A stretch of DNA of 64,000 nt. Source: Ruminococcus flavefaciens (lineage in GTDB: Bacteria > Bacillota > Clostridia > Oscillospirales > Ruminococcaceae). Location: contig JAMPIL010000006.1 in assembly GCA_023662725.1 (NCBI GenBank), positions 1-64,000 on the forward strand, read 5' to 3'. How positions within the stretch are numbered: position 1 is the first letter of the stretch; each line of letters begins with the position of its first letter. Below the pieces are notes generated by a model that was not told where the DNA came from, searched no databases, and was given only the letters and a program-made list of their open reading frames with translations. Of the stretch, positions 1 through 64,000 are shown in pieces. The position numbers and the translations under genes were made by a program.

Positions 1-169
1 CAAAGGCAACAGTTTCAACGTTTCTGAAATCTCCGGCATCCCCAACTCTGAGGGCGGTACATACGATGACGGTTACAGATCAACGACGGCTGCTCCAATT
101 AAAAGCACTAAATCCGTTACTCTTACCATTGACGGCGTTACTTATGTGTGGTCGCTCACTGAGAAATAG
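1..169 (+). CDS. 3' end of an unidentified gene (partial)
   Basis: An open frame runs from the window edge (first whole codon at 2) to a TAG stop at 167-169 and encodes about 55 residues. The readable end contains Ser/Thr/Gly-rich stretches and closes with a beta-strand-like segment (VTLTIDGVTYVWSLTEK). This would fit the last strands of an extracellular beta-sandwich module, but the fragment is too short to name a family. An intrinsic terminator follows at once, so this is the last gene of its unit. Its stop is TAG, which shows that TAG is used as a normal stop here; this matters for the amber codon at 27115. Confidence 0.6.
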   Translation, partial: KGNSFNVSEISGIPNSEGGTYDDGYRSTTAAPIKSTKSVTLTIDGVTYVWSLTEK

Positions 170-173
170 ACTC

Positions 174-225
174 GCAAAACAACCGTCAGGACTTTATTTG
201 CTCCGGCGGTTGTTTTGCATTTTTC
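174..225 (+). terminator. Intrinsic terminator of the partial first gene
   Basis: The 12-nt arm GCAAAACAACCG (174-185) pairs perfectly with CGGTTGTTTTGC (207-218). A T-rich tail follows. Confidence 0.8.
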
Positions 226-262
226 GTTGAGATAATTAATAGTACTAGTAATCTCAAAAAAT

Positions 263-304
263 TTGTCGAAAAATATTGACAACAATATTTGATTATGATA
301 TGAT
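263..304 (+). promoter_or_regulatory. Promoter of dockerin gene with upstream 0A-box-like site
   Basis: TTGACA (276-281) and TATGAT (299-304) are separated by 17 bp, a near-consensus housekeeping promoter for the gene at 355. Just upstream, TGTCGAA at 264-270, flanked by T and A runs, matches the Spo0A-binding 0A box TGNCGAA. A protein with a Spo0A-type DNA-binding domain is encoded 0.8 kb away (1117-1812). Control by that protein is inference. Confidence 0.7.
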
Positions 305-307
305 GTA

Positions 308-332
308 TATATTGTAAATTATATACAATATA
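308..332 (+). promoter_or_regulatory. 9-bp inverted repeat at the transcription start
   Basis: TATATTGTA (308-316) and TACAATATA (324-332) form a perfect inverted repeat with a 7-bp spacer. It begins four bases after the -10 box, so it covers the expected start of transcription. It could be a repressor operator or a 5' mRNA hairpin that protects the transcript. The binding protein is unknown. Confidence 0.5.
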
Positions 333-354
333 TTATTTAATAAGGAGAATAAAA

Positions 355-978
355 ATGAAAAAACAACTGAAAAAATCAATTGCTATTATGGCTGCCGGTC
401 TGTTCAGCGCTTTACCGGTTCTTAGGCAGACTCCGCACGTAAATGCCGCTTCCGGACAACAAAATACATGGAGATTTGTAGAAAAATACTCTGGAATTGG
501 TCTTGAATGGTACACCAGCGTTGCCATAAATAAAAAAGGTTATACTTTTGGTTCCAGTGAAAAGGGATCGTTGATTATAAACGATTCAAATTTTCAAACC
601 GGATACGATTCCGCATTAACAGCATTGATAAATGGATACTCAGGCTCGCCTAAAATCAATGGTACAGGATACTTATCCAAATCCACATGGTATACTCCTT
701 TGACTACGAAATCGTTCTCTCTGGATTACAGCTATGAGATAAGCAAAGGTTCTATCACGACAATATCCGTTTTAGTCGGCGATATTAATTTCGACGGGCG
801 TGTAGATATGGACGATGCAAATTATATAGCTGAATATCGTTCACAATTATATGGTGGAACAGACTACTTGACTGAGCTTCAGAAATTAGCCGGAGATGTT
901 GATAATGACGGTGAAGTTACTGTGAGAGATGCCGCTGCCATTACGCGATATAGTAATGGTTATATTAATAATTTTTAA
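355..978 (+). CDS. Secreted dockerin-containing protein, central domain unknown
   Basis: The 207-residue product begins with a lysine-rich n-region and a hydrophobic stretch ending near NAA (about residue 32), a Sec signal peptide. The C-terminal 70 residues form a dockerin: two F-hand-like calcium loops starting GDINFDGRVDMDDA and GDVDNDGEVTVRDAAA. Dockerins plug enzymes into cohesins of a cellulosome scaffoldin outside the cell. Residues 35-135 (aromatic and Gly/Ser-rich) match no family I recognise and are too short for a typical catalytic module, so this may be a binding or structural component. The dockerin differs from the other three in this window: its helix segments lack the LVLLQKYLL pattern, suggesting another cohesin specificity. 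The start follows TAAGGAG at about 7 nt. Confidence 0.85.
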   Translation: MKKQLKKSIAIMAAGLFSALPVLRQTPHVNAASGQQNTWRFVEKYSGIGLEWYTSVAINKKGYTFGSSEKGSLIINDSNFQTGYDSALTALINGYSGSPKINGTGYLSKSTWYTPLTTKSFSLDYSYEISKGSITTISVLVGDINFDGRVDMDDANYIAEYRSQLYGGTDYLTELQKLAGDVDNDGEVTVRDAAAITRYSNGYINNF

Positions 979-1023
979 TTAAATTACTATATACTTTTGA
1001 TTTGTTTTTATTAGTAAAAATGC

Positions 1024-1082
1024 CTATCTGCACATTGATCTGCCTTTATCAAATAAGATGAGGCGGATCAATGTGCAGATAG
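1024..1082. terminator. Long hairpin between convergent genes
   Basis: A 21-bp stem (1024-1044 with 1062-1082, one G.U pair) lies between the dockerin gene and the convergent regulator gene. No strong T-run follows on either strand, so it may be a bidirectional terminator or an mRNA-stabilising hairpin. Confidence 0.55.
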
Positions 1083-1116
1083 TATGCTCTTATTTGTTAG
1101 AGTAGAAGAAGCAACG

Positions 1117-1812
1117 TTAAAGTGCGTTTTCTGTAATACTGTAATCCATCATGATCCTGACCTTTTTGGCGATAAGACCGATCAATTCTGAATTCTTTGG
1201 CTTCCCAACAGGATATCCGAAGAAGATTTCGAAGCGTTTGGAATTTTTGTAATAAATGGTTTCAATGACCGTCCTTATGGAGCGTTCTACGCAGTGTACG
1301 TTGGTTTGACATCGCTCGGCAACTTCAACGTAAAGGCTCATTATTTCCCTTCTGAATAAATTTACGTTTTTGACCGACAATTCTACAGCTGTTTTAAGGT
1401 ATTCGTAGCCTTTTAAATTTGCCGGAGCGCCTAATTCCAGCAGGATTTTTGTGACATATTTGCTGATCTGCGTATCTTTGTCCGCTCTTTTAAGATGATA
1501 TTTCAGGATCTCGCATATACAATCTTCGCCGAGATATTTTGAAATATGTAAAATCCCGTCTTTTTCAATTATGTATTTGTGCGGATCGGAATAATCGGTC
1601 AGGATTATTTGCGTTGCAGCGTAAGTGAAATCAATATCAGTATTATCGTCGCACAACATTATACAATAATTCTCGTATTCACGTATACTGTAAGAAATTT
1701 TTACGTAATTGCCTTGTGAAACTGCGTAATATCCCAGTCCTGACATATGCGATGCGATTTTTACAAATGGATTGATGGCAGTTGATGCTATGTTGTTTTT
1801 CGTGTTTATCAT
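1117..1812 (-). CDS. Stand-alone Spo0A C-terminal-type DNA-binding regulator
   Basis: The 231-residue protein ends with a sequence like the DNA-binding effector domain of Spo0A, roughly residues 118-225. The order is VTKILLELGAPANLKGYEYL, then helices around NLFRREIMSLYVEVAERC and VHCVERSIRTVIETIYYK, then FGYPVGKPKNSELIGLIAKK, as in the Spo0A sigma-binding and recognition-helix region. Residues 1-115 do not look like a phosphoacceptor receiver: I see no acidic pocket, phosphorylatable DMxxP or T/K switch. So this is probably not Spo0A itself but a paralogue with another input domain. GAGGT precedes the ATG. Two 0A-box-like sequences lie upstream. Target genes are unknown; the neighbouring dockerin gene is one candidate. 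Confidence 0.75.
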   Translation of the reverse strand: MINTKNNIASTAINPFVKIASHMSGLGYYAVSQGNYVKISYSIREYENYCIMLCDDNTDIDFTYAATQIILTDYSDPHKYIIEKDGILHISKYLGEDCICEILKYHLKRADKDTQISKYVTKILLELGAPANLKGYEYLKTAVELSVKNVNLFRREIMSLYVEVAERCQTNVHCVERSIRTVIETIYYKNSKRFEIFFGYPVGKPKNSELIGLIAKKVRIMMDYSITENAL

Positions 1813-1846
1813 TATTGTACCTCGTTTGTTTTAATATAATATTTTT

Positions 1847-1910
1847 ATTATACTAAACAAAGGTACGAATGCAATATGTTATTTGAAGATTTTTGTCGTA
1901 TTATGTCGAA
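1847..1910 (-). promoter_or_regulatory. Promoter of the Spo0A-like gene with two 0A-like boxes
   Basis: On the minus strand TATAAT lies at 1852-1847 with a TTGCAT-like -35 about 16 bp upstream. Farther upstream are TGTCGTA (plus-strand 1894-1900) and TGTCGAA (1904-1910), spaced exactly 10 bp apart, one helical turn. The second is a perfect 0A box and the first has one mismatch. The position suggests autoregulation, which is inference. Confidence 0.5.
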
Positions 1911-1960
1911 CTGTTTATATTCATATTCAAAAGTGTTGTAGATTGTATTATTTTTTGCAT

Positions 1961-2000
1961 AAAAATACCGCCCTTCTACTACAGGACGGTGGTTTTTATT
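1961..2000 (-). terminator. Terminator-like hairpin, probably the original tRNA terminator
   Basis: A GC-rich hairpin pairs the ACCGCCCT and AGGACGGT regions with A/T runs on both sides. Read on the minus strand it ends in TTTTTA. It lies just beyond the displaced tRNA-Ala 3' fragment, so before integration it would have ended the tRNA-Ser/tRNA-Ala transcript. Confidence 0.6.
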
Positions 2001-2049
2001 TTTAGCGGCAATATAATTATAATGTTGCCTTTTGCGTACAATGTTTGCT

Positions 2050-2100
2050 TTGGTGGAGCATAGGGGATTCGAACCCCTGACCCCCACACTGCCAGTGTGA
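2050..2100. repeat. Left attachment site (displaced tRNA-Ala 3' fragment)
   Basis: These 51 bp are identical to 6879-6929, starting just outside the encoded CCA end of the tRNA and running through the T-arm into the anticodon arm. Homology stops abruptly at 2101, inside the anticodon stem. The copy lacks the 5' half of the tRNA and is therefore a displaced att site, not a working tRNA. Confidence 0.9.
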
Positions 2101-2192
2101 AAAAGTATCTTTTGAGACTTTTTGAAAAGCTTGGTAACCACCTATATAACGTGATTTTATTGTTGAAGTCTCTGCAATTGTATTGTGATTTG

Positions 2193-2221
2193 TAGTGTCC
2201 TCAGTGTCCTGATAGTGCCTT
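2193..2221 (+). repeat. Tandem TAGTGTCCT repeats, candidate integrase arm sites
   Basis: TAGTGTCCT (2193-2201), CAGTGTCCT (2202-2210) and TAGTGCCTT (2213-2221) lie in tandem between the left att site and the integrase stop. An exact TAGTGTCCT recurs near the right end (6800-6808) in the same orientation. Short repeats inside both ends are the usual layout of arm-type sites bound by the N-terminal domain of tyrosine integrases. Confidence 0.5.
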
Positions 2222-2261
2222 GAAATAATTCGGAGCAGGTTTAAAGCCTGCTCCTTTTCTT

Positions 2262-3482
2262 TTATATGGCTTGTATATTTTGATTGGCAAGCGATTCTAT
2301 TTTTACTTCTTTTTTAGTGATAAGCATTTCTTGAAGAACGTTAGCCGCCTTTTCGTCAGCTTCTGCAACACAATGAAGATATAAGTTTGTTGTTTTCAAA
2401 TCGCCGTGTCCGAGACGTTCTTGCACCTGTTTTATATTCACGCCTCCATATAACAACAGCGTTGCAGATGTATGTCTGAGGGCGTGAAACTTCCTATGAT
2501 TCAAGCCATTCTTTTCAAGAAATTTGCAAAACTGCTTTGAGGGCGTTTGAGGGTACATTATATCGCCGTTCCATTGCGTGAACATCCACCCCTCATTATT
2601 CCATAGTGAACCGAGACGGAGTGCTTCACGCTGTTTCTCTGCTCTCAGGAGCTTTATAAGCTCAACGCAATAGCTGTTTACTGTCACTGTGCGAATGTCA
2701 TTATCCTTTGGAGCTTTAGTCGCTGTTGGCTGTCCTGCAAGTTTGTACGCCGATCTTTCAATAGTAATTTTATTTGTGCGGTAGTCAACGTCGGAAAACT
2801 TCAACGCCACAATTTCGCCGAGACGTGCGCCTGTCATGATTGCGAGCTGAACAATGACTTGAAACTGCAAACTTTCCTGCTCCAGACAACGAAGCATTTC
2901 GGCGGCTTCCTGTTTTGTGAATATTTCGATTTTTGGAGCGATTGTTTTCGGGAGTGTGAGCTTCTCCGAGTTAGCAGGATTTAATGAAATAATGTCAAGC
3001 TTAACTGCCTGTTTAAGTATAGACTGTAATACGGCAAGTTTTCTCTTTACCGTTGCTGCTGACGGCTTACTTATGTCGTTTTGCAGATACTGCACAAACT
3101 GTTGAATATGCGCAGGTTTAAGCTCAGAAAGCTTTATATGACCGAGCAAAGTAATAATGAGGCTGTCAATTAAGTTGCTGTAATATTCAAATGTGCGAGG
3201 CGCAAGAACGTCTTTCTTGATTTCAAGATATATTTTGCAGAAATCCGAGAGTTTAATATTTTGGTTTGAACTAATTTTGCCGCTTCTGCAATTTTCCTCA
3301 AAAGTCACAGCTTGTCGGTTTAGTTCCTTTTCAATCTGCTTTGGTGTCATACTCTGAGACGGTTTCCATGTCATTTCATAAGGCTTGAGCTTTTTTCCGC
3401 TGCTGTCGTAGCCTCTTGATACTCTGATACGGTATGAAATTATCTCACCATTTTTATTTTTTCGTGGGGTTATATTTGCCAT
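2262..3482 (-). CDS. int: Tyrosine-type site-specific integrase
   Basis: This 406-residue protein has the three-part layout of phage and ICE integrases: an N-terminal arm-binding AP2-like domain (about 1-60, beginning MANITPRKNKNG), a SAM-like core-binding domain (about 75-170) and a catalytic domain (about 190-390). Visible catalytic residues are the Arg in TGARLGEIVALKFSDVDY, the HALRHT box, the later GHGDLKTT histidine and the tyrosine in TNLYLH. It would cut and join the tRNA-Ala att sites. Two ATGs are possible; the second (3482) is chosen because AAAGGAG is only one base before the first. The upstream repressor gene overlaps its start by 29 bp, suggesting coupled translation. Confidence 0.93.
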   Translation of the reverse strand: MANITPRKNKNGEIISYRIRVSRGYDSSGKKLKPYEMTWKPSQSMTPKQIEKELNRQAVTFEENCRSGKISSNQNIKLSDFCKIYLEIKKDVLAPRTFEYYSNLIDSLIITLLGHIKLSELKPAHIQQFVQYLQNDISKPSAATVKRKLAVLQSILKQAVKLDIISLNPANSEKLTLPKTIAPKIEIFTKQEAAEMLRCLEQESLQFQVIVQLAIMTGARLGEIVALKFSDVDYRTNKITIERSAYKLAGQPTATKAPKDNDIRTVTVNSYCVELIKLLRAEKQREALRLGSLWNNEGWMFTQWNGDIMYPQTPSKQFCKFLEKNGLNHRKFHALRHTSATLLLYGGVNIKQVQERLGHGDLKTTNLYLHCVAEADEKAANVLQEMLITKKEVKIESLANQNIQAI

Positions 3483-4227
3483 TCCGTTCATGCTCCTTTA
3501 ATTCTTCCCTGAGTTCTTGTACTGTAATGTTCAAATTGTTCAACGCAATACTTCTTTGGGCAGCTGGGCTTAATGATCTGTAGGTGATGCCGGCGATATC
3601 CTCAATCTTATATGTAGTCGGTAAAAGGTTTCCCTTACAATAATCATATATGCACTTTAGAATTATAACGCCGTAGGTTTCCCATGTTATATCAGGATTA
3701 TCAGAACGAACAGAAAGCAAGTCATTAAGGATTTCGATAACTTCTTTGCTGTTTTCATATGTTAAGATTTTTTGCAGCTTAGTCACTTCATCATCTGTTA
3801 ACGATTCGTTCGGCATCGTATATTTACCATTGTGTATTAACTCAGTAACATTACGCTGCTTATTAAGAATATATTCAATTTTGGAATCTTCCATATCAAG
3901 CGGAGTGTTAAGCCTTTGAAGTGTTTTAATGGCATTCTCGCTTAATCCTGTAACATTGCAAGCGTTTATTATATCAGGATCAGTTGAAGGATTCTCAGAA
4001 AGTCCGAGAAGATAATCCGTTGAGACTTTGTAGTAATCAGCGATTTTAGCGAGATTCCTAATAGGACATTCTGCAATTCCCTTTACATACTTATGAAAAG
4101 TTTGGTAAGGTATATCAATTAACTCAGCCTGTTTCGTTTCGCTAAGAGTAGGGTCCGAATCCTTTTTTTCTTCAATCAATAATTCTAAACGTTCTTTTAG
4201 AATTTCTTTTGTATTTTCAATAATCAT
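3454..4227 (-). CDS. XRE-type HTH repressor of the element
   Basis: The 257-residue protein has an N-terminal helix-turn-helix of the XRE/cI type: LSETKQAELIDIPYQTFHKY (about residues 29-48), then CPIRNLAKIADYYKVSTDYL (about 55-74). The C-terminal 170 residues are acidic and helical with no Ser/Lys peptidase signature, so induction would not be by LexA-like self-cleavage. It is divergent from the cro-like gene at 4431 across a 203-bp region with an inverted repeat, the classic lysogeny switch layout. The ATG at 4227 follows AAAGAGGGC; the longer frame to 4353 lacks a ribosome site and would cover the operator region. Confidence 0.85.
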   Translation of the reverse strand: MIIENTKEILKERLELLIEEKKDSDPTLSETKQAELIDIPYQTFHKYVKGIAECPIRNLAKIADYYKVSTDYLLGLSENPSTDPDIINACNVTGLSENAIKTLQRLNTPLDMEDSKIEYILNKQRNVTELIHNGKYTMPNESLTDDEVTKLQKILTYENSKEVIEILNDLLSVRSDNPDITWETYGVIILKCIYDYCKGNLLPTTYKIEDIAGITYRSLSPAAQRSIALNNLNITVQELREELKEHERNGKYNPTKK

Positions 4228-4355
4228 ATAGCCCTCTTTTCTCTTTTTAGATAATATTAAATAAAAAATTTTCCAAAAATATATGTTTAGAAATAATTCG
4301 TTTTGTTGTGAATTTTGTGGTATAGTTATCATATAAGAAAACCACAACCACAACG

Positions 4356-4392
4356 CTTTCTAATAAGATTGTAACACATACATGTTAGAAAG
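4356..4392. promoter_or_regulatory. Inverted repeat in the divergent control region
   Basis: CTTTCTAA (4356-4363) and TTAGAAAG (4385-4392) form an 8-bp inverted repeat between the divergent repressor and cro-like genes. ACCACAACCACAAC (4341-4354) and CCACCACAAAA (4399-4409) flank it. It is the best candidate operator for the element's regulators. Confidence 0.45.
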
Positions 4393-4430
4393 TCAACCCC
4401 ACCACAAAATATTTTTAGGAGGTATTTGTC

Positions 4431-4628
4431 ATGACAAAAGCTAACGCAGACATAAGATCACTAATGAAAGAAAAGAAAGTCCCAGTCTATGCAGTAGGTG
4501 CAGTAATGGGAGTTCATGAAAACACGATTTTTCGCCGTTTGAGATTTGAACTACCAGAGCAGGACAAGCAGATATTTAGACGTATTATCAACGAGCTTTC
4601 GGAGCAGAACGAGAGCGCAAAAAAATAA
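4431..4628 (+). CDS. Small Cro-like HTH protein
   Basis: The 65-residue protein is the first rightward gene of the element. Residues 18-40 (VYAVGAVMGVHENTIFRRLR) read as a helix-turn-helix recognition unit, as in cro-like regulators, and the C-terminal half is charged. A strong TAGGAGGT site lies 8 nt before the ATG. Its position opposite the repressor suggests it opposes or modulates the repressor. No specific family is recognised. Confidence 0.7.
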   Translation: MTKANADIRSLMKEKKVPVYAVGAVMGVHENTIFRRLRFELPEQDKQIFRRIINELSEQNESAKK

Positions 4629-4752
4629 TGCCTACCGGCTGCAACCAGTAGACATTAACAAGCAAATACCATTCATTCACCACAAATAAAAATACCTGCC
4701 TGCTCCCATTATATCACATTTTGGAAGCAGCGACAAGAGGGAGCGAATAAAA

Positions 4753-5013
4753 ATGAGTAATATTTCTTTTGAATCAAATGTGCCGCTTATGGATGGCATA
4801 TCAGGAACAGCAAAACGTTTTGGAATAGCTGAGTATCATGTTAGACAACTTGCTTTATCGGGTAAGGTAAAAGCTGTCCGTGCAGGCGGTCGGGGAAAAA
4901 TCCTCGTCAATCAACAAAGCGTTGCTGATTACTTCAACAATTCTTTTCTGACAGATCAGAACAACGGCAATAGCAGCATAGGCATAAAGCCTATCAGTGT
5001 GAAAGGGGTATAA
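4753..5013 (+). CDS. Excisionase-like helix-turn-helix protein
   Basis: The 86-residue protein contains a winged-HTH/HTH_17 type segment: GTAKRFGIAEYHVRQLALSG (about 18-37), then KVKAVRAGGRGKILVNQQSV (about 38-57). This is the pattern of Xis and MerR-like DNA-binding proteins, where the helix pair is followed by a basic wing ending in a reporter strand. In an element this size the likely role is directing the integrase towards excision. GAGGGAGCG precedes the ATG. It is followed by the next HTH gene after 1 bp, so the two are co-translated. Confidence 0.75.
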   Translation: MSNISFESNVPLMDGISGTAKRFGIAEYHVRQLALSGKVKAVRAGGRGKILVNQQSVADYFNNSFLTDQNNGNSSIGIKPISVKGV

Positions 5014-5014
5014 T

Positions 5015-5275
5015 ATGAAAATTACTGAATTTATCCCCATAGGACAGAAAAACGCAATAACACAGGACGAGCTTTCAATTAGATGCGGACTACCAAAACG
5101 TGAAATCCGAAAACAGGTACATAACGCACGCATTAATGGTGCATCAGGGTATTATATACCTGAATCAGCTGTGGAAGCTGTTCCATATATCCGTATGCAG
5201 CAAAACAGAATCAGGAGTGCTAAAGCTGCAGTAAAATCGACTAAAAGATTCATAAAAGGAGAACCTAAAAAGTGA
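5015..5275 (+). CDS. Small DNA-binding-like element protein
   Basis: The 86-residue product has a helix-turn-helix-like stretch, ITQDELSIRCGLPKREIRKQ (about 15-34), followed by a loop with GASGYYIPESA and a basic C-terminus rich in Lys and Arg. This resembles small phage regulators of early or replication genes, but I cannot name a family. It lies between the Xis-like gene and the DUF6291 gene and overlaps the latter by 4 bp (GTGA). Confidence 0.65.
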   Translation: MKITEFIPIGQKNAITQDELSIRCGLPKREIRKQVHNARINGASGYYIPESAVEAVPYIRMQQNRIRSAKAAVKSTKRFIKGEPKK

Positions 5276-5565
5276 ATGAAGATGAATATACACCGCCGTT
5301 TCCCTCTGTTTTGATGATCTTTACCGATGATTTGGAATGGTTTGACGAATTGACAGCGGAGCAGGTGGGACAAGTTATGCTTGCGGTAATAAAAACGTAC
5401 TTGACTGGAGAAAACCAGCGTGAGGCGATCACCGATCCCGAAGTAAAAGCGGCATATCGTGTTATAAGCAAAGGAGTTGAACGCAACAAGGAAAAATATT
5501 ATGAAAAATGCCGTAAGAACAGGGAAAACAGGAAAGCGAGGGAGAAAAACAAAGACAGCAATTAA
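5272..5565 (+). CDS. DUF6291-like phage protein, possibly shortened
   Basis: The 97-residue protein begins at a GTG overlapping the previous stop. It matches DUF6291-type proteins: SVLMIFTDDLEWFDELTAEQ, then VGQVMLAVIKTYLTGE, and an end rich in NREKYYEKCRKNRENRK. In Firmicute phages these sit in the replication module, often with a longer Lys/Asn/Pro-rich tail. Here the frame stops at 5565, and an A-rich stretch follows that reads as Lys/Pro/Asn-rich in another frame (about 5598-5655). So the C-terminus may have been lost by mutation. Its molecular function is unknown. Confidence 0.75.
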   Translation: MNEDEYTPPFPSVLMIFTDDLEWFDELTAEQVGQVMLAVIKTYLTGENQREAITDPEVKAAYRVISKGVERNKEKYYEKCRKNRENRKAREKNKDSN

Positions 5566-5818
5566 AAAATTACGGTCGTTTACACTCGTTGACGGTCGTA
5601 ACCAAACATAAACCCAAACCTAATCATAAAATAAAACAAAAAATAAGCGTAGGGTGAGGGAGAACGAGGGAGAGGGTGTTTATTACGCCGTATTGCATAC
5701 CACAATGCAATTTAACGGCTGCCTGATATGATACTGTAAATTCAAATAGCCCTTAAAACGCATTTGAGAGCTTGATAAGCATATATATGTTCCACAAGTC
5801 AAGAAAGGAGATGGAATA
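5566..5818. other. Gene-free stretch with repeats and a 20-bp palindrome
   Basis: No convincing gene lies here. ACGGTCGT occurs twice (5572-5579 and 5592-5599), 20 bp apart. An A-rich, purine-biased segment follows. A perfect inverted repeat ATTGCAT-N6-ATGCAAT lies at 5692-5711. These could be an element origin or operator, or decayed sequence of the DUF6291 gene tail. AGAAAGGAGAT near 5803 is the ribosome site of the next gene. Confidence 0.45.
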
Positions 5819-6247
5819 ATGAGCAATGAAGAAAATTTGATTCCTCTGTCAGAACGAACAAAGGACGAACAAAGAGAAATTGCCAAAAAGGGAGGCAGAG
5901 CAAGCGGAAAAGCAAGGAGAAAAAAACGAACAGCTCAGGAAGCGGCACAATTAATTTGGGGTTTACCTGTAAACAAAGATCAGGACAAAATCCTCGAGGA
6001 ATACGGCATAGAAAAATGCGACCGCAATTATTTAATGCTTATAATGGTGAAAGCCGTGCAAATGGCTTCTAACGGCGATCTGAAAGCGATAGAATTTATT
6101 CGCGACACGTTAGGCGAAAATCCTAAATATAAACTTTACGAAAAAAAGATAGAGCTTCTTATAGCTGACAAAGAAGCCGTTTCTTCTCTTGCGGACGATT
6201 GGGTGAACTCAATACCCGATACACCAAAAGAAGATGCTATAGAGTAA
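5819..6247 (+). CDS. KGG-motif phage protein, TerS-like
   Basis: The 142-residue protein begins with an acidic/polar leader and a basic segment EIAKKGGRASGKARRKKRT (about 21-39), typical of phage KGG-type proteins that include small-terminase-like DNA-binding proteins. A helical remainder follows, with MASNGDLKAIEFIRDTLGEN (about 83-102). Small terminase subunits select DNA for packaging, and phage satellites often carry their own copy to redirect helper packaging; that role here is inference. No large terminase is present. AGAAAGGAGAT lies 7 nt before the ATG, and a terminator follows at 6277. Confidence 0.65.
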   Translation: MSNEENLIPLSERTKDEQREIAKKGGRASGKARRKKRTAQEAAQLIWGLPVNKDQDKILEEYGIEKCDRNYLMLIMVKAVQMASNGDLKAIEFIRDTLGENPKYKLYEKKIELLIADKEAVSSLADDWVNSIPDTPKEDAIE

Positions 6248-6276
6248 TACAACAACCTGTAATAATACAAATAAAA

Positions 6277-6304
6277 GCGGAGGCAAAAACGTCTCCGCCT
6301 TATT
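6277..6304. terminator. Bidirectional terminator
   Basis: GCGGAG (6277-6282) pairs with CTCCGC (6293-6298). T-rich sequence follows on both strands, serving the TerS-like gene and the convergent 57-aa gene. Confidence 0.7.
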
Positions 6305-6306
6305 TG

Positions 6307-6480
6307 TTATTCGGCATTATTCTTGATATTGTCATATTTGTCGAACGTCTCTATAAGCATTTCCGAAAGTGTAATGATCTCATTTGAGGATTCTTCGTAG
6401 CTGCTTTCAATGAGAACATCAAGAGCCTTTGCAAGCGATCTCATACGCAAGTAGCAGTTTTCAAGCTCGATACTGTTCAT
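6307..6480 (-). CDS. Small 57-aa element protein
   Basis: A 57-codon frame on the minus strand begins MNSIELENCYLRMRSLAKAL and ends DNIKNNAE. GAAAGGAG lies 9 nt before its ATG, and TATAAT (6518-6513) lies upstream. It is acidic and predicted helical, with a heptad-like pattern of Leu/Ile suggesting a short coiled coil. Similar small proteins occur in clostridial phages and islands without known function. It is transcribed against the other rightward genes and converges on the shared terminator. Confidence 0.6.
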   Translation of the reverse strand: MNSIELENCYLRMRSLAKALDVLIESSYEESSNEIITLSEMLIETFDKYDNIKNNAE

Positions 6481-6878
6481 TACGTTTTTTCTCCTTTCAA
6501 TTTGATAAGAATATTATAGCATAAAAAAATAAGTTTGTGTGGATTCTTACCAAAGAGAAAGTGAAAATCTACCTTTTCAATAGCAGCATGTGAAATAGGT
6601 GTGAATCTGAGTAGTATAATTGCATAAAATAATAAGATTCTTATTACCGAACAGTAAGCGACTTGTGACTTTTAAATGAAAATCCGCAGACTTTCCATAG
6701 GACAGATAAAATCAGTCATAAAAAGCTACTTGTATTTGATTCAATATTGAGGTAATCTAATGAAATATATTGTAACTTTTTGCATTGATAGAGCCCTCAT
6801 AGTGTCCTAAAAGGAATTAGTTAATAAAATAAGCGTTTCCCAAAAATCAAGAAAACGCCTATTTACCGTCATATTCAA
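6481..6878. other. Right end of the element, no gene seen
   Basis: About 400 bp hold the promoter of the 57-aa gene (TATAAT at 6518-6513, minus). TAGTGTCCT at 6800-6808 repeats the left-end arm motif. A hairpin at about 6831-6860 (GCGTTT/AAACGC, T-rich on the minus side) now acts as tRNA-Ala terminator. I see no supported coding frame. Confidence 0.55.
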
Positions 6879-6929
6879 TTGGTGGAGCATAGGGGATTCG
6901 AACCCCTGACCCCCACACTGCCAGTGTGA
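6879..6929. repeat. Right attachment site inside tRNA-Ala
   Basis: These 51 bp are identical to 2050-2100. They cover the encoded CCA end, T-arm, variable loop and part of the anticodon arm of the intact tRNA-Ala, so integration restores a complete tRNA. Confidence 0.9.
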
Positions 6930-6955
6930 TGCGCTCCCAACTGCGCTAATGCCCC
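6880..6955 (-). tRNA. tRNA-Ala (anticodon GGC)
   Basis: The reverse complement folds as a tRNA: acceptor GGGGCAT/ATGCTCC, D-arm GCGC/GCGC, anticodon stem TCACA/TGTGG with loop CTGGCAG (anticodon GGC, alanine), T-stem AGGGG/CCCCT with loop TTCGAAT, discriminator A and encoded CCA. It lies 6 bp after tRNA-Ser in the same transcript and is the integration target of the element. Confidence 0.95.
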
Positions 6956-6961
6956 AAAATA

Positions 6962-7052
6962 TGGCGGAGATGGTGGGATTCGAACCCACGGAGCGTGTTA
7001 CCGCTCAAACGATTTCGAGTCGTTCTCGTTATGACCACTTCGATACATCTCC
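6962..7052 (-). tRNA. tRNA-Ser (anticodon CGA)
   Basis: The reverse complement has acceptor GGAGATG/CATCTCC, anticodon stem AACGA/TCGTT with loop CTCGAAA (anticodon CGA, serine TCG codons), the long variable arm GAGCGG..CGCTC typical of class II tRNAs, T-loop TTCGAAT, discriminator G and encoded CCA. Confidence 0.95.
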
Positions 7053-7067
7053 AAAATTTACTTTATT

Positions 7068-7096
7068 ATTATATCATACTTTTTTATAAAAATCAA
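7068..7096 (-). promoter_or_regulatory. Promoter of the tRNA-Ser/tRNA-Ala unit
   Basis: On the minus strand TTGATT (7096-7091), 17 bp, then TATAAT (7073-7068) lies directly upstream of tRNA-Ser. Confidence 0.7.
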
Positions 7097-7162
7097 TAGT
7101 ATTTTAAAAAATAAATTTTATAACCAAATGACGTGCAATATGTATATTTATTTAAATTCATT

Positions 7163-7615
7163 TTAAAGCTTATACTGCATAAAATTATTATTTTTAGTAA
7201 ATCCGAAAGCGCTGTATAAATACACTCCCATATTGGAAGCAGTTATCTGAATAGTACTGCATCCCCGATTTCTTGCTTCATTTACAATTCTTGAAAGTAA
7301 TTCTTTAGCAATGCCGTTTCTTCTATATGATTTAAGTGTATACATACTTGATAAAATACCTATTTTGCCGCTTGGACATCCGAAATAAGGCGGCTTTTCC
7401 ACAATTGATATTCCGCTTGTTCCAACAATTTCTTCATTATTTAAAGCAATCCATGAAATAAACGTGTCATCCGCCATATGACGTGTGTAGTAATCTCTCA
7501 ATGCAGGTTCAAGATCGGATTCTTCTTTGCTGCCTTCTTCACGCAGTTGATCAATCCGCATTTTTATAAATATGTTAAGCTCGCTGATAGTTAATTTTCG
7601 ATAAGAAATTTCCAT
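7163..7615 (-). CDS. GNAT-family N-acetyltransferase
   Basis: The 150-residue protein shows the GNAT fold in order: an N-terminal strand-helix (SELNIFIKMRIDQLREEG), a central strand with WIALNNEEIVGTSGISIVE, the acetyl-CoA-binding motif A SYRRNGIAKELLSRIVNEA (about residues 97-115; the R-x-x-G-I-A loop holds the pyrophosphate) and a C-terminal YSAFGFTKNNNFMQY segment. It transfers an acetyl group from acetyl-CoA to an unidentified amine. ATG at 7615 follows AAGGAGT at about 7 nt. It appears monocistronic, upstream of and divergent from hpt, so nothing in the context narrows the substrate. Confidence 0.85.
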   Translation of the reverse strand: MEISYRKLTISELNIFIKMRIDQLREEGSKEESDLEPALRDYYTRHMADDTFISWIALNNEEIVGTSGISIVEKPPYFGCPSGKIGILSSMYTLKSYRRNGIAKELLSRIVNEARNRGCSTIQITASNMGVYLYSAFGFTKNNNFMQYKL

Positions 7616-7717
7616 AAAATTACTCCTTAAATTACAATTATACCTTTACATTATAACAAATTTCTTAGAAATTTTCAAGTTTAGTAAACGAATTAAAGAA
7701 AATTTACCGCAAAAAGA

Positions 7718-7746
7718 TTGATTTGAAAATAAAAATGCTGTATAAT
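7718..7746 (+). promoter_or_regulatory. Promoter of hpt
   Basis: TTGATT (7718-7723), 17 bp, TATAAT (7741-7746), 36 bp before the hpt start. Confidence 0.65.
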
Positions 7747-7781
7747 AAAATCAGAATTAATTTAAGAGGGAAGATAGTCCG

Positions 7782-8342
7782 ATGATCCAATTCAAAAATA
7801 TTGATGAATATGCAAATAAAATAAAAAGAATTATTATCACAAAGGAAGAAATTGAAACTGCAATAAAAAAAGCCGCCATAGCAATTGATTCAATTTACGA
7901 CGGAAATCCGATTCTCCTTGTCAGCATTCTTAAAGGAGCTTTTATCTTTATGGCAGATTTATGCCGTGAGGTGACTGTACCGTGTGAAATTGCATTTATG
8001 TGCGCTAAAAGTTATTATAACGAAACCGTCTCTTCCGGAAAAGTCGAAATAACAATGGATATCGACAAAGATATCAGTCGTTATCATGTTGTCATTGTTG
8101 AAGATATCATTGATACAGGAAGAACCCTGAACGACGTGGTAAACCTTCTGAAACAGCGTAACCCTCTCTCATTGAACGTAATAACGCTACTTGATAAGCC
8201 TTCAAGAAGAATCACTGATTTTCAGCCGGATTTATCCTTATTTACAATTCCAGACTGTTTTGTGGTCGGCTATGGACTCGATTGCGGTGAATATTACCGA
8301 AATCTTCCGTATATAGCCATTTATGGTGATGATGATGAATAA
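7782..8342 (+). CDS. hpt: Hypoxanthine phosphoribosyltransferase
   Basis: The 186-residue cytoplasmic enzyme salvages hypoxanthine (and usually guanine) with PRPP to give IMP or GMP. Diagnostic segments are LLVSILKGAFIFMADLCREV (about 47-66, loop I), KSYYN in the flexible loop region, the PRPP-binding VVIVEDIIDTGRTL (about 105-118) and the C-terminal FVVGYGLDCGEYYRNLPYI that contacts the purine. Length is normal for the family. The ATG follows GAGGGAAG. Its last codons overlap the next gene. In many Firmicutes hpt sits with tilS and ftsH; neither is present here. Confidence 0.93.
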   Translation: MIQFKNIDEYANKIKRIIITKEEIETAIKKAAIAIDSIYDGNPILLVSILKGAFIFMADLCREVTVPCEIAFMCAKSYYNETVSSGKVEITMDIDKDISRYHVVIVEDIIDTGRTLNDVVNLLKQRNPLSLNVITLLDKPSRRITDFQPDLSLFTIPDCFVVGYGLDCGEYYRNLPYIAIYGDDDE

Positions 8343-9693
8343 AGAATTGATACACTATATGCTCTGTGGACATGGACGCTGTTTTTCACTTATGGAAGAC
8401 AACAAAGAGGAGTTTAAAGAAATTCTGAAATATGGCTGTCTTAACAATTTGGCATTCGATTTGCAGTGTGAGGGTTCAAGAGGACTGTTTTTGTACAATC
8501 TTGCTATTTTATATGAGGACTATGAATATTTTCTTGAACCTGCAATAGAAAAATTTCTTTCTCCGTATAGAAACGAAGATGATGAAATTTTCAACCAGTT
8601 GTGTGACTTCATCGAACTTTTTGCAAGCGATTATGAAGATAAAAATGCCGAACCTATCCTCGAAATAAAATACAGCGAGCTGTATGATCTTATAATGACT
8701 TTGAAATGGAGTGCGAAGGCAAATAGGATTCTGAAAAACTATGAATATATTGCTATTGTAATAATACAGGACGGCGATTTTGAACGTGCTGTTAAAATAA
8801 TTCAGGATATGGGAGCATTTTTCATCCGCCGCAGACGTGCTGATAATAATTCGCTAAGATGGAATTTTGAATGGTTCTGGCACTGTCTTAAAGAAAAATA
8901 CGGTGAAGATTTTGTTTTGGAAAGCCTTAAAATCAGAAGCAAAAATTCAAAAATGATCCGTAAATTCGTAGAAATCCTGTCACATAACGAAAAGATAAGC
9001 GGATATATTTCTAAGTCTCTCTCGGCAGACGAATTTATTGATCTTGCGAGAAATGGAAGTATCGTCCGGAGAAACGTGAGATCCATGAGCCGTTCGGACG
9101 ATAAAGATAAAATCAGGCTTGCAAAAACTGCCGTTTCTGAAAGTAATCTGACGATCAAAGCAAATCTGCTGAGCGCGTTCACAATATCAAGAAATAAATT
9201 CCCCCTTGAACCTGAATTGCTTATCGATTATGCACGGTCACAAAACGCAAAATTACGGGAAACTGCTCTCGATGCACTGACATTTTTAAATGCTGACTGT
9301 ATTCATGAATTTTCACTTGAATTATTGAATTTGCAATACTCTCCTGACGCTTTTGAACTGCTCATCAATAATTACCAAAACAGTGATAAAAAGCTTTTGA
9401 CTGAACTTCTTGGTAAAATTGAAATAGACAGAAACAGTGAAACTCATTGGCATAGGAGAGTTCTAAGTATAGTCCGCAGAGGAACTATCGAAAAAATGCC
9501 GGACGAAGCAATAATGTTCGTGTATGAAAGCTCTATGTGTTCCTGCTGCCGTGAATCAGCGGTCAGCGAGCTTATAAGGCGGAATCTTCTCACAAAAGAA
9601 CTGTGCGAAGAATGTCTCTGGGACTGCAACAGCGATATCCGTGAAATTGCACGGAATCACGCTGAACAGGAATACCCGGACATACTGGAATAA
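8323..9693 (+). CDS. HEAT-repeat-like hypothetical protein
   Basis: A protein of about 452-456 residues overlapping the end of hpt; the start could be any of four in-frame ATGs between 8323 and 8335, and a weak GGTGATG favours the later ones. It is alpha-helical throughout. The second half (about 220-456) reads as repeated helix pairs with HEAT-like spacing, for example RLAKTAVSESNLTIKANLLS and ALDALTFLNADCIHEFSLEL. A CSCCRES segment near residue 403 and a second Cys pair at about 424-428 could bind metal. No catalytic motif is visible. HEAT repeats usually form protein-binding scaffolds; a link to purine salvage is not supported beyond the overlap. Confidence 0.75.
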   Translation: MVMMMNKELIHYMLCGHGRCFSLMEDNKEEFKEILKYGCLNNLAFDLQCEGSRGLFLYNLAILYEDYEYFLEPAIEKFLSPYRNEDDEIFNQLCDFIELFASDYEDKNAEPILEIKYSELYDLIMTLKWSAKANRILKNYEYIAIVIIQDGDFERAVKIIQDMGAFFIRRRRADNNSLRWNFEWFWHCLKEKYGEDFVLESLKIRSKNSKMIRKFVEILSHNEKISGYISKSLSADEFIDLARNGSIVRRNVRSMSRSDDKDKIRLAKTAVSESNLTIKANLLSAFTISRNKFPLEPELLIDYARSQNAKLRETALDALTFLNADCIHEFSLELLNLQYSPDAFELLINNYQNSDKKLLTELLGKIEIDRNSETHWHRRVLSIVRRGTIEKMPDEAIMFVYESSMCSCCRESAVSELIRRNLLTKELCEECLWDCNSDIREIARNHAEQEYPDILE

Positions 9694-9740
9694 AAAAAAT
9701 AGCATAAATTTACATTTTATGCGGAATTTGGAGTAGAAAA

Positions 9741-10400
9741 ATGATTGACATTACAACATGGATAGAAAGATTTTCAAGGGCTTTAGAGGATACGTTTCCT
9801 GACCGAGTATGTTTCATAGGATTGCAAGGAAGTTATGGTCGAGATGAAGCAACGGATACCAGTGACATAGATATTGTCGTTATTCTTGATAAACTTTCTG
9901 TTCAAGATATTCAGCGCTATAGTTCTTTGCTCGATACGCTGCCAAACAGAGAATTGACTTGCGGTTTTTTATCAGACAGGAACGATTTAATGAATTGGGA
10001 GGTATCGGACCTTTTTCAATTTTATCATGACACAAAGCCTATTAAAGGAAATCTTGATGATCTCTTACCGGAAATTGATGAAAATGCAGTAAAAAGAGCT
10101 ATAAAAAGCGGTGTATGCAATATTTATCACGCTTGTGTACATAACATGATATATGAAAAAGATGAAAATATTCTAAAAGGATTGTATAAATCAGCATCAT
10201 TTGTTGTGCAGGCAATCTGGTATAGACAATCCGGAGAATATATCAAACGCCAACAGGACTTGCTTTACAGAGTGAATGATGAAGAAAAGAAGATAGTTTC
10301 TTCCTTTCTGGACATTAAAAAAGGGGAAAAGGTTGATTTTGAATTGTTATCAAATATACTTTTTCAATGGTCAAAATATTGGTTAAACAGATTAATCTAA
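9741..10400 (+). CDS. Nucleotidyltransferase-domain protein
   Basis: The 219-residue protein has a Pol-beta-type nucleotidyltransferase core near its start: GLQGSYGRDEATDTSDIDIV (about 27-46). This is the GS-x10-DxD pattern whose two aspartates hold the metal and nucleotide triphosphate. The remaining 150 residues are helical, like the HEPN-like or substrate domain in aminoglycoside-type nucleotidyltransferases. Members adenylylate antibiotics, tRNA or proteins; nothing here fixes the substrate. GGAGTAG lies near the ATG. It is followed by a bidirectional terminator and faces the rtcB operon. Confidence 0.8.
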   Translation: MIDITTWIERFSRALEDTFPDRVCFIGLQGSYGRDEATDTSDIDIVVILDKLSVQDIQRYSSLLDTLPNRELTCGFLSDRNDLMNWEVSDLFQFYHDTKPIKGNLDDLLPEIDENAVKRAIKSGVCNIYHACVHNMIYEKDENILKGLYKSASFVVQAIWYRQSGEYIKRQQDLLYRVNDEEKKIVSSFLDIKKGEKVDFELLSNILFQWSKYWLNRLI

Positions 10401-10451
10401 TATGAGTAAATTTTGATTTACACTATATATTTTACAATTCAAACAACAAAT

Positions 10452-10492
10452 AAAAATCCGTACAGAAAATACAATTCTCTGTACGGATTTTT
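10452..10492. terminator. Bidirectional terminator
   Basis: AAATCCGTACAGA and TCTGTACGGATTT form a near-perfect stem of about 14 bp flanked by A and T runs on both sides. It separates the convergent nucleotidyltransferase gene and the rtcB operon. Confidence 0.85.
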
Positions 10493-10505
10493 AAATTTAA
10501 TGCAA

Positions 10506-10670
10506 TTAATCGTAATTCCCCGGATATTTAGGCTTGCGCCGATACTTTTTTCCATTGGTATCAGCGATTCTGGTTGCCGGATTAATACCGTTCCAAGTTC
10601 CTCTTTTTTCAGAATTGATTTTACGCTGTTCCTTTTTGCTCAACTTTTCATACGAAACAAATTTTTTCAT
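10506..10670 (-). CDS. 54-aa basic protein coupled to rtcB
   Basis: A 54-codon frame whose ATG overlaps the rtcB stop (TAATG). It begins MKKFVSYEKLSKKEQRKINS, has a central RGTWNGINPATR segment (about 23-34) and ends KYPGNYD. About a third of the residues are Lys or Arg. From memory, short proteins with this MKK-x-YEKLSKK...RGTW...NP-x-TR pattern occur in other Firmicutes; I cannot confirm how widely. The composition suggests RNA or ribosome contact. Coupled translation with the RNA ligase suggests a shared process, but no function is established. Confidence 0.75.
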   Translation of the reverse strand: MKKFVSYEKLSKKEQRKINSEKRGTWNGINPATRIADTNGKKYRRKPKYPGNYD

Positions 10671-11875
10671 TATTCAACACCTGCCTTGAAGTTGTAAATC
10701 GGCTTGATAATATCGTTTATCTCAACGGTATCGCCGATATTATCGACAATATCTTCGATTGATTTGTAAGCCATAGGACATTCGTCAAGCGTTTGATGAT
10801 TGACTGAAGTGGTGTAAATTCCTTTCATCTGCTTCTTGAATTCAGAAACTGTAAACGATTCCTTTGCTTGCGAACGTGACATCAATCTTCCTGCGCCGTG
10901 AGGAGCTGAACAGTTCCAGTCGGAATTGCCCTTGCCTGTGCAGATAAGGCTTCCGTCACGCATATTCACCGGAATCAGCAGTTTTTCGCCTGATTCAGCA
11001 GAAACTGCTCCCTTACGCAGAATCATTTTATCGGTATCTATATAGTTATGGATAGTCGAAAAACGTTCTGTAACGTGAAATCCCATACCTTTGATAATTT
11101 CGTCCATCATTGCCTGCCTGTTCAAGGAAGCGAATTGCTGGACTATTTTCATATCGTGGATATACTGTTCGAAAAGCTCGCCCTCACAATAGGCAAGATG
11201 TTTCGGAATATTGGTATGTTTTGTTGAAGTAAGCTTTTTTATTTCGTTTTGAATCTGCTTTTCTTTGCCCTTGGCTTTAAGCTTTTCAATCAGCTCGTGC
11301 ACTTCCTTTTCAGAAGAATTATTGAGACGGCGGTATGCCTCGTTCTGATAATATTTTGCCGTTTCCACTCCAAGATGACGTGAACCGGAGTGAATTACGA
11401 TATAGATACTTCCGTCGCTGCCTTTGTCAGCCTCGATAAAATGATTTCCTCCGCCGAGAGTACCAATACTCATTTCGGCTCTGAGCTGATCGATGTGCTT
11501 ATAGCAGTAAAGCTTGGCGAGGTCAATTTTTTCGATATATCGGTGAGCTTTCCGGCGAACCTCAAATCCCGACGGAATTTTCTCGTAAATAAGTTTATCC
11601 AGTTTCTGAACCTCGATATGCTTTTCTTTCAGCCTGATCGTTTCCATTCCGCAGCCGATATCTACCCCGACCAGATTTGGAATGATCTTATCGGAAACAG
11701 TCATTGTTGTACCGATAGTACATCCAGCTCCGGCATGAACGTCCGGCATAATGCGAATGGATGAATTTTCACTGATAGGCTGATTGCAAAGTTCGATGAT
11801 CTGAGCAATTGCTCCCTCATCAATAATTTCTGTAAAAACCTTTGCATAATTATATTTTCCATTTAAAATAATCAT
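10670..11875 (-). CDS. rtcB: RNA-splicing ligase RtcB
   Basis: The 401-residue enzyme joins RNA 2',3'-cyclic-phosphate or 3'-phosphate ends to 5'-hydroxyl ends using GTP and Mn2+. Family blocks are all visible: IMPDVHAGAGCTIGTTMTV (about 42-60), NLVGVDIGCGMETIRL (about 68-83, metal-binding Asp and Cys), GTLGGGNHFIE, VIHSGSRHLG, SLNRQAM and the guanylylated-histidine region NCSAPHGAGRLMSRSQAKE. Length is typical for the short bacterial form. AAAGGAT precedes the ATG. It lies 27 bp after the MATE gene and overlaps the 54-aa gene by 1 bp, so the three form one operon. In bacteria RtcB often repairs RNA cut by ribotoxins. Confidence 0.95.
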   Translation of the reverse strand: MIILNGKYNYAKVFTEIIDEGAIAQIIELCNQPISENSSIRIMPDVHAGAGCTIGTTMTVSDKIIPNLVGVDIGCGMETIRLKEKHIEVQKLDKLIYEKIPSGFEVRRKAHRYIEKIDLAKLYCYKHIDQLRAEMSIGTLGGGNHFIEADKGSDGSIYIVIHSGSRHLGVETAKYYQNEAYRRLNNSSEKEVHELIEKLKAKGKEKQIQNEIKKLTSTKHTNIPKHLAYCEGELFEQYIHDMKIVQQFASLNRQAMMDEIIKGMGFHVTERFSTIHNYIDTDKMILRKGAVSAESGEKLLIPVNMRDGSLICTGKGNSDWNCSAPHGAGRLMSRSQAKESFTVSEFKKQMKGIYTTSVNHQTLDECPMAYKSIEDIVDNIGDTVEINDIIKPIYNFKAGVE

Positions 11876-11902
11876 AAAAATCCTTTCAATATATAATGTT
11901 TC

Positions 11903-13294
11903 TCAATCAATAATATTATTTATCCATATATTGCTGCGAACCATAAAAAATCCGATTATCACCTTAACTATTTCAGAAAAAGTTACAACTGCAAACAGCA
12001 GATTAATCTCCATTGATGTAAAATGCGCAAGGATATAAGTGAGAGGAATCATAAGAAGCCAAGTGAATCCGAAATCAAACAGAAAAGTTATTCCTGTTTT
12101 TCCTCCGCTTCTGAGGGTGAAATAGCAGGCGTTCGTATAAGCCATAAGAGGCATGGCTGCTGCCTGAATAATTATCATATTTGAAGCAAGCGATTGAACA
12201 GCAGTTTCGGTGTTGTATATTCTTGGAAAAACTGCTGTCAGCGGAAGCATACAAAGTGCAGTTACAACTGTTGCGGCAACGCTGAAAAACAACAATTTAT
12301 TGTCGGTATCACGAGCGTCCTTCAATTTATTTGCGCCAAGCTTTGCTCCTACGATAATACCTATGCAAGCTCCGAGCTGAATATATACAGCGCCGAAAAG
12401 ATTTGTCATCGTACTGGAGATATTTCTTGCGGCAACAACATCAAGTCCTCTGATCGAATAGCACTGAGCTATAACCGACATTCCGGCAGCCCATAAGAAT
12501 TCATTTACAAGAAGAGGCGTTCCCTTTTTGATCATATTCTTTATAAGTTCTGACGGAATATGCAAACTTCTATAAACTCCGGTTATAAATTTATTTTTGT
12601 TCGGGTGCGTATGAGTCCACACAGCTACAACAAGAGCTTCAATGCATTTTGATATAACCGTTGCAACAGCCGCTCCGGCGACTCCCATTTCAGGCAGACC
12701 GAATTTACCGAAAATAAGACCGTAGTCGAGCATAAGATTTATTCCGACTGCCGATAATGCGCCTATCATAGGTATCTTTGTTTCTCCGCATTCACGAATA
12801 ACGCTTGAATAGGCCTGACCTATTCCGAATGGGATAAGACTGAACAGCATTATCCTCATATACTGTTTTCCGTATTTCAAGGTTTCTGCAATTTTCTCAG
12901 GGGTATCATCTTTGCTGAGAAAAAGTGAGATAAGCTGAGCATCAAACAACGAAAAAAGCATAGCGACGATAGCTATTATAACTGCACAGACCATTAATCT
13001 GAATCGGAATGTATATTTTTGTCCTTCAGAATCGCCCTTTCCGAAAAACTGCGCTCCGAATATGCTTGGACCGGCAACTGCTCCAAAAATAGTTATATTG
13101 AACACAAACATGAACTGGTTTACGATAGAAACTCCGCTCATCTGTTCAGTGCCGATTTGTCCTACCATAATGTTGTCAATAAGGCTGACGAAATTTGTAA
13201 TAAGATTCTGCAATATCATCGGAATGACCATAAAAAGGACATTTTTATAAAATAATCGATCTCCTATAAATTTGTTTTTAAACTCATTGAACAT
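11903..13294 (-). CDS. MATE-family efflux transporter
   Basis: The 463-residue integral membrane protein has about 12 hydrophobic segments in two related halves. Family signatures include the first helix pair MILQNLITNFVSLIDNIMVG (about 22-41), GIGQAYSSVIRECGETKIPM (about 158-177) and the second-half NEFLWAAGMSVIAQCYSIRG (about 260-279). MATE pumps export cationic drugs and metabolites driven by H+ or Na+. The substrate is unknown. GAAAGGAGC lies 7 nt before the ATG. A leader peptide and terminator hairpin lie between the promoter and this gene, so expression is probably controlled by attenuation. rtcB follows in the same operon. Confidence 0.92.
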   Translation of the reverse strand: MFNEFKNKFIGDRLFYKNVLFMVIPMILQNLITNFVSLIDNIMVGQIGTEQMSGVSIVNQFMFVFNITIFGAVAGPSIFGAQFFGKGDSEGQKYTFRFRLMVCAVIIAIVAMLFSLFDAQLISLFLSKDDTPEKIAETLKYGKQYMRIMLFSLIPFGIGQAYSSVIRECGETKIPMIGALSAVGINLMLDYGLIFGKFGLPEMGVAGAAVATVISKCIEALVVAVWTHTHPNKNKFITGVYRSLHIPSELIKNMIKKGTPLLVNEFLWAAGMSVIAQCYSIRGLDVVAARNISSTMTNLFGAVYIQLGACIGIIVGAKLGANKLKDARDTDNKLLFFSVAATVVTALCMLPLTAVFPRIYNTETAVQSLASNMIIIQAAAMPLMAYTNACYFTLRSGGKTGITFLFDFGFTWLLMIPLTYILAHFTSMEINLLFAVVTFSEIVKVIIGFFMVRSNIWINNIID

Positions 13295-13323
13295 TTTGAG
13301 CTCCTTTCATTGTTAAGACAAAA

Positions 13324-13353
13324 CAAAAAAACGCCTCTGTAAAAACAGAAGCG
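13324..13353 (-). terminator. Attenuator terminator ahead of the MATE gene
   Basis: On the minus strand GCTTCTGT (13351-13344) pairs with ACAGAGGC across a short T loop, followed by a run of seven T. It stands between the leader peptide stop and the MATE ribosome site, so reaching the operon requires read-through. Confidence 0.8.
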
Positions 13354-13378
13354 CATAAAGTCATAATATACGGTTATT

Positions 13379-13468
13379 TCAGGTATATTGATATATTTCA
13401 GGCGAACTCTCTGCTCTGTCTGCTTTTATATTAAATTTTATTTTGAAATGTATTTTATTAAAACGCAT
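13379..13468 (-). CDS. 29-aa leader peptide for the MATE/rtcB operon
   Basis: A 29-codon frame starts with MRFNKIHFKIKF and ends SPEIYQYT, TGA at 13381-13379. AAAGGAAGGTGAG lies just before its ATG, so it should be well translated. A 7-bp inverted repeat (AATATAC 13365-13371, GTATATT 13383-13389) straddles its stop codon, and the terminator follows 25 nt later. This is the layout of drug-inducible attenuators, where a ribosome stalled on the leader prevents terminator formation. The peptide alternates basic and hydrophobic residues; the actual stall signal is unknown. Confidence 0.7.
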   Translation of the reverse strand: MRFNKIHFKIKFNIKADRAESSPEIYQYT

Positions 13469-13504
13469 GAGACTCACCTTCCTTTCATTAAAATTATGTG
13501 TTGT

Positions 13505-13533
13505 ATTATACAACAGTTTTTTTGATTTGTCAA
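13505..13533 (-). promoter_or_regulatory. Consensus promoter of the leader-MATE-rtcB operon
   Basis: On the minus strand TTGACA (13533-13528), 17 bp, TATAAT (13510-13505): a perfect consensus promoter 37 bp upstream of the leader-peptide ATG. Confidence 0.85.
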
Positions 13534-13703
13534 TAGCTAATTGGAATAATTTTAGCAATAGAAGAAATAAGTCTGTTAGCAAAGGTTAACACATGAAAAG
13601 ATTTATAATTGGTAAATATGCTTGATATTAAACAGTTAAACCGGGCTTAATTGTTGTAAGTGAACAGAATTTTTCTGCTGCAATTTTAAATTTCAAAGTA
13701 AGA

Positions 13704-13757
13704 TTGACAAAATCTAATTCCACCGGTATAATTAAATACAAGTTAGAGATAACTAAC
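13704..13757 (+). promoter_or_regulatory. Consensus promoter with overlapping operator
   Basis: TTGACA (13704-13709), 17 bp, TATAAT (13727-13732). GTTAG (13742-13746) and CTAAC (13753-13757) form an inverted repeat with a 6-bp spacer right at the expected start of transcription. The half-sites resemble those of metal-responsive DtxR-family repressors. Metal regulation is inference. Confidence 0.7.
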
Positions 13758-13778
13758 ACTTTGCTTAAAGGAGTAATT

Positions 13779-14063
13779 ATGAGCGTTGTAATTGTAGGCG
13801 GAAATGATTGTATGATAAGAAAATATAAAGAAATATGCGAGCAGTATAAATGCAGTTCTAAGATTTTCACACATATGAAAACAGGAATGAAAAAGCAGAT
13901 CGGAAATCCTGATCTTCTTGTTCTGTTTACCGGAACAATGTCGCATAAAATGGCAAGATGTGCAATAAGCGAAACAAAAGGGCTTAAAACAACGGTAGAG
14001 CGTTCACATTCCGGTTCTGTTTCAGCACTTAAAAATATTCTTGAAATTCATGCGGTCAAATAA
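13779..14063 (+). CDS. DUF2325-domain protein
   Basis: The true start is the ATG at 13779 after AAAGGAG; the longer frame has no ribosome site and covers the promoter. The 94-residue product begins MSVVIVGGNDCMIRKYKEIC, followed by KIFTHMKTGMKKQIGNPDLL and VLFTGTMSHKMARCAISETK, the DUF2325 pattern of a small Rossmann-like fold with conserved Asp, Cys and His. The biochemical role of the family is unknown; in several Firmicutes it sits near ferrous-iron transport genes. The metal-repressor-like operator at its promoter agrees with such a link. It is a single-gene unit. Confidence 0.8.
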   Translation: MSVVIVGGNDCMIRKYKEICEQYKCSSKIFTHMKTGMKKQIGNPDLLVLFTGTMSHKMARCAISETKGLKTTVERSHSGSVSALKNILEIHAVK

Positions 14064-14246
14064 CTCGAAACGAGAGTTGTTTCACAAAAGTGATGCAGCT
14101 CCGTTTTTGTATTTTGACAAGTATTTGCGGCAAGCTTTAATTGGGGGAGCAATAGTATGTGAAAATTTACTGAAAACTCTTGAAAAAACCTCTGCAAGTT
14201 GATATAATAATCTATATGATATCTTATCAGAAACGAGGTAAAATAA

Positions 14247-17018
14247 ATGAAAAAAATATTGGACTGGAATAAATATCTTGAAACTGCCGCAAAAGCCGTT
14301 GCAGAGGGAATAGTTATGCTCAAAAATGACAATAATGCTCTGCCGCTTAATCTGGAAGAAGAAATTTCTGTTTTCGGAAGAATTCAGCTTAATTATTATA
14401 AAAGCGGAACGGGTTCCGGAGGCATGGTAAACGTTTCAAAGGTAACAGGAATAATCGATGGTCTTATTGAAGCCAGAGTTAAAATAAACGAGGAGCTTCT
14501 TGAAACATACCGCAAGTGGAGTGAAAATAATCCGTTTGACCTTGGAGAAGGCTGGGGCAGTGAACCGTGGTCGCAAAAGGAAATGCCTCTTGATTCTGAA
14601 ACTGTAAAAAAAGCAGCAGAAAAAAGTTCTACCGCTATCGTTATAATCGGACGAACAGCCGGAGAAGAAATGGACGCAAAGCTTGAAGGGGGATCGTATC
14701 TTCTTACCGCAGACGAGCTTGATATGCTTGAAAAGGTTAGAAAAGAATTCAAAAAAATGGTAGTTCTTCTCAATGTAGGAGGACTTGTCGATATGTCTTT
14801 TGTAGATAAATACGCTCCTGATTCGGTTCTTTACGTATGGCAGGGGGGGATGACGGGAGGAACTGGAACGGCTGCTGTTCTTACCGGAAAAACAAGTCCT
14901 TCCGGCAAACTTCCCGATACGATCGCATATAACGTTTCAGATTATCCGTCCGATCTATATTTCGGCGATAAAGAGAGGAATTTCTACAAAGAAGATATTT
15001 TTGTCGGATACCGCTGGTTTGAAACATTTGCAAAAGATAAGGTACGCTATCCGTTCGGATATGGTTTATCGTATACAACTTTTGATATAAAACCGACCAA
15101 TACAACCGGAAACGGTATTGAAGTCACACTTAACGTTAACGTCACAAACACCGGAAAATACAGCGGCAAAGAAGTTGTGCAGGTTTATTGCGAAGCTCCG
15201 CAGGGAAAACTCGGAAAAGCTGCAAGAATCCTCTGCGGATTTGAGAAAACCAAAGAGCTGGCTCCGAATGAATCACAGGAACTTGAAATAAAAATCCAGC
15301 TCTCTGACCTCATGTCGTACGACGATTCCGGAGTTTCCGGAAATATCTCATGCTGGGTAATGGAGGCAGGGGATTATACATTCTATGTTGGAAATGATGT
15401 AAGAAATGCCGTTCCTGCGCTGACCGTAACTCAGCCGAATACTGCTGTCTGGGAAAAATGTGTGCAGGCTTTAGCTCCGGTTCTGCCGTTTGAAAGAATA
15501 AGAGCGATTGGTTCGGGCGACGATCTTACATACAAAACAGAGCCTGTTCCGCTTAACAAAGCTGATGAATCCCAGAGAAGAATCTACAGACTTCCGAAAG
15601 AGATACCATATACCGGCGACAAGGGAATAAAGCTTATAGATGTTAAAAATAAAAAGAACAACATGAATGAATTTATCGCACAGCTTTCTGATTACGCTCT
15701 TGAATGTATAATTCGTGGCGAAGGAATGGGAAGTCCGAGAGTAACTGCCGGAACAGCTTCGGCTTTCGGCGGAGTTACTGATGAGCTCTCTGCATTCGGA
15801 ATTCCGGCGGGATGCTGTTCAGACGGTCCTTCCGGAATGAGACTTGATTGCGGCACAAAGGCATTCAGCCTGCCAAACGGAACTATGATAGCTTCAACTT
15901 TCAATAAAGAGCTTATTACAGAACTTTTTGAATTTATGGGAACAGAAATGACCGCCAATAATGTAGATTGTCTGCTCGGACCGGGAATGAATATCCACCG
16001 TCATCCGCTTAATGGACGAAACTTTGAATACTTCTCGGAAGATCCGTTCCTTACAGGTTCAATGGCTGCCGCTGAACTTATCGGACTTCACAATGCTGGA
16101 GTAACCGGAACGATAAAACACTTCTGCGGAAATAATCAGGAGACCAACCGTCATTTTCTTGATTCGGTAATATCCGAAAGAGCGCTTCGTGAGATTTATC
16201 TGAAAGGCTTTGAAATTGCTGTAAAAAGGGGAAAAGCCGATTCTATAATGACAACATACGGATCTGTCAACGGTATCTGGACAGCCGGAAGCTTTGATCT
16301 CAATACAACGATTCTTCGTGAAGAATGGGGATTCAAGGGCTTTACAATGACCGACTGGTGGGCAAATATCAACGAGAGAGGCGGCGAACCGACAAGAAAT
16401 AATTTTGCCGCTATGGCAAGAGCCCAGAACGACGTTTATATGGTCTGCGCCGACAGTTCCGATAATGAAGATACTACTGCTGAATCTCTTGAAAACGGAA
16501 CTCTTACAAGAGCTGAACTCCAGAGAAACGCTAAAAATATACTGACTTTCCTGTTGAAGACGAACGCTCTTAAACGTCTTGCCGGAGAAGCTGATACAGT
16601 TGAAATAATCGGTCGTGACGATTCTGAAAACGAAGAATCATCCCCGGTGATCTGGTATGATATTGATGAAAAGCTTAAAATTGATCTTGGGGGAGTAAAG
16701 AGCCAAAAGGACAGCAACTACAGTTTTGCGCTCAAAGTTTCACAAACAGGATGGTATAATGTTACCATAACTGCTTCGTCAGAAGCCGGCGAGCTTGCAC
16801 AGATTCCGGTTACGCTTTTCCTTACAGGTTCAGCAAGCGGTACTTTCACATGGAACGGCACAGACGGAAAGCCGGTTTCAATGACCAAAGAAGCTCCGAT
16901 GTTCTCACATTTTACCGCTGTAAGACTGTATTTCGCACAAAATGGTCTTGATCTTCACAGCATAACGTTTGAGCTTTCACGTCCGTCAGGAAATATAGTA
17001 TCATCGGAAGAGGAATAA
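14247..17018 (+). CDS. Domain-permuted GH3 beta-glucosidase
   Basis: The 923-residue protein is a glycoside hydrolase family 3 enzyme with its domains in reversed order. The N-terminal part (about 1-275) is the alpha/beta sandwich domain (AIVIIGRTAGEEMDAK, then WQGGMTGGTGTAAVLTGKTS and RYPFGYGLSYTTF). A fibronectin-III-like domain follows (about 280-385), then the TIM-barrel domain (about 480-780) with GPGMNIHRHPLNGRNFEYFS, TGTIKHFCGNNQETNRH and the nucleophile aspartate in GFTMTDWWA (residue 703). The last 120 residues look like a beta-sandwich. This order is known from Ruminococcus albus-type beta-glucosidases. There is no signal peptide, so it acts on imported oligosaccharides such as cello-oligomers; the exact substrate is not certain. 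AACGAGGT precedes the ATG. Confidence 0.93.
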   Translation: MKKILDWNKYLETAAKAVAEGIVMLKNDNNALPLNLEEEISVFGRIQLNYYKSGTGSGGMVNVSKVTGIIDGLIEARVKINEELLETYRKWSENNPFDLGEGWGSEPWSQKEMPLDSETVKKAAEKSSTAIVIIGRTAGEEMDAKLEGGSYLLTADELDMLEKVRKEFKKMVVLLNVGGLVDMSFVDKYAPDSVLYVWQGGMTGGTGTAAVLTGKTSPSGKLPDTIAYNVSDYPSDLYFGDKERNFYKEDIFVGYRWFETFAKDKVRYPFGYGLSYTTFDIKPTNTTGNGIEVTLNVNVTNTGKYSGKEVVQVYCEAPQGKLGKAARILCGFEKTKELAPNESQELEIKIQLSDLMSYDDSGVSGNISCWVMEAGDYTFYVGNDVRNAVPALTVTQPNTAVWEKCVQALAPVLPFERIRAIGSGDDLTYKTEPVPLNKADESQRRIYRLPKEIPYTGDKGIKLIDVKNKKNNMNEFIAQLSDYALECIIRGEGMGSPRVTAGTASAFGGVTDELSAFGIPAGCCSDGPSGMRLDCGTKAFSLPNGTMIASTFNKELITELFEFMGTEMTANNVDCLLGPGMNIHRHPLNGRNFEYFSEDPFLTGSMAAAELIGLHNAGVTGTIKHFCGNNQETNRHFLDSVISERALREIYLKGFEIAVKRGKADSIMTTYGSVNGIWTAGSFDLNTTILREEWGFKGFTMTDWWANINERGGEPTRNNFAAMARAQNDVYMVCADSSDNEDTTAESLENGTLTRAELQRNAKNILTFLLKTNALKRLAGEADTVEIIGRDDSENEESSPVIWYDIDEKLKIDLGGVKSQKDSNYSFALKVSQTGWYNVTITASSEAGELAQIPVTLFLTGSASGTFTWNGTDGKPVSMTKEAPMFSHFTAVRLYFAQNGLDLHSITFELSRPSGNIVSSEEE

Positions 17019-17021
17019 TAT

Positions 17022-17363
17022 ATGAACATACAAATTTTCGGTGCAAAAAAATGCTTCGACACTAAAAAAGCAGAACGTTTCTTTAAAGAGCGTGGCATTA
17101 AATATCAGCTTATAGACATGAAGGAAAAGGGAATGAGCAAGGGAGAATTCAACAGCGTTGCAGGCGCTGTCGGAGGTGCTGAAAAACTTATCAATGAAAA
17201 TGCCAAAGACAAGGATATGCTCGCTTTACTGAAATATCTTTCGGATGATGACCGCAATGAGAAGATTCTTGAAAATCCTCAGATAATAAAAACCCCTATA
17301 GTCAGGAACGGAAAAAAGGCAACAATAGGGTATTGTCCGGAGATCTGGAAAGAATGGGAATGA
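17022..17363 (+). CDS. ArsC/Spx-family thioredoxin-fold protein
   Basis: The 113-residue protein starts 3 bp after the GH3 stop, so the two are co-transcribed. It has the ArsC-family layout: NIQIFGAKKCFDTKKAERFF (about 2-21, active-site Cys11), RGIKYQLIDMKEKGMSKGEF (about 24-43) and the cis-proline region IIKTPIVRNGKKATIGY (about 87-103). The usual second cysteine of Spx (CxxC) is absent. The arsenate-reductase arginine cannot be assigned with confidence, so arsenate reduction is not assured. Pairing with a beta-glucosidase gives no functional hint. Confidence 0.8.
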   Translation: MNIQIFGAKKCFDTKKAERFFKERGIKYQLIDMKEKGMSKGEFNSVAGAVGGAEKLINENAKDKDMLALLKYLSDDDRNEKILENPQIIKTPIVRNGKKATIGYCPEIWKEWE

Positions 17364-17417
17364 ATTTGCGAATTTTATAAAAAATTTCAAAATAGTAGTG
17401 CAAATTATAAAAAAATA

Positions 17418-17426
17418 TGTTATAAT
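17418..17426 (+). promoter_or_regulatory. Extended -10 promoter of the SPFH operon
   Basis: TGTTATAAT at 17418-17426 is an extended -10 element. A weak GTGCAA lies 17 bp upstream. It is 70 bp before the SPFH gene. Confidence 0.55.
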
Positions 17427-17495
17427 AAAAATGTCAGTTTCTTTCTGAAAAAATATAGTTAATTTATAGGGATTATCCCGAAAGGAGTATTAATT

Positions 17496-18902
17496 ATGGG
17501 AATTATTCGTGCCGCTCTTGTCGGAGCAGGTTCAACTATGGCAGATCAGTGGATGGAATTTTACTCATACGATTCCATTCCGGCAAACGTTCTTGTTTTA
17601 AGAGCAAAAAGACAAGTCGGAAAGCATTCCTCAAATAAAAAGGGAAGCGATAAGATCATTTCTGACGGAAGTAAAATTGTAGTTAATGAAGGTCAGGCAA
17701 TGATAATGGTTGATCAGGGAATGGTTGTCGAAATTGCAACAACTCCCGGTATTTATACATATAATTCTGCTGATTCACCAAGTATTTTTTCAAGCTCGCT
17801 CGGAGAGGGACTGAAAAATACATTCAAGGAAATGTGGGAACGTATAAAGTTCGGCGGAGACGCTGCAAAAGATCAGAGAATTTATTATTTTAATACTAAA
17901 GAGCTTCTTGATAATAAATTCGGAACTCAGAATCCTGTTCCGTTCAGAGTAACGTATGCCGATCTCGGAAGAAGCTTTACTGTTGGAGTTCGCTGCAACG
18001 GTACTTATTCCTATCAGATAACAGATCCGGTTCTTTTCTATTCAAACGTATGCGGAAACGTAGCCGGAACTTACACAAGAGATAATCTCGATGCACAGTT
18101 AAAATCTGAATTTCTCGACTCTCTCCAACCGGCTTTTGCAAGTATTTCCGCAACCGGAATCAGATATGACGAACTTCCGGGCAAGCAGAGAGAAGTTAGA
18201 GACGCTATGAAGCGTGAACTTACTGCTGACTGGATCGATCGCAGAGGTATCACTCTTGGAGGAGTTTCAATTAATTCTGCAACTATTTCTGCTGAAGATA
18301 CAAAAAGGATCCAGCAGTTTGAAGACAGAGCATGGAATGCAAATCCTTCTAACGCTGCTGCAACGCTCGTTGAAGCTCAGGCTCAGGCAATGCAGAATGC
18401 TGCAAGCAATCCTAACGGAGCAGCTATGGGATTCTACGGAATGGGTATGTCACAGCAGGCAGGCGGATTGAACGCTCAGAATTTATTCGCTATGGGAGCA
18501 GCTCAGCAGGCTCAGAATCAACAGACTGCATCGACGGAAAACAACTCATGGAAATGCGATTGCGGAACATCCAATACAGGTAAATTCTGTGCTAACTGCG
18601 GTAAACCAAAACCGGCGCCGGTTAATGCTTGGAAATGCGAATGCGGAAGTGAGAACACAGGCAAATTCTGTGCAGAATGCGGAAAGCCAAAACCGGCAAA
18701 CTCCGGATTGGACGGATGGACTTGTTCCTGTGGAGCTGTAAACAAAGGAAAGTTCTGCGCTGAATGCGGCAGCCAAAAACCGGCAGGCGCACCTCTTTAT
18801 AAATGTGATAAATGCGGCTGGGAACCGGAAGATCCGTTTAATCCTCCTAAATTCTGCGCTGAGTGCGGAGATCCGTTTAACGACGCTGATATTGTTAAGT
18901 AA
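17496..18902 (+). CDS. SPFH-domain protein with four C-terminal zinc ribbons
   Basis: The 468-residue protein belongs to the YdjI-like SPFH/band-7 group (also annotated virion core protein-like). The SPFH part (about 25-280) includes VNEGQAMIMVDQGMVVEIAT and RVTYADLGRSFTVGVRCNGT. A Gln/Ala-rich linker follows (about 285-345). Four zinc-ribbon repeats end the protein: three of the WxCxCG...GKFCxxCGxxKP type and a last YKCDKCGW...KFCAECGDPF. No transmembrane segment is visible. In other Firmicutes this protein is encoded with a zinc-ribbon membrane protein and a TPM-domain protein, as here, and is thought to assemble at the membrane. GAAAGGAG precedes the ATG. Confidence 0.88.
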   Translation: MGIIRAALVGAGSTMADQWMEFYSYDSIPANVLVLRAKRQVGKHSSNKKGSDKIISDGSKIVVNEGQAMIMVDQGMVVEIATTPGIYTYNSADSPSIFSSSLGEGLKNTFKEMWERIKFGGDAAKDQRIYYFNTKELLDNKFGTQNPVPFRVTYADLGRSFTVGVRCNGTYSYQITDPVLFYSNVCGNVAGTYTRDNLDAQLKSEFLDSLQPAFASISATGIRYDELPGKQREVRDAMKRELTADWIDRRGITLGGVSINSATISAEDTKRIQQFEDRAWNANPSNAAATLVEAQAQAMQNAASNPNGAAMGFYGMGMSQQAGGLNAQNLFAMGAAQQAQNQQTASTENNSWKCDCGTSNTGKFCANCGKPKPAPVNAWKCECGSENTGKFCAECGKPKPANSGLDGWTCSCGAVNKGKFCAECGSQKPAGAPLYKCDKCGWEPEDPFNPPKFCAECGDPFNDADIVK

Positions 18903-18930
18903 TCTTCATAAGAGTTAGTGAGTTGATTTT

Positions 18931-20010
18931 ATGTCAGAATTAATGGAATATCAGTGTCCATGCTGTTCAGCAAAACTTGAATTCAATACAGGAACGCAGA
19001 ACATGAGATGTCCTTATTGTGATTCTGAATTTGATATCAATGCGGTTGTACAGCATGATAGTGAAATTGCTTCAGAAAATGAAGAAATGAAATGGGACAC
19101 CAACGCAGGAGATCAGTGGAACGAGTCGGAACTCTCCGGAATGAGCGTATACTCCTGCAAATCATGCGGAGCCGAAATAATGACCGATTCCACAACTGCG
19201 GCATCAAAATGTCCTTACTGCGACAGTCCGATAGTTATGGCAGGAAGTTTTGCAGGCGATCTTAAACCAGATTACGTCATTCCGTTCAAGCTTGATAAAG
19301 AAGCTGCAAAAGCTGCGCTGAATCGTTATTTGGATGGAAAAATACTTCTGCCGAAGGTGTTCCGTGAGGAAAATCACATTGATGAGATCAAAGGCGTTTA
19401 CGTTCCGGTATGGCTCTTCAATGCCGAAGCAGACGCCAGAATGTCATTTAAAGCTGAAAAAAGAAGAACTTGGAACGATAATTCATATAATTATATCGAA
19501 ACCAGTACATATTCGGCTTATCGTTCGGGTAAAGTTGCTTTTGAACTGGTTCCAGTCGACGGTTCTGAAAAAATGGACGATGATCTTATGGAATCTATAG
19601 AACCTTATAATTTTAAGGAAGCAGTGGATTTTAATACTGCTTATCTTTCAGGTTATCTTGCTGACCGCTATGATGTTTCAGCCGAGCAAAGTATAGGAAA
19701 AGCTAACGATAGAATACGAAAGAGTGCGGAGGACGTATTTAAAGAGACTGTTACCGGATATAGTTCTGTTCTGATAGAAAAGAGCAATATTAAGTTAAAT
19801 AACGGTAAGGCAAAGTATGCCCTTTATCCCGTATGGCTTCTTAACACAACATGGAACGGAGAAAAATACACATTTGCAATGAACGGTCAGACCGGAAAAT
19901 TTGTAGGGAATCTTCCTGTTGATAAAGCAAAAGCTGCAAAATGGTTTGGTGCGATAACGGTTATCGGAACCGCTGTAGTGTACGCATTATCGTATTTTCT
20001 CGGACTTTAA
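18931..20010 (+). CDS. Zinc-ribbon membrane-anchored partner protein
   Basis: The 359-residue product begins with two zinc-ribbon units: QCPCCSAKLEFNTGTQNMRC with PYCDSEF (about 8-34) and SCKSCGAEIMTDSTTAASKC with PYC (about 75-97). A long beta-rich domain follows (about 115-325). A single hydrophobic helix (about 337-357) closes the protein, so the bulk faces the cytoplasm. This is the usual partner of the SPFH/zinc-ribbon protein encoded 28 bp upstream. Its biochemical role is unknown; some databases mislabel the group as PriA-like because of the zinc ribbons, but no helicase motif is present. Confidence 0.82.
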   Translation: MSELMEYQCPCCSAKLEFNTGTQNMRCPYCDSEFDINAVVQHDSEIASENEEMKWDTNAGDQWNESELSGMSVYSCKSCGAEIMTDSTTAASKCPYCDSPIVMAGSFAGDLKPDYVIPFKLDKEAAKAALNRYLDGKILLPKVFREENHIDEIKGVYVPVWLFNAEADARMSFKAEKRRTWNDNSYNYIETSTYSAYRSGKVAFELVPVDGSEKMDDDLMESIEPYNFKEAVDFNTAYLSGYLADRYDVSAEQSIGKANDRIRKSAEDVFKETVTGYSSVLIEKSNIKLNNGKAKYALYPVWLLNTTWNGEKYTFAMNGQTGKFVGNLPVDKAKAAKWFGAITVIGTAVVYALSYFLGL

Positions 20011-20037
20011 TAAATTAAAGGTGGGTTCGGTTCTGAT

Positions 20038-20241
20038 ATGAATATTCTTATTTCTTTAGTAATTGCTATTATAATTGCTGCGATTGTCGTTAGATGTATG
20101 ATCTCTCAGTTGAAAACAGTAAGGCACAAAGCTGGGGCTTCTGATTATAAGAAGCAGGATAGCTTCAGGTTAGACGAAAGAAGAGATACTTTTCTCTATA
20201 AACGGGTAACTAAAACTCCGATAAACGACAATAAAAAATGA
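20038..20241 (+). CDS. Short protein resembling only the tail of TPM-domain partners
   Basis: The 67-residue product has one N-terminal transmembrane helix (ILISLVIAIIIAAIVVRCMI) and a basic tail containing KTVRHKAGASDYKKQDSF and RDTFLYKRVTKT. That tail matches the C-terminal end of the TPM-domain membrane proteins that usually complete this operon, but the extracytoplasmic TPM domain is missing. So this looks like a reduced version that keeps only the anchor and cytoplasmic tail. GGTGGG precedes the ATG, and a terminator follows at once. Whether the short form is functional is unknown. Confidence 0.65.
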   Translation: MNILISLVIAIIIAAIVVRCMISQLKTVRHKAGASDYKKQDSFRLDERRDTFLYKRVTKTPINDNKK

Positions 20242-20244
20242 AAA

Positions 20245-20280
20245 AACTGCTGCACGTTTAAGTGCAGCAGTTAATTTTTT
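20245..20280. terminator. Strong bidirectional terminator
   Basis: AACTGCTGCAC (20245-20255) pairs with GTGCAGCAGTT (20262-20272), followed by TTTTTT, with A-runs on the other side. It separates the SPFH operon from the convergent pectate lyase gene. Confidence 0.9.
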
Positions 20281-20281
20281 C

Positions 20282-23158
20282 TTATTTACTGTAAACAATT
20301 TTTATAATTTCTTTTCTGAGAAGAACCATATCAAAAACGTCAACAGCTCCGTCTTTGTTCATATCACCGATCTCGAACTGTTTGCGTGTGAATTTCTCAG
20401 TTCCAAGCAGATACTTCTGAAGAAGAACTATATCGGCAATGTTAATTTTTCCATCAAGTGAAAGATCTCCGGACGGATTAACAGGAGTAGGTTCAGTAGT
20501 AGTAGTTGTCGTAACAGTAGTAGTTGTTGAAGTTGTCGTGGTGGTAGTATTGGTTGTTGTATAAGTTTCTGCGATCCAGTTCTGGCATGATACACCGTTA
20601 AGCTCCCACTGCCTTACATTTGCTCCGGCAGACGAACTTGCATCCGCAACTTCAATTCCCTTTGTATAACGTCCGGTCGATTTATCATAAGAAGTTCTTG
20701 TGACAATGCAGTATGAACCGTCAGGATTCTTGACAAATCTCATCATCTGAGTATTTGAAGATGAATTTCTTGCCGAGATTTCAGCGTTTCCGTTATTGAT
20801 ATTCACATATCTGCTGCCTGCAAGATCAGAAACGATATAATAAAGATCACCGGTAGCTGATTTAAGAGTCCATGAATTCCAATCGCCTGAATTATTTTCT
20901 CCTGAACCGTTTGCACCCCATTGCTGAACGTTTGCGCCGTCCTCATCTTTACCTTCTGCGACTTCCATGTAGAGACCGGATGCAGCATTTTTGAACATAT
21001 AATGAACTGTTGTATCCATTTTCTCGCCTGAAAATTCAACTTCTTCAAATGTCCAGTTCTGGCAGGATGAACCTGTTTTTTCCCACAGTTGACAGTTTGC
21101 GCCGGAAGCAGTTGAAGCGCTTTCAATTTCAACAAATACATTTCCTCCGCCGACTTTGGGAATGATTTTGAAAGTTCCGTCAGAATTTGCAGCAATCATA
21201 AATTTCTGATTATCATTTCCTTTGTAGCTATAAAGAGCAATATTTGTACCATTTGTACTTTTACTGCCGCTAACGTCCATAACATAGGTTTTGTCTCCGG
21301 TCATTGACTGAATATAGTAATAACCGTCGCCAGCCGGAACAAATCTCCATGTATTCTGGATTCCTGCTTCAGATGCACCCCATTGCTGGATATTTGTTCC
21401 GTCTGCGCCTTTACCTCCGTCAACATCAAGATAAAGACCGCTGTTGGCATTTTTTATCATGAAATAGGTGTCAATAGCAATCTCGGCTGCCGTAACACCC
21501 CAGCTTTCTTCGGGAGCTTTCATAAATGTTGCTGACGGAACTCCTGCATTTTTGTACGAGCTATATTTTTCCGTGTTATTAGAGGATTGTGCACCGCTGT
21601 ATGTTGTGCAGTGACTTTTCGCTTCCGATGCGGAAAGTGCAGTATAATTGTAGTTTTTGTTCGGACGCCATGAACAGTTTTGCGCATTTCCCTCAATGGT
21701 TGTCCTGTTGCATTTTGAAAATTGCGAGCCTGATTCTGCATACGAACCGGGATAAGTTACTGTATTCCAGTCGCAGATGACGTTGCCGCCATTTGCATAA
21801 TAACAGTTTTCAGCAAAAATCTTCGAAGCAGTATGAACAGTATATGCCATGCTGAATGTATCTACATAATTGTTAAGCGAATGGAAATAACCATATCGCA
21901 TAAGACCTGGTCCTCTTGTCAGCGTTTTCTGAAAACGGTTGCTTACCAGAGACATTCGTGGGAAATTGTTGTAGGTTTTATAGGAGTTATCATCATCTGC
22001 CGGATAGCCAAGTATAAGTCCATATTCATGTAAACCAAACGAAGAGTCTGATACAGTACAGTAATCTGCATCATAGCAGCATGCCAGGAATTTATCCCAA
22101 TCCTCAAGTCCTGTTGAAGCAGTGTTATAATCGGAATGACCTGTGAAAGTACAATGATCTACCCAAAGATTCTTACCTGATCCGAAATAAACAACGATAG
22201 AGTCGTTTCCGTTTGATTCAGAATCGTGTTGAAGCTCAAAGTTTTTAATTATCAAATTGTTGCCAACACCGTTTTGGGTAGACGTACAGAACTGTACATT
22301 ATAAAGCGTATGAGCGGAGTAACTTCCGATTATAGTTTTATTGTTGTGGACGTATATTCTTCCATCCGGACAGTAATAGCGTCCTGATGAATCTTTTTTC
22401 AAACTTGTACCCTTGATATCGGCAGTAACAACGATCGTATACGGAGTATCGGAGGTTGCATATTTTTTCAGTTCGTCAAACGTTGAAACTTCAACTGTTT
22501 CTCCCAATACACCACCTATATCAGATGCCTTTATGTTTCCGGTATTGTCATCGAAGCAATATCCTGCAAACCCCTGCAAACCGGCACAGTTGAGAAGCCA
22601 TTTCTGACTGTTGGAACCATTATAATTCGATATGGAGATTACGGAGTTACCGGCTGTAAGAGCCAGCGAGGAATTGGAATAGTTCACGATTTTATAGTGC
22701 AGATCATTGCCGTGCTTATCCTGAGAAACCGGAATAATATACCAATACTGAGACTTATCGTTTTCGTTGCCATAGATAACAGTTTCCGTACCGTTTGAAA
22801 CAGAATAAGCATACGGCGTAAGAAGCCGTCCCGAAGCAGCATTGACTATTTTATAGTAATTTCCATTTGAGTTTGCACCGCAGTAATCAATGCGCCACTG
22901 CTCATTGAGCGTGCCGTTTTCAGACGCAAGAGAAGCAGAAGTTTTATCTGCTGTTGATGAAACGGTAAGATTTTTTGAATCATCGTAGAGAGCGATATTC
23001 ATAAGCTGCGGAGCGTAATCCTTTGAAAGAGCAGCATTTGTTTCGATAGGATTTCCGATACTGCTGAAATCAGCCGTAATTAAAACTGTTACCATAATTG
23101 CAAAAGCAGTTAATACTGACAACAACCTTTTGGTGAATCTTTTTGTCAAAATAATCAT
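20282..23158 (-). CDS. Secreted PL1 pectate lyase with ricin-type modules and dockerin
   Basis: The 958-residue protein has a signal peptide (about 1-43). A ricin-type beta-trefoil/CBM13-like module follows (about 45-200). Then comes a family 1 polysaccharide lyase domain (about 220-520) with NKTIIGSYSAHTLYNVQF, the KNLWVDHCTFTGHSD box and RGPGLMRYGYFHSLNNYVDT, in the Pel/Amb-type beta-helix. Two more ricin-type modules follow (about 565-705 and 720-860), with repeated NxWRF/QxW patterns. A Thr-rich linker leads to a dockerin (about 893-955: GDLSLDGKINIADIVLLQKY and GDMNKDGAVDVFDMVLLRKE). It should cleave pectate by beta-elimination as a cellulosome subunit. AAAGGA precedes the ATG. Confidence 0.92.
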   Translation of the reverse strand: MIILTKRFTKRLLSVLTAFAIMVTVLITADFSSIGNPIETNAALSKDYAPQLMNIALYDDSKNLTVSSTADKTSASLASENGTLNEQWRIDYCGANSNGNYYKIVNAASGRLLTPYAYSVSNGTETVIYGNENDKSQYWYIIPVSQDKHGNDLHYKIVNYSNSSLALTAGNSVISISNYNGSNSQKWLLNCAGLQGFAGYCFDDNTGNIKASDIGGVLGETVEVSTFDELKKYATSDTPYTIVVTADIKGTSLKKDSSGRYYCPDGRIYVHNNKTIIGSYSAHTLYNVQFCTSTQNGVGNNLIIKNFELQHDSESNGNDSIVVYFGSGKNLWVDHCTFTGHSDYNTASTGLEDWDKFLACCYDADYCTVSDSSFGLHEYGLILGYPADDDNSYKTYNNFPRMSLVSNRFQKTLTRGPGLMRYGYFHSLNNYVDTFSMAYTVHTASKIFAENCYYANGGNVICDWNTVTYPGSYAESGSQFSKCNRTTIEGNAQNCSWRPNKNYNYTALSASEAKSHCTTYSGAQSSNNTEKYSSYKNAGVPSATFMKAPEESWGVTAAEIAIDTYFMIKNANSGLYLDVDGGKGADGTNIQQWGASEAGIQNTWRFVPAGDGYYYIQSMTGDKTYVMDVSGSKSTNGTNIALYSYKGNDNQKFMIAANSDGTFKIIPKVGGGNVFVEIESASTASGANCQLWEKTGSSCQNWTFEEVEFSGEKMDTTVHYMFKNAASGLYMEVAEGKDEDGANVQQWGANGSGENNSGDWNSWTLKSATGDLYYIVSDLAGSRYVNINNGNAEISARNSSSNTQMMRFVKNPDGSYCIVTRTSYDKSTGRYTKGIEVADASSSAGANVRQWELNGVSCQNWIAETYTTTNTTTTTTSTTTTVTTTTTTEPTPVNPSGDLSLDGKINIADIVLLQKYLLGTEKFTRKQFEIGDMNKDGAVDVFDMVLLRKEIIKIVYSK

Positions 23159-23174
23159 TCCTTTCTTATAAGAC

Positions 23175-23295
23175 TTGTTCTCATAGAATATTGCAAAAAT
23201 CTTTAATCAGATTAATACGGTACAAATCCTATGAGAACAAATTTTAAAATTAATAATATTATACAATCTTTAATTAGTTTCGTCAATTAAAGATT
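23175..23295. promoter_or_regulatory. Upstream region with two perfect inverted repeats
   Basis: TTGTTCTCATAG (23175-23186) is repeated inverted as CTATGAGAACAA (23229-23240). AATCTTTAATT (23265-23275) is repeated inverted as AATTAAAGATT (23285-23295). The second could be a weak terminator of the gene at 23388. The first flanks the expected promoter of the pectate lyase gene and could be a paired operator. Confidence 0.5.
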
Positions 23296-23387
23296 ATCTC
23301 CGGTTTTGAGATTTTTTGTCATTATCATAATATAAACAAGTAAAATAATCTTCTTATCATGCATTTAAAAATATGATTTTCCACAGT

Positions 23388-25820
23388 TTATTTGGATAAG
23401 TTATTTAAGATAACCTTTCTGAGTAAAGCATTATCAAAAGCGTCGACATTATTGTCGGAATCCATATCTGCTTTTACGAACTGACTATAGGAAAAAGTTT
23501 CATCTTTGAGTAGATATTTCTGTAAAAGAACGAGATCTGCAATATTAGTTTTTCCGTCATTGTTTATATCGCCTTTTTCCATGCCGATAACTTCGAGCAG
23601 ATCGCAGACATCAACTGATTTTACAATACCGGATGAACTTGTAATGTCAACAGAATACATTCCCACGCTGTTTTCGTCCGCATCAATAATGTATTCTGAA
23701 GAAGCAGCATTTTCGATCGCCTTTCCGTTAAGATACCACTGATACGATACATTTTCCAACGGCGTTTCTACATTTATTGAGTATTTATCGCCCTTAGCAA
23801 GTCTGATATCTGTTTTGGACGTATAAACCCTGAAATCGGACGGAGCGATACATTCTTCTGATCTTACATCTCCGAGATTTTTCCATTCATTTGCGCTGTC
23901 CTGTAAGAATACTCTTACAGCTTTAAGCTTCGTACCGGGATAAATATCCATTGTAGAACCGAACGGTATCTTGAATTCGACCGTATCTCCGTTCCATTTA
24001 CACATACATCCGTCATAAGAACCATTATTGAAATAAACGTAACCGTTAGACATATAATACATCCAGTAGGCCCTGTCTGTTTCGGCATTTTCAATTCTCA
24101 GATTGTAAACCGGAGAAGATGCCTGTGCCGGAATAATTCCCTTAATATAAAAGAAACTGTCATCTGCTGTCATATAAACCTTGTTTCCGTCATTTTCGGC
24201 AATGAGCATATCCTCTGTCCACTCCTGAGGGAAAGAATCCGTACCGTCCACAATAGTTTGTCCGCCTACAGTATACATTTTATTGGAAGAGCCGATTCCG
24301 CTTCTTAAATAATTATCTGTACCGTGATTTTTGGTTTCGGAAACGGTGAATGTTCCGAGGTAATTTGCTCCGATAGCGGCATTCCAGACATTTTCGTTTG
24401 CAAATCTTACGGAACGAAGATTCATCTGGTCGATAGAATTATTTCCTTCAGAAAGCTTAAGATATGCGTTCCATTCGCCAATCGGGAAGCTGTCCGGCAG
24501 CTTGACAGAAATATTCTCATCTGCCACAGTACATGAACGCCAGCTGTTTGAATTGATATCCACTTCAGTTTTCATGTATATTCCGTCACGTTCAAGAACA
24601 AGTTCAGCTTTCTGTTTTGGAATAGGATTAGCGAATCCAGTATTTTCTACCTTAAAATGAACATCAAGATTTCCACCCTGAGCGACTGTATCAGAAAGCT
24701 CGGATTTTCTGTAAACAAAACGATAGCCTATATGGTCACGGATAAACTGAAAAACTGTTTGACCATAATAAGCAGAATGATCGAATGTAGACTCAAGGTT
24801 ATCAGAATCATAGAAAGGCTGATATTTCACCTCAGTTATATCATTTGATGCGTCGAAAGTATAGTCTTTATAAAGCTGATAAATATTTGCATTGATATAG
24901 CTCAAGTGAGTATTATACATTTCAGTTATTGCGTTTTCAGGAAGATATGTATCATATTTTTTAGCCCAGTCGAGATTACCTGAAAATTCTCCGCCGAAAT
25001 AGGAAGTTACCGTCTGATTTCCGAGCCATGTCGTTTCGATCTCACGGTTTGCATAAGTTCCGAGATCCGAATCGCTTCCCATATATCCGTCGTCATAAAG
25101 ACCTACACGGGCAGCGTCAGAATTCGGTTCGAATTGATAATCGGCAAGCTTATTACGTTCGATTCCAACCCATTTTGCGAAAATATCCGGAGTTCTGACT
25201 GTAACAGGAATCGGTGCGGGAACGCATTTCAGCAGAGCGTCAAGAACCTGAGCTTTATAGTCTACAGACGTATATTTTCCGCCGTGCTGTTCACCCCATT
25301 TACCTACAAATCCGCTTTCAACAAAGGCGATGATATCCTTATATTCTTCAAGAATACCGCTTTCCTTTACCTGATCTATGTGCTTAAGTACCCAATCAAA
25401 AGTTGATGGTTCAGGATTATCATTTCCGTTTGCGTCATATCTGAAACGCAAAGCAATCATGCATCCGTTTTTACGGCAGTTATCAAAGGTCGTTCTCCAT
25501 GCGGTAAAAAACTCTTCATCCAGATCATAATCGGTATCAGAGCCGTTTGAGCCGCTCGAAAAAGCTCCTATATCAATAAAAAACAGCGTAATATTACCGG
25601 TTGGATTATACGTTGGAGTATTGCCCGGTTTACATACCGCCCATATAGTCTGAGTATATCCTGCTCCGGGATTATTGATTGTTTCAACAGTTTCCTGATA
25701 CGAAATACCGCTGTCCTTCATTGTAGGCTGTTCAGCATTAACGTAAGGTACAGTTATACCGGAAATAGCTGAGCATGAAATCACAACAGACAAAACTGTT
25801 GGTAAAATGTGAAATTTCAA
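23388..25820 (-). CDS. Secreted DUF4874/DUF4832 protein with dockerin
   Basis: The start is the TTG at 25820: AAGGAG lies 8 nt before it and the frame then opens with a clean signal peptide (MKFHILPTVLSVVISCSAIS, ending near NA, about residue 30); the longer ATG frame has no such features. The 810-residue product has NNPGAGYTQTIW and FFIDIGAFS (DUF4874-like, about 50-215), then a DUF4832-like domain (about 220-530), a beta-sandwich region, an Ig-like region (about 665-740) and a C-terminal dockerin (GDINNDGKTNIADLVLLQKY and ADMDSDNNVDAFDNALLRKV). The DUF pair is found in secreted carbohydrate-related proteins and resembles a TIM-barrel hydrolase, but its substrate is unproven. The dockerin argues for a plant-wall-degrading role. 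Confidence 0.85.
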   Translation of the reverse strand: MKFHILPTVLSVVISCSAISGITVPYVNAEQPTMKDSGISYQETVETINNPGAGYTQTIWAVCKPGNTPTYNPTGNITLFFIDIGAFSSGSNGSDTDYDLDEEFFTAWRTTFDNCRKNGCMIALRFRYDANGNDNPEPSTFDWVLKHIDQVKESGILEEYKDIIAFVESGFVGKWGEQHGGKYTSVDYKAQVLDALLKCVPAPIPVTVRTPDIFAKWVGIERNKLADYQFEPNSDAARVGLYDDGYMGSDSDLGTYANREIETTWLGNQTVTSYFGGEFSGNLDWAKKYDTYLPENAITEMYNTHLSYINANIYQLYKDYTFDASNDITEVKYQPFYDSDNLESTFDHSAYYGQTVFQFIRDHIGYRFVYRKSELSDTVAQGGNLDVHFKVENTGFANPIPKQKAELVLERDGIYMKTEVDINSNSWRSCTVADENISVKLPDSFPIGEWNAYLKLSEGNNSIDQMNLRSVRFANENVWNAAIGANYLGTFTVSETKNHGTDNYLRSGIGSSNKMYTVGGQTIVDGTDSFPQEWTEDMLIAENDGNKVYMTADDSFFYIKGIIPAQASSPVYNLRIENAETDRAYWMYYMSNGYVYFNNGSYDGCMCKWNGDTVEFKIPFGSTMDIYPGTKLKAVRVFLQDSANEWKNLGDVRSEECIAPSDFRVYTSKTDIRLAKGDKYSINVETPLENVSYQWYLNGKAIENAASSEYIIDADENSVGMYSVDITSSSGIVKSVDVCDLLEVIGMEKGDINNDGKTNIADLVLLQKYLLKDETFSYSQFVKADMDSDNNVDAFDNALLRKVILNNLSK

Positions 25821-25938
25821 AAAATCACTCCTTAATAAAAATATACATAATCGCAGGCGAATTGAGAAAATATCAAAACCTACTCTTGTAACAATTATAT
25901 CACAAATTCTTACTAATTTCAAGACTTTTTAGTAATAT

Positions 25939-27114
25939 TTACTTGAAAATAAGATTTCTCCATTCTTTCACCCTGTTTTTCATTTCATCTATACCAAGAA
26001 TGCCGTAAGCAAATCCCTTTTTAACAAGTTCAATGGGAAGAAATTCATCATATTTTTCAAAAAGCGGAACTTCTCCGGCATAAACAAGATCTAATGGATC
26101 AAATTCAATTTCCGCTTCTTCAGCAAGAATGCGGAAAAAATCTTCTGGTGAAGTCTTCATTGTAAATTGGATGTAATAAGGTCTCGAAGAATCCATTCCT
26201 TTAAGACCAAGACGACCGGCGCATTTAATTTTCAGAAAACGTTCCATTGCAAAAAATGCGTAAGTTCCAAGCCACGGAAAAAGACACCACATATTTCCGC
26301 CCATACATATAAGCGGGTTTTCGGTTATATGCGAATTCCTTGCAGTATTTCGAGCCTGTTCCAGCCTCGAAACAGCATTTTTCATAAGATATGGATATCT
26401 TTTATCTTCGATAAGAACCTCTCTCATCCTAAGAAGAATTTTTGTATTGATGTCGCCGGGACAATCACCAAAATAAGCCGGAACTTTTCCCTTGATCTGT
26501 TCGCAGTAAACGAGTCGTCTCTTGTGATCTACTTCTTCAACTATCCACACATGACCTGCTATTGCGATTTTTTCCCCAACGGGCGGCGGCATAACGATCG
26601 TTCCGAGTTCCTGCGAACCCCATCTTACGGTATATTCTTCATTCTCCTGAAAAACTGCATAAAACTTGAAAGAATTAACTATTCTTTCTCCGACAATACC
26701 GATAATAAGTCCGCCCTCGTCAGTACGCTGAATATGCTCGATTTCAAGAAGATGACGAAGAAGAATGCGGTAATCATCCTGAGTTATGCGGTGGAGGTAT
26801 TTAAGCGAAAGGACTCTTGAAGCCAGCGAAGCAGGGGATAGCTCTCCGCATGAAGCAAGAGTACTCATAGTCTGATGGTAAAGCAGACTAAACGGCAGTC
26901 TATCAAGTTTCGGCGGCTCGACCCAGCGTTCCTCAAGATAAACCTGAACAAGAGCGATTCCCTGTAAAAGCTTCCACGGAATCGTTTCCGGAAGCATACT
27001 CCTCGGTTCGGGAAGTTCCTCACGCATAACAAACCACATTTCCGGGGGAAGATCACGTCTTCCGGTTCTTCCCATTCTTTGAAGAAAGGACGAAACAGTA
27101 AACGGAGCGTCTAT
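25939..27114 (-). pseudogene. C-terminal part of a Shango-type helicase after an amber codon
   Basis: The frame continues without interruption from the codon after the TAG at 27117-27115 to its stop at 25939, 391 codons. It opens IDAPFTVSSFLQRMGRTGRR, the motif VI region that must join the N-terminal part. The remainder (winged-helix-like and Lhr-like C-terminal regions, IAGHVWIVEEVDHKRRLVYC) shows no other stop or frameshift, so the lesion looks recent. An internal ATG at 27075 exists but no ribosome site precedes it, and a product from there would lack the ATPase core. The reading as a pseudogene rests on TAG acting as a stop, as it does at 167-169. Confidence 0.85.
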
Positions 27115-28179
27115 CTAGAAAGCACGTTCAAGTCTGCCGATATCAATTCCAAGTTCCAGAGTAGCAGTCGTAACCGTTGTGAGAAAAACGTCTTCGTCTT
27201 TCATCGCAGCTTCTGCGGTTTCACGGTAAGCTGCCGAGAGATTTCCATGATGAATAAGAAATCTGTCTGGCTCACGATTAGCCTCACAATAAGATCGGAG
27301 AGTTGTTGTAACAGCTTCGCATTCTTCTCTGGAATTAACGAAAACAAGACATTTTTTTCCTTTTGTATGCTCAAAAATATAACCCATGCCTGCATCTGCG
27401 TGTTCTGGCGCTTCATCAGTCTTAATATCGAGAACAGGAAGCGCATCAGCACTCCCTTTTTCTTCTGGAGCATTCTGCTGACTGATATAGAAATGTTCCA
27501 TAGAGAGCCGCCATTTGATACCTTTGCTTTCGATTCTTGGAATGACTGTTCCTCTGCTTGTTCCTGAAGCAAGGAATTCTCCGGTCAATTCAAGATCGCC
27601 TATAGTAGCGGATAGACCGATCCTTCTCGGATTAACTCCCGCAAGCTTTGAAAGACGTTCGATAAGACATAAAGTCTGACCGCCACGATCGCCACGCATA
27701 AGAGAGTGAACCTCGTCAATGACGATAAAACGCAGGTCCCCGAAAAGTTTGGAAATTGCGGCGTGTTTTCTTATGAGAAGAGCTTCAAGGGATTCAGGAG
27801 TTATCTGTAAAATGCCCGAAGGATTCTTCATAAGCTTATTTTTGTGCGACTGCGCAACATCGCCATGCCAATGCCAAACTGGAATATCAGCTCCTTCACA
27901 AAGTTCATTGAGGCGCATGAACTGATCGTTTATAAGAGCTTTAAGCGGACCGATATAAATTGCTCCGATGCTTTTGGGCATATCCTCGGAAAAGAGAGTG
28001 AGAATCGGAAAAAACGCTGCTTCCGTCTTTCCTGAAGCAGTTGAAGCGGACAAAAGTACGTTTTCATCGGTGTTGAAAATCGCATCTCCTGCGGCTGCTT
28101 GAATCGCTCTTAGCGATTCCCAGTTATTACGGTAGATAAAATCCTGCACAAACGGTGCATAACGTTCAAAAATATTCAT
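27115..28179 (-). CDS. sngC: Shango-type DEAD/DEAH helicase, N-terminal part ending at amber
   Basis: These 354 codons encode the first RecA-like domain and most of the second of an Lhr-like superfamily 2 helicase. Visible are motif I SASTASGKTEAAFFPIL (about 43-59), the DEVH box IVIDEVHSLMRGDRGGQ (about 151-167), SAT (motif III) and VFVNSREECEAVTTTL. The region TTATLELGIDIGRLERAF runs straight into an in-frame TAG. Homologues carry glutamine or another residue there; CAG to TAG is one C-to-T change. With the two upstream genes it forms the TerB-N, ATPase, helicase set described as Shango anti-phage defence, where SngC is the helicase. Truncated here, it lacks motif VI and should be inactive unless the stop is read through. 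Confidence 0.85.
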   Translation of the reverse strand: MNIFERYAPFVQDFIYRNNWESLRAIQAAAGDAIFNTDENVLLSASTASGKTEAAFFPILTLFSEDMPKSIGAIYIGPLKALINDQFMRLNELCEGADIPVWHWHGDVAQSHKNKLMKNPSGILQITPESLEALLIRKHAAISKLFGDLRFIVIDEVHSLMRGDRGGQTLCLIERLSKLAGVNPRRIGLSATIGDLELTGEFLASGTSRGTVIPRIESKGIKWRLSMEHFYISQQNAPEEKGSADALPVLDIKTDEAPEHADAGMGYIFEHTKGKKCLVFVNSREECEAVTTTLRSYCEANREPDRFLIHHGNLSAAYRETAEAAMKDEDVFLTTVTTATLELGIDIGRLERAF

Positions 28180-28182
28180 ATC

Positions 28183-29517
28183 TTATATCTCAAACTCTGC
28201 AAATTCGGAATCGGAAGCTTCATGTTCAGTTTCCGGCTTTGAATAAACCATATTTTCGGATGCAATAAAATCGCTTATCACGATCTGAGGGTTCTGATAA
28301 ACAATATCAAGAAGCTCGATAAAATCACGGATGACCTCACGTGGGGTTATGTGAGTATCCGAGCCTATTCTTGAATATTCAACCTGAATAAAATCAATAA
28401 GATCGTTCTGAGTTATCTTCTGTTCATAGCCGAAAAGACCGGAATGAATCTCTGAAAGCTTTTCAGTAAGTACCAGCATTTCCTCATAATTAAGAGGATT
28501 AAGATGAATTACCGGGGCAAGCATATCCTTAATGCCTTCACGTCCGAAACGGCCTTCTGCAAGGCGTGAACGAAGAGCCTCATAGCTGTAAACACCTCTC
28601 CTTGTATCCTCGATACACTGCGGAGTTCCGCCCATAATTATTCCAAGATATTTCGCCTTGCCCTGGAGAGTATCGTTGTACATAGTCAGAATTTTCTCAT
28701 AATTATATTGTCTTGTAATGCTGTTGGGTATTTTGTAAATATTAACAAGTTCGTCAATAAGAATGAGCATACCGCTGTAACCAGCTTTTTTGAGGAACAT
28801 GGCGAAGAGCTTTATATACTCATACCAATCGTCATCGGATATAATAATATTGACTCCAAGTTCGGATTTAGCTTCGGTTTTATTAACGTATTCTCCTCGG
28901 AACCATTTCACTACTTTTGCCTTATTTTCATCGTTGCCATCAATGTAGGAGCGATAATAGATCGTGAGAAGCTTAGAGAAATCAAATCCATGAACCATTT
29001 CACTAAGAGAACCTACGACCTCGAATATTTTTTTCTCAACGGCTTTAGAAAATTCCGGAGAATCAGGGGAGAGCCCGGTTTCCGAAGCAGCGTCGGTCTG
29101 GATGCTGCTTATCCATCTATCGAGGATAAGAGTGAGCGCTCCGCCGTCGGGACGTGTTTTAGTTGACATATTTCTGATAAGTTCTTTATAAGTGGCAAGT
29201 CCCTGTCCCTTAGTTCCCTGTAGTCTGCGTTCGGGCGAGAGATCGGCATCGACCACAACGAAATTTTTGTCCATAACATGACTTCTTATTGTCTGAAGAA
29301 GAAAGCTTTTTCCGCTTCCGTATTTACCGACAATAAAACGGAAAGAAGCTCCTCCGTCCTCAATAATATCGATGTCATGTAACAAAGCGTCAATTTCAGT
29401 TTCACGTCCGACCGTAATGTAGGGGAGTCCTATCCTCGGAACAACTCCTCCTTTGAGCGAATTTATAACAACCGAAGCTATTCGTTTGGGTATCTTTACA
29501 GAATTTGTACTATTCAT
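28183..29517 (-). CDS. sngB: BrxD-like ATPase of the Shango-type operon
   Basis: The 444-residue protein is a P-loop ATPase of the DUF2791/BREX ATP-binding type. PYITVGRETEIDALLHDIDI precedes the Walker A motif FIVGKYGSGKSFLLQTIRSH (about 60-79). LLQTIRSHVMDKNFVVVDAD and RRLQGTKGQG follow, then the Walker B motif GMLILIDELVNIY (about 249-261). A helical C-terminal part carries RLAEGRFGREG. Its ATG overlaps the TerB-N gene stop by 4 bp and its stop is 3 bp before the helicase start, so the three are translationally linked. In Shango this ATPase is SngB; its direct partner is not established from sequence. Confidence 0.85.
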   Translation of the reverse strand: MNSTNSVKIPKRIASVVINSLKGGVVPRIGLPYITVGRETEIDALLHDIDIIEDGGASFRFIVGKYGSGKSFLLQTIRSHVMDKNFVVVDADLSPERRLQGTKGQGLATYKELIRNMSTKTRPDGGALTLILDRWISSIQTDAASETGLSPDSPEFSKAVEKKIFEVVGSLSEMVHGFDFSKLLTIYYRSYIDGNDENKAKVVKWFRGEYVNKTEAKSELGVNIIISDDDWYEYIKLFAMFLKKAGYSGMLILIDELVNIYKIPNSITRQYNYEKILTMYNDTLQGKAKYLGIIMGGTPQCIEDTRRGVYSYEALRSRLAEGRFGREGIKDMLAPVIHLNPLNYEEMLVLTEKLSEIHSGLFGYEQKITQNDLIDFIQVEYSRIGSDTHITPREVIRDFIELLDIVYQNPQIVISDFIASENMVYSKPETEHEASDSEFAEFEI

Positions 29518-31001
29518 GGTTTTATCATTCCTTTCAGTTCATCAATATAATCCCCAATAAGCTCGGGAACGTCACCCGAAAAATCTATAACGGTATCGTC
29601 GAAGAGATCGAAAAGCTTTTCATTCACAGCATCAGCCAGAATCGATGGCATTGATTTTACTGATTCTGCGATTTTTCTCCAATCTCCGCCGTAAAGGAGC
29701 GTTTTAAGGAACGCATATTCCGATATATTAAGTGGAGTATCATCCATAGCGAAGTTTTCTGAAGGATTTATCTCAGTGATTTCTTCTGATTCATCATATA
29801 CTTCCTCAACTATCAGCTTATCACGAGTGATTTCAGAAGCTTTGCGTATATCTTCAAGCTTTGAAATATCAATTTCAATTTTTTTAGTTTTTGTTTCAGA
29901 TTTTTGAATAATAATCTTATCCGCTTCCCGCTGTATGATCGAAACTGCGACTTTTGAAACGTCTTCACACTCCAATTTTTCACTATAACCGAAACGCTCA
30001 CGAAGAATGATGTCAACTGATTTCAAAAAATCTCCAATATGTTTGTTTTTTTCTTTATATGGATAACTTTCACAGCTCCACGCTCCGTTCAGACAGCTTA
30101 TACTGCGTATCTCATTTATTTTGTAACAAAAATTTCTAAAAGGAGTTCTGTCGTAAAAAACTGCCGATTCAAATATATGGTACTTTGAATTTTTCAGATT
30201 TCCGAAATAATTTGCAAAAAGACTTTTTTTTCTGTTTTCACGAAAATATTCCGAGAGCCTTTTAAAGGAATTCACGGCTGTTTTTCTGAATTTATCAGCA
30301 TGATTGGCAAAACATGATGACTCATAAATATTATAATCAGACAGATTGCAAAGTGCGTTAAAAATATCATCATCCCCGAATTTGTCCCAGTTTTTTAAAG
30401 CAATAAGCATTTCATCACGCAGTATGATCTCATTATCATGTAAAACGTCTGTATCAAGCTGATAATAAACCGCATAATCAATAAGCCATGATTCTATGAT
30501 ATGGCTGATCTCAGGGGAAAATTGTTTATACCGCATTCCGAAATCTTTTAGTTTATTAAATCCGTCAATCAAAGATTGCGTTCCGATCTCATTTATAAGT
30601 TCGTACGAATATATATAAGCATAGGGAGAACTTGTCTTGATAATTATTCCATTCCGAACTTTTGTGCGCCATGAAAAATAACCTCTAAGCTGCTGTGCAG
30701 TAAGATCACGATACGTTGTATAGAAACCGGAGAAATCAGCGTCATAATTATAATCGTCCTCGTAATCCTCCATAAATTTGCCCTGAGTATAAAAAAGCCA
30801 CGCACTTGTTTTCCAATAAGCGTCCGGCGAAAAGGCGATTTTTTTCATTTGCTCTATTTTCTCCGGAGTTTTTGGCTTACAAAGCCGGGCGGCTGTTTTC
30901 AGAATTGGCTCGTCTTTATAAACTCTGTTTTGAAAAGATTTACTATTTAACAGTTTTTCGTCCTTCATAACAACAGAAATAATTTTTTCCGGATCAGACA
31001 T
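29514..31001 (-). CDS. sngA: TerB-N domain protein of the Shango-type operon
   Basis: The 495-residue protein is the first gene of the operon. Its N-terminal half carries the TerB-N pattern: QLRGYFSWRTKVRNGIIIKT (about 103-122), then SPYAYIYSYELINEIG. The C-terminal half has a charged helical stretch and an acidic end with LNISEYAFLKTLLYGGDWRK resembling the TerB-C region. ATG 31001 is preferred over TTG 31007 because GAGGCGG lies about 9 nt away. TerB-like modules occur in tellurite resistance and in phage-defence operons and are proposed metal or membrane sensors. Here the partners make the Shango assignment (SngA) the best fit. Confidence 0.82.
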   Translation of the reverse strand: MSDPEKIISVVMKDEKLLNSKSFQNRVYKDEPILKTAARLCKPKTPEKIEQMKKIAFSPDAYWKTSAWLFYTQGKFMEDYEDDYNYDADFSGFYTTYRDLTAQQLRGYFSWRTKVRNGIIIKTSSPYAYIYSYELINEIGTQSLIDGFNKLKDFGMRYKQFSPEISHIIESWLIDYAVYYQLDTDVLHDNEIILRDEMLIALKNWDKFGDDDIFNALCNLSDYNIYESSCFANHADKFRKTAVNSFKRLSEYFRENRKKSLFANYFGNLKNSKYHIFESAVFYDRTPFRNFCYKINEIRSISCLNGAWSCESYPYKEKNKHIGDFLKSVDIILRERFGYSEKLECEDVSKVAVSIIQREADKIIIQKSETKTKKIEIDISKLEDIRKASEITRDKLIVEEVYDESEEITEINPSENFAMDDTPLNISEYAFLKTLLYGGDWRKIAESVKSMPSILADAVNEKLFDLFDDTVIDFSGDVPELIGDYIDELKGMIKP

Positions 31002-31130
31002 TTTCAAAAACCGCCTCTCTGCTCATAATATTTTAATTATAACATATGTTCTGTTTAAAGTCAATCAGTTAATTTAAGAAAATGCTTTTGTTATAAAATG
31101 GTGAAACTTTTAAAATTGATAAAATCATAC

Positions 31131-31159
31131 TTGATTTTTTGTGAATAATGTTGTATAAT
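31131..31159 (+). promoter_or_regulatory. Promoter of proC
   Basis: TTGATT (31131-31136), 17 bp, TATAAT (31154-31159). It lies in the divergent region between the defence operon and proC. Confidence 0.7.
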
Positions 31160-31200
31160 ATAAAATATTGTTTTTAATTAAATTTCAAGGAGAACTGAAT

Positions 31201-32007
31201 ATGGATAAAATTAATATAGGCTTTATAGGTGCAGGCAATATGGGAACTGCGATCATGAAAGGCATTGCAGGAAGTTCTGTTGCGGAAAAAACTGCCCTTT
31301 ATGCATATGATCCTGATAAAACAAAGATTGAGATGCTCTTAGAATCAGGAGTTGCGTTCTGTGAAAGCGAAACCGATCTTGTAAAAAAATGCAAGTTTGT
31401 TTTTCTTGCCGTTAAACCCCAGATAATTGAAACTGTCCTTGAAGCGGCTGCCCCTGCCGCTTCCGATGAGAATGTTTTTATCTCGATCGCTGCCGGAATA
31501 ACAGACGAGTTTATTGCAAAGAAAACTCTTCCGAATGCAAAAGTTATACTCGTTATGCCAAATACTCCGCTTCTTGTCGGAGAAGGAGCTTCTGCGCTTT
31601 CACGCAATGAAAATGTTTCTGATGAGGAATTCGAATTCATACTTAATATTTTTAAAATATGCGGAAAAGCTGCTGTTATCTCAAAAGATAAAATGAAAGA
31701 GATAATCGCAATAAACGGAAGCAGTCCAGCATTTATCTATCTTTTTGCAAAGGGATTTATTGATTATGCAACATCAGTGGGAATTGAGCAGGATGCCGCA
31801 TCCGAATTGTTTTCGCAAAGTCTTATCGGCTCGGCAAAAATGATAACCGATTCCGGATATTCTATCGACGAACTTATTAAAATGGTGTCTTCTCCGGGAG
31901 GAACAACTCTCGCCGGACTTGATCGCCTTTATGAAGGAAATCTTACTGATGTTGTGAAAAAATGCTGTGAAAGCTGTACTAAAAGAGCATACGAACTTTC
32001 AAAATAA
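31201..32007 (+). CDS. proC: Pyrroline-5-carboxylate reductase
   Basis: The start is ATG 31201, 6 nt after AAGGAGA; the longer frame adds residues with no ribosome site. The 268-residue enzyme makes L-proline from 1-pyrroline-5-carboxylate with NAD(P)H. The Rossmann motif IGFIGAGNMGTAIM is at about 5-18. VFLAVKPQ (about 66-73), VMPNTPLLVGEGASAL and the C-terminal signature MVSSPGGTTLAGLDRLYEGN (about 230-249) are all typical. Length is normal. It precedes the SpoIIM-like gene but has its own promoter. Confidence 0.95.
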   Translation: MDKINIGFIGAGNMGTAIMKGIAGSSVAEKTALYAYDPDKTKIEMLLESGVAFCESETDLVKKCKFVFLAVKPQIIETVLEAAAPAASDENVFISIAAGITDEFIAKKTLPNAKVILVMPNTPLLVGEGASALSRNENVSDEEFEFILNIFKICGKAAVISKDKMKEIIAINGSSPAFIYLFAKGFIDYATSVGIEQDAASELFSQSLIGSAKMITDSGYSIDELIKMVSSPGGTTLAGLDRLYEGNLTDVVKKCCESCTKRAYELSK

Positions 32008-32066
32008 TAAACGGTTCTATTAGTACAAGCTTCTGCATATCCTTGAAAAAGAAAGGATGATGCAGA

Positions 32067-32654
32067 ATGAAGCACATAAGTTATATTGGAAATCGCAGCA
32101 GAAAAACGTCTATAATACTGCTGAGCATACTTGTAATTATAGGAATCATAACCGGTTCTATTTATCAGACGGTAAAAATGCCAGAGCCTTCTTATTGGCT
32201 TCACCAATATTTTGCCCCGGTATTCAAAGGAATAAATTTGTTTGAATATATGCGCGGCGGAATTTTTATTTCAATAGCATTCACAGCTGTAGTTTTCTTG
32301 CTGGGTTTTTTTGCTTTCGGACAACCTTTCGGTATTGCGCTTCTTGTTTACAGAGGATTCGGAATAGGCGCTTCAGCCGCTTTGATGTATACTCTTTACG
32401 GTGGAAAAGCTTTTGTATTGATTCTTATAACCGTTCTTCCGAAAGCAGCAGCTCTTACGTTTATTGCGGTTCTTGCAGTAAGAGAACTTATAAGAGCTTC
32501 AGTCTTTTCGCTTTCCTGCTGGATCTCAGAAAACGGAAATGATAGTAAACGTATGAGTATACAGCTTTACTGTCTGAAATTTATTGTGCTTGCTGTAATG
32601 GTAATTATCGTCGCTGCCGTAGATGCAGGGATCAATTTTGCGTTTGCAGGATAA
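32067..32654 (+). CDS. SpoIIM-family membrane protein
   Basis: The 195-residue integral membrane protein has about five hydrophobic helices. Family-typical segments are FLLGFFAFGQPFGIALLVYR (about 77-96), GFGIGASAALMYTLYGGKAF and the C-terminal FIVLAVMVIIVAAVDAGINF. This matches stage II sporulation protein M, which in sporulating Firmicutes works with SpoIID and SpoIIP in peptidoglycan remodelling during engulfment. No SpoIID/P lies nearby, so a general membrane role is also possible. GAAAGGATG precedes the ATG. Confidence 0.8.
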   Translation: MKHISYIGNRSRKTSIILLSILVIIGIITGSIYQTVKMPEPSYWLHQYFAPVFKGINLFEYMRGGIFISIAFTAVVFLLGFFAFGQPFGIALLVYRGFGIGASAALMYTLYGGKAFVLILITVLPKAAALTFIAVLAVRELIRASVFSLSCWISENGNDSKRMSIQLYCLKFIVLAVMVIIVAAVDAGINFAFAG

Positions 32655-32682
32655 AATTTTTAAAATTGGAGGAATTCAAAAA

Positions 32683-33600
32683 TTGGCTTTATTTGATTAT
32701 GAAAGCGCCGGTCCAGGAATATCAAAACACGCTCCGAAGAAAACAGGAATACGTCTGTTTTTTGATATTTTTTTCAGGAAATTTTGGCAGCTTATGGAAG
32801 TAAATCTTATATACTTTTTGTTCTTTATTCCGCTTATGCTGATTTTAGGAGTTATAAGCGTCTTCAGCGATTACAAATTAATACTTATTCTATCAGGATT
32901 GCTTCTTTTACTGTTCGCTGTTACCATAGGACCTGCTACGGCAGGCATGACAAAAATAATGCGATGTTATATAACCGGAAAGCATACATTTGTAATAAGA
33001 GATTTTTTTCGTTCATTCAAGAATAATTTTAAAAAAGCAGCTTTAGTAGGGTTTCTTGACTGTCTGGTCATCGCTTCGGTAATTGCGTCTATAAAGGTTT
33101 ATCCTTGGATGGCCGAACTTTACAATGCCAAAATCATGTATCTTCCTATGACTATTGCGCTGAGCGTTGCGCTTGTTATCCTAATGATGAATTATTATAT
33201 TTTTCTGATGCTTACAGCAACCAATCTTTCACTAAAAAATCTTATAAAAAATTCTTTTGCTCTCGCTTTTGTAGCAATGAAAAGTAATGTCATCATTTTA
33301 TTAGTAACGATAGCGGTTATAGCAGGAATGCTTCTTATATTCAATTACGCTTTTCCGGTATTTATGCTTCTTCTTCCGTTTTTTCCGGCAGCGTTCCTTT
33401 GCTTTGTGACCTGTTTCAACAGTTATCCTGTAATTCAAAAATATGTAATAAACCCATATTATACAAGTATCGGAGAGATAAACCCCGAACTTGACGAAGC
33501 ATCCGACAAAGATGATGAAGAGGTTATTTTTGAAGATATGGGCGGTAAAGAAAAGCCAATTGAAAAGCGTAAAAAAACAAAAGGAAAAAGAATTTCATAA
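32683..33600 (+). CDS. YesL-like (DUF624) membrane protein
   Basis: The start is set at TTG 32683 because GGAGG lies 10 nt before it and the product then begins MALFDYESAGPGISKHAPKK, the usual opening of this family; the ATG at 32623 lies inside the preceding gene. The 305-residue protein has about six transmembrane helices and the characteristic FFRKFWQLMEVNLIYFLFFI (about 30-49) and GPATAGMTKIMRCYITG (about 85-101). The C-terminus is acidic and then strongly basic (KPIEKRKKTKGKRI). YesL-like proteins accompany polysaccharide-uptake genes in some Bacilli, but their function is unknown. A strong terminator follows. Confidence 0.82.
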   Translation: MALFDYESAGPGISKHAPKKTGIRLFFDIFFRKFWQLMEVNLIYFLFFIPLMLILGVISVFSDYKLILILSGLLLLLFAVTIGPATAGMTKIMRCYITGKHTFVIRDFFRSFKNNFKKAALVGFLDCLVIASVIASIKVYPWMAELYNAKIMYLPMTIALSVALVILMMNYYIFLMLTATNLSLKNLIKNSFALAFVAMKSNVIILLVTIAVIAGMLLIFNYAFPVFMLLLPFFPAAFLCFVTCFNSYPVIQKYVINPYYTSIGEINPELDEASDKDDEEVIFEDMGGKEKPIEKRKKTKGKRIS

Positions 33601-33608
33601 TTTATTTT

Positions 33609-33650
33609 GGCTGCCACAGAGAAGAAATAACTCTGTGGCAGCCTTTTTTG
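33609..33650 (+). terminator. Strong intrinsic terminator
   Basis: GGCTGCCACAGAG (33609-33621) pairs perfectly with CTCTGTGGCAGCC (33631-33643), followed by TTTTTT. Confidence 0.95.
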
Positions 33651-33699
33651 TAATAACTTAAAGAAACAATTATTTTATGAAAAAAATTTTAGAAAAGTG

Positions 33700-33728
33700 T
33701 TGACAATAGGAATTTTTTGTATTATAAT
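33700..33728 (+). promoter_or_regulatory. Consensus promoter driving a gene-free region
   Basis: TTGACA (33700-33705), 17 bp, TATAAT (33723-33728): a perfect consensus promoter. The next convincing start codon is more than 900 bp away (34644). Confidence 0.85.
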
Positions 33729-34643
33729 ATAAATAGAGATATAATAAAATTGTAGAACAATAAAAAAGGAAAACTAAACAAAACAAAAACAAAAACTAAA
33801 GTATTTATTGTTGGATAGACGTATTTGTTTTCTTTTAGTTATGATAAAATAACATAAAAATTCAGTTTATTTGTTATTCCGAGCGGTTACGGTTTGATAA
33901 TGTATCTTTCAGAAAAATATGCATACGCTTTGCAGAATCTCTGAATCATAGATGGAAACTGGAAATTTTGTGATTAGAATATTAAGCTACAAGAAAAGAT
34001 AAAACGTTTTTTATTATATTTTGTAATAATGTGATAAAAATATTCAAATTCATTACTTGTGAATGCTGTTGCATACGGTGGTTTACAGTGTTTGATTATT
34101 GGTTTGTTCTTTTTAAGATACGTCCCCGTACTGAAGGAGTCTTTATAAGGAATCCTCTAAGATAAACTCTGTTTTTATCGGATGCATTACGGTTTGTTTG
34201 AAGTGTATTGTTTTTCAGACAACAGGCTGAACGTAAAAAGTATAAAAATACTTATTTTGTAACACTGGTTGGATCTCGTTGCAAGAGAGGAACTATGTTC
34301 GTTCAAAAGAAACAGTATTTAAAGCAGTTAAATGCTTTGAAGTGCTTGTATGTTTATATGATTTTCTGTTAAGCTATGTTTGATAAGTGTACATCGCAAG
34401 TAAGTTTTCTGAACATATTGTCATGAATTTAATATAATATGAATTCAACATCGTGCTAAAGTAAAAAACAAATTATATGTGAGAACAACAAACAAATTTT
34501 CTTTCGCTGAATGCGTAAGGCTTTATTTTGCTGCGTGAAAAAATAAATACATATTTTCATAGGCACAAATAAACACAGTAACAAAGATATACAAACCGGA
34601 TAACCGGAAAAGTGCAGAACAAAACTATCGGAGGATACTAATA
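33729..34643 (+). ncRNA. Candidate long non-coding RNA or leader, about 0.9 kb
   Basis: No supported coding frame exists on either strand. The stretch starts at a perfect promoter and contains many short hairpins: TTCAG/CTGAA near 34214, AAGTAT/ATACTT near 34239, AAAGCA/TGCTTT near 34320 and CCGG-ATAA-CCGG near 34597. A partly repeated block resembling TTACGGTTTG...TGTAT...TTTCAG occurs at about 33886 and 34187. I see no intrinsic terminator inside it, so the transcript may run on into the gene at 34644 as a long 5' leader. No known RNA family is recognised by eye, and a decayed gene cannot be excluded. Confidence 0.4.
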
Positions 34644-35609
34644 ATGGCAAGACTTAAATGGGGTCGAGTCTTTGCTGCGATGTTGGTACTTTCGGGAACC
34701 ATATTTGCTGTTGACGGACTCCGAAGAGATCTTTTTAAATCAAATACAAACAGTATTACTGTTGTAGGCGATTTTGTAAACGGAAATTCTGTTGAAAAAG
34801 ATAATAGCAAGCAAATTGACGGGCAAATCCATCTTGGAAATGAGTCACAGTCAACTACCGTTTTTGAGGGCGTTCAGAACTTGGGATTTTCAGAGCTTTC
34901 AGTTACTCCCTCGCTTTTATCATCCGGTAAGCTTGTTATAATTAACGACGAATATCCTGCAGGTGAATCAACTCCTTCCGGAATGGTTAATCTGCTTAAA
35001 TATAAAAATGATTATTATAATGTTTTAAATGAATCTGTAAAGCTGAATGAAGAAGCAGCTGAGGCCCTTAATCATATGATGGCTGATTATCATGAAGCAA
35101 CAGGACTTACAGATTTTATCGTTTATGGAACAAATGATACTTTTACAGGAGATGGCTCTTGCTGCCCTGAATATTTCCCCGAATCGATAACGGGAAATAC
35201 TATCGACCTTGCTTTAAACGCTTACGGAGGCATTATTGCTTTTGATGGGTTTGATGAAGAAGGGTGGATTGTAAAAAATTGCGAAAAATATGGATACATA
35301 GTAAGATACCCTGAAGGAAAAGAGAACCAAACTGGTCATAAATTCTGCCCATGGCATCTTCGCTATGTTGGCGATGTTCATGCTGCAATTATGAGTGAAA
35401 AGGATTATTCTCTTGAAGAATATATCAACTTCCTTAAAAATTATAGTTATGACAATGTTTATTCATATATTTGCAATGGTATTGAGTATGAGATATACAC
35501 TTCATCTGCTATTGGCGACGTAGCATCTGCTCGTGTGCCTATTTCCGGAAATTATTCCGTTTCCGGAGATAACATCGGAACATACATCATTACAACTGTT
35601 AAAAACTGA
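34644..35609 (+). CDS. VanY-like protein lacking key catalytic residues
   Basis: The 321-residue protein has an N-terminal signal-anchor (about 8-24), a Ser/Asn-rich region and a C-terminal domain like VanY D,D-carboxypeptidases: LVIINDEYPAG (about 97-107), then PESITGNTIDL (179-189), YGYIVRYPEG and CPWHLRYVGD (235-244). In active VanY these are SEHxxGxAxD and EPWHxRYVG. Here the zinc-binding His is Ser181 and the catalytic Glu is Cys235, while Asp188 and His238 remain. It is therefore unlikely to hydrolyse D-Ala-D-Ala and may bind peptidoglycan without cutting it. CGGAGGA lies 10 nt before the ATG. The intact homologue at 48202 shows what is missing. Confidence 0.8.
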   Translation: MARLKWGRVFAAMLVLSGTIFAVDGLRRDLFKSNTNSITVVGDFVNGNSVEKDNSKQIDGQIHLGNESQSTTVFEGVQNLGFSELSVTPSLLSSGKLVIINDEYPAGESTPSGMVNLLKYKNDYYNVLNESVKLNEEAAEALNHMMADYHEATGLTDFIVYGTNDTFTGDGSCCPEYFPESITGNTIDLALNAYGGIIAFDGFDEEGWIVKNCEKYGYIVRYPEGKENQTGHKFCPWHLRYVGDVHAAIMSEKDYSLEEYINFLKNYSYDNVYSYICNGIEYEIYTSSAIGDVASARVPISGNYSVSGDNIGTYIITTVKN

Positions 35610-35629
35610 ACGAGTGTTAAATTGATTTC

Positions 35630-35655
35630 AGGCAGTCTGCGGACTGCCTTTTTTG
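35630..35655 (+). terminator. Intrinsic terminator
   Basis: AGGCAGTC (35630-35637), loop TGCG, GACTGCCT (35642-35649) and TTTTTT follow the VanY-like gene. Confidence 0.9.
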
Positions 35656-35703
35656 TAATATCGTAAGACTATTGTTCATATATTAGGTTGTGAGGTGATC
35701 TGT

Positions 35704-36837
35704 ATGATAAAAAAACTAATAATTGTTTTATGTCCTTTTTTGATTCTATTTTCCCTTATTTCGGCTGGAAAAAAGAATGAAGATGATACGGTGGCCTCAT
35801 CTTATATACTCATTGAATCCAACACGAAAACTGTTCTTGAGGAATACAACTCATGTAAAAGATTAAACGCCGGATATTTAAATAAGTTAATGTCTTTGCT
35901 GATTATCGCTGAAGATATTTCATCTGGTGAATATACACTTGACACTGAACTGACCGCTTCACAGTCGGTAAGTGGGATTAAGGGTTCATTGGTATGGCTT
36001 GAACCTGGGGACAAAATGAATGTTGAAGAACTTTTGAAAAGTGTTATAATTGGAAATGCCAACGATGCGCTAATCGTTCTCTCAGAACGTTCTGCCGGTT
36101 CAGCCGATGAGTTCGTTATGCATATGAACAGCCGTGCATTTGATCTTGGACTTCGTGATACAGCTTTTTTTTCGCCGTATGGTTACTATGATGAACGTGA
36201 ATATACAACAGCATATGATATAGCGATAATTTGCTCTGAATTATCAAAATACGATTTTTTGCAGCCTTATTTCAAAACCTGGAGAGATTTTGTTCGTAAC
36301 GGAACGGTTGAACTGGTAAATGAAAATACGCTTGCAAGAACTTATCAGCATCACGCCGGATTTAAAGCTGCTCATTCTGAAGAGTCAGGCTATTGCATTG
36401 CTGAATGCGGAAAAAATGAAGACGGAACAGCTTTTATTTCAGTTGTCCTTGGCGCCGAAAATGATGATGATTCTTTTAAAAAAGCAAAACAACTGATAAA
36501 TAGCGGTTTTAGTAATTATAAGGTGACTGATTCCTATTTTCCTGATGAAATGATTAAGCCAATAAGAGTAAAAAATGGCGAAGAATCCGCTGTTGAACTT
36601 ATTCTTGCCAAACAGGGAAATATTGTTGTTCCCAGGGGAACAAACTCACTTAGGATAATCTGCGTTTTCCCTGAATATCTTAATGCTCCGATAAAAAAAG
36701 AACAAAAAATCGGAACTGCAGTTTTTTATAATGGAAAAAAGATTGTTTTTGAAACTGATGTTATTGCAAAAAACGATGTAAAAAAAATTTCCTTTGGGTT
36801 TGTATTAGAAAAAATATTAGTAAATATGACAAAATAA
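35704..36837 (+). CDS. DacF/PBP5-like protein lacking all three active-site motifs
   Basis: The start is ATG 35704, 5 nt after GAGGTGAT. The 377-residue protein has an N-terminal hydrophobic segment (about 4-21) and the fold of peptidase S11 D-Ala-D-Ala carboxypeptidases, including ASSYILIESNTKTVLEEYNS, GSLVWLEPGDKMNVEELLKS and TAYDIAIICSEL, with a C-terminal beta-rich domain. The catalytic SxxK is YLNK (Tyr58, Lys61), SxN is NAN (118-120) and KTG is KAA (221-223). With the nucleophile serine gone it cannot act as a normal penicillin-binding enzyme. It may be a substrate-binding or regulatory pseudoenzyme. The last residues could form a membrane-associated helix. Confidence 0.8.
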   Translation: MIKKLIIVLCPFLILFSLISAGKKNEDDTVASSYILIESNTKTVLEEYNSCKRLNAGYLNKLMSLLIIAEDISSGEYTLDTELTASQSVSGIKGSLVWLEPGDKMNVEELLKSVIIGNANDALIVLSERSAGSADEFVMHMNSRAFDLGLRDTAFFSPYGYYDEREYTTAYDIAIICSELSKYDFLQPYFKTWRDFVRNGTVELVNENTLARTYQHHAGFKAAHSEESGYCIAECGKNEDGTAFISVVLGAENDDDSFKKAKQLINSGFSNYKVTDSYFPDEMIKPIRVKNGEESAVELILAKQGNIVVPRGTNSLRIICVFPEYLNAPIKKEQKIGTAVFYNGKKIVFETDVIAKNDVKKISFGFVLEKILVNMTK

Positions 36838-36891
36838 AACTGTTGAAAATATATCGAATGTACAAATGTTTGAATAATCTTGCAAAGGGAC

Positions 36892-36920
36892 TTGAAAAAT
36901 TTCTTAAAATATAGTATCAT
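36892..36920 (+). promoter_or_regulatory. Promoter of pgi
   Basis: TTGAAA (36892-36897), 17 bp, TATCAT (36915-36920). The -35 region and spacer (ACTTGAAAAATTTCTTAAAA) nearly repeat the pgk promoter at 58440. Confidence 0.7.
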
Positions 36921-36977
36921 AAAGATGGTAATTTATATTTGCACAGAGCAATCTGTACATATTGGAGGTAATTTTAA

Positions 36978-38312
36978 ATGTCTTTAAAACTTAACACCAA
37001 ATATCTGAAGGATTATATTAATTCTGATGAAATGACAGGTATCAAGGCGCAGATTGAAGCTGCGGCTGAATCCCTTCATAATAAAAGCGGTCTTGGAAAT
37101 GATTTCCTTGGATGGGTTGAACTCCCAACAAGTTACGATAAGGAAGAATTCGCAAGAATCAAAGCTGCCGCTGAAAAGATCAAGTCAAATTCCGATATTC
37201 TTATCGTAATCGGTATTGGCGGTTCATATCTCGGCGCAAGAGCTGCTATTGAGCTTCTTAAATCGCCTCTTTACAACAATATCAAGAAGGATACTCCTGA
37301 TATTTACTATGTTGGAAACAGCATTAATCCAAGTTATCTTAATGAGATAATCGCTCTTTGCGAGGGAAAAGATTTTTCCGTAAACGTTATTTCAAAGTCC
37401 GGTACAACAACAGAACCCGCTCTTGCTTTCCGTATTTTCAAGAAAATGGTTGAAGATAAATATGGTAAGGACGGTGCTAAAGAGAGAATCTTTGCTACAA
37501 CTGATAAGGCAAGAGGGACTCTTAAAAATCTTTCTGATGCTGAAGGTTATGAAACATTCGTTATTCCGGATGACGTTGGCGGACGTTTTTCTGTTCTTAC
37601 AGCTGTTGGTCTGCTTCCAATCGCTGTTGCCGGATGCGACATTGATGCTCTTATGAAAGGTGCTGCAAAAGCACAGGCTGATTTCTGTGCTGATTTTGAC
37701 AACAATGACTGTTATCAGTATGCAGCTCTTAGAAATATCCTTTACAGAAAGGGTAAGTCTGTTGAAATGCTTGTTTCCTACGATCCGAGTTTCGTTATGA
37801 TGTCTGAATGGTATAAGCAGCTCTTCGGCGAAAGCGAGGGCAAGGATAACAAGGGAATATTCCCATCAGCTGCTGTTTTTTCAACTGATCTTCACTCCAT
37901 GGGTCAGTATATTCAAGATGGTGCAAGAATTCTTTTTGAAACAGTTGTTGATATAAAGAACCCTAAAACGGATCTCTTCCTTGAGCCGGATGCTGAAAAC
38001 CTTGACGGTCTTAATTTCCTTACAAACCAAAATATGTCTGTTGTAAATAGAAAGGCTTTTGAGGGTACTGTTCTTGCTCATACTGAAGGTGGAGTTCCGA
38101 ATATTATTCTTGAACTTGAAGATATCACAGAAGAGAGCGTTGGATACATGATTTATTTCTTTGAAAAAGCTTGTGCAATTTCAGGTTATGTTCTAGGAGT
38201 TAATCCTTTCAATCAGCCTGGCGTTGAGAGTTATAAATCAAATATGTTCGCTCTTCTTGGAAAACCAGGTTACGAGGGCGCAAAAGCTGCTCTTGAAGCA
38301 AAGCTCGGTTAA
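36978..38312 (+). CDS. pgi: Glucose-6-phosphate isomerase
   Basis: The 444-residue enzyme interconverts glucose 6-phosphate and fructose 6-phosphate. [19 protein letters not shown] (about 72-90) and the phosphate-binding [19 protein letters not shown] (about 137-155) are diagnostic, as is [19 protein letters not shown] (about 202-220). [12 protein letters not shown] and the C-terminal [12 protein letters not shown], with its catalytic lysine, complete the family pattern. Length fits the compact Firmicute form. TTGGAGGT precedes the ATG. It is followed after 68 bp by a small P-loop gene on the same strand. Confidence 0.96.
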
Positions 38313-38380
38313 TCCGGCTTAGCAATATATCTTAGCAATTAATATTTCACACTGCTGCACAGCAATGGAAGGAGTAAATT

Positions 38381-38788
38381 ATGATTAAACTTATTACAGG
38401 AAAAAAGGGTACAGGAAAAACTAAAATTCTTATCGAACAGATCAATGACGCTGTTAAATCTACAAACGGCAATCTTGTTTGTATCGAAAAAGGCGATAAT
38501 ATCAGACGTTCTATCAGCTTCAGAGTAAGATGGTGCGATACTGAAAGCTTTGCTATCGAGGGTTATGACGCTTTCTATGGTTTCGTTGCAGGTATGCTCG
38601 CAGGAAACTTTGATATACAGGATGTTTTTGTTGACGGAATCCTTAAAATCGGCGGACGCGATTATGACGCATTCGGTACTCTTCTTGAAAAACTGGACAA
38701 GCTTACAGGAAATGATGCAACTGTTGTATTTACAGTTTCTGCTGATGCAGAAGAACTTCCTGAGAGCGTTAAGCAGTTTATCAGATAA
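38381..38788 (+). CDS. Small P-loop NTPase-like protein
   Basis: The 135-residue protein begins MIKLITGKKGTGKTKILIEQ with a textbook Walker A GKKGTGKT (7-14). A possible Walker B is FVDGILKIGG or TVVFTVSAD near the end. It is half the size of usual ABC or AAA domains and has no recognised effector domain. Similar short proteins in Clostridia are sometimes labelled PilT-like, without support. GGAAGGAG precedes the ATG. It probably shares the pgi transcript. Function unknown. Confidence 0.75.
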   Translation: MIKLITGKKGTGKTKILIEQINDAVKSTNGNLVCIEKGDNIRRSISFRVRWCDTESFAIEGYDAFYGFVAGMLAGNFDIQDVFVDGILKIGGRDYDAFGTLLEKLDKLTGNDATVVFTVSADAEELPESVKQFIR

Positions 38789-38824
38789 TTTATAAGAAAA
38801 AAATTGCTTTTTTACAATGAACTA

Positions 38825-38853
38825 TTGACATATTGTGTCAATTAGTGTATAAT
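38825..38853 (+). promoter_or_regulatory. Consensus promoter of the yceD-rpmF unit
   Basis: TTGACA (38825-38830), 17 bp, TATAAT (38848-38853). A short inverted repeat TTGACA-TATTG-TGTCAA starts at the -35 box and could be an operator. Confidence 0.8.
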
Positions 38854-38883
38854 AAAATTTGTAATGCTCTAAGGATTTAAAAT

Positions 38884-39330
38884 ATGAAGATTTATTTAAA
38901 ACAGCTTTTCAATATTGTCGGAGAATCAAAAAATATTGAATATAGCATTGCGGCAGATGAATTATCTGATATAAAAGGATATGATTTCAGCTCGCCTGTT
39001 GAGATAAATGGAAGGATCTTTAATAAAGCCGGTATAGTTTATCTTGAATATTCCATTGATTTTTCCCTTTTTATCACTTGTGACAGATGTCTTAAAGAGT
39101 TAGTAAGGGCTTATCACTTTGATTGCGACCATATTGTCGTTCCTTCGATCAGCGGCGATAATGATGAATATATCGTTGCCGACAGTGAGAGCATTGAACT
39201 GAATGAAATTGCCGTTACGGATTTACTTCTTCAGCTTCCAACTAAAAATCTTTGCAAGAATGATTGTAAAGGTCTTTGTATGGTTTGCGGATGCGATTTG
39301 AATGAGTCCGAATGCAATTGTCTAAATTAA
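38884..39330 (+). CDS. yceD: YceD-family (DUF177) protein
   Basis: The 148-residue protein contains the DUF177 signature: LFITCDRCLKELVRAYHFDC (about 60-79) and the C-terminal LPTKNLCKNDCKGLCMVCGC with its four cysteines, likely a metal site. It is encoded 34 bp ahead of rpmF, the near-universal arrangement for this family. YceD is linked to 23S rRNA maturation and large-subunit assembly in other bacteria; a direct role here is by homology. Confidence 0.88.
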   Translation: MKIYLKQLFNIVGESKNIEYSIAADELSDIKGYDFSSPVEINGRIFNKAGIVYLEYSIDFSLFITCDRCLKELVRAYHFDCDHIVVPSISGDNDEYIVADSESIELNEIAVTDLLLQLPTKNLCKNDCKGLCMVCGCDLNESECNCLN

Positions 39331-39364
39331 ACTGAGCAGTGATGCTCTGTAAGGAGGTGCCATA

Positions 39365-39550
39365 ATGGCTGTACCAAAGAGAAAAACTTCCAAGGCAAGA
39401 CGTGATAAAAGACGTTCTGCTGTATGGAAGCTGGATGTGCCGGCAATGTCTAAGTGCGATAACTGCGGTGCGTACAAGGCTCCGCATAAGGTTTGCAAAA
39501 ACTGCGGTTTCTATAAGGGCGTTGAGGTTCTTAAGTTGGACGCTGAATAA
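39365..39550 (+). CDS. rpmF: Ribosomal protein L32
   Basis: The 61-residue protein begins [20 protein letters not shown] and carries the zinc-binding CDNC and CKNC pairs (about 31-34 and 44-47), so it is the zinc-dependent (C+) form. It is a structural protein of the 50S subunit. TAAGGAGGTG precedes the ATG at the ideal distance. An intrinsic terminator follows. Confidence 0.97.
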
Positions 39551-39574
39551 TCAGCTTAACATGACTAATGAGAA

Positions 39575-39606
39575 GGAGAGGAGGAGTATTCCTTCTCTCC
39601 TTTTTC
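39575..39606 (+). terminator. Terminator after rpmF
   Basis: GGAGAGGAGG (39575-39584) pairs with CCTTCTCTCC (39591-39600, one G.U), followed by TTTTTC. Confidence 0.8.
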
Positions 39607-39625
39607 TAAGGCTGGAGCGATTTAT

Positions 39626-40927
39626 ATGATTAAAATAAATAATGTTATTACTGATTCTCCGGCGGATAAATGCGGCATTATCAAGGGAGATTTTCTCATT
39701 AAAATCAATCGGCATGAAATCAAGGATGTTCTTGACTATATGTTTTATGCCGCCGAAATCAATCCCACTATTGAAATATTGCGTGATTCGCAAACTTTAA
39801 GCTTTGTTGCAAAAAAAGATGAATACGACGATCTCGGCATTGAAGCTGAAACTTTTCTTATGGACAGCAAGCAATCTTGCAGAAATAAATGTGTTTTTTG
39901 CTTCATAGATCAGATGCCGCCGAATATGCGTAAAACTCTGTATTTCAAAGATGACGATGCACGCTTATCCTTTCTTCAGGGAAATTATGTTACTCTCACT
40001 AATCTTGAACAAGTGGATATTGATCGTATTATCCAGATGAAACTTAATATCAACGTTTCGGTTCATACAACAAATCCAGAGCTGCGTGTCAAGATGATGA
40101 ACAACCGCTTTGCTGGCGAAAAACTGAAATATATTCGTCAGCTTGCAGAAAATGGAATCAAGCTCAATTGTCAGATCGTCTGCTGTCCCGGACTTAATGA
40201 CGGCGATGAACTCAGACGCTCACTTCATGATCTTAGCGAGCTTATGCCAAATATAAGCAGTATGGCAGTTGTACCGGTTGGACTGACAAAGTTTCGTGAG
40301 AATCTTTTTCCGCTTAAAACTTTCAATAAAGAAACTGCCGGAGAAACTATCGACATCATTGAAGAATTTCAGTGTATTCTCCTTGAAAAATTCGGAACAA
40401 GAACCGTTTTTCCCTCGGATGAATTTTATCTTATAGCTGAAAGGGATATACCGCAAGCTGAGTTTTACGAGGATTATCCGCAGTATGAAAATGGTGTTGG
40501 AATGCTTCGTTCGCTTATGGATGAATTTGAAAATGCTCTTGAAAATGCAGAGTGGGAAGGTGAAAAACGTCATGTTTCTATCGCTACAGGATATTCTCCA
40601 TACCCGATAATAAGACAGCTGGCAGAAGCTGCAATGGAGAAATTTCCACTGCTTAAATGCGACGTTTATCCAATTCGCAATAATTTTTTTGGTGATTCTA
40701 TAACAGTTACCGGACTTATCACCGCAAAAGATCTTATCGCTCAGCTTAAAGAAAAAAATCTTGGGGAGGTTCTTCTTATTTCCTCGGCAATGCTTATGAT
40801 CAATTCTGATGTTTTTCTTGACGATTTGACAATTGCTGATGTTGAAGAAGCATTAAATATACGGATTAAATCAGTAAACAATGACGGTTACGACCTTTTG
40901 GATGCCATCATGGGTATTGAATGGTAA
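39626..40927 (+). CDS. DUF512 radical-SAM-like protein with PDZ domain
   Basis: The 433-residue protein has an N-terminal PDZ-like domain (about 1-60: ITDSPADKCGIIKGDFLIKI). A region with the cysteine motif SCRNKCVFCFIDQMPPNMRK (about 84-103) has the spacing of radical-SAM iron-sulphur ligands. The DUF512 domain makes up the second half (NNFFGDSITVTGLITAKDLI). It is conserved in anaerobic Firmicutes directly upstream of der, as here (49 bp), and its function is unknown; the der link suggests ribosome or RNA modification. TGGAGCG precedes the ATG. Confidence 0.88.
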   Translation: MIKINNVITDSPADKCGIIKGDFLIKINRHEIKDVLDYMFYAAEINPTIEILRDSQTLSFVAKKDEYDDLGIEAETFLMDSKQSCRNKCVFCFIDQMPPNMRKTLYFKDDDARLSFLQGNYVTLTNLEQVDIDRIIQMKLNINVSVHTTNPELRVKMMNNRFAGEKLKYIRQLAENGIKLNCQIVCCPGLNDGDELRRSLHDLSELMPNISSMAVVPVGLTKFRENLFPLKTFNKETAGETIDIIEEFQCILLEKFGTRTVFPSDEFYLIAERDIPQAEFYEDYPQYENGVGMLRSLMDEFENALENAEWEGEKRHVSIATGYSPYPIIRQLAEAAMEKFPLLKCDVYPIRNNFFGDSITVTGLITAKDLIAQLKEKNLGEVLLISSAMLMINSDVFLDDLTIADVEEALNIRIKSVNNDGYDLLDAIMGIEW

Positions 40928-40976
40928 TAATACTCTATATGCAAATACATTGAACAAAGAAAGGGGATGTTGTAAT

Positions 40977-42305
40977 ATGTCTATACCAATTATTGCGGTC
41001 GTTGGAAGACCAAATGTAGGAAAATCGACTCTTTTCAATAAGCTTATCGGTCAACGACTTTCTATTGTTGAAGATACGCCCGGCGTTACCCGTGATCGTA
41101 TCTACTCCAAATGCGAATGGAGAGGAAAGGAGTTTATGGTTGTTGACACAGGAGGTATCGAACCCGACAGCAACGACGTTATCCTTGCACAAATGCGCCG
41201 TCAATCCGAACTTGCAATCGAAAAAGCAGATGTTATCGTTTTCGTTACAGATATAAGATGCGGAGTTACTGCCGATGATTACGCTGTTGCGCAGATGCTT
41301 CTCAAAAGCGGCAAGCCTGTGGTTCTCGCTGTTAATAAATGTGATACGCTTGGCGAACCTCCTATGGAACTTTATGAATTCTATAATCTTGGTCTCGGAG
41401 ATCCATATCCAATTTCATCGGTTCATGGTCATGGAACAGGCGATATGCTTGATACTATTTACGATTTTCTTCCCGATATTCAGGCAGAAGAATATGATGA
41501 GGAATATATCAAGGTCGCTGTTATCGGAAAACCGAATGCCGGAAAATCTTCGCTTATAAACAAAATTGCCGGTGAGGATCGTGTTATTGTATCCAATATT
41601 GCAGGAACAACTCGTGATTCAACAGATACAGTTATTGAAAATGAATATGGGAAATTTGTATTTATTGATACTGCCGGAATCAGAAAAAAGTCTAAGGTTA
41701 CTGAGAAGATCGAGCACTACAGTGTCCTCAGAGCTTATATGGCAGTCGATCGTGCAGATGTCTGCGTTATTATGCTTGATGCGTCGGAAGGATTTACCGA
41801 ACAAGATTCAAAGGTCGCCGGATATGCGCATGAACAGGGAAAAGCCTGTGTCGTTGCAGTTAATAAATGGGATCTTATCGAAAAGAACGACAAAACCATG
41901 CAAGAATTCAGGACTAAGCTTGAAAATGATTTCAGTTTTATGTCTTATGTTCCGTTTGTATTTATTTCGGCAAAAACAGGACAGAGAATCAACAAGCTTT
42001 ACGAGCTTATAAAGTTCACATATGGTCAGAACAGCATGAGAATTTCAACAGGAATGCTTAACGATGTTCTTGCATATGCTACAACAAGAGTTCAGCCGCC
42101 TTCTGATAAAGGCAGACGATTGAAAATATACTATATCACTCAGCCTTCAACAAAGCCGCCCACGTTCGTTATATTTGTAAACAGGGCAGACCTGTTCCAT
42201 TTTTCTTACAGAAGATACATTGAAAATCAAATTCGCTCTACATTCGGACTTGAAGGAACTCCTGTTAGGTTTATCGTAAGAGAGCGGGGAGGGAATGACA
42301 AATAA
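40977..42305 (+). CDS. der: Ribosome-assembly GTPase Der (EngA)
   Basis: The start is ATG 40977 after AAAGGGGAT; the longer frame overlaps DUF512. The 442-residue protein has two tandem GTPase domains: GRPNVGKST (about 9-17) with DTPGVTRD, and GKPNAGKSS (about 183-191) with DTAG and NKWD. A KH-like C-terminal domain follows (about 350-440). Der binds the 50S subunit and is required for its maturation. Its stop overlaps the plsY ATG (TAATG). Confidence 0.97.
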   Translation: MSIPIIAVVGRPNVGKSTLFNKLIGQRLSIVEDTPGVTRDRIYSKCEWRGKEFMVVDTGGIEPDSNDVILAQMRRQSELAIEKADVIVFVTDIRCGVTADDYAVAQMLLKSGKPVVLAVNKCDTLGEPPMELYEFYNLGLGDPYPISSVHGHGTGDMLDTIYDFLPDIQAEEYDEEYIKVAVIGKPNAGKSSLINKIAGEDRVIVSNIAGTTRDSTDTVIENEYGKFVFIDTAGIRKKSKVTEKIEHYSVLRAYMAVDRADVCVIMLDASEGFTEQDSKVAGYAHEQGKACVVAVNKWDLIEKNDKTMQEFRTKLENDFSFMSYVPFVFISAKTGQRINKLYELIKFTYGQNSMRISTGMLNDVLAYATTRVQPPSDKGRRLKIYYITQPSTKPPTFVIFVNRADLFHFSYRRYIENQIRSTFGLEGTPVRFIVRERGGNDK

Positions 42306-42985
42306 TGAAAATTTTACTTGCACTTATTTTTGCCGCAGCTTCAGGCTATTTCCTTGGAAGTCTGAATTTCTCTATAATTGTCGTTAAAATTATGAAAGGC
42401 AAAGATATCCGTGATATGGGAAGTCATAATGCCGGTCTCACAAATACCCTGCGCTGTGCCGGAAAAGAATGCGCTTTAATTACTCTTGCCGGAGATTTAC
42501 TTAAAGGAGTTGCCGCTGTTGCTCTTTCAAGAGGATTTTGCAGTCTTTTAAACGCCGGATTAAATCCGGGAAACGATACTCATTATATTGGCTATATTGC
42601 CGGACTTTTCGCTATAATTGGTCATATTTTCCCGATTTATTACAATTTTAAGGGCGGAAAAGGAGTTCTTGTGGGAGTTTCATCCTTTCTGATCGTTGAT
42701 TTCAAGGTGTTTATTGCACTTCTTGCCATTTTTGCCGTAATGCTTGCAATAACAAAATATGTTTCGCTTTCTTCAATCATTTCAACAGCATACTGTCCGC
42801 TTGCAACTCTTCTGATGTCGTGGATAGTAAACGGAAACGGATTTGGCAGAAGCTTTTTGTATATGATCCTTTCATTACCGATGTCGGCTCTTGTCATCTG
42901 GATGCATCGCTCAAATATTGAACGTTTGAAACAGGGAACGGAAAACAAGTTCTCGCTTGATTCTTTCAGCAGTTCAAAAAAGTAA
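42305..42985 (+). CDS. plsY: Acyl-phosphate:glycerol-3-phosphate acyltransferase
   Basis: The 226-residue membrane enzyme has about five to six helices. PlsY motifs are visible: YFLGSLNFSIIVVKIMKGKD with IRDMGSHNAGLTNTLR (about 14-50), GDLLKGVAAVAL (about 62-73) and GHIFPIYYNFKGGKGVLVG (about 106-124). It acylates glycerol 3-phosphate to lysophosphatidic acid at the membrane. The neighbour gpsA supplies its substrate, so the pair forms a phospholipid-start module. Confidence 0.95.
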   Translation: MKILLALIFAAASGYFLGSLNFSIIVVKIMKGKDIRDMGSHNAGLTNTLRCAGKECALITLAGDLLKGVAAVALSRGFCSLLNAGLNPGNDTHYIGYIAGLFAIIGHIFPIYYNFKGGKGVLVGVSSFLIVDFKVFIALLAIFAVMLAITKYVSLSSIISTAYCPLATLLMSWIVNGNGFGRSFLYMILSLPMSALVIWMHRSNIERLKQGTENKFSLDSFSSSKK

Positions 42986-43000
42986 AAGGAGAGGCTTATT

Positions 43001-43993
43001 ATGGCAAATATCGTTATACTTGGTTCCGGAGGGTTCGGTCTTAGCATTGCCGTTATGGCAGAACACTGCGGAAAGCATAATATAACCGTTTGGTCGAAGT
43101 TTCAATCAGAAATCGATCTTATAAGAGCTCATGGCGAACATATTCAGAAACTTCCCGGAGTTCCGATCTCAGAGAAAATTATCATGACCAATGATATTTC
43201 CTGTGTTAAAGATTGTGATATGCTTATTTTTGGAATTCCATCATCATTCGTCAGAAGCGTTGCTAAAGAGGCTGCTCCGTATGTAAGCAACAATACAGTT
43301 ATCGTAAACACCGGAAAAGGTCTTGAAGAGGGAAGTCTTAAAACTCTAAGCGAGGTTATAACAGAAGAAATCAATACCGATAGACTTGTTGTTATGTCCG
43401 GACCGTCTCACGCTGAAGAGGTTGCAAGATGCATCCCAACTACCATTGTTGCTGCTTCTTATAATCACAAGGCGGCAGAATATGTTCAGAAAGAACTTGG
43501 CAACAGTTATTTCAGAATCTATCTCAATGACGATGTAAAGGGATGCGAAATAGGAGGAGCGCTTAAAAATATCATCGCATTATGTGTTGGTATATGCGAC
43601 GGTCTGGGATATGGTGACAACACAAAAGCAGCGCTCATGACCAGAGGAATACACGAAATCGCAAGGCTTGGAAAAGCGGCAGGAGCAGATACGCTCACTT
43701 TCAGCGGTCTGACCGGTCTTGGTGATCTTATCGTTACCTGTACTAGTATGCACAGCCGTAACAGACGTGCCGGAATTCTTATCGGACAGGGAATATCACC
43801 GGAAGAAGCCGTAGAAAGAGTCGGAACTGTTGAGGGATATTTTTGCTGCAAAGCAGCATATGATTTATCAAGACGGCTTGGCGTTGAAATGCCGATAACC
43901 GAGCAGCTTAATAACGTTTTGTTCAATGGCGGCGACGTGCGGCTTGCTCTCGGCGTTCTTATGAACCGTCCGCAGATATACGAAGAAATATGA
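43001..43993 (+). CDS. gpsA: Glycerol-3-phosphate dehydrogenase (NAD(P)+)
   Basis: The 330-residue cytoplasmic enzyme reduces dihydroxyacetone phosphate to sn-glycerol 3-phosphate. VILGSGGFGLSIAVMAEHCG (about 4-23) is the nucleotide fold. LIFGIPSSFVRSVAKEAAPY, VVMSGPSHAEEVARCIPTTI, EIGGALKNIIALCVGICDGL (with the catalytic lysine) and FSGLTGLGDLIVTCTSMHSRNRR follow in family order. AAAGGAGAGG precedes the ATG. It lies 15 bp after plsY. Confidence 0.96.
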   Translation: MANIVILGSGGFGLSIAVMAEHCGKHNITVWSKFQSEIDLIRAHGEHIQKLPGVPISEKIIMTNDISCVKDCDMLIFGIPSSFVRSVAKEAAPYVSNNTVIVNTGKGLEEGSLKTLSEVITEEINTDRLVVMSGPSHAEEVARCIPTTIVAASYNHKAAEYVQKELGNSYFRIYLNDDVKGCEIGGALKNIIALCVGICDGLGYGDNTKAALMTRGIHEIARLGKAAGADTLTFSGLTGLGDLIVTCTSMHSRNRRAGILIGQGISPEEAVERVGTVEGYFCCKAAYDLSRRLGVEMPITEQLNNVLFNGGDVRLALGVLMNRPQIYEEI

Positions 43994-44005
43994 GGTGTCT
44001 ATATT

Positions 44006-45544
44006 ATGGTTGAAATTCGTGAATACAGGGGACATATCAGAAATTGGCGGAATCTTTGCAGCGAGTTGAATGTTGATCCGGCGCTTCCACGCACTGAAAG
44101 AGAACTTGCTCTTATTACTTCTGCCTACGAAAAATGGAAACACGATATCGCTGATCACCTTTATGGAATGTTTGCCTTTGCCATCTGGGATGAACAGAAC
44201 AGCGAGCTTTTTTGTGTTCGTGATCATTTCGGAACAAAGTCGTTCTACTACTATCAGACATCAGACGGCAGACTTCTTTGCAGTACTATGATACGTAATA
44301 TCATGAAAGACGAAGGCTTTGTTAAAGAGATCAACACAGATATGCTCCAGATATATATGTCGCTTACCTACGTTGCCGGTGAGGATACATTCTTTAAGGG
44401 TGTAAAAAAACTCATGCCAGGACATTGGCTTTCATTTAAGAACGGTTCATTAGAACTTCATCGCTATTGGACTCCTCAGTTCGAGCCGGATGATTCAAAA
44501 AATGTAGACGATTGGGCTGACGAGATACATTCTACTGTTCAGAAGATGATAGAAGAGGTCAAGGAAAACGGTGAAATAGCTGAATCGTTCCTTTCCGGCG
44601 GAGTTGATTCCTCTTATGTTCTTGCCATGTCTGACGCTGAGGTAACTGATTCCTGCGGATACGATGACGAACGCTTTGATGAATCCGTTCTTGCGGCAGA
44701 AACAGCAAGAATTCTCGGAAGAAAAAACAACCGTTGTCTTATAACTCCTGAGCAGTATTTTGATATCGTTCCTTACGTTATGTATAACATGGAACAGCCT
44801 CTTGGCGATGCTTCGGCTATTGTTTTTGCCATTGCCTGCAATGAAACTGCCAAGCATACAAAACTCTGCTATTCAGGCGAGGGTGCGGACGAATTCTTTG
44901 GTGGATATAATATGTACCGCAATGCGGAACGCTACGGCGATAATCTAAAAAACTTCTATGTCGGCAACACCAACATCATGAAAGAGGACGAAAAACAACG
45001 TATTCTTAAAAATTATAACCCTGATGTTCTCCCGATAAATCTTGTTAAACATATTTACGAAGAAACTGAAGGGCTTGATCCGCTTTCAAAAATGTCAGAT
45101 GTCGATATCCAAATTTGGCTTGAAGGCGATATTTATCTTAATGTTGATAAAATGAGTACTGCTGCCGGTCTTGAGATTCGTATGCCCATTACAGACAGAA
45201 GGATTTTTGATATTGCTTCAAGAATGCCTTCAAAATTCAAAGTTAATGACGAGCAAAACAAAGTCGCATTCAGAACGGCAGCGTCCAAAGTTCTTCCGGA
45301 TGAAATTGCATTCAGAAAAAAACTGGGATTTATCGTTCCCATAAGAATATGGCTTGCGGATGAGCGTTATAATGCAGACGTACGAACCAAATTCAAAAGC
45401 GATATGGCTGGAAAGTTTTTTGATCTTGATGAGATCAATGCGATTTATGACGAATATATTGGTGGAAATTCCGATAATTGGCGTAAAATATGGACAATTT
45501 ACACTTTCCTTGTATGGTATGAGGAGTACTTTGTGAAAAGATAA
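44006..45544 (+). CDS. Asparagine-synthetase homologue without the glutaminase cysteine
   Basis: The 512-residue protein matches AsnB from about residue 65 of the usual enzyme onward: a remnant glutaminase-fold segment (GMFAFAIWDEQ, LFCVRDHFGTKSFYYY), then the synthetase domain with SGGVDSS (197-203, ATP-pyrophosphatase loop), LCYSGEGADEFFGGYNMYRN and DKMSTAAGLEIRMPITDRR. The initiating MCG, whose Cys1 is the glutaminase nucleophile, is absent; the product begins MVEIREYRGHIRNW. So it probably uses free ammonia or another amino donor or acceptor. GAGGTGTC precedes the ATG. It lies 12 bp after gpsA and is the last gene of this run. Confidence 0.85.
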   Translation: MVEIREYRGHIRNWRNLCSELNVDPALPRTERELALITSAYEKWKHDIADHLYGMFAFAIWDEQNSELFCVRDHFGTKSFYYYQTSDGRLLCSTMIRNIMKDEGFVKEINTDMLQIYMSLTYVAGEDTFFKGVKKLMPGHWLSFKNGSLELHRYWTPQFEPDDSKNVDDWADEIHSTVQKMIEEVKENGEIAESFLSGGVDSSYVLAMSDAEVTDSCGYDDERFDESVLAAETARILGRKNNRCLITPEQYFDIVPYVMYNMEQPLGDASAIVFAIACNETAKHTKLCYSGEGADEFFGGYNMYRNAERYGDNLKNFYVGNTNIMKEDEKQRILKNYNPDVLPINLVKHIYEETEGLDPLSKMSDVDIQIWLEGDIYLNVDKMSTAAGLEIRMPITDRRIFDIASRMPSKFKVNDEQNKVAFRTAASKVLPDEIAFRKKLGFIVPIRIWLADERYNADVRTKFKSDMAGKFFDLDEINAIYDEYIGGNSDNWRKIWTIYTFLVWYEEYFVKR

Positions 45545-45554
45545 AACAAATTCA

Positions 45555-45590
45555 GACTGCTGTTTCGTTATAAAACGAACAGCAGTCGTT
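45555..45590 (+). terminator. Terminator of the asparagine-synthetase-like gene
   Basis: GACTGCTGTTTCGTT (45555-45569) pairs with the AACGAACAGCAGTC arm ending at 45587, with one mismatch. A short T-rich tail follows. Confidence 0.75.
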
Positions 45591-45638
45591 TGCGTTGAAT
45601 ATAATTATATTACGCTAAAACTTGGAGGAAATAAAAAT

Positions 45639-46367
45639 ATGGAATCAATTAAAGTTGAAGGATTGACGAAAAAGTACAAAGATATTACTGCTGTTGACAG
45701 CCTTGATCTTAATATATTGCATGGTGAATTATTTTCTTTGCTTGGTGTAAACGGAGCCGGCAAAACAACTACAATAAAAATGCTCTCATGCCTGACAAAA
45801 CCCACCGACGGAGATGCCAAACTGCTTGAAAACAGCATTATAACAAATGAATCCAATGTTAAAAAAGTCATTGGAGTTTCTCCTCAGGAAACCGCAGTTG
45901 CACCAAATCTTACCGTGAAAGAAAATCTTGAGCTGATGTGCGGTATTCACGGTTTATCAAAGGAAAAAAGAAAAGCTAAAACGGACGAGCTTTCCGAACA
46001 GTTTGATTTAAAACAAATCCTTAAAAGAAAAGCAGGAAAACTCTCCGGAGGCTGGCAGAGGCGGCTAAGTATCGCTATGGCTCTTATAAGTGAACCGAAA
46101 ATACTGTTTCTTGATGAACCGACTCTTGGTCTGGATGTTCTCGCAAGAAGAGAGCTCTGGGATATTATAAACTCCCTTAAAGGAAAAGTGACCATAATCC
46201 TTACAACTCATTATATGGAAGAAGCAGAAGCGCTTTCAGACCGTATTGGCATTATGAAAAACGGAAAACTTCTTGCACTCGGAACCGCTGACGAACTGAA
46301 AAGAAAAGTCAATGCAGATAAATTCGAAGATGCTTTTGTTGCCATTGTAAGGGAGGATTCTAAATGA
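45639..46367 (+). CDS. ABC transporter ATP-binding protein
   Basis: The 242-residue protein has all nucleotide-binding motifs: Walker A LLGVNGAGKTTTIKML (about 32-47), Q-loop SPQET, signature LSGGWQRRLSIAMA (about 136-149) and Walker B ILFLDEPTLGLD (about 155-166), with the switch His in TTHYMEEAEALSDRIG. It is of the ABC-2 exporter (CcmA/DrrA) type. Its stop overlaps the permease gene by 4 bp. The pair probably exports a drug, lipid or peptide; the substrate is unknown. TTGGAGG precedes the ATG. Confidence 0.92.
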   Translation: MESIKVEGLTKKYKDITAVDSLDLNILHGELFSLLGVNGAGKTTTIKMLSCLTKPTDGDAKLLENSIITNESNVKKVIGVSPQETAVAPNLTVKENLELMCGIHGLSKEKRKAKTDELSEQFDLKQILKRKAGKLSGGWQRRLSIAMALISEPKILFLDEPTLGLDVLARRELWDIINSLKGKVTIILTTHYMEEAEALSDRIGIMKNGKLLALGTADELKRKVNADKFEDAFVAIVREDSK

Positions 46368-47095
46368 GATTATTGAGTTTTTCGAGAAGAACTGCAAAGG
46401 AAATACTGCGTGATCCATTGAATTTAGCCTTTGGTCTGGGATTTCCGCTGATTCTTATACTATTGCTTTCTGCAATACAAGCCAATATTCCGGCCAGCCT
46501 TTTTGAAATAGAAAATCTTGCTCCGGGCATCACAGTTTTCGGTCTGTCGTTTATGACTCTTTTTTCTGCAACTCTGATTGCAAAAGACAGAGAAAGCTCA
46601 TTATTGCAGAGACTTTATACAACTCCGCTTATTGCATCGGACTTCATTTTCGGATACGCTTTACCGATTTTGCCGATTGCAATAGCACAGAGTATTATTT
46701 GTTATATTGCAGCTATTCTGCTCGGATTGCCGATAACAATAAATATAATATATGCTTTGATTTTTATTATTCCCGTTTCTTTATTTTTCATTGCAATCGG
46801 ATTACTCTGTGGAAGCGTTTTCAGTTCAAAACAGGTTGGAGGAATCTGCGGAGCGCTTCTAACAAATTTAACTGCATGGCTTTCCGGAATATGGTTTGAT
46901 CTTGAACTTGTAGGCGGAGCTTTCAAGAAAATTGCTAATTTTCTTCCGTTTGTCCATGCTGTAGAGCTGGAAAAAGCTGTGCTGAACGGTAATTATTCGG
47001 ATATTTGTCCTCACCTGTACTGGATTCTTGGCTATATGGCAGTGGCAGTTTTGTTTGCAATTATGTTCTTTTTGCGGCAAATGAAAAAACAGTAA
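46364..47095 (+). CDS. ABC-2 type transporter permease
   Basis: The 243-residue integral membrane protein has six hydrophobic segments. It begins with the usual ABC-2 pattern (RRTAKEILRDPLNLAFGLGF) and shows SFMTLFSATLIAKDRESSLLQRLYTTPL split around residues 63-90. GGICGALLTNLTAWLSGIWF (about 158-177) is the conserved late segment. It forms the channel half of the exporter with the ATPase encoded just upstream. An AraC/GyrI-like regulator gene follows after 82 bp and may control it. Confidence 0.9.
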   Translation: MRLLSFSRRTAKEILRDPLNLAFGLGFPLILILLLSAIQANIPASLFEIENLAPGITVFGLSFMTLFSATLIAKDRESSLLQRLYTTPLIASDFIFGYALPILPIAIAQSIICYIAAILLGLPITINIIYALIFIIPVSLFFIAIGLLCGSVFSSKQVGGICGALLTNLTAWLSGIWFDLELVGGAFKKIANFLPFVHAVELEKAVLNGNYSDICPHLYWILGYMAVAVLFAIMFFLRQMKKQ

Positions 47096-47177
47096 TTTGA
47101 TACAACAAAACACAAAATATCAGGACTGCAAATCAATTCCGTGATATAATGAAATCACACTGAAAGGAGGAATAAAA

Positions 47178-48053
47178 ATGAACTGGGCAACAAATATTCA
47201 GAATGCTATTGATTATATCGAAGATAATCTTGACGCAGAGCTTGACTATAATAAAATTGCGGAGCAGGCAGCGTGTTCAACCTATTATTTTCAAAAAATA
47301 TTTGGAATAATGTGCGGTATCACAGTAGGTGAATATATTCGCAGCAGACGGCTCACACTTGCCGGCAGTGAGCTTGCTTCAACGAATATCAAAATCATTG
47401 ATCTTGCTCTGAAATACGGTTATGAGTCTCCTGAAAGCTTCACAAGAGCATTTACACGTTTTCATAGCATAACACCGTCCGAAGCCAAACGCAAAGGAGG
47501 AAAGCTCAGGTCATTTTCCCGATTCAAAGTGCAGATCATATTGAAAGGCGGTAATTCTATGAATTACAAAATTATCACGAAAGATTCATTTACAGTAATT
47601 GAAAAAGTTGAGAAGCATACGATAGTTAATGACGAAAATAAGAACACGATCCCTGATTTCTGGGATAGAGCTCATAAGGACGGGACTATTGAAACTTTAC
47701 TAAAACTTACTTCCGACCGCAGTTCTATTTTTGGAATTTGTTACGGAAAAGGTCAGACTGACTGCGAACATTTTGACTACTCTATAGCTGCTCAGTGTGA
47801 ACCTGATACTATTGCCCCCGATGGATACCGTATCAGCGTTATTCCGGCAAGAACGTGGGTTGTATCAGAATGTGTTGGAGCTATGCCGGATGCAATACAA
47901 TCTTTATGGCACGAACTCTGCTCGGAATTTTTCCCAACTTCAAACTGTACGCCAACCTACGAAATGGACATTGAGGCATATCCGGCAGGCAATATGACTG
48001 ATGACAATTATAAAAGTCAGATATGGGTTCCTATTGAAAAAAGTAATATTTAA
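47178..48053 (+). CDS. AraC-family regulator with GyrI-like effector domain
   Basis: The 291-residue protein has an N-terminal AraC double HTH (about 8-110: YNKIAEQAACSTYYFQKIFG, GEYIRSRRLTLAGSELASTN, YESPESFTRAFTRFHSITPS). A GyrI-like/BmrR-type effector-binding domain follows (about 125-290: KDSFTVIEKVEKHTIVN, ending QIWVPIEKS). This is the Rob/SoxS-plus-ligand layout, suited to sensing hydrophobic or cationic drugs. Its position after the ABC exporter suggests local control of efflux. GAAAGGAGG precedes the ATG. Confidence 0.9.
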   Translation: MNWATNIQNAIDYIEDNLDAELDYNKIAEQAACSTYYFQKIFGIMCGITVGEYIRSRRLTLAGSELASTNIKIIDLALKYGYESPESFTRAFTRFHSITPSEAKRKGGKLRSFSRFKVQIILKGGNSMNYKIITKDSFTVIEKVEKHTIVNDENKNTIPDFWDRAHKDGTIETLLKLTSDRSSIFGICYGKGQTDCEHFDYSIAAQCEPDTIAPDGYRISVIPARTWVVSECVGAMPDAIQSLWHELCSEFFPTSNCTPTYEMDIEAYPAGNMTDDNYKSQIWVPIEKSNI

Positions 48054-48117
48054 TTATTGAAAAATCATTTATTTTCTATCCGGATATTTTGAATAATAGA
48101 TTTATACACTAAATAAT

Positions 48118-48150
48118 AAAAGCGGCTAAGTTTTATCTTAACCGCTTTTA
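48118..48150. terminator. Bidirectional terminator
   Basis: AAAAGCGG...TAAG pairs with CTTA...CCGCTTTT across a TTTTAT loop. It lies between the convergent regulator and vanY-like genes. Confidence 0.8.
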
Positions 48151-48201
48151 TATAATATTTTGCTCAGAAGTTGCATTTTAAATAGTTCATGTATTCTTCA
48201 A

Positions 48202-48969
48202 TTACGGATATATTTCCTTATACTCTTCTAAAGTGATATTTTTATTAAATATGTCCAATGCAGCTTCTTCGCCTACATAACGATAATGCCACGGTTCGTA
48301 ATCAATTCCTGTTATATATTCTTTATCTTGTGGATAACGAAGAATAAATCCATATTTATAGGCATTTTCCGCAAGCCAGTTATAAACCTCATAATCAGAA
48401 GAGTAAGAAGGATCTGCATTTATATCGAGAGCCAATCCAAGCTCGTGTTCACTGTTTCCGGGTTTAGCCACCCAATTCTGAGCAAGATTTTCAGCTTCGT
48501 TTTGCGAATATCCTTCCGCAATATAGCTGTCTATTCTATTCTGCATCATCTGCTGCTGTTCTTCATGCGTTCTGTAACCTTCACCAACAATAGGGTATAT
48601 TCCTTCGATTCTTGCGTCATCAAACATCTGCTGAAGATCGGAATATATTCTTGAATCAACATATATTCCATTTGAAAGCTGAGTTAATTCCACTTGATAA
48701 TCTTTTGGAATTGGATGATCATTGTTTACAAGTATCAACCGCCAATCATCACGCTCCTTTATAAGTGAATTTAGCGGCATTTCGTTTATTTTATCAATTA
48801 TATCCTGTACTTCTTCATGATTTTGATTCGTTTCCGAAATAACAGAATATTTACCGATACGTCGTACGTCATCCGAAGTATGACGCTTATTTTTTAAAAA
48901 TACTGCTGTTACTATGAATAGAATTATTAATATCGCTGAAATTATAACTGCTTTTCCTTTTCTTGTCAT
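48202..48969 (-). CDS. vanY: VanY-type D,D-carboxypeptidase
   Basis: The 255-residue protein has an N-terminal membrane anchor (about 8-25) and a complete VanY (peptidase M15B) domain: LVNNDHPIPKDY (about 80-91), SEHELGLALDI (173-183; His175 and Asp182 bind zinc) and EPWHYRYVG (225-233; catalytic Glu225 and zinc ligand His228). It should trim the terminal D-Ala from peptidoglycan stem peptides outside the membrane. The next genes upstream encode VanS- and VanR-like proteins, though a hairpin separates them. No Van ligase or VanX is present, so this is not a full resistance cluster. Confidence 0.92.
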   Translation of the reverse strand: MTRKGKAVIISAILIILFIVTAVFLKNKRHTSDDVRRIGKYSVISETNQNHEEVQDIIDKINEMPLNSLIKERDDWRLILVNNDHPIPKDYQVELTQLSNGIYVDSRIYSDLQQMFDDARIEGIYPIVGEGYRTHEEQQQMMQNRIDSYIAEGYSQNEAENLAQNWVAKPGNSEHELGLALDINADPSYSSDYEVYNWLAENAYKYGFILRYPQDKEYITGIDYEPWHYRYVGEEAALDIFNKNITLEEYKEIYP

Positions 48970-49131
48970 AAAGCATTATCTCCTTTAATTATGCTACACC
49001 GTCAATTAATCCTTGAATTTTACCTTCTATGTGTCCATAAAATTTAACGCAAAAGATATAACAGATGTGCGGTAAGATTTGTAAATAATCTGTTAACAAA
49101 CAAGAGAGAAAAATTTAATTGCCAAAGCAAT

Positions 49132-49179
49132 AAAATATCTCCTGTCATGTATCTATTTTAACATAACAGGAGATATTTT
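49132..49179 (-). terminator. Terminator of the VanR/VanS-like operon
   Basis: AAAATATCTCCTGT (49132-49145) pairs perfectly with ACAGGAGATATTTT (49166-49179). Read on the minus strand it ends in TTTTATTG. Confidence 0.75.
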
Positions 49180-49224
49180 GCTTTAGTTTTTTCTGTCGGG
49201 AAATATAAAGTTTTGTTACAAAAA

Positions 49225-50373
49225 TCATACGATTTTCTTACGATTCAAAGGAAGCTTTACAGCAAACCTGATAATTTCATCACTGCTCTCGGCACTGATC
49301 GTACCGCCATGCGCTTCAGCAAGCTGTTTTGAGATAGCGAGTCCAAGACCTGAACCGCCGGTTGAACTGCTTCTTGAGGAATCCAAACGGAAAAACTGTT
49401 CAAAAATACGCTCCAGTTTTTCCTTAGGAATAGTTTTACCGCTGTTTATGAAAATGAGTGTAACGTTAGCATCGTCGGATTCCAATGTAATTTGAATTTC
49501 TGTATTCGGATAGCTGTAACTTATTGCGTTTCTAATAAGATTATCGATTATTCGTTCCATTTTGTCAACATCACAGCAAATCTGAACATCCGGTTCAATT
49601 TTCGTGGAGAAGCTCAGCTCTTTATCTTTCAGTAAAGGACGAAATTCATAGACTATCTGTTCGAGCATCAATGACAAATTCACACTTTCCTTTTGAAGTT
49701 CTATTTTTGAGATATTAAATCGTGTGATCTCGAATAATTCATTGATCAATTCTTCAAGACGTTCAGCTTTTTTTAAAGAAATTTCCGTATAGCGACTGCG
49801 AAGTTCTTCCGAAATGTCAGGTTCATCACGAAGGAGCGTCATATAACCGATAACACTTGTCAGCGGAGTTTTCAGATCATGGGCAAGATAAGTGACAAGA
49901 TCGTTTTTTCGTTCTGTTTCAGTCCGAAGTTTCTGTTCCTTATTCTGTATCTCATATCTGATTTTCGATATCTGAGCAAATATTTCCGTATATTCCTGAG
50001 GAGTTTCAACGGGCAGGGGAGTATTTTCTAAAATAAAGCGATTCATGTATTCTGCAATCGTATGAGAATTTTCACGTTTATGCTTCCGTTTTTTATAATT
50101 TGAAATTATCATTCCAAACAACGAGATCAGAACAACGATAATAATGAAAAAATACAGAAAATAAGTTTTTATAAGATCCCAGTCATAAGATTGAGTGATA
50201 ATGGTTTCATATTCTAAATACGAATAAGTTTCATACGCAAATGTTTTATAAAACCAATCGGCAATAAACCCCATTGATAATGTATCAATAATACTGTAAA
50301 TCAAGCAGCATATAAGAACACATATTATCGGGACGGCAATGAATCGTATATACTTCCATATTTTATGAATCAA
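49225..50373 (-). CDS. vanS: VanS-like sensor histidine kinase
   Basis: The start is set at TTG 50373, 12 nt after GGGGAG and overlapping the regulator stop by 11 bp; the longer frame runs deep into vanR. The 382-residue protein has two transmembrane helices (about 10-32 and 68-88) around a short external loop. A dimerisation/phosphoacceptor domain follows with AHDLKTPLTSVIGYMTLLRD (His about 186) and VNLSLMLEQIVYEF. The ATPase domain carries NLIRNAISYSYPN, GSGLGLAISKQLAEAHGG and related boxes. These are strikingly like VanS of glycopeptide-resistance operons. The signal could be wall stress or an antibiotic. Confidence 0.9.
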   Translation of the reverse strand: MIHKIWKYIRFIAVPIICVLICCLIYSIIDTLSMGFIADWFYKTFAYETYSYLEYETIITQSYDWDLIKTYFLYFFIIIVVLISLFGMIISNYKKRKHKRENSHTIAEYMNRFILENTPLPVETPQEYTEIFAQISKIRYEIQNKEQKLRTETERKNDLVTYLAHDLKTPLTSVIGYMTLLRDEPDISEELRSRYTEISLKKAERLEELINELFEITRFNISKIELQKESVNLSLMLEQIVYEFRPLLKDKELSFSTKIEPDVQICCDVDKMERIIDNLIRNAISYSYPNTEIQITLESDDANVTLIFINSGKTIPKEKLERIFEQFFRLDSSRSSSTGGSGLGLAISKQLAEAHGGTISAESSDEIIRFAVKLPLNRKKIV

Positions 50374-51058
50374 TTTTATATCCAACTCCCCATACAGTTT
50401 TGATAAATTTTGGATTTCTCGGAGGTTCGCCAAGCTTTTCACGCAGTCTTGCAATATGAGCCATAACAGTATTATTGCTGTTGAGATACTTTTCCCCCCA
50501 TACTGCCTCGAATAATTCCTCTGACGTTACCACCTTTCCGTGTTTTTCACAGAGGTACCAAAGTATATCAAACTCGATCGGAGTAAGAGATAGTTCTTTG
50601 CCGTAAAGCTCGCATTTGTGCGTTTCATGGCAAATATACAATCCGCCTGAATCATAATACTCCACAGAATTTAAAACGTCCGCCATATTATAGCAAGTGT
50701 ACCTTCTTAGCTGAGTTTTCACTCTTGCGACAACCTCAAGAGGATTAAATGGTTTTGTGATATAATCATCTGCACCTATGGTAAGACCTGTTATTTTATC
50801 CAGATCATTAATTTTTGCTGTTAGCATAATAATCGGGAACATATATTTTTCACGTATTTTTTTACACAGATCAAATCCGTCCATATCCGGAAGCATAACA
50901 TCAAGCAGGGCAAGCTGAATAGTTTCCTTTTCGATCATATCAAGAGCCTGCTGCGCCGAATATGCTTTACAGATCGTATAGCTGTCATTTTTCAGATACA
51001 GCTCTACCAGATCGGCAATTTCTTTTTCATCATCAACGATCAAAATACTTTCTTTCAT
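50363..51058 (-). CDS. vanR: VanR-like response regulator (OmpR/PhoB type)
   Basis: The start is ATG 51058 after GGGTGG. The 231-residue protein has a receiver domain: ILIVDDEKEIADLVELYLKN (about 5-24), LLDVMLPDMDGFDL (phosphoacceptor Asp about 52) and TIGADDYITKPFNPLEVVAR. A winged-helix DNA-binding domain follows (LSLTPIEFDILWYLCEKHGK, NTVMAHIARLREKLGE). The receiver sequence closely follows VanR proteins. It should activate genes on phosphorylation by the kinase encoded next, with the nearby VanY gene a likely target. Confidence 0.92.
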   Translation of the reverse strand: MKESILIVDDEKEIADLVELYLKNDSYTICKAYSAQQALDMIEKETIQLALLDVMLPDMDGFDLCKKIREKYMFPIIMLTAKINDLDKITGLTIGADDYITKPFNPLEVVARVKTQLRRYTCYNMADVLNSVEYYDSGGLYICHETHKCELYGKELSLTPIEFDILWYLCEKHGKVVTSEELFEAVWGEKYLNSNNTVMAHIARLREKLGEPPRNPKFIKTVWGVGYKIDS

Positions 51059-51083
51059 GTAAACCACCCAGATTTTATTTTTT

Positions 51084-51115
51084 GCCTCTTCCCAGACTTA
51101 TGTTGGAGAAGAGGC
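51084..51115 (-). terminator. Hairpin between the U32 gene and vanR
   Basis: GCCTCTTC (51084-51091) pairs with GAAGAGGC (51108-51115). The T-run lies on the wrong side for the minus strand, so termination of the mltG operon here is likely but not strong. Confidence 0.5.
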
Positions 51116-51126
51116 ACATATAATCA

Positions 51127-52353
51127 TTATTTTTCAACCTGTTTTCTAATAACAGTTCCTTCAGGGAAGACGAGATTTGATGCAAATGAAAATTTCATCA
51201 TAGCATGATTTGCAGTTTCGATTTCATTTCCGTCCTCGTTAAAAATCTTATTCAGAATAAGTGTTACAGGTTTTTGTGATGGAGCAAGAAGTTCAACAGT
51301 ATCTCCGGCAAAAAATCTGTTGCGCTGAGTGCAGTAAACAGTACCGTTTTCGCATTTTTCAACAACAGCAACTACATCGTATTCCCTGATATATCCGCTG
51401 TTTTCGTAATACTGAGACTGTTCAGGAGTTCCGAAAAAGAAGCCGTTGCAGTATTTTCTGTGACTGACTTTATATACCTCGTCTCTTATCCAATCCGGAA
51501 GAACGAAATTATCAGGATTTTTATAATACTCGTCTACAGCCATACGGTAAGCATTTGTGACAACAGTAACATAGTATGCCGACTTAGCACGTCCCTCGAT
51601 TTTAAGGCTTGTTACTCCGGCAGCAGCAAGTTTGTCAATATGTTCTATCATGCACATATCCTTGGCATTGAGTATATAAGTTCCTTTTTCATCCTCAAAT
51701 ACAGGGAAGAATTCTCCAGGGCGCTTTTCCTCTACAAGATGATATCCCCATCTGCATGGCTGAGCACATTCTCCACGATTTGCATCACGATTTACAAGAT
51801 ACTGCGAAAGCAGACATCGTCCCGAGAAAGAAACGCACATTGCTCCGTGAACGAATGCTTCAATATCCAGGTCGGGACTTGTTTTTGCTCTTATTTCGGC
51901 AATTTCATCAAGAGAAAGCTCTCTTGCGAGAACTATTCTCTTTGCACCCAGATCATAAAGTTCACGGGCAGTAACATAATTAACAATTCCTGTCTGAGTT
52001 GAAATATGGATCTCCATATCCGGAGCATATCGTTTTATGAGCATAAGCAGACCGATATCAGCAACAATAAGAGCGTCCACATTTGCTTCTACAGCTTCTT
52101 TGACAAACTGCTCAAAATAGGGAATCTCGTTATTTCTCGGCAAAGTATTGCAGGTAAGATAAACTTTTATGCCCTTTGCATGAGCAGCATTGACAGCCGA
52201 GATAAGTTGCTCAAAATCAAAATTAAGAGGTGAGGAGCGCATACCAAATTGCTTTCTTCCGAGATAAACTGCGTCTGCTCCGTAATTGATTGCGGCATTG
52301 AAACGTTCTTCATCTCCAGCCGGAGCCAGAACCTCGAGTTTATTAATATTCAT
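51127..52353 (-). CDS. U32-family peptidase-like protein
   Basis: The start is ATG 52353, 7 nt after GGAGGG and overlapping mltG by 11 bp. The 408-residue protein has LEVLAPAGDEERFNAAINYG (about 6-25), a TIM-barrel-like body, the U32 signature EAFVHGAMCVSFSGRCLLS (about 169-187), the Cys pair CAQPCRWGY and a small C-terminal beta domain. U32 proteins of this type act in tRNA or rRNA hydroxylation (YrrN/YrrO, TrhP, RlhA) rather than as true proteases. Adjacency to mltG agrees with the yrr gene order in Bacilli. Confidence 0.9.
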   Translation of the reverse strand: MNINKLEVLAPAGDEERFNAAINYGADAVYLGRKQFGMRSSPLNFDFEQLISAVNAAHAKGIKVYLTCNTLPRNNEIPYFEQFVKEAVEANVDALIVADIGLLMLIKRYAPDMEIHISTQTGIVNYVTARELYDLGAKRIVLARELSLDEIAEIRAKTSPDLDIEAFVHGAMCVSFSGRCLLSQYLVNRDANRGECAQPCRWGYHLVEEKRPGEFFPVFEDEKGTYILNAKDMCMIEHIDKLAAAGVTSLKIEGRAKSAYYVTVVTNAYRMAVDEYYKNPDNFVLPDWIRDEVYKVSHRKYCNGFFFGTPEQSQYYENSGYIREYDVVAVVEKCENGTVYCTQRNRFFAGDTVELLAPSQKPVTLILNKIFNEDGNEIETANHAMMKFSFASNLVFPEGTVIRKQVEK

Positions 52354-53803
52354 AGCCGTTTCCCTCCTGTTCAGCAGCTTCAGAGGAAGCCAGATACGCA
52401 TCTATTTCCTCTTCAATACAAGCTTGATTTGCTTCATGTTCTTCAAGAGTTTCAGCAAACTTGGTTTGTCCTGTGTAGATATTGGCAATGAAATAATAAT
52501 AAGTGGTCGGGAAGTTTTCCAAAACTGCGTCGATAGCTTCAAGTCCGGGATTACAGATAGCTCCGGGAGGAAGTCCGGTTCCTTCATAAGTATCGTAAGC
52601 GTCTATTATAGTTTTGTCATAAACGTCCATATTCGGCTTGATAACGTTATTTGCATAATTTGAAGTTGGGTCGGACTGTAAGCGTGGAAATTTATCCTTA
52701 TTATTGAGTCTGTTCCAGAAAACGGAAGCTACAGTTATCATGGTATCGGTTGTAGCGGCTTCCTTCTGAACGATGGAAGCAAAAGTTATAAGTTCATCAA
52801 GAGAAAGATTGAGCGACTCCATTTTAGCGTAACGTTCTTCTGTCATTTTCTGCTCAAAGTTAAGATATATCTTCTGGCAGACTTTCTCAGGATCCATATC
52901 TTCATAGAAGAAATAGGTATCAGGGAAAACATATCCCTCCATACGCATAAATTTCAGGCTTGAATTAACGGGGAGTCTTTCTTCAAAAGCGAATCCGTAT
53001 CCTCCGGCATTAAAATTGAAAATGAAATCATCTTTAGAGCATACGCCTTTTTCTTCAAGAATTGCACCGGCATCAAGGAGAGTGATACCTTCGGGGAAAG
53101 TTACCTCAACAATTTCTTTATTCTCTATTTCATCTGTTGTCAGATTTTGGATAATGGTCTCGTAAGCCATATTCGGGCGGATAAAATGTTCGCCCGCAAT
53201 ATAGGAAGAATCCGCCTTTCTCAAGCGTGAGAATATAACGAAAAATTTTGGTGATTTGATAATGCCTTCGTCTTTAAGCATCTGAGCGATATCTTCTGTG
53301 GTAGAACCGTCTTCAATGATGATAAGTTTTGTTGTGTCGCCTTTTCCGATACCGAGCATATCTTTTCCGAAGCCTATTATGACCATTGAAAGAATAATTG
53401 AAACAGCAAAAATAAGCGTTGTTAAAATCAAAACTCCAGGCAGACGATTTCCTTTTTTCTTTCGCTTTTTCTTCTTTTTGGGTGCATTGACTCTTTCAGC
53501 AGGTCTTATATTTGGTTGTTCATTATAAAATTCAGGTTCAGGATTGTGGAAATAGTCATTAATATTATCCATTTTATCATTTTGCGAAAAAATTTCATCG
53601 GGGGAGGAATCATTTTCCGGAAAAATCTGCGGCTGAGCTTCATGTTCCGGTATAATTTCATTTGGAATATCATTTTCAGAAGCCAATTCATCGGCAAGAA
53701 TCGCCTCCGAATTTGTAGTTTTCTCGTCAGGAACAGGACGATTTTTTTTATCATCATCAAGTTCTTTTAGAATATCATTTATAAGATCATCGTTATTCTG
53801 CAT
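52343..53803 (-). CDS. mltG: Endolytic murein transglycosylase MltG
   Basis: The 486-residue protein has a long acidic cytoplasmic region (about 1-105) and a basic KKKKKRKKKGNR stop. One transmembrane helix (about 124-146) leads to a LysM-like segment (LIIIEDGSTTEDIAQMLKDE) and the YceG catalytic domain with ITFASIVQKEAATTDTMITV (catalytic Glu in the QKEA box) and LPPGAICNPGLEAIDAVLEN near the end. It cuts nascent glycan strands to set their length. The C-terminus is extended by about 30 acidic residues. Its ATG is 11 bp inside the preceding gene's 3' end. Confidence 0.94.
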   Translation of the reverse strand: MQNNDDLINDILKELDDDKKNRPVPDEKTTNSEAILADELASENDIPNEIIPEHEAQPQIFPENDSSPDEIFSQNDKMDNINDYFHNPEPEFYNEQPNIRPAERVNAPKKKKKRKKKGNRLPGVLILTTLIFAVSIILSMVIIGFGKDMLGIGKGDTTKLIIIEDGSTTEDIAQMLKDEGIIKSPKFFVIFSRLRKADSSYIAGEHFIRPNMAYETIIQNLTTDEIENKEIVEVTFPEGITLLDAGAILEEKGVCSKDDFIFNFNAGGYGFAFEERLPVNSSLKFMRMEGYVFPDTYFFYEDMDPEKVCQKIYLNFEQKMTEERYAKMESLNLSLDELITFASIVQKEAATTDTMITVASVFWNRLNNKDKFPRLQSDPTSNYANNVIKPNMDVYDKTIIDAYDTYEGTGLPPGAICNPGLEAIDAVLENFPTTYYYFIANIYTGQTKFAETLEEHEANQACIEEEIDAYLASSEAAEQEGNGYEY

Positions 53804-54356
53804 TACAGAACACCGTCCTTTCTTCTGTTATAATTAAATCGACTTTAAGATCATGCTGTGAAAGCGGGAGTTTTTGAGTAATAAGTTTTTCGTACGAAAG
53901 TGCAATTTTACATATATCCGGATTTTTTTCAAAAAATCGGTCATAAAATCCGCCGCCGTAACCAAGCCGTCCGCCATTTTCCGTGAATGCAAGTCCCGGA
54001 ACGATACAGACTGTATCAGGAGTTATTTCGGGTTCGGGAAGAGAAAGATCGGGTTCAAAGATACCAAACGTTCCCGTATGAAGTTCATTGATATTTTTCA
54101 CGATATGGAATGTCATAATGCCGTTCTCACGACATTTCGGAAATGCGATCCTGATCTTTTTTTCAAGAAGCAGTTCGGTGAGTTTCCATGTATCGATCTC
54201 CGAACGGAACGAAGCGTAAAGGAGTATACAGTCTGCTTTTATAACTCTGCTGTCTTCTGCAACTCTGTTTGCTATAAGAGAATCTTTAGCGTACTTATCG
54301 ATAATATTGTCTCTGATTCGTGAAAAATCAGCTCTTAAGATTTTTTTTTCGTTCAT
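53793..54356 (-). CDS. 5-formyltetrahydrofolate cyclo-ligase
   Basis: The start is taken as ATG 54356 (MNEKKILRADFSRIRDNIID); a GTG at 54380 is also open. The 187-residue enzyme converts 5-formyl-THF to 5,10-methenyl-THF with ATP. ILLYASFRSEIDTWKLTELL (about 44-63), IAFPKCRENGIMTFHIV and the ATP-binding GGRLGYGGGFYDRFF (about 131-145) are diagnostic. It is encoded between the DJ-1-like gene and mltG with tight overlaps. Confidence 0.93.
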   Translation of the reverse strand: MNEKKILRADFSRIRDNIIDKYAKDSLIANRVAEDSRVIKADCILLYASFRSEIDTWKLTELLLEKKIRIAFPKCRENGIMTFHIVKNINELHTGTFGIFEPDLSLPEPEITPDTVCIVPGLAFTENGGRLGYGGGFYDRFFEKNPDICKIALSYEKLITQKLPLSQHDLKVDLIITEERTVFCNAE

Positions 54357-54357
54357 G

Positions 54358-54900
54358 TCAGTCACACATGATAGCTGCACGCTGTCTGTTGCTTTCAGCT
54401 TTTGAAACTACCTTTTCAACCAGTTTAAGACCAAATTCAATGGCCGTTCCGGCGCCTCTTGAGGTGATGAAAATTCCGTCCTCGGCAACGGCAGAATCAC
54501 CTATAACAGCGCATTCAAGCTGAGTTTCAAATCCTTCATAGCAAACGGCATTTTTACCTTTAAGCAGTCCTTTATGACCGAGTATTGAAGGAGCAGCACA
54601 AATTGCTCCGATAAATTTATTGTTTTCAACGCAGAAATCAATCGCTTTCTGAACATAATCCGAGTTTTCGAGATTAAGCGTTCCGGGCATACCTCCCGGA
54701 AGAACGATCATTTCCAGCTCGTCGTTCAGAGCAGCTTCCTGAGCAATAGTATCTGTAACAACGGTGATTCCATGAGAACTGGTTATAATATTATCGCCGA
54801 TGCCGACTGTAACAACTTTTTTTCCGCTTCTTCTGAGCAGATCGATCGGTGCTATAGCCTCTGTTTCCTCAAATCCATTTGCAAGAAAAATGTAAATCAT
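54358..54900 (-). CDS. DJ-1/PfpI-family protein
   Basis: The start is ATG 54900, 8 nt after AAAGGA. The 180-residue protein shows the DJ-1 fold: IFLANGFEETEAIAPIDLLR (about 4-23, with the conserved acidic residue), IVLPGGMPGTLNLE (about 65-78), the nucleophile elbow FIGAICAAPSILGHKGLL (Cys about 103) and TSRGAGTAIEFGLKLVEKVV. Members act as deglycases, chaperones or peptidases; which one applies here is not clear. It lies between DUF2156 and the folate cyclo-ligase. Confidence 0.9.
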   Translation of the reverse strand: MIYIFLANGFEETEAIAPIDLLRRSGKKVVTVGIGDNIITSSHGITVVTDTIAQEAALNDELEMIVLPGGMPGTLNLENSDYVQKAIDFCVENNKFIGAICAAPSILGHKGLLKGKNAVCYEGFETQLECAVIGDSAVAEDGIFITSRGAGTAIEFGLKLVEKVVSKAESNRQRAAIMCD

Positions 54901-54916
54901 AATAAAAATCCTTTCA

Positions 54917-55807
54917 TTATTTAAAAGTAACAATATGTTTTTTCAGAAGAAAAGCCGGCTGATAAGACAACTTGGCTTTACGCAGACCATCTATGCCGAG
55001 GTCTTCTTCACGATTTAAAAATTTAAATTCCGAAGCTTCTGTTTCTGCAAAGCGCTGATTTATTCCTGCATAGATTCCGTTAAAGTTTGTATCGGCTTTT
55101 TCGATATGAACACAGAAAGTATCAGAGCAAAGTTTTTCTCCTATTGTGACAGCGGCAGTTTGTCCGTTGATACGGATGATACCGCCTTTAAGATCAAGTT
55201 CATTAAAATAAGTAAAGTAGGTATTTATTGCGTACTGTTCGGCAACAAACGAATGATCGTTATAACCCTCCTTGCTGTTATAAGTCATAGTGCAGAAACT
55301 GATGCAGTCATCGAAATCCTTTTCAGAAACAGGGGAATAGATATAATCGTATTCGCTGAATCTTGCGAGATGATTTCTTTTGGCGTGATATTTTTTCCCT
55401 TTGAGCTGGATCAAATCTGATGAATTATAGATATAATCCGAACTGTCACGATCGAATTCACAGGTGAAACTATCAGGGAAAAGTTCATCAAGAAGTGCGA
55501 GCGACTTTTCTGTAACTCCGTTCAGGATAAGAGGTTTTCCAATCGAATCCGTGAAACGTCTAAGTTCGCCGAAAACATCCCGATAATCACCTTTGCCGGC
55601 AGGAAAAATGAAATGCGGAATATCATCACCAGAGCCGAAAGCTCCGCAGATATAAAAATCTTTATAAAATGAGATTTTTGAATCGGAAAGACGTTTCCAA
55701 GCCATATTATTGGCAAAACTGTATTCACATCCCATAAAATCCGATTGTGCAAGAGCAGAATTTATCCGTTTCTTATCAGTAATTTCAATATCCCTGAATT
55801 CGAGCAT
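54917..55807 (-). CDS. DUF2156-domain protein
   Basis: The 296-residue protein has the two-lobed GNAT-like layout of DUF2156: MLEFRDIEITDKKRINSALA at the start, then YEFANN-type YSFANNMAWKR (about 29-39), LKGKKYHAKRNHLARFSEYD (about 133-152) and KFLNREEDLGIDGLRKAKLS near the end. The same domain forms the aminoacyl-transfer part of MprF-type lysyl-phosphatidylglycerol synthases, but no flippase is attached, so the substrate is unknown. CAGGAGGAA precedes the ATG. Confidence 0.88.
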   Translation of the reverse strand: MLEFRDIEITDKKRINSALAQSDFMGCEYSFANNMAWKRLSDSKISFYKDFYICGAFGSGDDIPHFIFPAGKGDYRDVFGELRRFTDSIGKPLILNGVTEKSLALLDELFPDSFTCEFDRDSSDYIYNSSDLIQLKGKKYHAKRNHLARFSEYDYIYSPVSEKDFDDCISFCTMTYNSKEGYNDHSFVAEQYAINTYFTYFNELDLKGGIIRINGQTAAVTIGEKLCSDTFCVHIEKADTNFNGIYAGINQRFAETEASEFKFLNREEDLGIDGLRKAKLSYQPAFLLKKHIVTFK

Positions 55808-55820
55808 AGTTTCCTCCTGA

Positions 55821-56597
55821 TCAATATTTATTTTTCATAGAAGAAAAATAATCGACAATCTCATGCATTTTTCCACAAGACATCTTTCCCTCGGGACATT
55901 TTCCTGTAGCTACGCATGAAGGTCCGGCATGAGAAAAAATATTTGGAGCAACTTCCAGACATAAACGGAGCATTTCAACCGCAACTCCTCTTATTTCCCA
56001 CTGTGCTCTGTTGCAGCAGCGGTGACGAAAGAAATTGAACAGTGAACGCACATTCATTGTAACAACAATTTTGGTTTCACAGGCATTCGGAAGAAGAAAA
56101 CGTGCATCCTCGTTTGCAAGTTTGCGTGCTTTGGAAGAAGCGCTTTTTTCGTCAAGACCCTGAGCAATAAAATCTGATTTATGTTTTTCAGTGAGCATAT
56201 CTGCGATTTTGGCATAGCTTTCCGTTATTGTACGAATCACGTTGTCGTATTCCTGCTTTGCTTCAGGAAGTTCTTCAACAGACGGCGGAGTAACGAATTC
56301 AAAACCGTTTTCATTCACATACCGCTGGCTTTTCTGAGAATACGAAGCGATTCTGTGACGGACAAGCTGATGCGAGCAGGCACGGGAGATGCCTTCGATT
56401 CCAAAAGTGAAACTAACGTGTTCCATAACGCTTTCATGACCGATAGAAACGAGCATATTGATAAAATCTTTTATTTTTTCATCAGAAAGTCCCTCACGAA
56501 GCGAGCTGATATCGCTGCTTGAATAGCATAGTTTTGCAGCAGTTGCCGCAAGTTTTTCCGGTTCCGGCGTATGTTCAAGAAGAGTAACTTTTATCAT
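55821..56597 (-). CDS. thyX: Flavin-dependent thymidylate synthase
   Basis: The 258-residue enzyme methylates dUMP to dTMP using FAD, NADPH and methylene-THF. The ThyX signature RHRIASYSQKSQRYV (about 79-93) is present, as are HESVMEHVSFTFGIEGISRA (about 53-72), ARFLLPNACETKIVVTMNVR and FFRHRCCNRAQWEIRGVAVE (about 190-209). The C-terminal GPSCVATGKCPEGKMSCGKM is Cys-rich, typical of the Firmicute form. CTGGAGGT precedes the ATG. It starts the minus-strand run of genes down to the U32 gene. Confidence 0.95.
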   Translation of the reverse strand: MIKVTLLEHTPEPEKLAATAAKLCYSSSDISSLREGLSDEKIKDFINMLVSIGHESVMEHVSFTFGIEGISRACSHQLVRHRIASYSQKSQRYVNENGFEFVTPPSVEELPEAKQEYDNVIRTITESYAKIADMLTEKHKSDFIAQGLDEKSASSKARKLANEDARFLLPNACETKIVVTMNVRSLFNFFRHRCCNRAQWEIRGVAVEMLRLCLEVAPNIFSHAGPSCVATGKCPEGKMSCGKMHEIVDYFSSMKNKY

Positions 56598-56776
56598 AAA
56601 AATACCTCCAGTAAATTAAAAATAATCATTTTTATTTTACCATTTATCAGCCGTTAAGTCAAGGATTAGATAACATTATAGGAAAAATAATTTGAAAACT
56701 TGATTTTCACTTGTAATTATCTACAAGCTATGATATAATTGATAATAACAATATACAGGAGATACGAGGTGAAAAA

Positions 56777-57100
56777 ATGGCTTCCAGCAAAGATTATCTT
56801 GAATTTGTTTTAGAACAGCTTTCCGATTTGGACGGTGTTTCGCACAGAGCCATGATGGGTGAGTATATAATCTATTATCGAGGTAAAGTAGCCGGCGGAA
56901 TATATGATAACAGATTCCTTGTTAAACCGGTAGAAGCGGCTAAAAATATTATGCCTGATGCTCCGCATGAATTGCCATACAAAGGAGCAAAGGAAATGCT
57001 TCTGGTCGAAGATCTTGATAACAGAGAATTTCTGGCAGAATTGCTTGAATCAATGTATGACGAACTTCCTGAACCTAAGAAAAAGAAACCTAAAAAATAA
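56777..57100 (+). CDS. TfoX N-terminal domain protein
   Basis: The 107-residue protein matches the TfoX_N fold: DYLEFVLEQLSDLDGVSHRA (about 6-25), MMGEYIIYYRGKVAGGIYDN (about 26-45), RFLVKPVEAAKN and ending in a lysine-rich tail. In gamma-proteobacteria TfoX regulates competence, but single-domain Firmicute versions have no known role. ACGAGGTG precedes the ATG. The dockerin gene follows 20 bp later on the same strand, perhaps by read-through. Confidence 0.88.
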   Translation: MASSKDYLEFVLEQLSDLDGVSHRAMMGEYIIYYRGKVAGGIYDNRFLVKPVEAAKNIMPDAPHELPYKGAKEMLLVEDLDNREFLAELLESMYDELPEPKKKKPKK

Positions 57101-57120
57101 TCGGTTAAAAGGGGAATACT

Positions 57121-58359
57121 ATGAATAAGAAAATTTTTTCAGCAATTTTTGCAGGAATCATGACGTTTTCTGCAATACCAACAGCAGTTTCAGCCGAATC
57201 GCTGTCAGAAATAAAAGGCGATGTTAATTCAGACGGAGAATTTAATGTTTCAGACCTTGTTTTAATGCAAAGATGGCTTCTGAACGACAGCATAAAGCTT
57301 GAAAATTGGAGAATGGGTGATTTTTGTGAAGACGGAGTTCTTGATTCATTTGATTTTTGTCTCATGCGAAATGAACTGATCAGTAAAAATTCTGAAATTC
57401 AGGGAAGAAAAATCGAAGTTTCCAACATTGAGGAGCTTTTTGCCGCAGCGAGAAATGCTCAGCCGGGAGACACTATTTTAGTTGCACCAGGAACGTATGA
57501 TTACACCACATATCAGGGAGCGCAGAAAATTGACACATCTGCCGAGGGAACAAATGAAGCTCCGATAACTCTTACGGCAGCTGATCCGGAAAATCCTCCA
57601 GTCATCACAGGTACAACTGCGGAAAACGGCTATGTACTGCAAATAACCGGCGATTATTGGATAGTTGAGAATCTTATCATAACAACTTCGCAAAAGGGAA
57701 TAGTGCTTGATAATTCCAATCATACCATTATCCGAAATTGCGATATTGGAAATACTGGCTCGGAGGCAGTCGCACTTCGTGACGGAAGTTCCTATTGTCT
57801 TGTTCAGAACTGCCATATTCATGACAGCGGTCTTATTACCCCCGGTTACGGCGAGGGAGTTTATATCGGAAGCTCGTATACGGTTAGCGGATTTGATTAT
57901 AAATGCGACAATAATACAGTTGACGGATGCACGTTTAAAAATATTGCTGCCGAACATGTTGATGTAAAAGAATTTACGACAGGAACAGAAATTTTTAACT
58001 GTACTTTTTACGGCGACGGTATGAGCGGACAAAACTTCGCCGGAAGCTTTATCGACATTGCTGGAAATGAATGCTACGTTCATGATAATATTGGTTACAG
58101 AAATAATAATTCCCAAATAGTCGCAGCATTCGAGATACACGATCAGGCAGACGGTTGGGGCTATCATAACAGGTTTGAAAATAATACCCTTTATATGGAC
58201 AGAGAATACGGTGAAATTGATACAAGCCGCAGAATGTATGTTGTTGACGGCTGGTTCAGCGACTTTACAGTTAAAAATAATCTTGTGGATTACGGAAGCG
58301 GTCTTGAAAAAGCTCTGCCCGAGCATTATAATTCCGACTATGCAACATTTGAGGACTAA
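57121..58359 (+). CDS. Secreted right-handed beta-helix protein with N-terminal dockerin
   Basis: The 412-residue protein has a signal peptide (about 1-25), then immediately a dockerin (about 32-92: GDVNSDGEFNVSDLVLMQRW and GDFCEDGVLDSFDFCLMRNE), and then a right-handed parallel beta-helix (about 98-400). Helix coils are visible as repeats: DYWIVENLIITTSQKGIVLD, NHTIIRNCDIGNTGSEAVAL and SYCLVQNCHIHDS. This resembles polysaccharide lyases of the PL6/PL9 or related beta-helix families; the catalytic residues are not assigned, so the substrate is open. Dockerins are usually C-terminal, so this N-terminal placement is unusual. AAAGGGG precedes the ATG. Confidence 0.88.
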   Translation: MNKKIFSAIFAGIMTFSAIPTAVSAESLSEIKGDVNSDGEFNVSDLVLMQRWLLNDSIKLENWRMGDFCEDGVLDSFDFCLMRNELISKNSEIQGRKIEVSNIEELFAAARNAQPGDTILVAPGTYDYTTYQGAQKIDTSAEGTNEAPITLTAADPENPPVITGTTAENGYVLQITGDYWIVENLIITTSQKGIVLDNSNHTIIRNCDIGNTGSEAVALRDGSSYCLVQNCHIHDSGLITPGYGEGVYIGSSYTVSGFDYKCDNNTVDGCTFKNIAAEHVDVKEFTTGTEIFNCTFYGDGMSGQNFAGSFIDIAGNECYVHDNIGYRNNNSQIVAAFEIHDQADGWGYHNRFENNTLYMDREYGEIDTSRRMYVVDGWFSDFTVKNNLVDYGSGLEKALPEHYNSDYATFED

Positions 58360-58439
58360 TGTAAACTCATGAAATATCGCCGTTTTATCCGACCGATAAT
58401 ATTTTTTATAAAAAATCAGGAAAAAAATTCCGTAAACAC

Positions 58440-58497
58440 TTGAAAAATTCTTAAAAATGGTGTAAAATAGTATTGAAGGTTGTTATTATATTAACAA
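58440..58497 (+). promoter_or_regulatory. pgk promoter with Rex-like operator
   Basis: TTGAAA (58440-58445), 17 bp, TAAAAT (58463-58468). Downstream, at 58480-58497, TTGTTA-N6-TAACAA matches the clostridial Rex operator TTGTTAA-N4-TTAACAA in all but one defined position. Its position over the start of transcription would allow repression when NAD+ is high relative to NADH. Rex itself is not in the window. Confidence 0.65.
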
Positions 58498-58538
58498 CGC
58501 TTAATAAAGTATCTTAATAACGAAAGGATGTCATACCA

Positions 58539-59759
58539 ATGGCAGGATTAAACAAAGTTACTGTAGAAGACATTAATGTAAAGGGCAGAAAGGTTCTTGT
58601 AAGAGTTGATTTCAACGTTCCGCTCAAGGACGGTGTTATCACAAACGACAACCGTATCCAGGCTGCTCTTCCTACTATCAATAAGCTCGTTGAGGGCGGA
58701 GCAAAGATTGTTCTTTGTTCACATCTCGGTAAACCGAAGAATGGTCCAGAGGATAAGTTCTCACTCGCTCCTGCTGCTGCAAGACTTGCAGAGCTTGTAA
58801 ACACAAAGGTTGTATTCGCTAAGGACGATATTGTTGTAGGCGAAAATGCTAAGAAGGCTGTTGATGAAATGACAGACGGTGAGATCGTTGTTCTTGAAAA
58901 TACAAGATTCCGTGGTGCTGAGGAAACAAAGAACGGCGAAGAATTCTCTAAAGAACTTGCAGATCTTGTTGACGGCGAAGTATTCGTTATGGACGCTTTT
59001 GGTTCGGCTCACCGTGCTCATGCTTCAACCGCAGGTGTTACAAAGTTTGTTAAGGAAACGGCAGTAGGCTATCTTATGCAGAAAGAGATCCAGTATCTCG
59101 GAAATGCAGTTGAAGTTCCTGAAAGACCGTTTGTTGCTATCCTCGGCGGAGCAAAGGTCGCAGACAAACTCAACGTTATCTCAAATCTTCTCGAAAAGTG
59201 TGATACTCTCATCATCGGCGGTGGTATGGCTTATACATTCATCAAAGCTAAGGGCGGTTCTATCGGAACATCTCTCGTAGACGATGAAAAGATTGATTAC
59301 TGTAAGGAAATGCTCGAAAAGGCTGAATCTCTCGGCAAGAAGATTCTTCTTCCTGTTGATACAACTGTTGCGGCAGAATTCCCGAATCCAATCGACGCTG
59401 AAATTGCAGTTGAAAACGTAGATTCCGATAAGATTCCTGCTGATAAGATGGGACTCGATATCGGTGTTAAGACTCAGGAACTCTTTGCTGAGGCTGTTAA
59501 GTCTGCAAAGACAGTTGTTTGGAACGGACCTATGGGCGTTTTCGAGAATCCTGTTCTTGCTAAGGGTACAATTGCAGTTGCAAAGGCTCTTGCTGAAACA
59601 GACGCTACAACTATTATCGGTGGCGGCGACTCAGCAGCAGCAGTTATGCAGCTCGGCTTTGCTGACAAGATGAGCCATATCTCCACAGGCGGCGGTGCTT
59701 CTCTCGAATACCTCGAGGGCAAGGTTCTTCCGGGTGTTGCAGCAATCGCAGAAAAGTAA
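58539..59759 (+). CDS. pgk: Phosphoglycerate kinase
   Basis: The 406-residue enzyme transfers phosphate from 1,3-bisphosphoglycerate to [23 protein letters not shown] (about 17-36), [20 protein letters not shown] (about 59-78), [20 protein letters not shown] (about 203-222), [13 protein letters not shown] and the C-terminal [20 protein letters not shown] with [14 protein letters not shown] are all present. Length is normal. The codon choice, rich in cgt, ctc and gtt, looks like that of a highly expressed gene. GAAAGGATG precedes the ATG. Confidence 0.97.
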
Positions 59760-59773
59760 TTCTATAAATCAAT

Positions 59774-59801
59774 AGGGCGGGTAGAGATATTCGCCCTTAT
59801 T
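59774..59801 (+). terminator. Weak hairpin after pgk
   Basis: AGGGCG (59774-59779) pairs with CGCCCT (59792-59797) but only TAT follows. It may be a partial terminator that lowers expression of the small genes before tpiA. Confidence 0.45.
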
Positions 59802-59826
59802 GCAGTAATGAGGTGTCGATACGCAT

Positions 59827-59994
59827 ATGCTTCAAGATTTAAATATGACTTTATTGAGCATTGATACATCTCTTGTATGGATTTCATGGATTGTATTCAT
59901 CGTATCAATAATAACTGCAATGGTGTACATTTACAAGCTGATCGAATCTAAAAAATTTAAAAAAGGCAAAGAGATTATATCCGGACTTGATTAA
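59827..59994 (+). CDS. Small membrane protein (55 aa)
   Basis: A 55-codon frame with one transmembrane helix (about 18-39: VWISWIVFIVSIITAMVYIY) and a basic C-terminal tail (KKFKKGKEIISGLD). GAGGTG lies 11 nt before the ATG. Its stop overlaps the TTG start of the next small membrane gene (TTGATTAA). It is one of several small membrane proteins packed between pgk and tpiA. No family is recognised. Confidence 0.55.
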   Translation: MLQDLNMTLLSIDTSLVWISWIVFIVSIITAMVYIYKLIESKKFKKGKEIISGLD

Positions 59995-60181
59995 GCCAAT
60001 AGAAAAGGATATTAAGAAATACACCATTCTGCTTATTTCGGTTCTGGTATTAGGATTTGCTCAATTTATAGCCGTTTTGTGTCTATATGGAAAGGCTTTT
60101 CATGATCAGGAACACCAACATCAGTGCAATTCTGAATCGATGCAGCCGCTTACCTTTATTATGCATAATATTGATGATTGA
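59987..60181 (+). CDS. Small membrane protein (64 aa, TTG start)
   Basis: The frame opens at a TTG that overlaps the preceding stop, so it is probably translated by coupling. One hydrophobic helix (about 11-34: YTILLISVLVLGFAQFIAVL) is followed by a polar, His-rich tail containing HDQEHQHQC, which could bind metal. No ribosome site of its own is seen and no family is recognised. Confidence 0.5.
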   Translation: MIKPIEKDIKKYTILLISVLVLGFAQFIAVLCLYGKAFHDQEHQHQCNSESMQPLTFIMHNIDD

Positions 60182-60269
60182 TTTGGACGCTTGGGGAATT
60201 ATTGAACCAGAAGAATAAATTTAAAAATGCGGAATGGAACTGATGGCAACGCATTGAGGCGGTGGGTTT

Positions 60270-60709
60270 ATGATCGGATATATCTTAGAAAAATTTGTGA
60301 ACTCCTTAGATGGATTAGTGATGTCTCTCTTTATGTTCTTCGTTGTTTTGCCGATTGTTTTTTAATATTTTTTGTAAGCGTCGTTTATGCGGCACAGGCG
60401 TTCGGTTATTATCTCATAATAAGGAATGAGACATACCTCAGGAGAGGTTGGAGTTTTACATATGCGGATATTATCACAGAGGACGGTGTGACTTCAAAGC
60501 TTTGTTGGTTTACCGAGCAGAGATCATCCACACACAGTTTTCATGATTTTTCATATGATGATACTTTGCCGATCCTTTACAAAACAAAGAGACCGAAAAA
60601 GTTTATCCGTTGTGACGAGAAATATTGGCATGATAAGATGTGCGCAAGATGCGTCATAGCGATGTTATTTGGAATTATGATCCTTTTACTGATTATTTTC
60701 GGATTTTAA
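60270..60709 (+). pseudogene. Membrane protein gene with an apparent frameshift at a T6 run
   Basis: The natural opening is ATG 60270 after GAGGCGGTGGG: MIGYILEKFVNSLDGLVMSL, then a hydrophobic helix that stops at TAA 60363-60365 inside TTTTTTAA (T6 at 60358-60363). One more T would give an unbroken frame of about 147 residues continuing LIFFVSVVYAAQAFGYYLII, NETYLRRGWSFTYADIITED and a C-terminal helix MLFGIMILLLIIFGF. The alternative continuous frame from 60227 starts with Arg/Trp/Cys-rich sequence that looks like a shadow frame. So the gene is frameshifted, uses slippage, or the run was misread. Confidence 0.55.
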
Positions 60710-60722
60710 TAAGGAGATTATT

Positions 60723-60932
60723 ATGAAAATCATAAATAAAATAAAAGAGGATTATTCAGCCGAAGTTTTGCTTTTAGCAATTTTAAGCTTTTTAGCGGGA
60801 TTAACAGTTGGATTTTTGATTTCACCTGTTAAAAGGGGAATAATTATCGGAAGCTATAACGGTTGCAATAATCGAATTACAGATTCAAATAAGGTAAACA
60901 AAAAAACGGAAAATTCTTCGAATGGATCTTAA
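60723..60932 (+). CDS. Small membrane protein (69 aa)
   Basis: One transmembrane helix (about 14-34: EVLLLAILSFLAGLTVGFLI) and a polar tail rich in Asn and Lys. AAGGAGATT lies 6 nt before the ATG, the clearest ribosome site in this small-gene cluster. No family is recognised. It begins 13 bp after the frameshifted gene. Confidence 0.65.
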   Translation: MKIINKIKEDYSAEVLLLAILSFLAGLTVGFLISPVKRGIIIGSYNGCNNRITDSNKVNKKTENSSNGS

Positions 60933-60937
60933 AAACT

Positions 60938-61225
60938 ATGGGAATAATGGAAACCGTATTTCTGATTTTGGGGTTATTAGCTTTCCTTTTATTTACGTTG
61001 TTTTGCATGACGAGTGTAAAAAATGTAGTCAGAGAATCACGTGCGAGGAATCAGGCTAAAAAGAAATTTGTTTTTATATCAGAATGTATACCATATTCTT
61101 TATTGGGAATTTTTGCGGGAATATGCACATTGGCAACAGGTTATCTTTTATTGATATTCGTGTTCAGAGATTCATTATTAATGGGTATACAGAACTGTAA
61201 TTTTAAATTAATTAAAAGGAGTTAA
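60938..61225 (+). CDS. Small membrane protein (95 aa)
   Basis: Two hydrophobic helices (about 5-24 and 51-75) are separated by a basic cytoplasmic loop (VRESRARNQAKKKF), consistent with both ends outside or a hairpin. It starts 5 bp after the previous stop and ends 5 bp before tpiA, so it shares the glycolytic transcript. No family is recognised. The ribosome site is weak. Confidence 0.6.
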   Translation: MGIMETVFLILGLLAFLLFTLFCMTSVKNVVRESRARNQAKKKFVFISECIPYSLLGIFAGICTLATGYLLLIFVFRDSLLMGIQNCNFKLIKRS

Positions 61226-61230
61226 TTATA

Positions 61231-62007
61231 ATGAACAAGTCAACAAGAAAGGCTATTATTGCCGGAAACTGGAAAATGAATAAGACAAGACCAGAGGCTA
61301 AGGAGCTTCTCGAAGCTATCAAGCCACTCGTAGAAAACGCAGAGGGAAACGTTGAGGTTATCGCCTGCGTTCCTTTTACAAACCTTGAAACTGCTATCAA
61401 CACAACAGCAGGTTCTAACGTAAAAATCGGCGCTGAAAATGTTCACTTTGAGAAGAGCGGCGCTTTCACAGGCGAAATTTCAGCTGATATGCTCACAGAA
61501 CTCGGAGTTGAGTACGTTGTAATCGGTCACAGCGAGAGAAGACAGTATTTTGGTGAAACAGACGAAACCGTAAACAAGAGAACTCTTGCTGCACTTAATG
61601 CAGGTCTCAAGCCTATCATTTGCGTTGGCGAACTCAAGTGGGAGCGTGAATGCAATATCACAGAGGAAGTTATCGCTCGTCAGATCAAGCTCGATCTCTG
61701 GTCTGTAACTGCCGAGCAGGTTAAGAACGTTGTTATCGCTTACGAACCTGTATGGGCAATCGGAACAGGTCTTACAGCTACTCCGGATCAGGCAGAAGAA
61801 GTTTGCGGATTCATCCGTGCTCAGCTTGCAAAGCTTTACGATCAGGCAACTGCTGATGCTGTTACAATCCAGTACGGCGGTTCAATGAATGCTGCAAACT
61901 GTGCAGAGCTTCTTGCTAAGCCCAATATTGACGGCGGACTCATCGGCGGAGCTTCACTCAAGGCTGCTGATTTCAATACTATTGTTCAGGCTGCTGTTGA
62001 AGGCTGA
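61231..62007 (+). CDS. tpiA: Triosephosphate isomerase
   Basis: The 258-residue enzyme interconverts glyceraldehyde 3-phosphate and dihydroxyacetone phosphate. IIAGNWKMNKTRPEAKELLE (about 9-28, Lys17), VVIGHSERRQYFGETDETVN (about 94-113, the catalytic His), AYEPVWAIGTGLTATPDQAE (about 170-189, the catalytic Glu) and QYGGSMNAANCAELLAKPNI with DGGLIGGASL are all intact. AAAAGGAGTT precedes the ATG. Codon use again suggests high expression. Confidence 0.97.
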   Translation: MNKSTRKAIIAGNWKMNKTRPEAKELLEAIKPLVENAEGNVEVIACVPFTNLETAINTTAGSNVKIGAENVHFEKSGAFTGEISADMLTELGVEYVVIGHSERRQYFGETDETVNKRTLAALNAGLKPIICVGELKWERECNITEEVIARQIKLDLWSVTAEQVKNVVIAYEPVWAIGTGLTATPDQAEEVCGFIRAQLAKLYDQATADAVTIQYGGSMNAANCAELLAKPNIDGGLIGGASLKAADFNTIVQAAVEG

Positions 62008-62049
62008 GCTTAATAGATTTTGAATTAATTTGATTATAGGAGAATAATT

Positions 62050-63567
62050 ATGTCAAAAAAACCCGTAGCACTTATAATTATGGACGGTTTCGGATATAAT
62101 CCTGAAGATTACGGAAATGCTATAACGGCTGCAAAAAAGCCCAATCTTGATAAATATATGCAGGGACCTCATACTCTCATCGGAGCAAGCGGTCTTGATG
62201 TTGGTCTGCCTGACGGACAAATGGGAAACTCTGAGGTTGGTCATACCAATATCGGCGCAGGAAGAATCGTTTATCAGATGCTCGTTAAGATTTCAAAGGA
62301 TATCAAGGACGGAACTTTCTTCGATAATAAGGCTCTTCAGGCTGCAATGAACAACTGTAAGGAAAAAAATTCCGCACTTCATCTTATGGGACTTCTCTCT
62401 CCCGGTGGCGTTCACAGTCACATGGAACACCTTTTCGGTCTTGTCAAAATGGCAAAGAAAAACGATCTTGATAAGGTCTATATCCATGCATTTCTTGATG
62501 GACGTGACGTTCCTCCGTCTTCTGCCGCAGAATATATGGAGCAGACTGTTGAAGAACTCAATAAAATTGGTATTGGCAAGATCGCAACCATTTCCGGACG
62601 TTTCTACGCTATGGACAGAGACAATGCCTGGGACAGAGTTGAAAAGGCTTATTCTGCAATCGTATACGGAGAGGGAGTTGATGAATCCGAGCCTGTTCAG
62701 GCTATCAAAAATTCCTACGCTAACGAAGTAACAGACGAATTCATGCTTCCTACTGTAATTGAGGGCGGAGCTTCTGTCAAAGAGGGCGACAGTGTGATTT
62801 TCTTCAACTTCCGTCCTGATCGTGCAAGACAGATCACAAGAGCCTTTGTTGACCCTGATTTCAGCGGTTTTGAGAGGAAAAACGGATTCTTTGAAACGAA
62901 TTTTGTCTGCATGGCACAGTACGATGCTTCAATGCCAAATATAAGTGTTGCATATCCTCCGGAACAACTTACAATGACTCTGGGTGAATATCTCAGCAAG
63001 TCCGGAAAAACTCAGCTTCGTATCGCAGAAACTCAGAAGTATGCTCACGTTACATTCTTCTTCAACGGCGGCGAAGAAAAGCAGTTTGAGGGAGAAGACA
63101 GAATCCTTATCAAGTCGCCTGACGTTGCAACGTTCGATATGAAGCCTGAAATGAGCGCTTACGAAGTATGCGATGCTGTTGTAGACGCTATCAATGCCGA
63201 TAAATACGATGTTATTATACTTAATTACGCAAACTGCGATATGGTTGGACATACCGGCATTTTCGATGCAGCTGTTGCAGCTGTAGAAGCCGTTGACGAA
63301 TGCGTTGGAAGAATGGTTGAAGCTATTCTTGCAAAGGGCGGAGCAGCTCTTATTACAGCAGATCACGGTAACGCTGATAAAATGTATGAACCGGATGGAA
63401 GTCCGTTTACTGCTCATACAACAAATCCTGTACCGCTTATTGCTGTAGGAATTGACGGAGAGCTTCGTGAGGGAGGAGTTCTTGCAGATCTCGCACCAAC
63501 AATGCTTGAAATTCTCGAAATGCCTCAGCCTAAAGAAATGACGGGTAAATCGCTTATAGTTAAGTAA
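62050..63567 (+). CDS. gpmI: 2,3-bisphosphoglycerate-independent phosphoglycerate mutase
   Basis: The 505-residue Mn2+-dependent enzyme interconverts 3- and 2-phosphoglycerate. PVALIIMDGFGYNPE (about 5-19, metal Asp), the phosphoserine loop MGNSEVGHTNIGAGRIVYQ (about 58-76), AFLDGRDVPPSSAAEYMEQ (about 147-165), FFNFRPDRARQITRAFVD and the C-terminal metal-binding LNYANCDMVGHTG and ITADHGNADKM all match the family. TAGGAGAAT precedes the ATG. With pgk and tpiA it makes a lower-glycolysis cluster; gap and eno are not in the window. Confidence 0.97.
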   Translation: MSKKPVALIIMDGFGYNPEDYGNAITAAKKPNLDKYMQGPHTLIGASGLDVGLPDGQMGNSEVGHTNIGAGRIVYQMLVKISKDIKDGTFFDNKALQAAMNNCKEKNSALHLMGLLSPGGVHSHMEHLFGLVKMAKKNDLDKVYIHAFLDGRDVPPSSAAEYMEQTVEELNKIGIGKIATISGRFYAMDRDNAWDRVEKAYSAIVYGEGVDESEPVQAIKNSYANEVTDEFMLPTVIEGGASVKEGDSVIFFNFRPDRARQITRAFVDPDFSGFERKNGFFETNFVCMAQYDASMPNISVAYPPEQLTMTLGEYLSKSGKTQLRIAETQKYAHVTFFFNGGEEKQFEGEDRILIKSPDVATFDMKPEMSAYEVCDAVVDAINADKYDVIILNYANCDMVGHTGIFDAAVAAVEAVDECVGRMVEAILAKGGAALITADHGNADKMYEPDGSPFTAHTTNPVPLIAVGIDGELREGGVLADLAPTMLEILEMPQPKEMTGKSLIVK

Positions 63568-63574
63568 AAAATTA

Positions 63575-63605
63575 AAAGGCTGATTGAAATACATCAGCCT
63601 TTTTC
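63575..63605 (+). terminator. Terminator of the glycolytic cluster
   Basis: AAAGGCTGAT (63575-63584) pairs with ATCAGCCTTT (63593-63602), followed by a T-run. Confidence 0.92.
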
Positions 63606-63627
63606 GTATTAATAAGGAACGATTTTT

Positions 63628-63768
63628 ATGAAAATACTGATACTTGGCGGAACAAGATTATATAGCAGTCAAATATCCAGCGGTGACGCTGCACCATATA
63701 ATGGCTATCTTTCATTCGCAATATTGAATACATCAAAAGCAAAGAAAAACGATTTTATTTTTACTTAA
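63628..63768 (+). CDS. Short frame with an epimerase-like start, possible gene remnant
   Basis: A 46-codon frame opens MKILILGGTRLYSSQI, the nucleotide-binding start of NAD-dependent epimerase/dehydratase (SDR) proteins. It then loses any family resemblance and stops at TAA 63766-63768. AAGGAAC precedes the ATG. A working epimerase needs about 300 residues, so this is probably a truncated remnant, though a small stand-alone gene cannot be excluded. Confidence 0.4.
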   Translation: MKILILGGTRLYSSQISSGDAAPYNGYLSFAILNTSKAKKNDFIFT

Positions 63769-63864
63769 GTCCACAATCGTATTCACGAAACGATAGATAA
63801 TTATATCAGGTTACTGTTATAAAAATTTGTGAATGCTTCTTTAAAATGGGGGAGGAAAATTAAA

Positions 63865-64000
63865 ATGATCAATCCAATGACGCTTTTGAATCTGAAAAAG
63901 CATCTGGTAAATTTCAGAGATAATCATCCGAAAGCAATTCAGTTCGTTAATGCTGTTTCAGGAAAAATAGACGAGGGGAGTATAATTGAACTTTCAGTAC
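63865..64000 (+). CDS. 5' part of a gene cut by the window end
   Basis: ATG 63865 follows GGGGGAGGA at 8 nt, a strong ribosome site. The 45 readable codons begin MINPMTLLNLKKHLVNFRDN and continue through GKIDEGSIIELSV at the edge. The segment looks like a soluble helical start of a conserved hypothetical protein; I do not recognise the family. Confidence 0.7.
   Translation, partial: MINPMTLLNLKKHLVNFRDNHPKAIQFVNAVSGKIDEGSIIELSV

Follow-up and report, generated by a model that had tools for sequence, protein, structure and literature searches.

The Shango operon of Pseudomonas aeruginosa PA14 is reported to protect strain PAO1 (PMC10250203), and the helicase SngC, together with BrxHI, DruE and DpdJ, is placed in one potential clade of defence helicases (PMC12278908). 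The locus analysed here lies in a window of 64,000 nucleotides (the whole stretch of DNA that was analysed) from Ruminococcus flavefaciens; the window lies on contig C66, part of a draft assembly of 3.11 Mb with 70 contigs and 99.96% completeness. An earlier note on this DNA had recognised the composition of Shango in a TerB-N protein, a BrxD-like ATPase and a helicase, and a 4-bp overlap of the first two genes. Both observations held: the three proteins match the SngA, SngB and SngC models, and sngA and sngB overlap at 29514-29517 on the same strand. The features of the locus are as follows.

29514..31001, minus strand: sngA, intact, encoding a TerB_N/TerB_C protein (PADLOC SngA, 3.8e-71; Pfam TerB_N and TerB_C)
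28183..29517, minus strand: sngB, intact, encoding a BrxC/BrxD-type ATPase (PADLOC SngB, 9.8e-195; Pfam BrxC_BrxD, 7.3e-171)
27118..28179, minus strand: first part of sngC, 354 codons (PADLOC SngC, 1.9e-149, profile positions 5-339; Pfam DEAD and Helicase_C)
27115..27117, minus strand: in-frame amber TAG at sngC codon 355, placed by translation and by the glutamine column in relatives
25939..27114, minus strand: second part of sngC, 391 codons and stop, with motif VI and the C-terminal half (PADLOC SngC, 2.8e-112, profile positions 355-717, scored from an internal ATG onward)
31036..31064, minus strand: promoter-like site for the operon (TTGACT and TATAAT separated by 17 nt; 11 of 12 consensus positions)
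31103..31126, plus strand: single copy of a 24-base sequence that forms an inverted repeat in the related locus L021, one copy being kept in the window

Each of the three proteins was matched best by its own Shango model in PADLOC. SngA carries TerB_N and TerB_C domains above their cut-offs, SngB is an ATPase of the BrxC/BrxD type (PF10923, which the earlier note gave under its older name DUF2791), and SngC belongs to the expected helicase family but is broken by one TAG at codon 355. The genes are arranged as a single three-gene operon on one strand, with only 3 bp between the stop of sngB and the ATG of sngC at 28179. sngA starts at ATG 31001 or, alternatively, at TTG 31007, and its stop ends at 29514. 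The promoter-like site is by itself weak evidence, because the region holds 23 such sites compared to 13.8 in shuffles. No PADLOC defence model matched any of ten neighbouring proteins (17496-23158, 23388-25922 and 31201-38312). Judged by its domain and profile matches, the locus is Shango by descent.

The sngC frame (28179-25939) consists of 354 codons, the TAG at 27117-27115, 391 codons and a final stop, with no other internal stop, and translation thus agrees with the single TAG in an otherwise open helicase frame that the earlier note had reported. A profile search of the genome that reads through stops recovered SngC as one match of 914.7 bits spanning profile positions 4-717 with one TAG inside. 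Because the 391 codons past the TAG code for the remainder of SngC, chance is not their source. A second SngC was not found in the genome, where the next match to the model had an E-value of 7.1e-20. The first part of sngC holds the helicase motifs as far as motif V, and the amber falls between motifs V and VI, inside the second RecA domain; the truncated SngC lacks motif VI and all sequence beyond it. For the uninterrupted SngC of L021, AlphaFold gave a model too poor to be of use (mean pLDDT 61.9, with residues 304-393 below 50). We consider it probable that the amber is a recent nonsense (null) allele of sngC, the last gene of a known Shango system, although the base call rests on one assembly. 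SngA and SngB, encoded intact upstream of sngC, would still be made, whereas SngC would break off at residue 354, short of motif VI in the second RecA domain and of its C-terminal half, and should be unable to turn ATP hydrolysis into movement along DNA. SngB and SngC would act as DNA motors, with SngA as a partner or sensor. On the inference that a helicase cut at this point has lost its activity, and that Shango depends on SngC, the strain most likely has a silent system.

The residue lost at codon 355 is strongly conserved. Relatives of the helicase were drawn from the best 80 of 548 matches (loci L021-L100), most of the named ones being Ruminococcus; the nearest among these 80, L021, comes from a roe-deer caecum metagenome-assembled genome and is 97% identical over the first 354 residues. 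The column aligned with codon 355 was glutamine in 79 of the 80 loci, L081 ending there, and in all 20 loci of a different collection (L001-L020), which may have genomes in common with the first. The glutamine proposed in the earlier note is therefore present in 99 of 100 loci, the contig of the remaining one ending at that place. The column was also invariant across 33 aligned SngC, and the aligned residue in the solved Lhr helicase 5v9x is likewise a glutamine, a dozen residues ahead of motif VI. In the genus, 50 of 125 genomes contained a strong SngC match (the raw tally of 121 includes other helicases), and the window's row was the only one of 47 full-length SngC rows with an internal stop. 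A search of the family gave the same result, 1 of 55 rows. In the phylum, 2 of 25 rows were flagged, the window's and that of G575, whose TAG is the natural end of the gene and was rejected as a shared amber; in the order, 2 of 93 rows were flagged, the window's and that of G1104, whose TAG is a real internal amber at another place and was rejected as a conserved one. Without repeats, the searches yielded ~209 other SngC rows (46 + 51 + 24 + 88), some of them partial, with three genus genomes with cut-up matches excluded and frameshifts invisible to the search; one of these rows had an internal stop, and none had a stop at the position of codon 355. The viral contigs contained no SngC relative and no copy of the site.

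We also observed variation among the relatives' loci. SngA was ~33-48% identical to that of the window in near-full-length matches (L023-L100) and 86% identical in L021, whereas SngB and SngC were mostly 70-90% identical across L023-L100, far above SngA; by these identities the divergence of SngA much outpaces that of the other two proteins. Seven loci (L028, L033, L064, L072, L080, L081 and L083) carry an ORF of 160-165 residues between sngB and sngC, with a P-loop-like start as judged by eye; in L064 it occupies 5338-5835 and overlaps sngB by 4 bp. Of the 74 loci where positions could be assigned to both sngB and sngC, 24 had more than 60 bases between the two genes. Two SngC-like genes adjoin on the same strand in G1014, G1153, G1166, G1176 and G1238. 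In L022, L051, L068 and L082, SngC occurs without a recognisable SngB in the 3.5 to 6 kb upstream; the tested neighbours of SngC in L022 and L082 matched no PADLOC model, and three neighbours in L068 matched such models, two MzaA-like and one reverse-transcriptase-like.

A 464-kb sample of the genome, made up of the window and 20 further stretches from which 332 ORFs were picked mechanically, contained four further genes split by one nonsense codon, two by TAG and two by TGA, with both pieces falling in the same Pfam family. These genes, taken from the list of sampled ORFs (three of them also occur in a further list), comprise two aldo/keto reductases, an McrC-like gene and a phage integrase. 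TAG splits one of the reductases and the McrC-like gene; TGA splits the integrase and the other reductase, whose short second piece scored 20.5 bits where the cut-off is 24. With sngC included, the split genes comprise three TAG, two TGA and no TAA; long frames contain 2032 CAG against 617 CAA codons, and 886 TGG, so that common transitions would yield about the observed mix of stops. A codon-usage screen listed sngC as the sole TAG case and missed the other four, and five split genes are therefore a lower bound. The split genes are probably the product of ordinary pseudogene formation, and with four others in the sample such alleles are nothing special in this genome. The two neighbouring aldo/keto reductase genes and the integrase lie at L192 3087-4976 and L201 11981-13069 (C11 of the same genome). 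The McrC-like gene, also in C11 (L201 18446-19714), could be another defence gene that has fallen silent in this genome; PADLOC did not recognise its pieces, however, and since positions 1-52 of the profile are missing from its match, the gene may carry further damage.

The main rival of a recent null allele is that the TAG is an assembly error, or the minority allele of a mixed sample, and that the gene of the strain is intact. The genome is a draft in 70 contigs, sngC is otherwise unbroken, and the locus in other respects resembles its relatives, all of which an error would fit. However, no internal stop occurred in 48 ABC-transporter matches or 12 DEAD matches from this genome, which shows that errors do not pervade the assembly, and the four other split genes fit real pseudogenes as well as they fit errors. 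We regard an error at this site as unlikely, and a recent null allele in sngC as the better account.

We compared the window with L021 to gauge the age of such an allele. dS was 0.365 and 0.502 for the two halves of sngC, and dN/dS was 0.044 and 0.061, compared to 0.050 for SngB and 0.164 for SngA, the highest of the three genes. When the majority state in the remaining relatives was used to polarise the changes in SngC, 14 fell on the window branch and 10 on that of L021, with 10 undecided. Under neutrality, a branch of ~0.22 over 1735 nonsynonymous sites would carry some 380 changes; against this, the excess of ~4 (with its error) leaves room for no more than a few per cent of it to have been neutral. 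At SngC columns conserved to at least 80%, however, the window branch carried all 8 polarised changes and the L021 branch carried none, one of the 8 affecting phenylalanine 462, which is invariant in the other rows. This tilt could reflect an older relaxation, though SngB showed a similar one (3 changes at conserved columns on the window branch and 0 on L021's). Among 76 SngC rows, the window had 1 unique departure where the mean is 0.74; at conserved columns it departed 9 times, compared to a median of 17 (L021 had 2), and by these counts its sngC is, amber aside, not unusual. Because the rest of sngC shows little decay, the alignments support a recent loss. Thus, of the three possibilities offered in the earlier note (a very recent loss, phase variation or read-through), recency stood, on the little decay elsewhere and against the tilt at conserved columns, while the other two were not supported.

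Phase variation was examined in light of an inversion. Between the window and L021, whose DNA is 91% identical, the whole operon is inverted relative to the neighbouring gene proC, and the two ends of the L021 operon carry the arms of a perfect 24-base inverted repeat (3057-3080 and 8324-8347). Were the stop a phase-variable off state of the operon, this arrangement would speak for it. The stop, however, is a substitution with no repeat at codon 355, the inverted repeat bounds the whole operon, and does so only in L021, and the window holds a single copy of the 24-base sequence; the 22-base core of the repeat occurs once in the window's genome and twice in G050, recognised from position and identity as the genome that L021 belongs to. 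Moreover, the promoter-like site lies within the inverted segment and moves along with the operon, so the inversion is no simple on-off switch. We therefore regard phase variation as extremely improbable. The left flank of the operon in L021 (about 2740-3040) is a dispersed repeat, ~300 bases long, of which the window's genome contains many partial copies (at least 66 matches to the query), and hence the inversion is likely a repeat-linked rearrangement.

Continued production of SngC across the break was considered in several forms. Read-through of codon 355, with some full-length SngC produced, would agree with the intact and conserved second half of sngC and with the presence of a glutamine tRNA whose anticodon, CTG, is near-cognate to TAG. 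Yet the TAG-suppressing tRNA that the earlier note had proposed to look for did not appear: no CTA anticodon was present among the 45 tRNA genes found, all of them typed, in a set that is incomplete (it contains no tRNA-Ile (GAT) and no tRNA-Ala (TGC), and scoring covered 150 of the 180 first-look candidates). RF1 is intact, the PylS match of 26.8 bits is below cut-off, TAG terminates 22 of the 332 sampled ORFs (the first half of sngC included), and none of the ~209 other SngC rows has a stop at this place. Read-through is accordingly a poor prospect, and little credence attaches either to a leak valve, in which near-cognate decoding at the amber would give trace full-length SngC, the cost of Shango being avoided and the system selectable back under phage attack. 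The idea that TAG is recoded arose from 37 window genes listed by hand, of which 30 end in TAA, 7 in TGA and none in TAG; it was rejected, as TAG ends ORFs in the 464-kb sample and the split genes show both TAG and TGA. Finally, an in-frame ATG at 27075, 39 nt past the amber, opens an ORF of 378 residues, and the two pieces of sngC could be separate proteins that act together following restart at this codon. The 20 nt upstream of this ATG contain no Shine-Dalgarno core, which is present in 30 of the 37 window genes, although its absence is not absolute evidence, the start of sngC itself also having none; in addition, no relative examined is split at codon 355 and the cut falls within the second RecA domain. 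Restart is hardly credible, and we retain a null allele as the explanation of the amber.

The locus thus adds one more Shango operon, probably caught with a single fresh null allele, and one internal stop in ~209 other SngC rows provides a small data point on the rate at which defence genes are lost. Profile-based counts of defence systems can, furthermore, include silent ones. In the literature searched, with subscription journals mostly outside the search, we recognised no report on nonsense alleles of Shango.

Compared with known systems, the locus has the same make-up as SngABC of PA14, a three-gene operon for a TerB-like protein, an ATPase and a DEAD/DEAH helicase (PMC10250203). It differs from PA14 Shango in that sngC is cut by one amber. 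None of the ten tested neighbours is a BREX core gene by PADLOC, and BREX proteins provide the second-best PADLOC models for two of the genes: BrxHI for sngC (262.8 compared to 497.7 bits for the Shango model) and BrxD for sngB (154.6 compared to 645.7 bits). The Lhr helicase of PDB 5v9x is distant from SngC (E 3.5e-24) and the rest of the protein aligns weakly, but its helicase core aligns with that of SngC and carries a glutamine at the place of codon 355.
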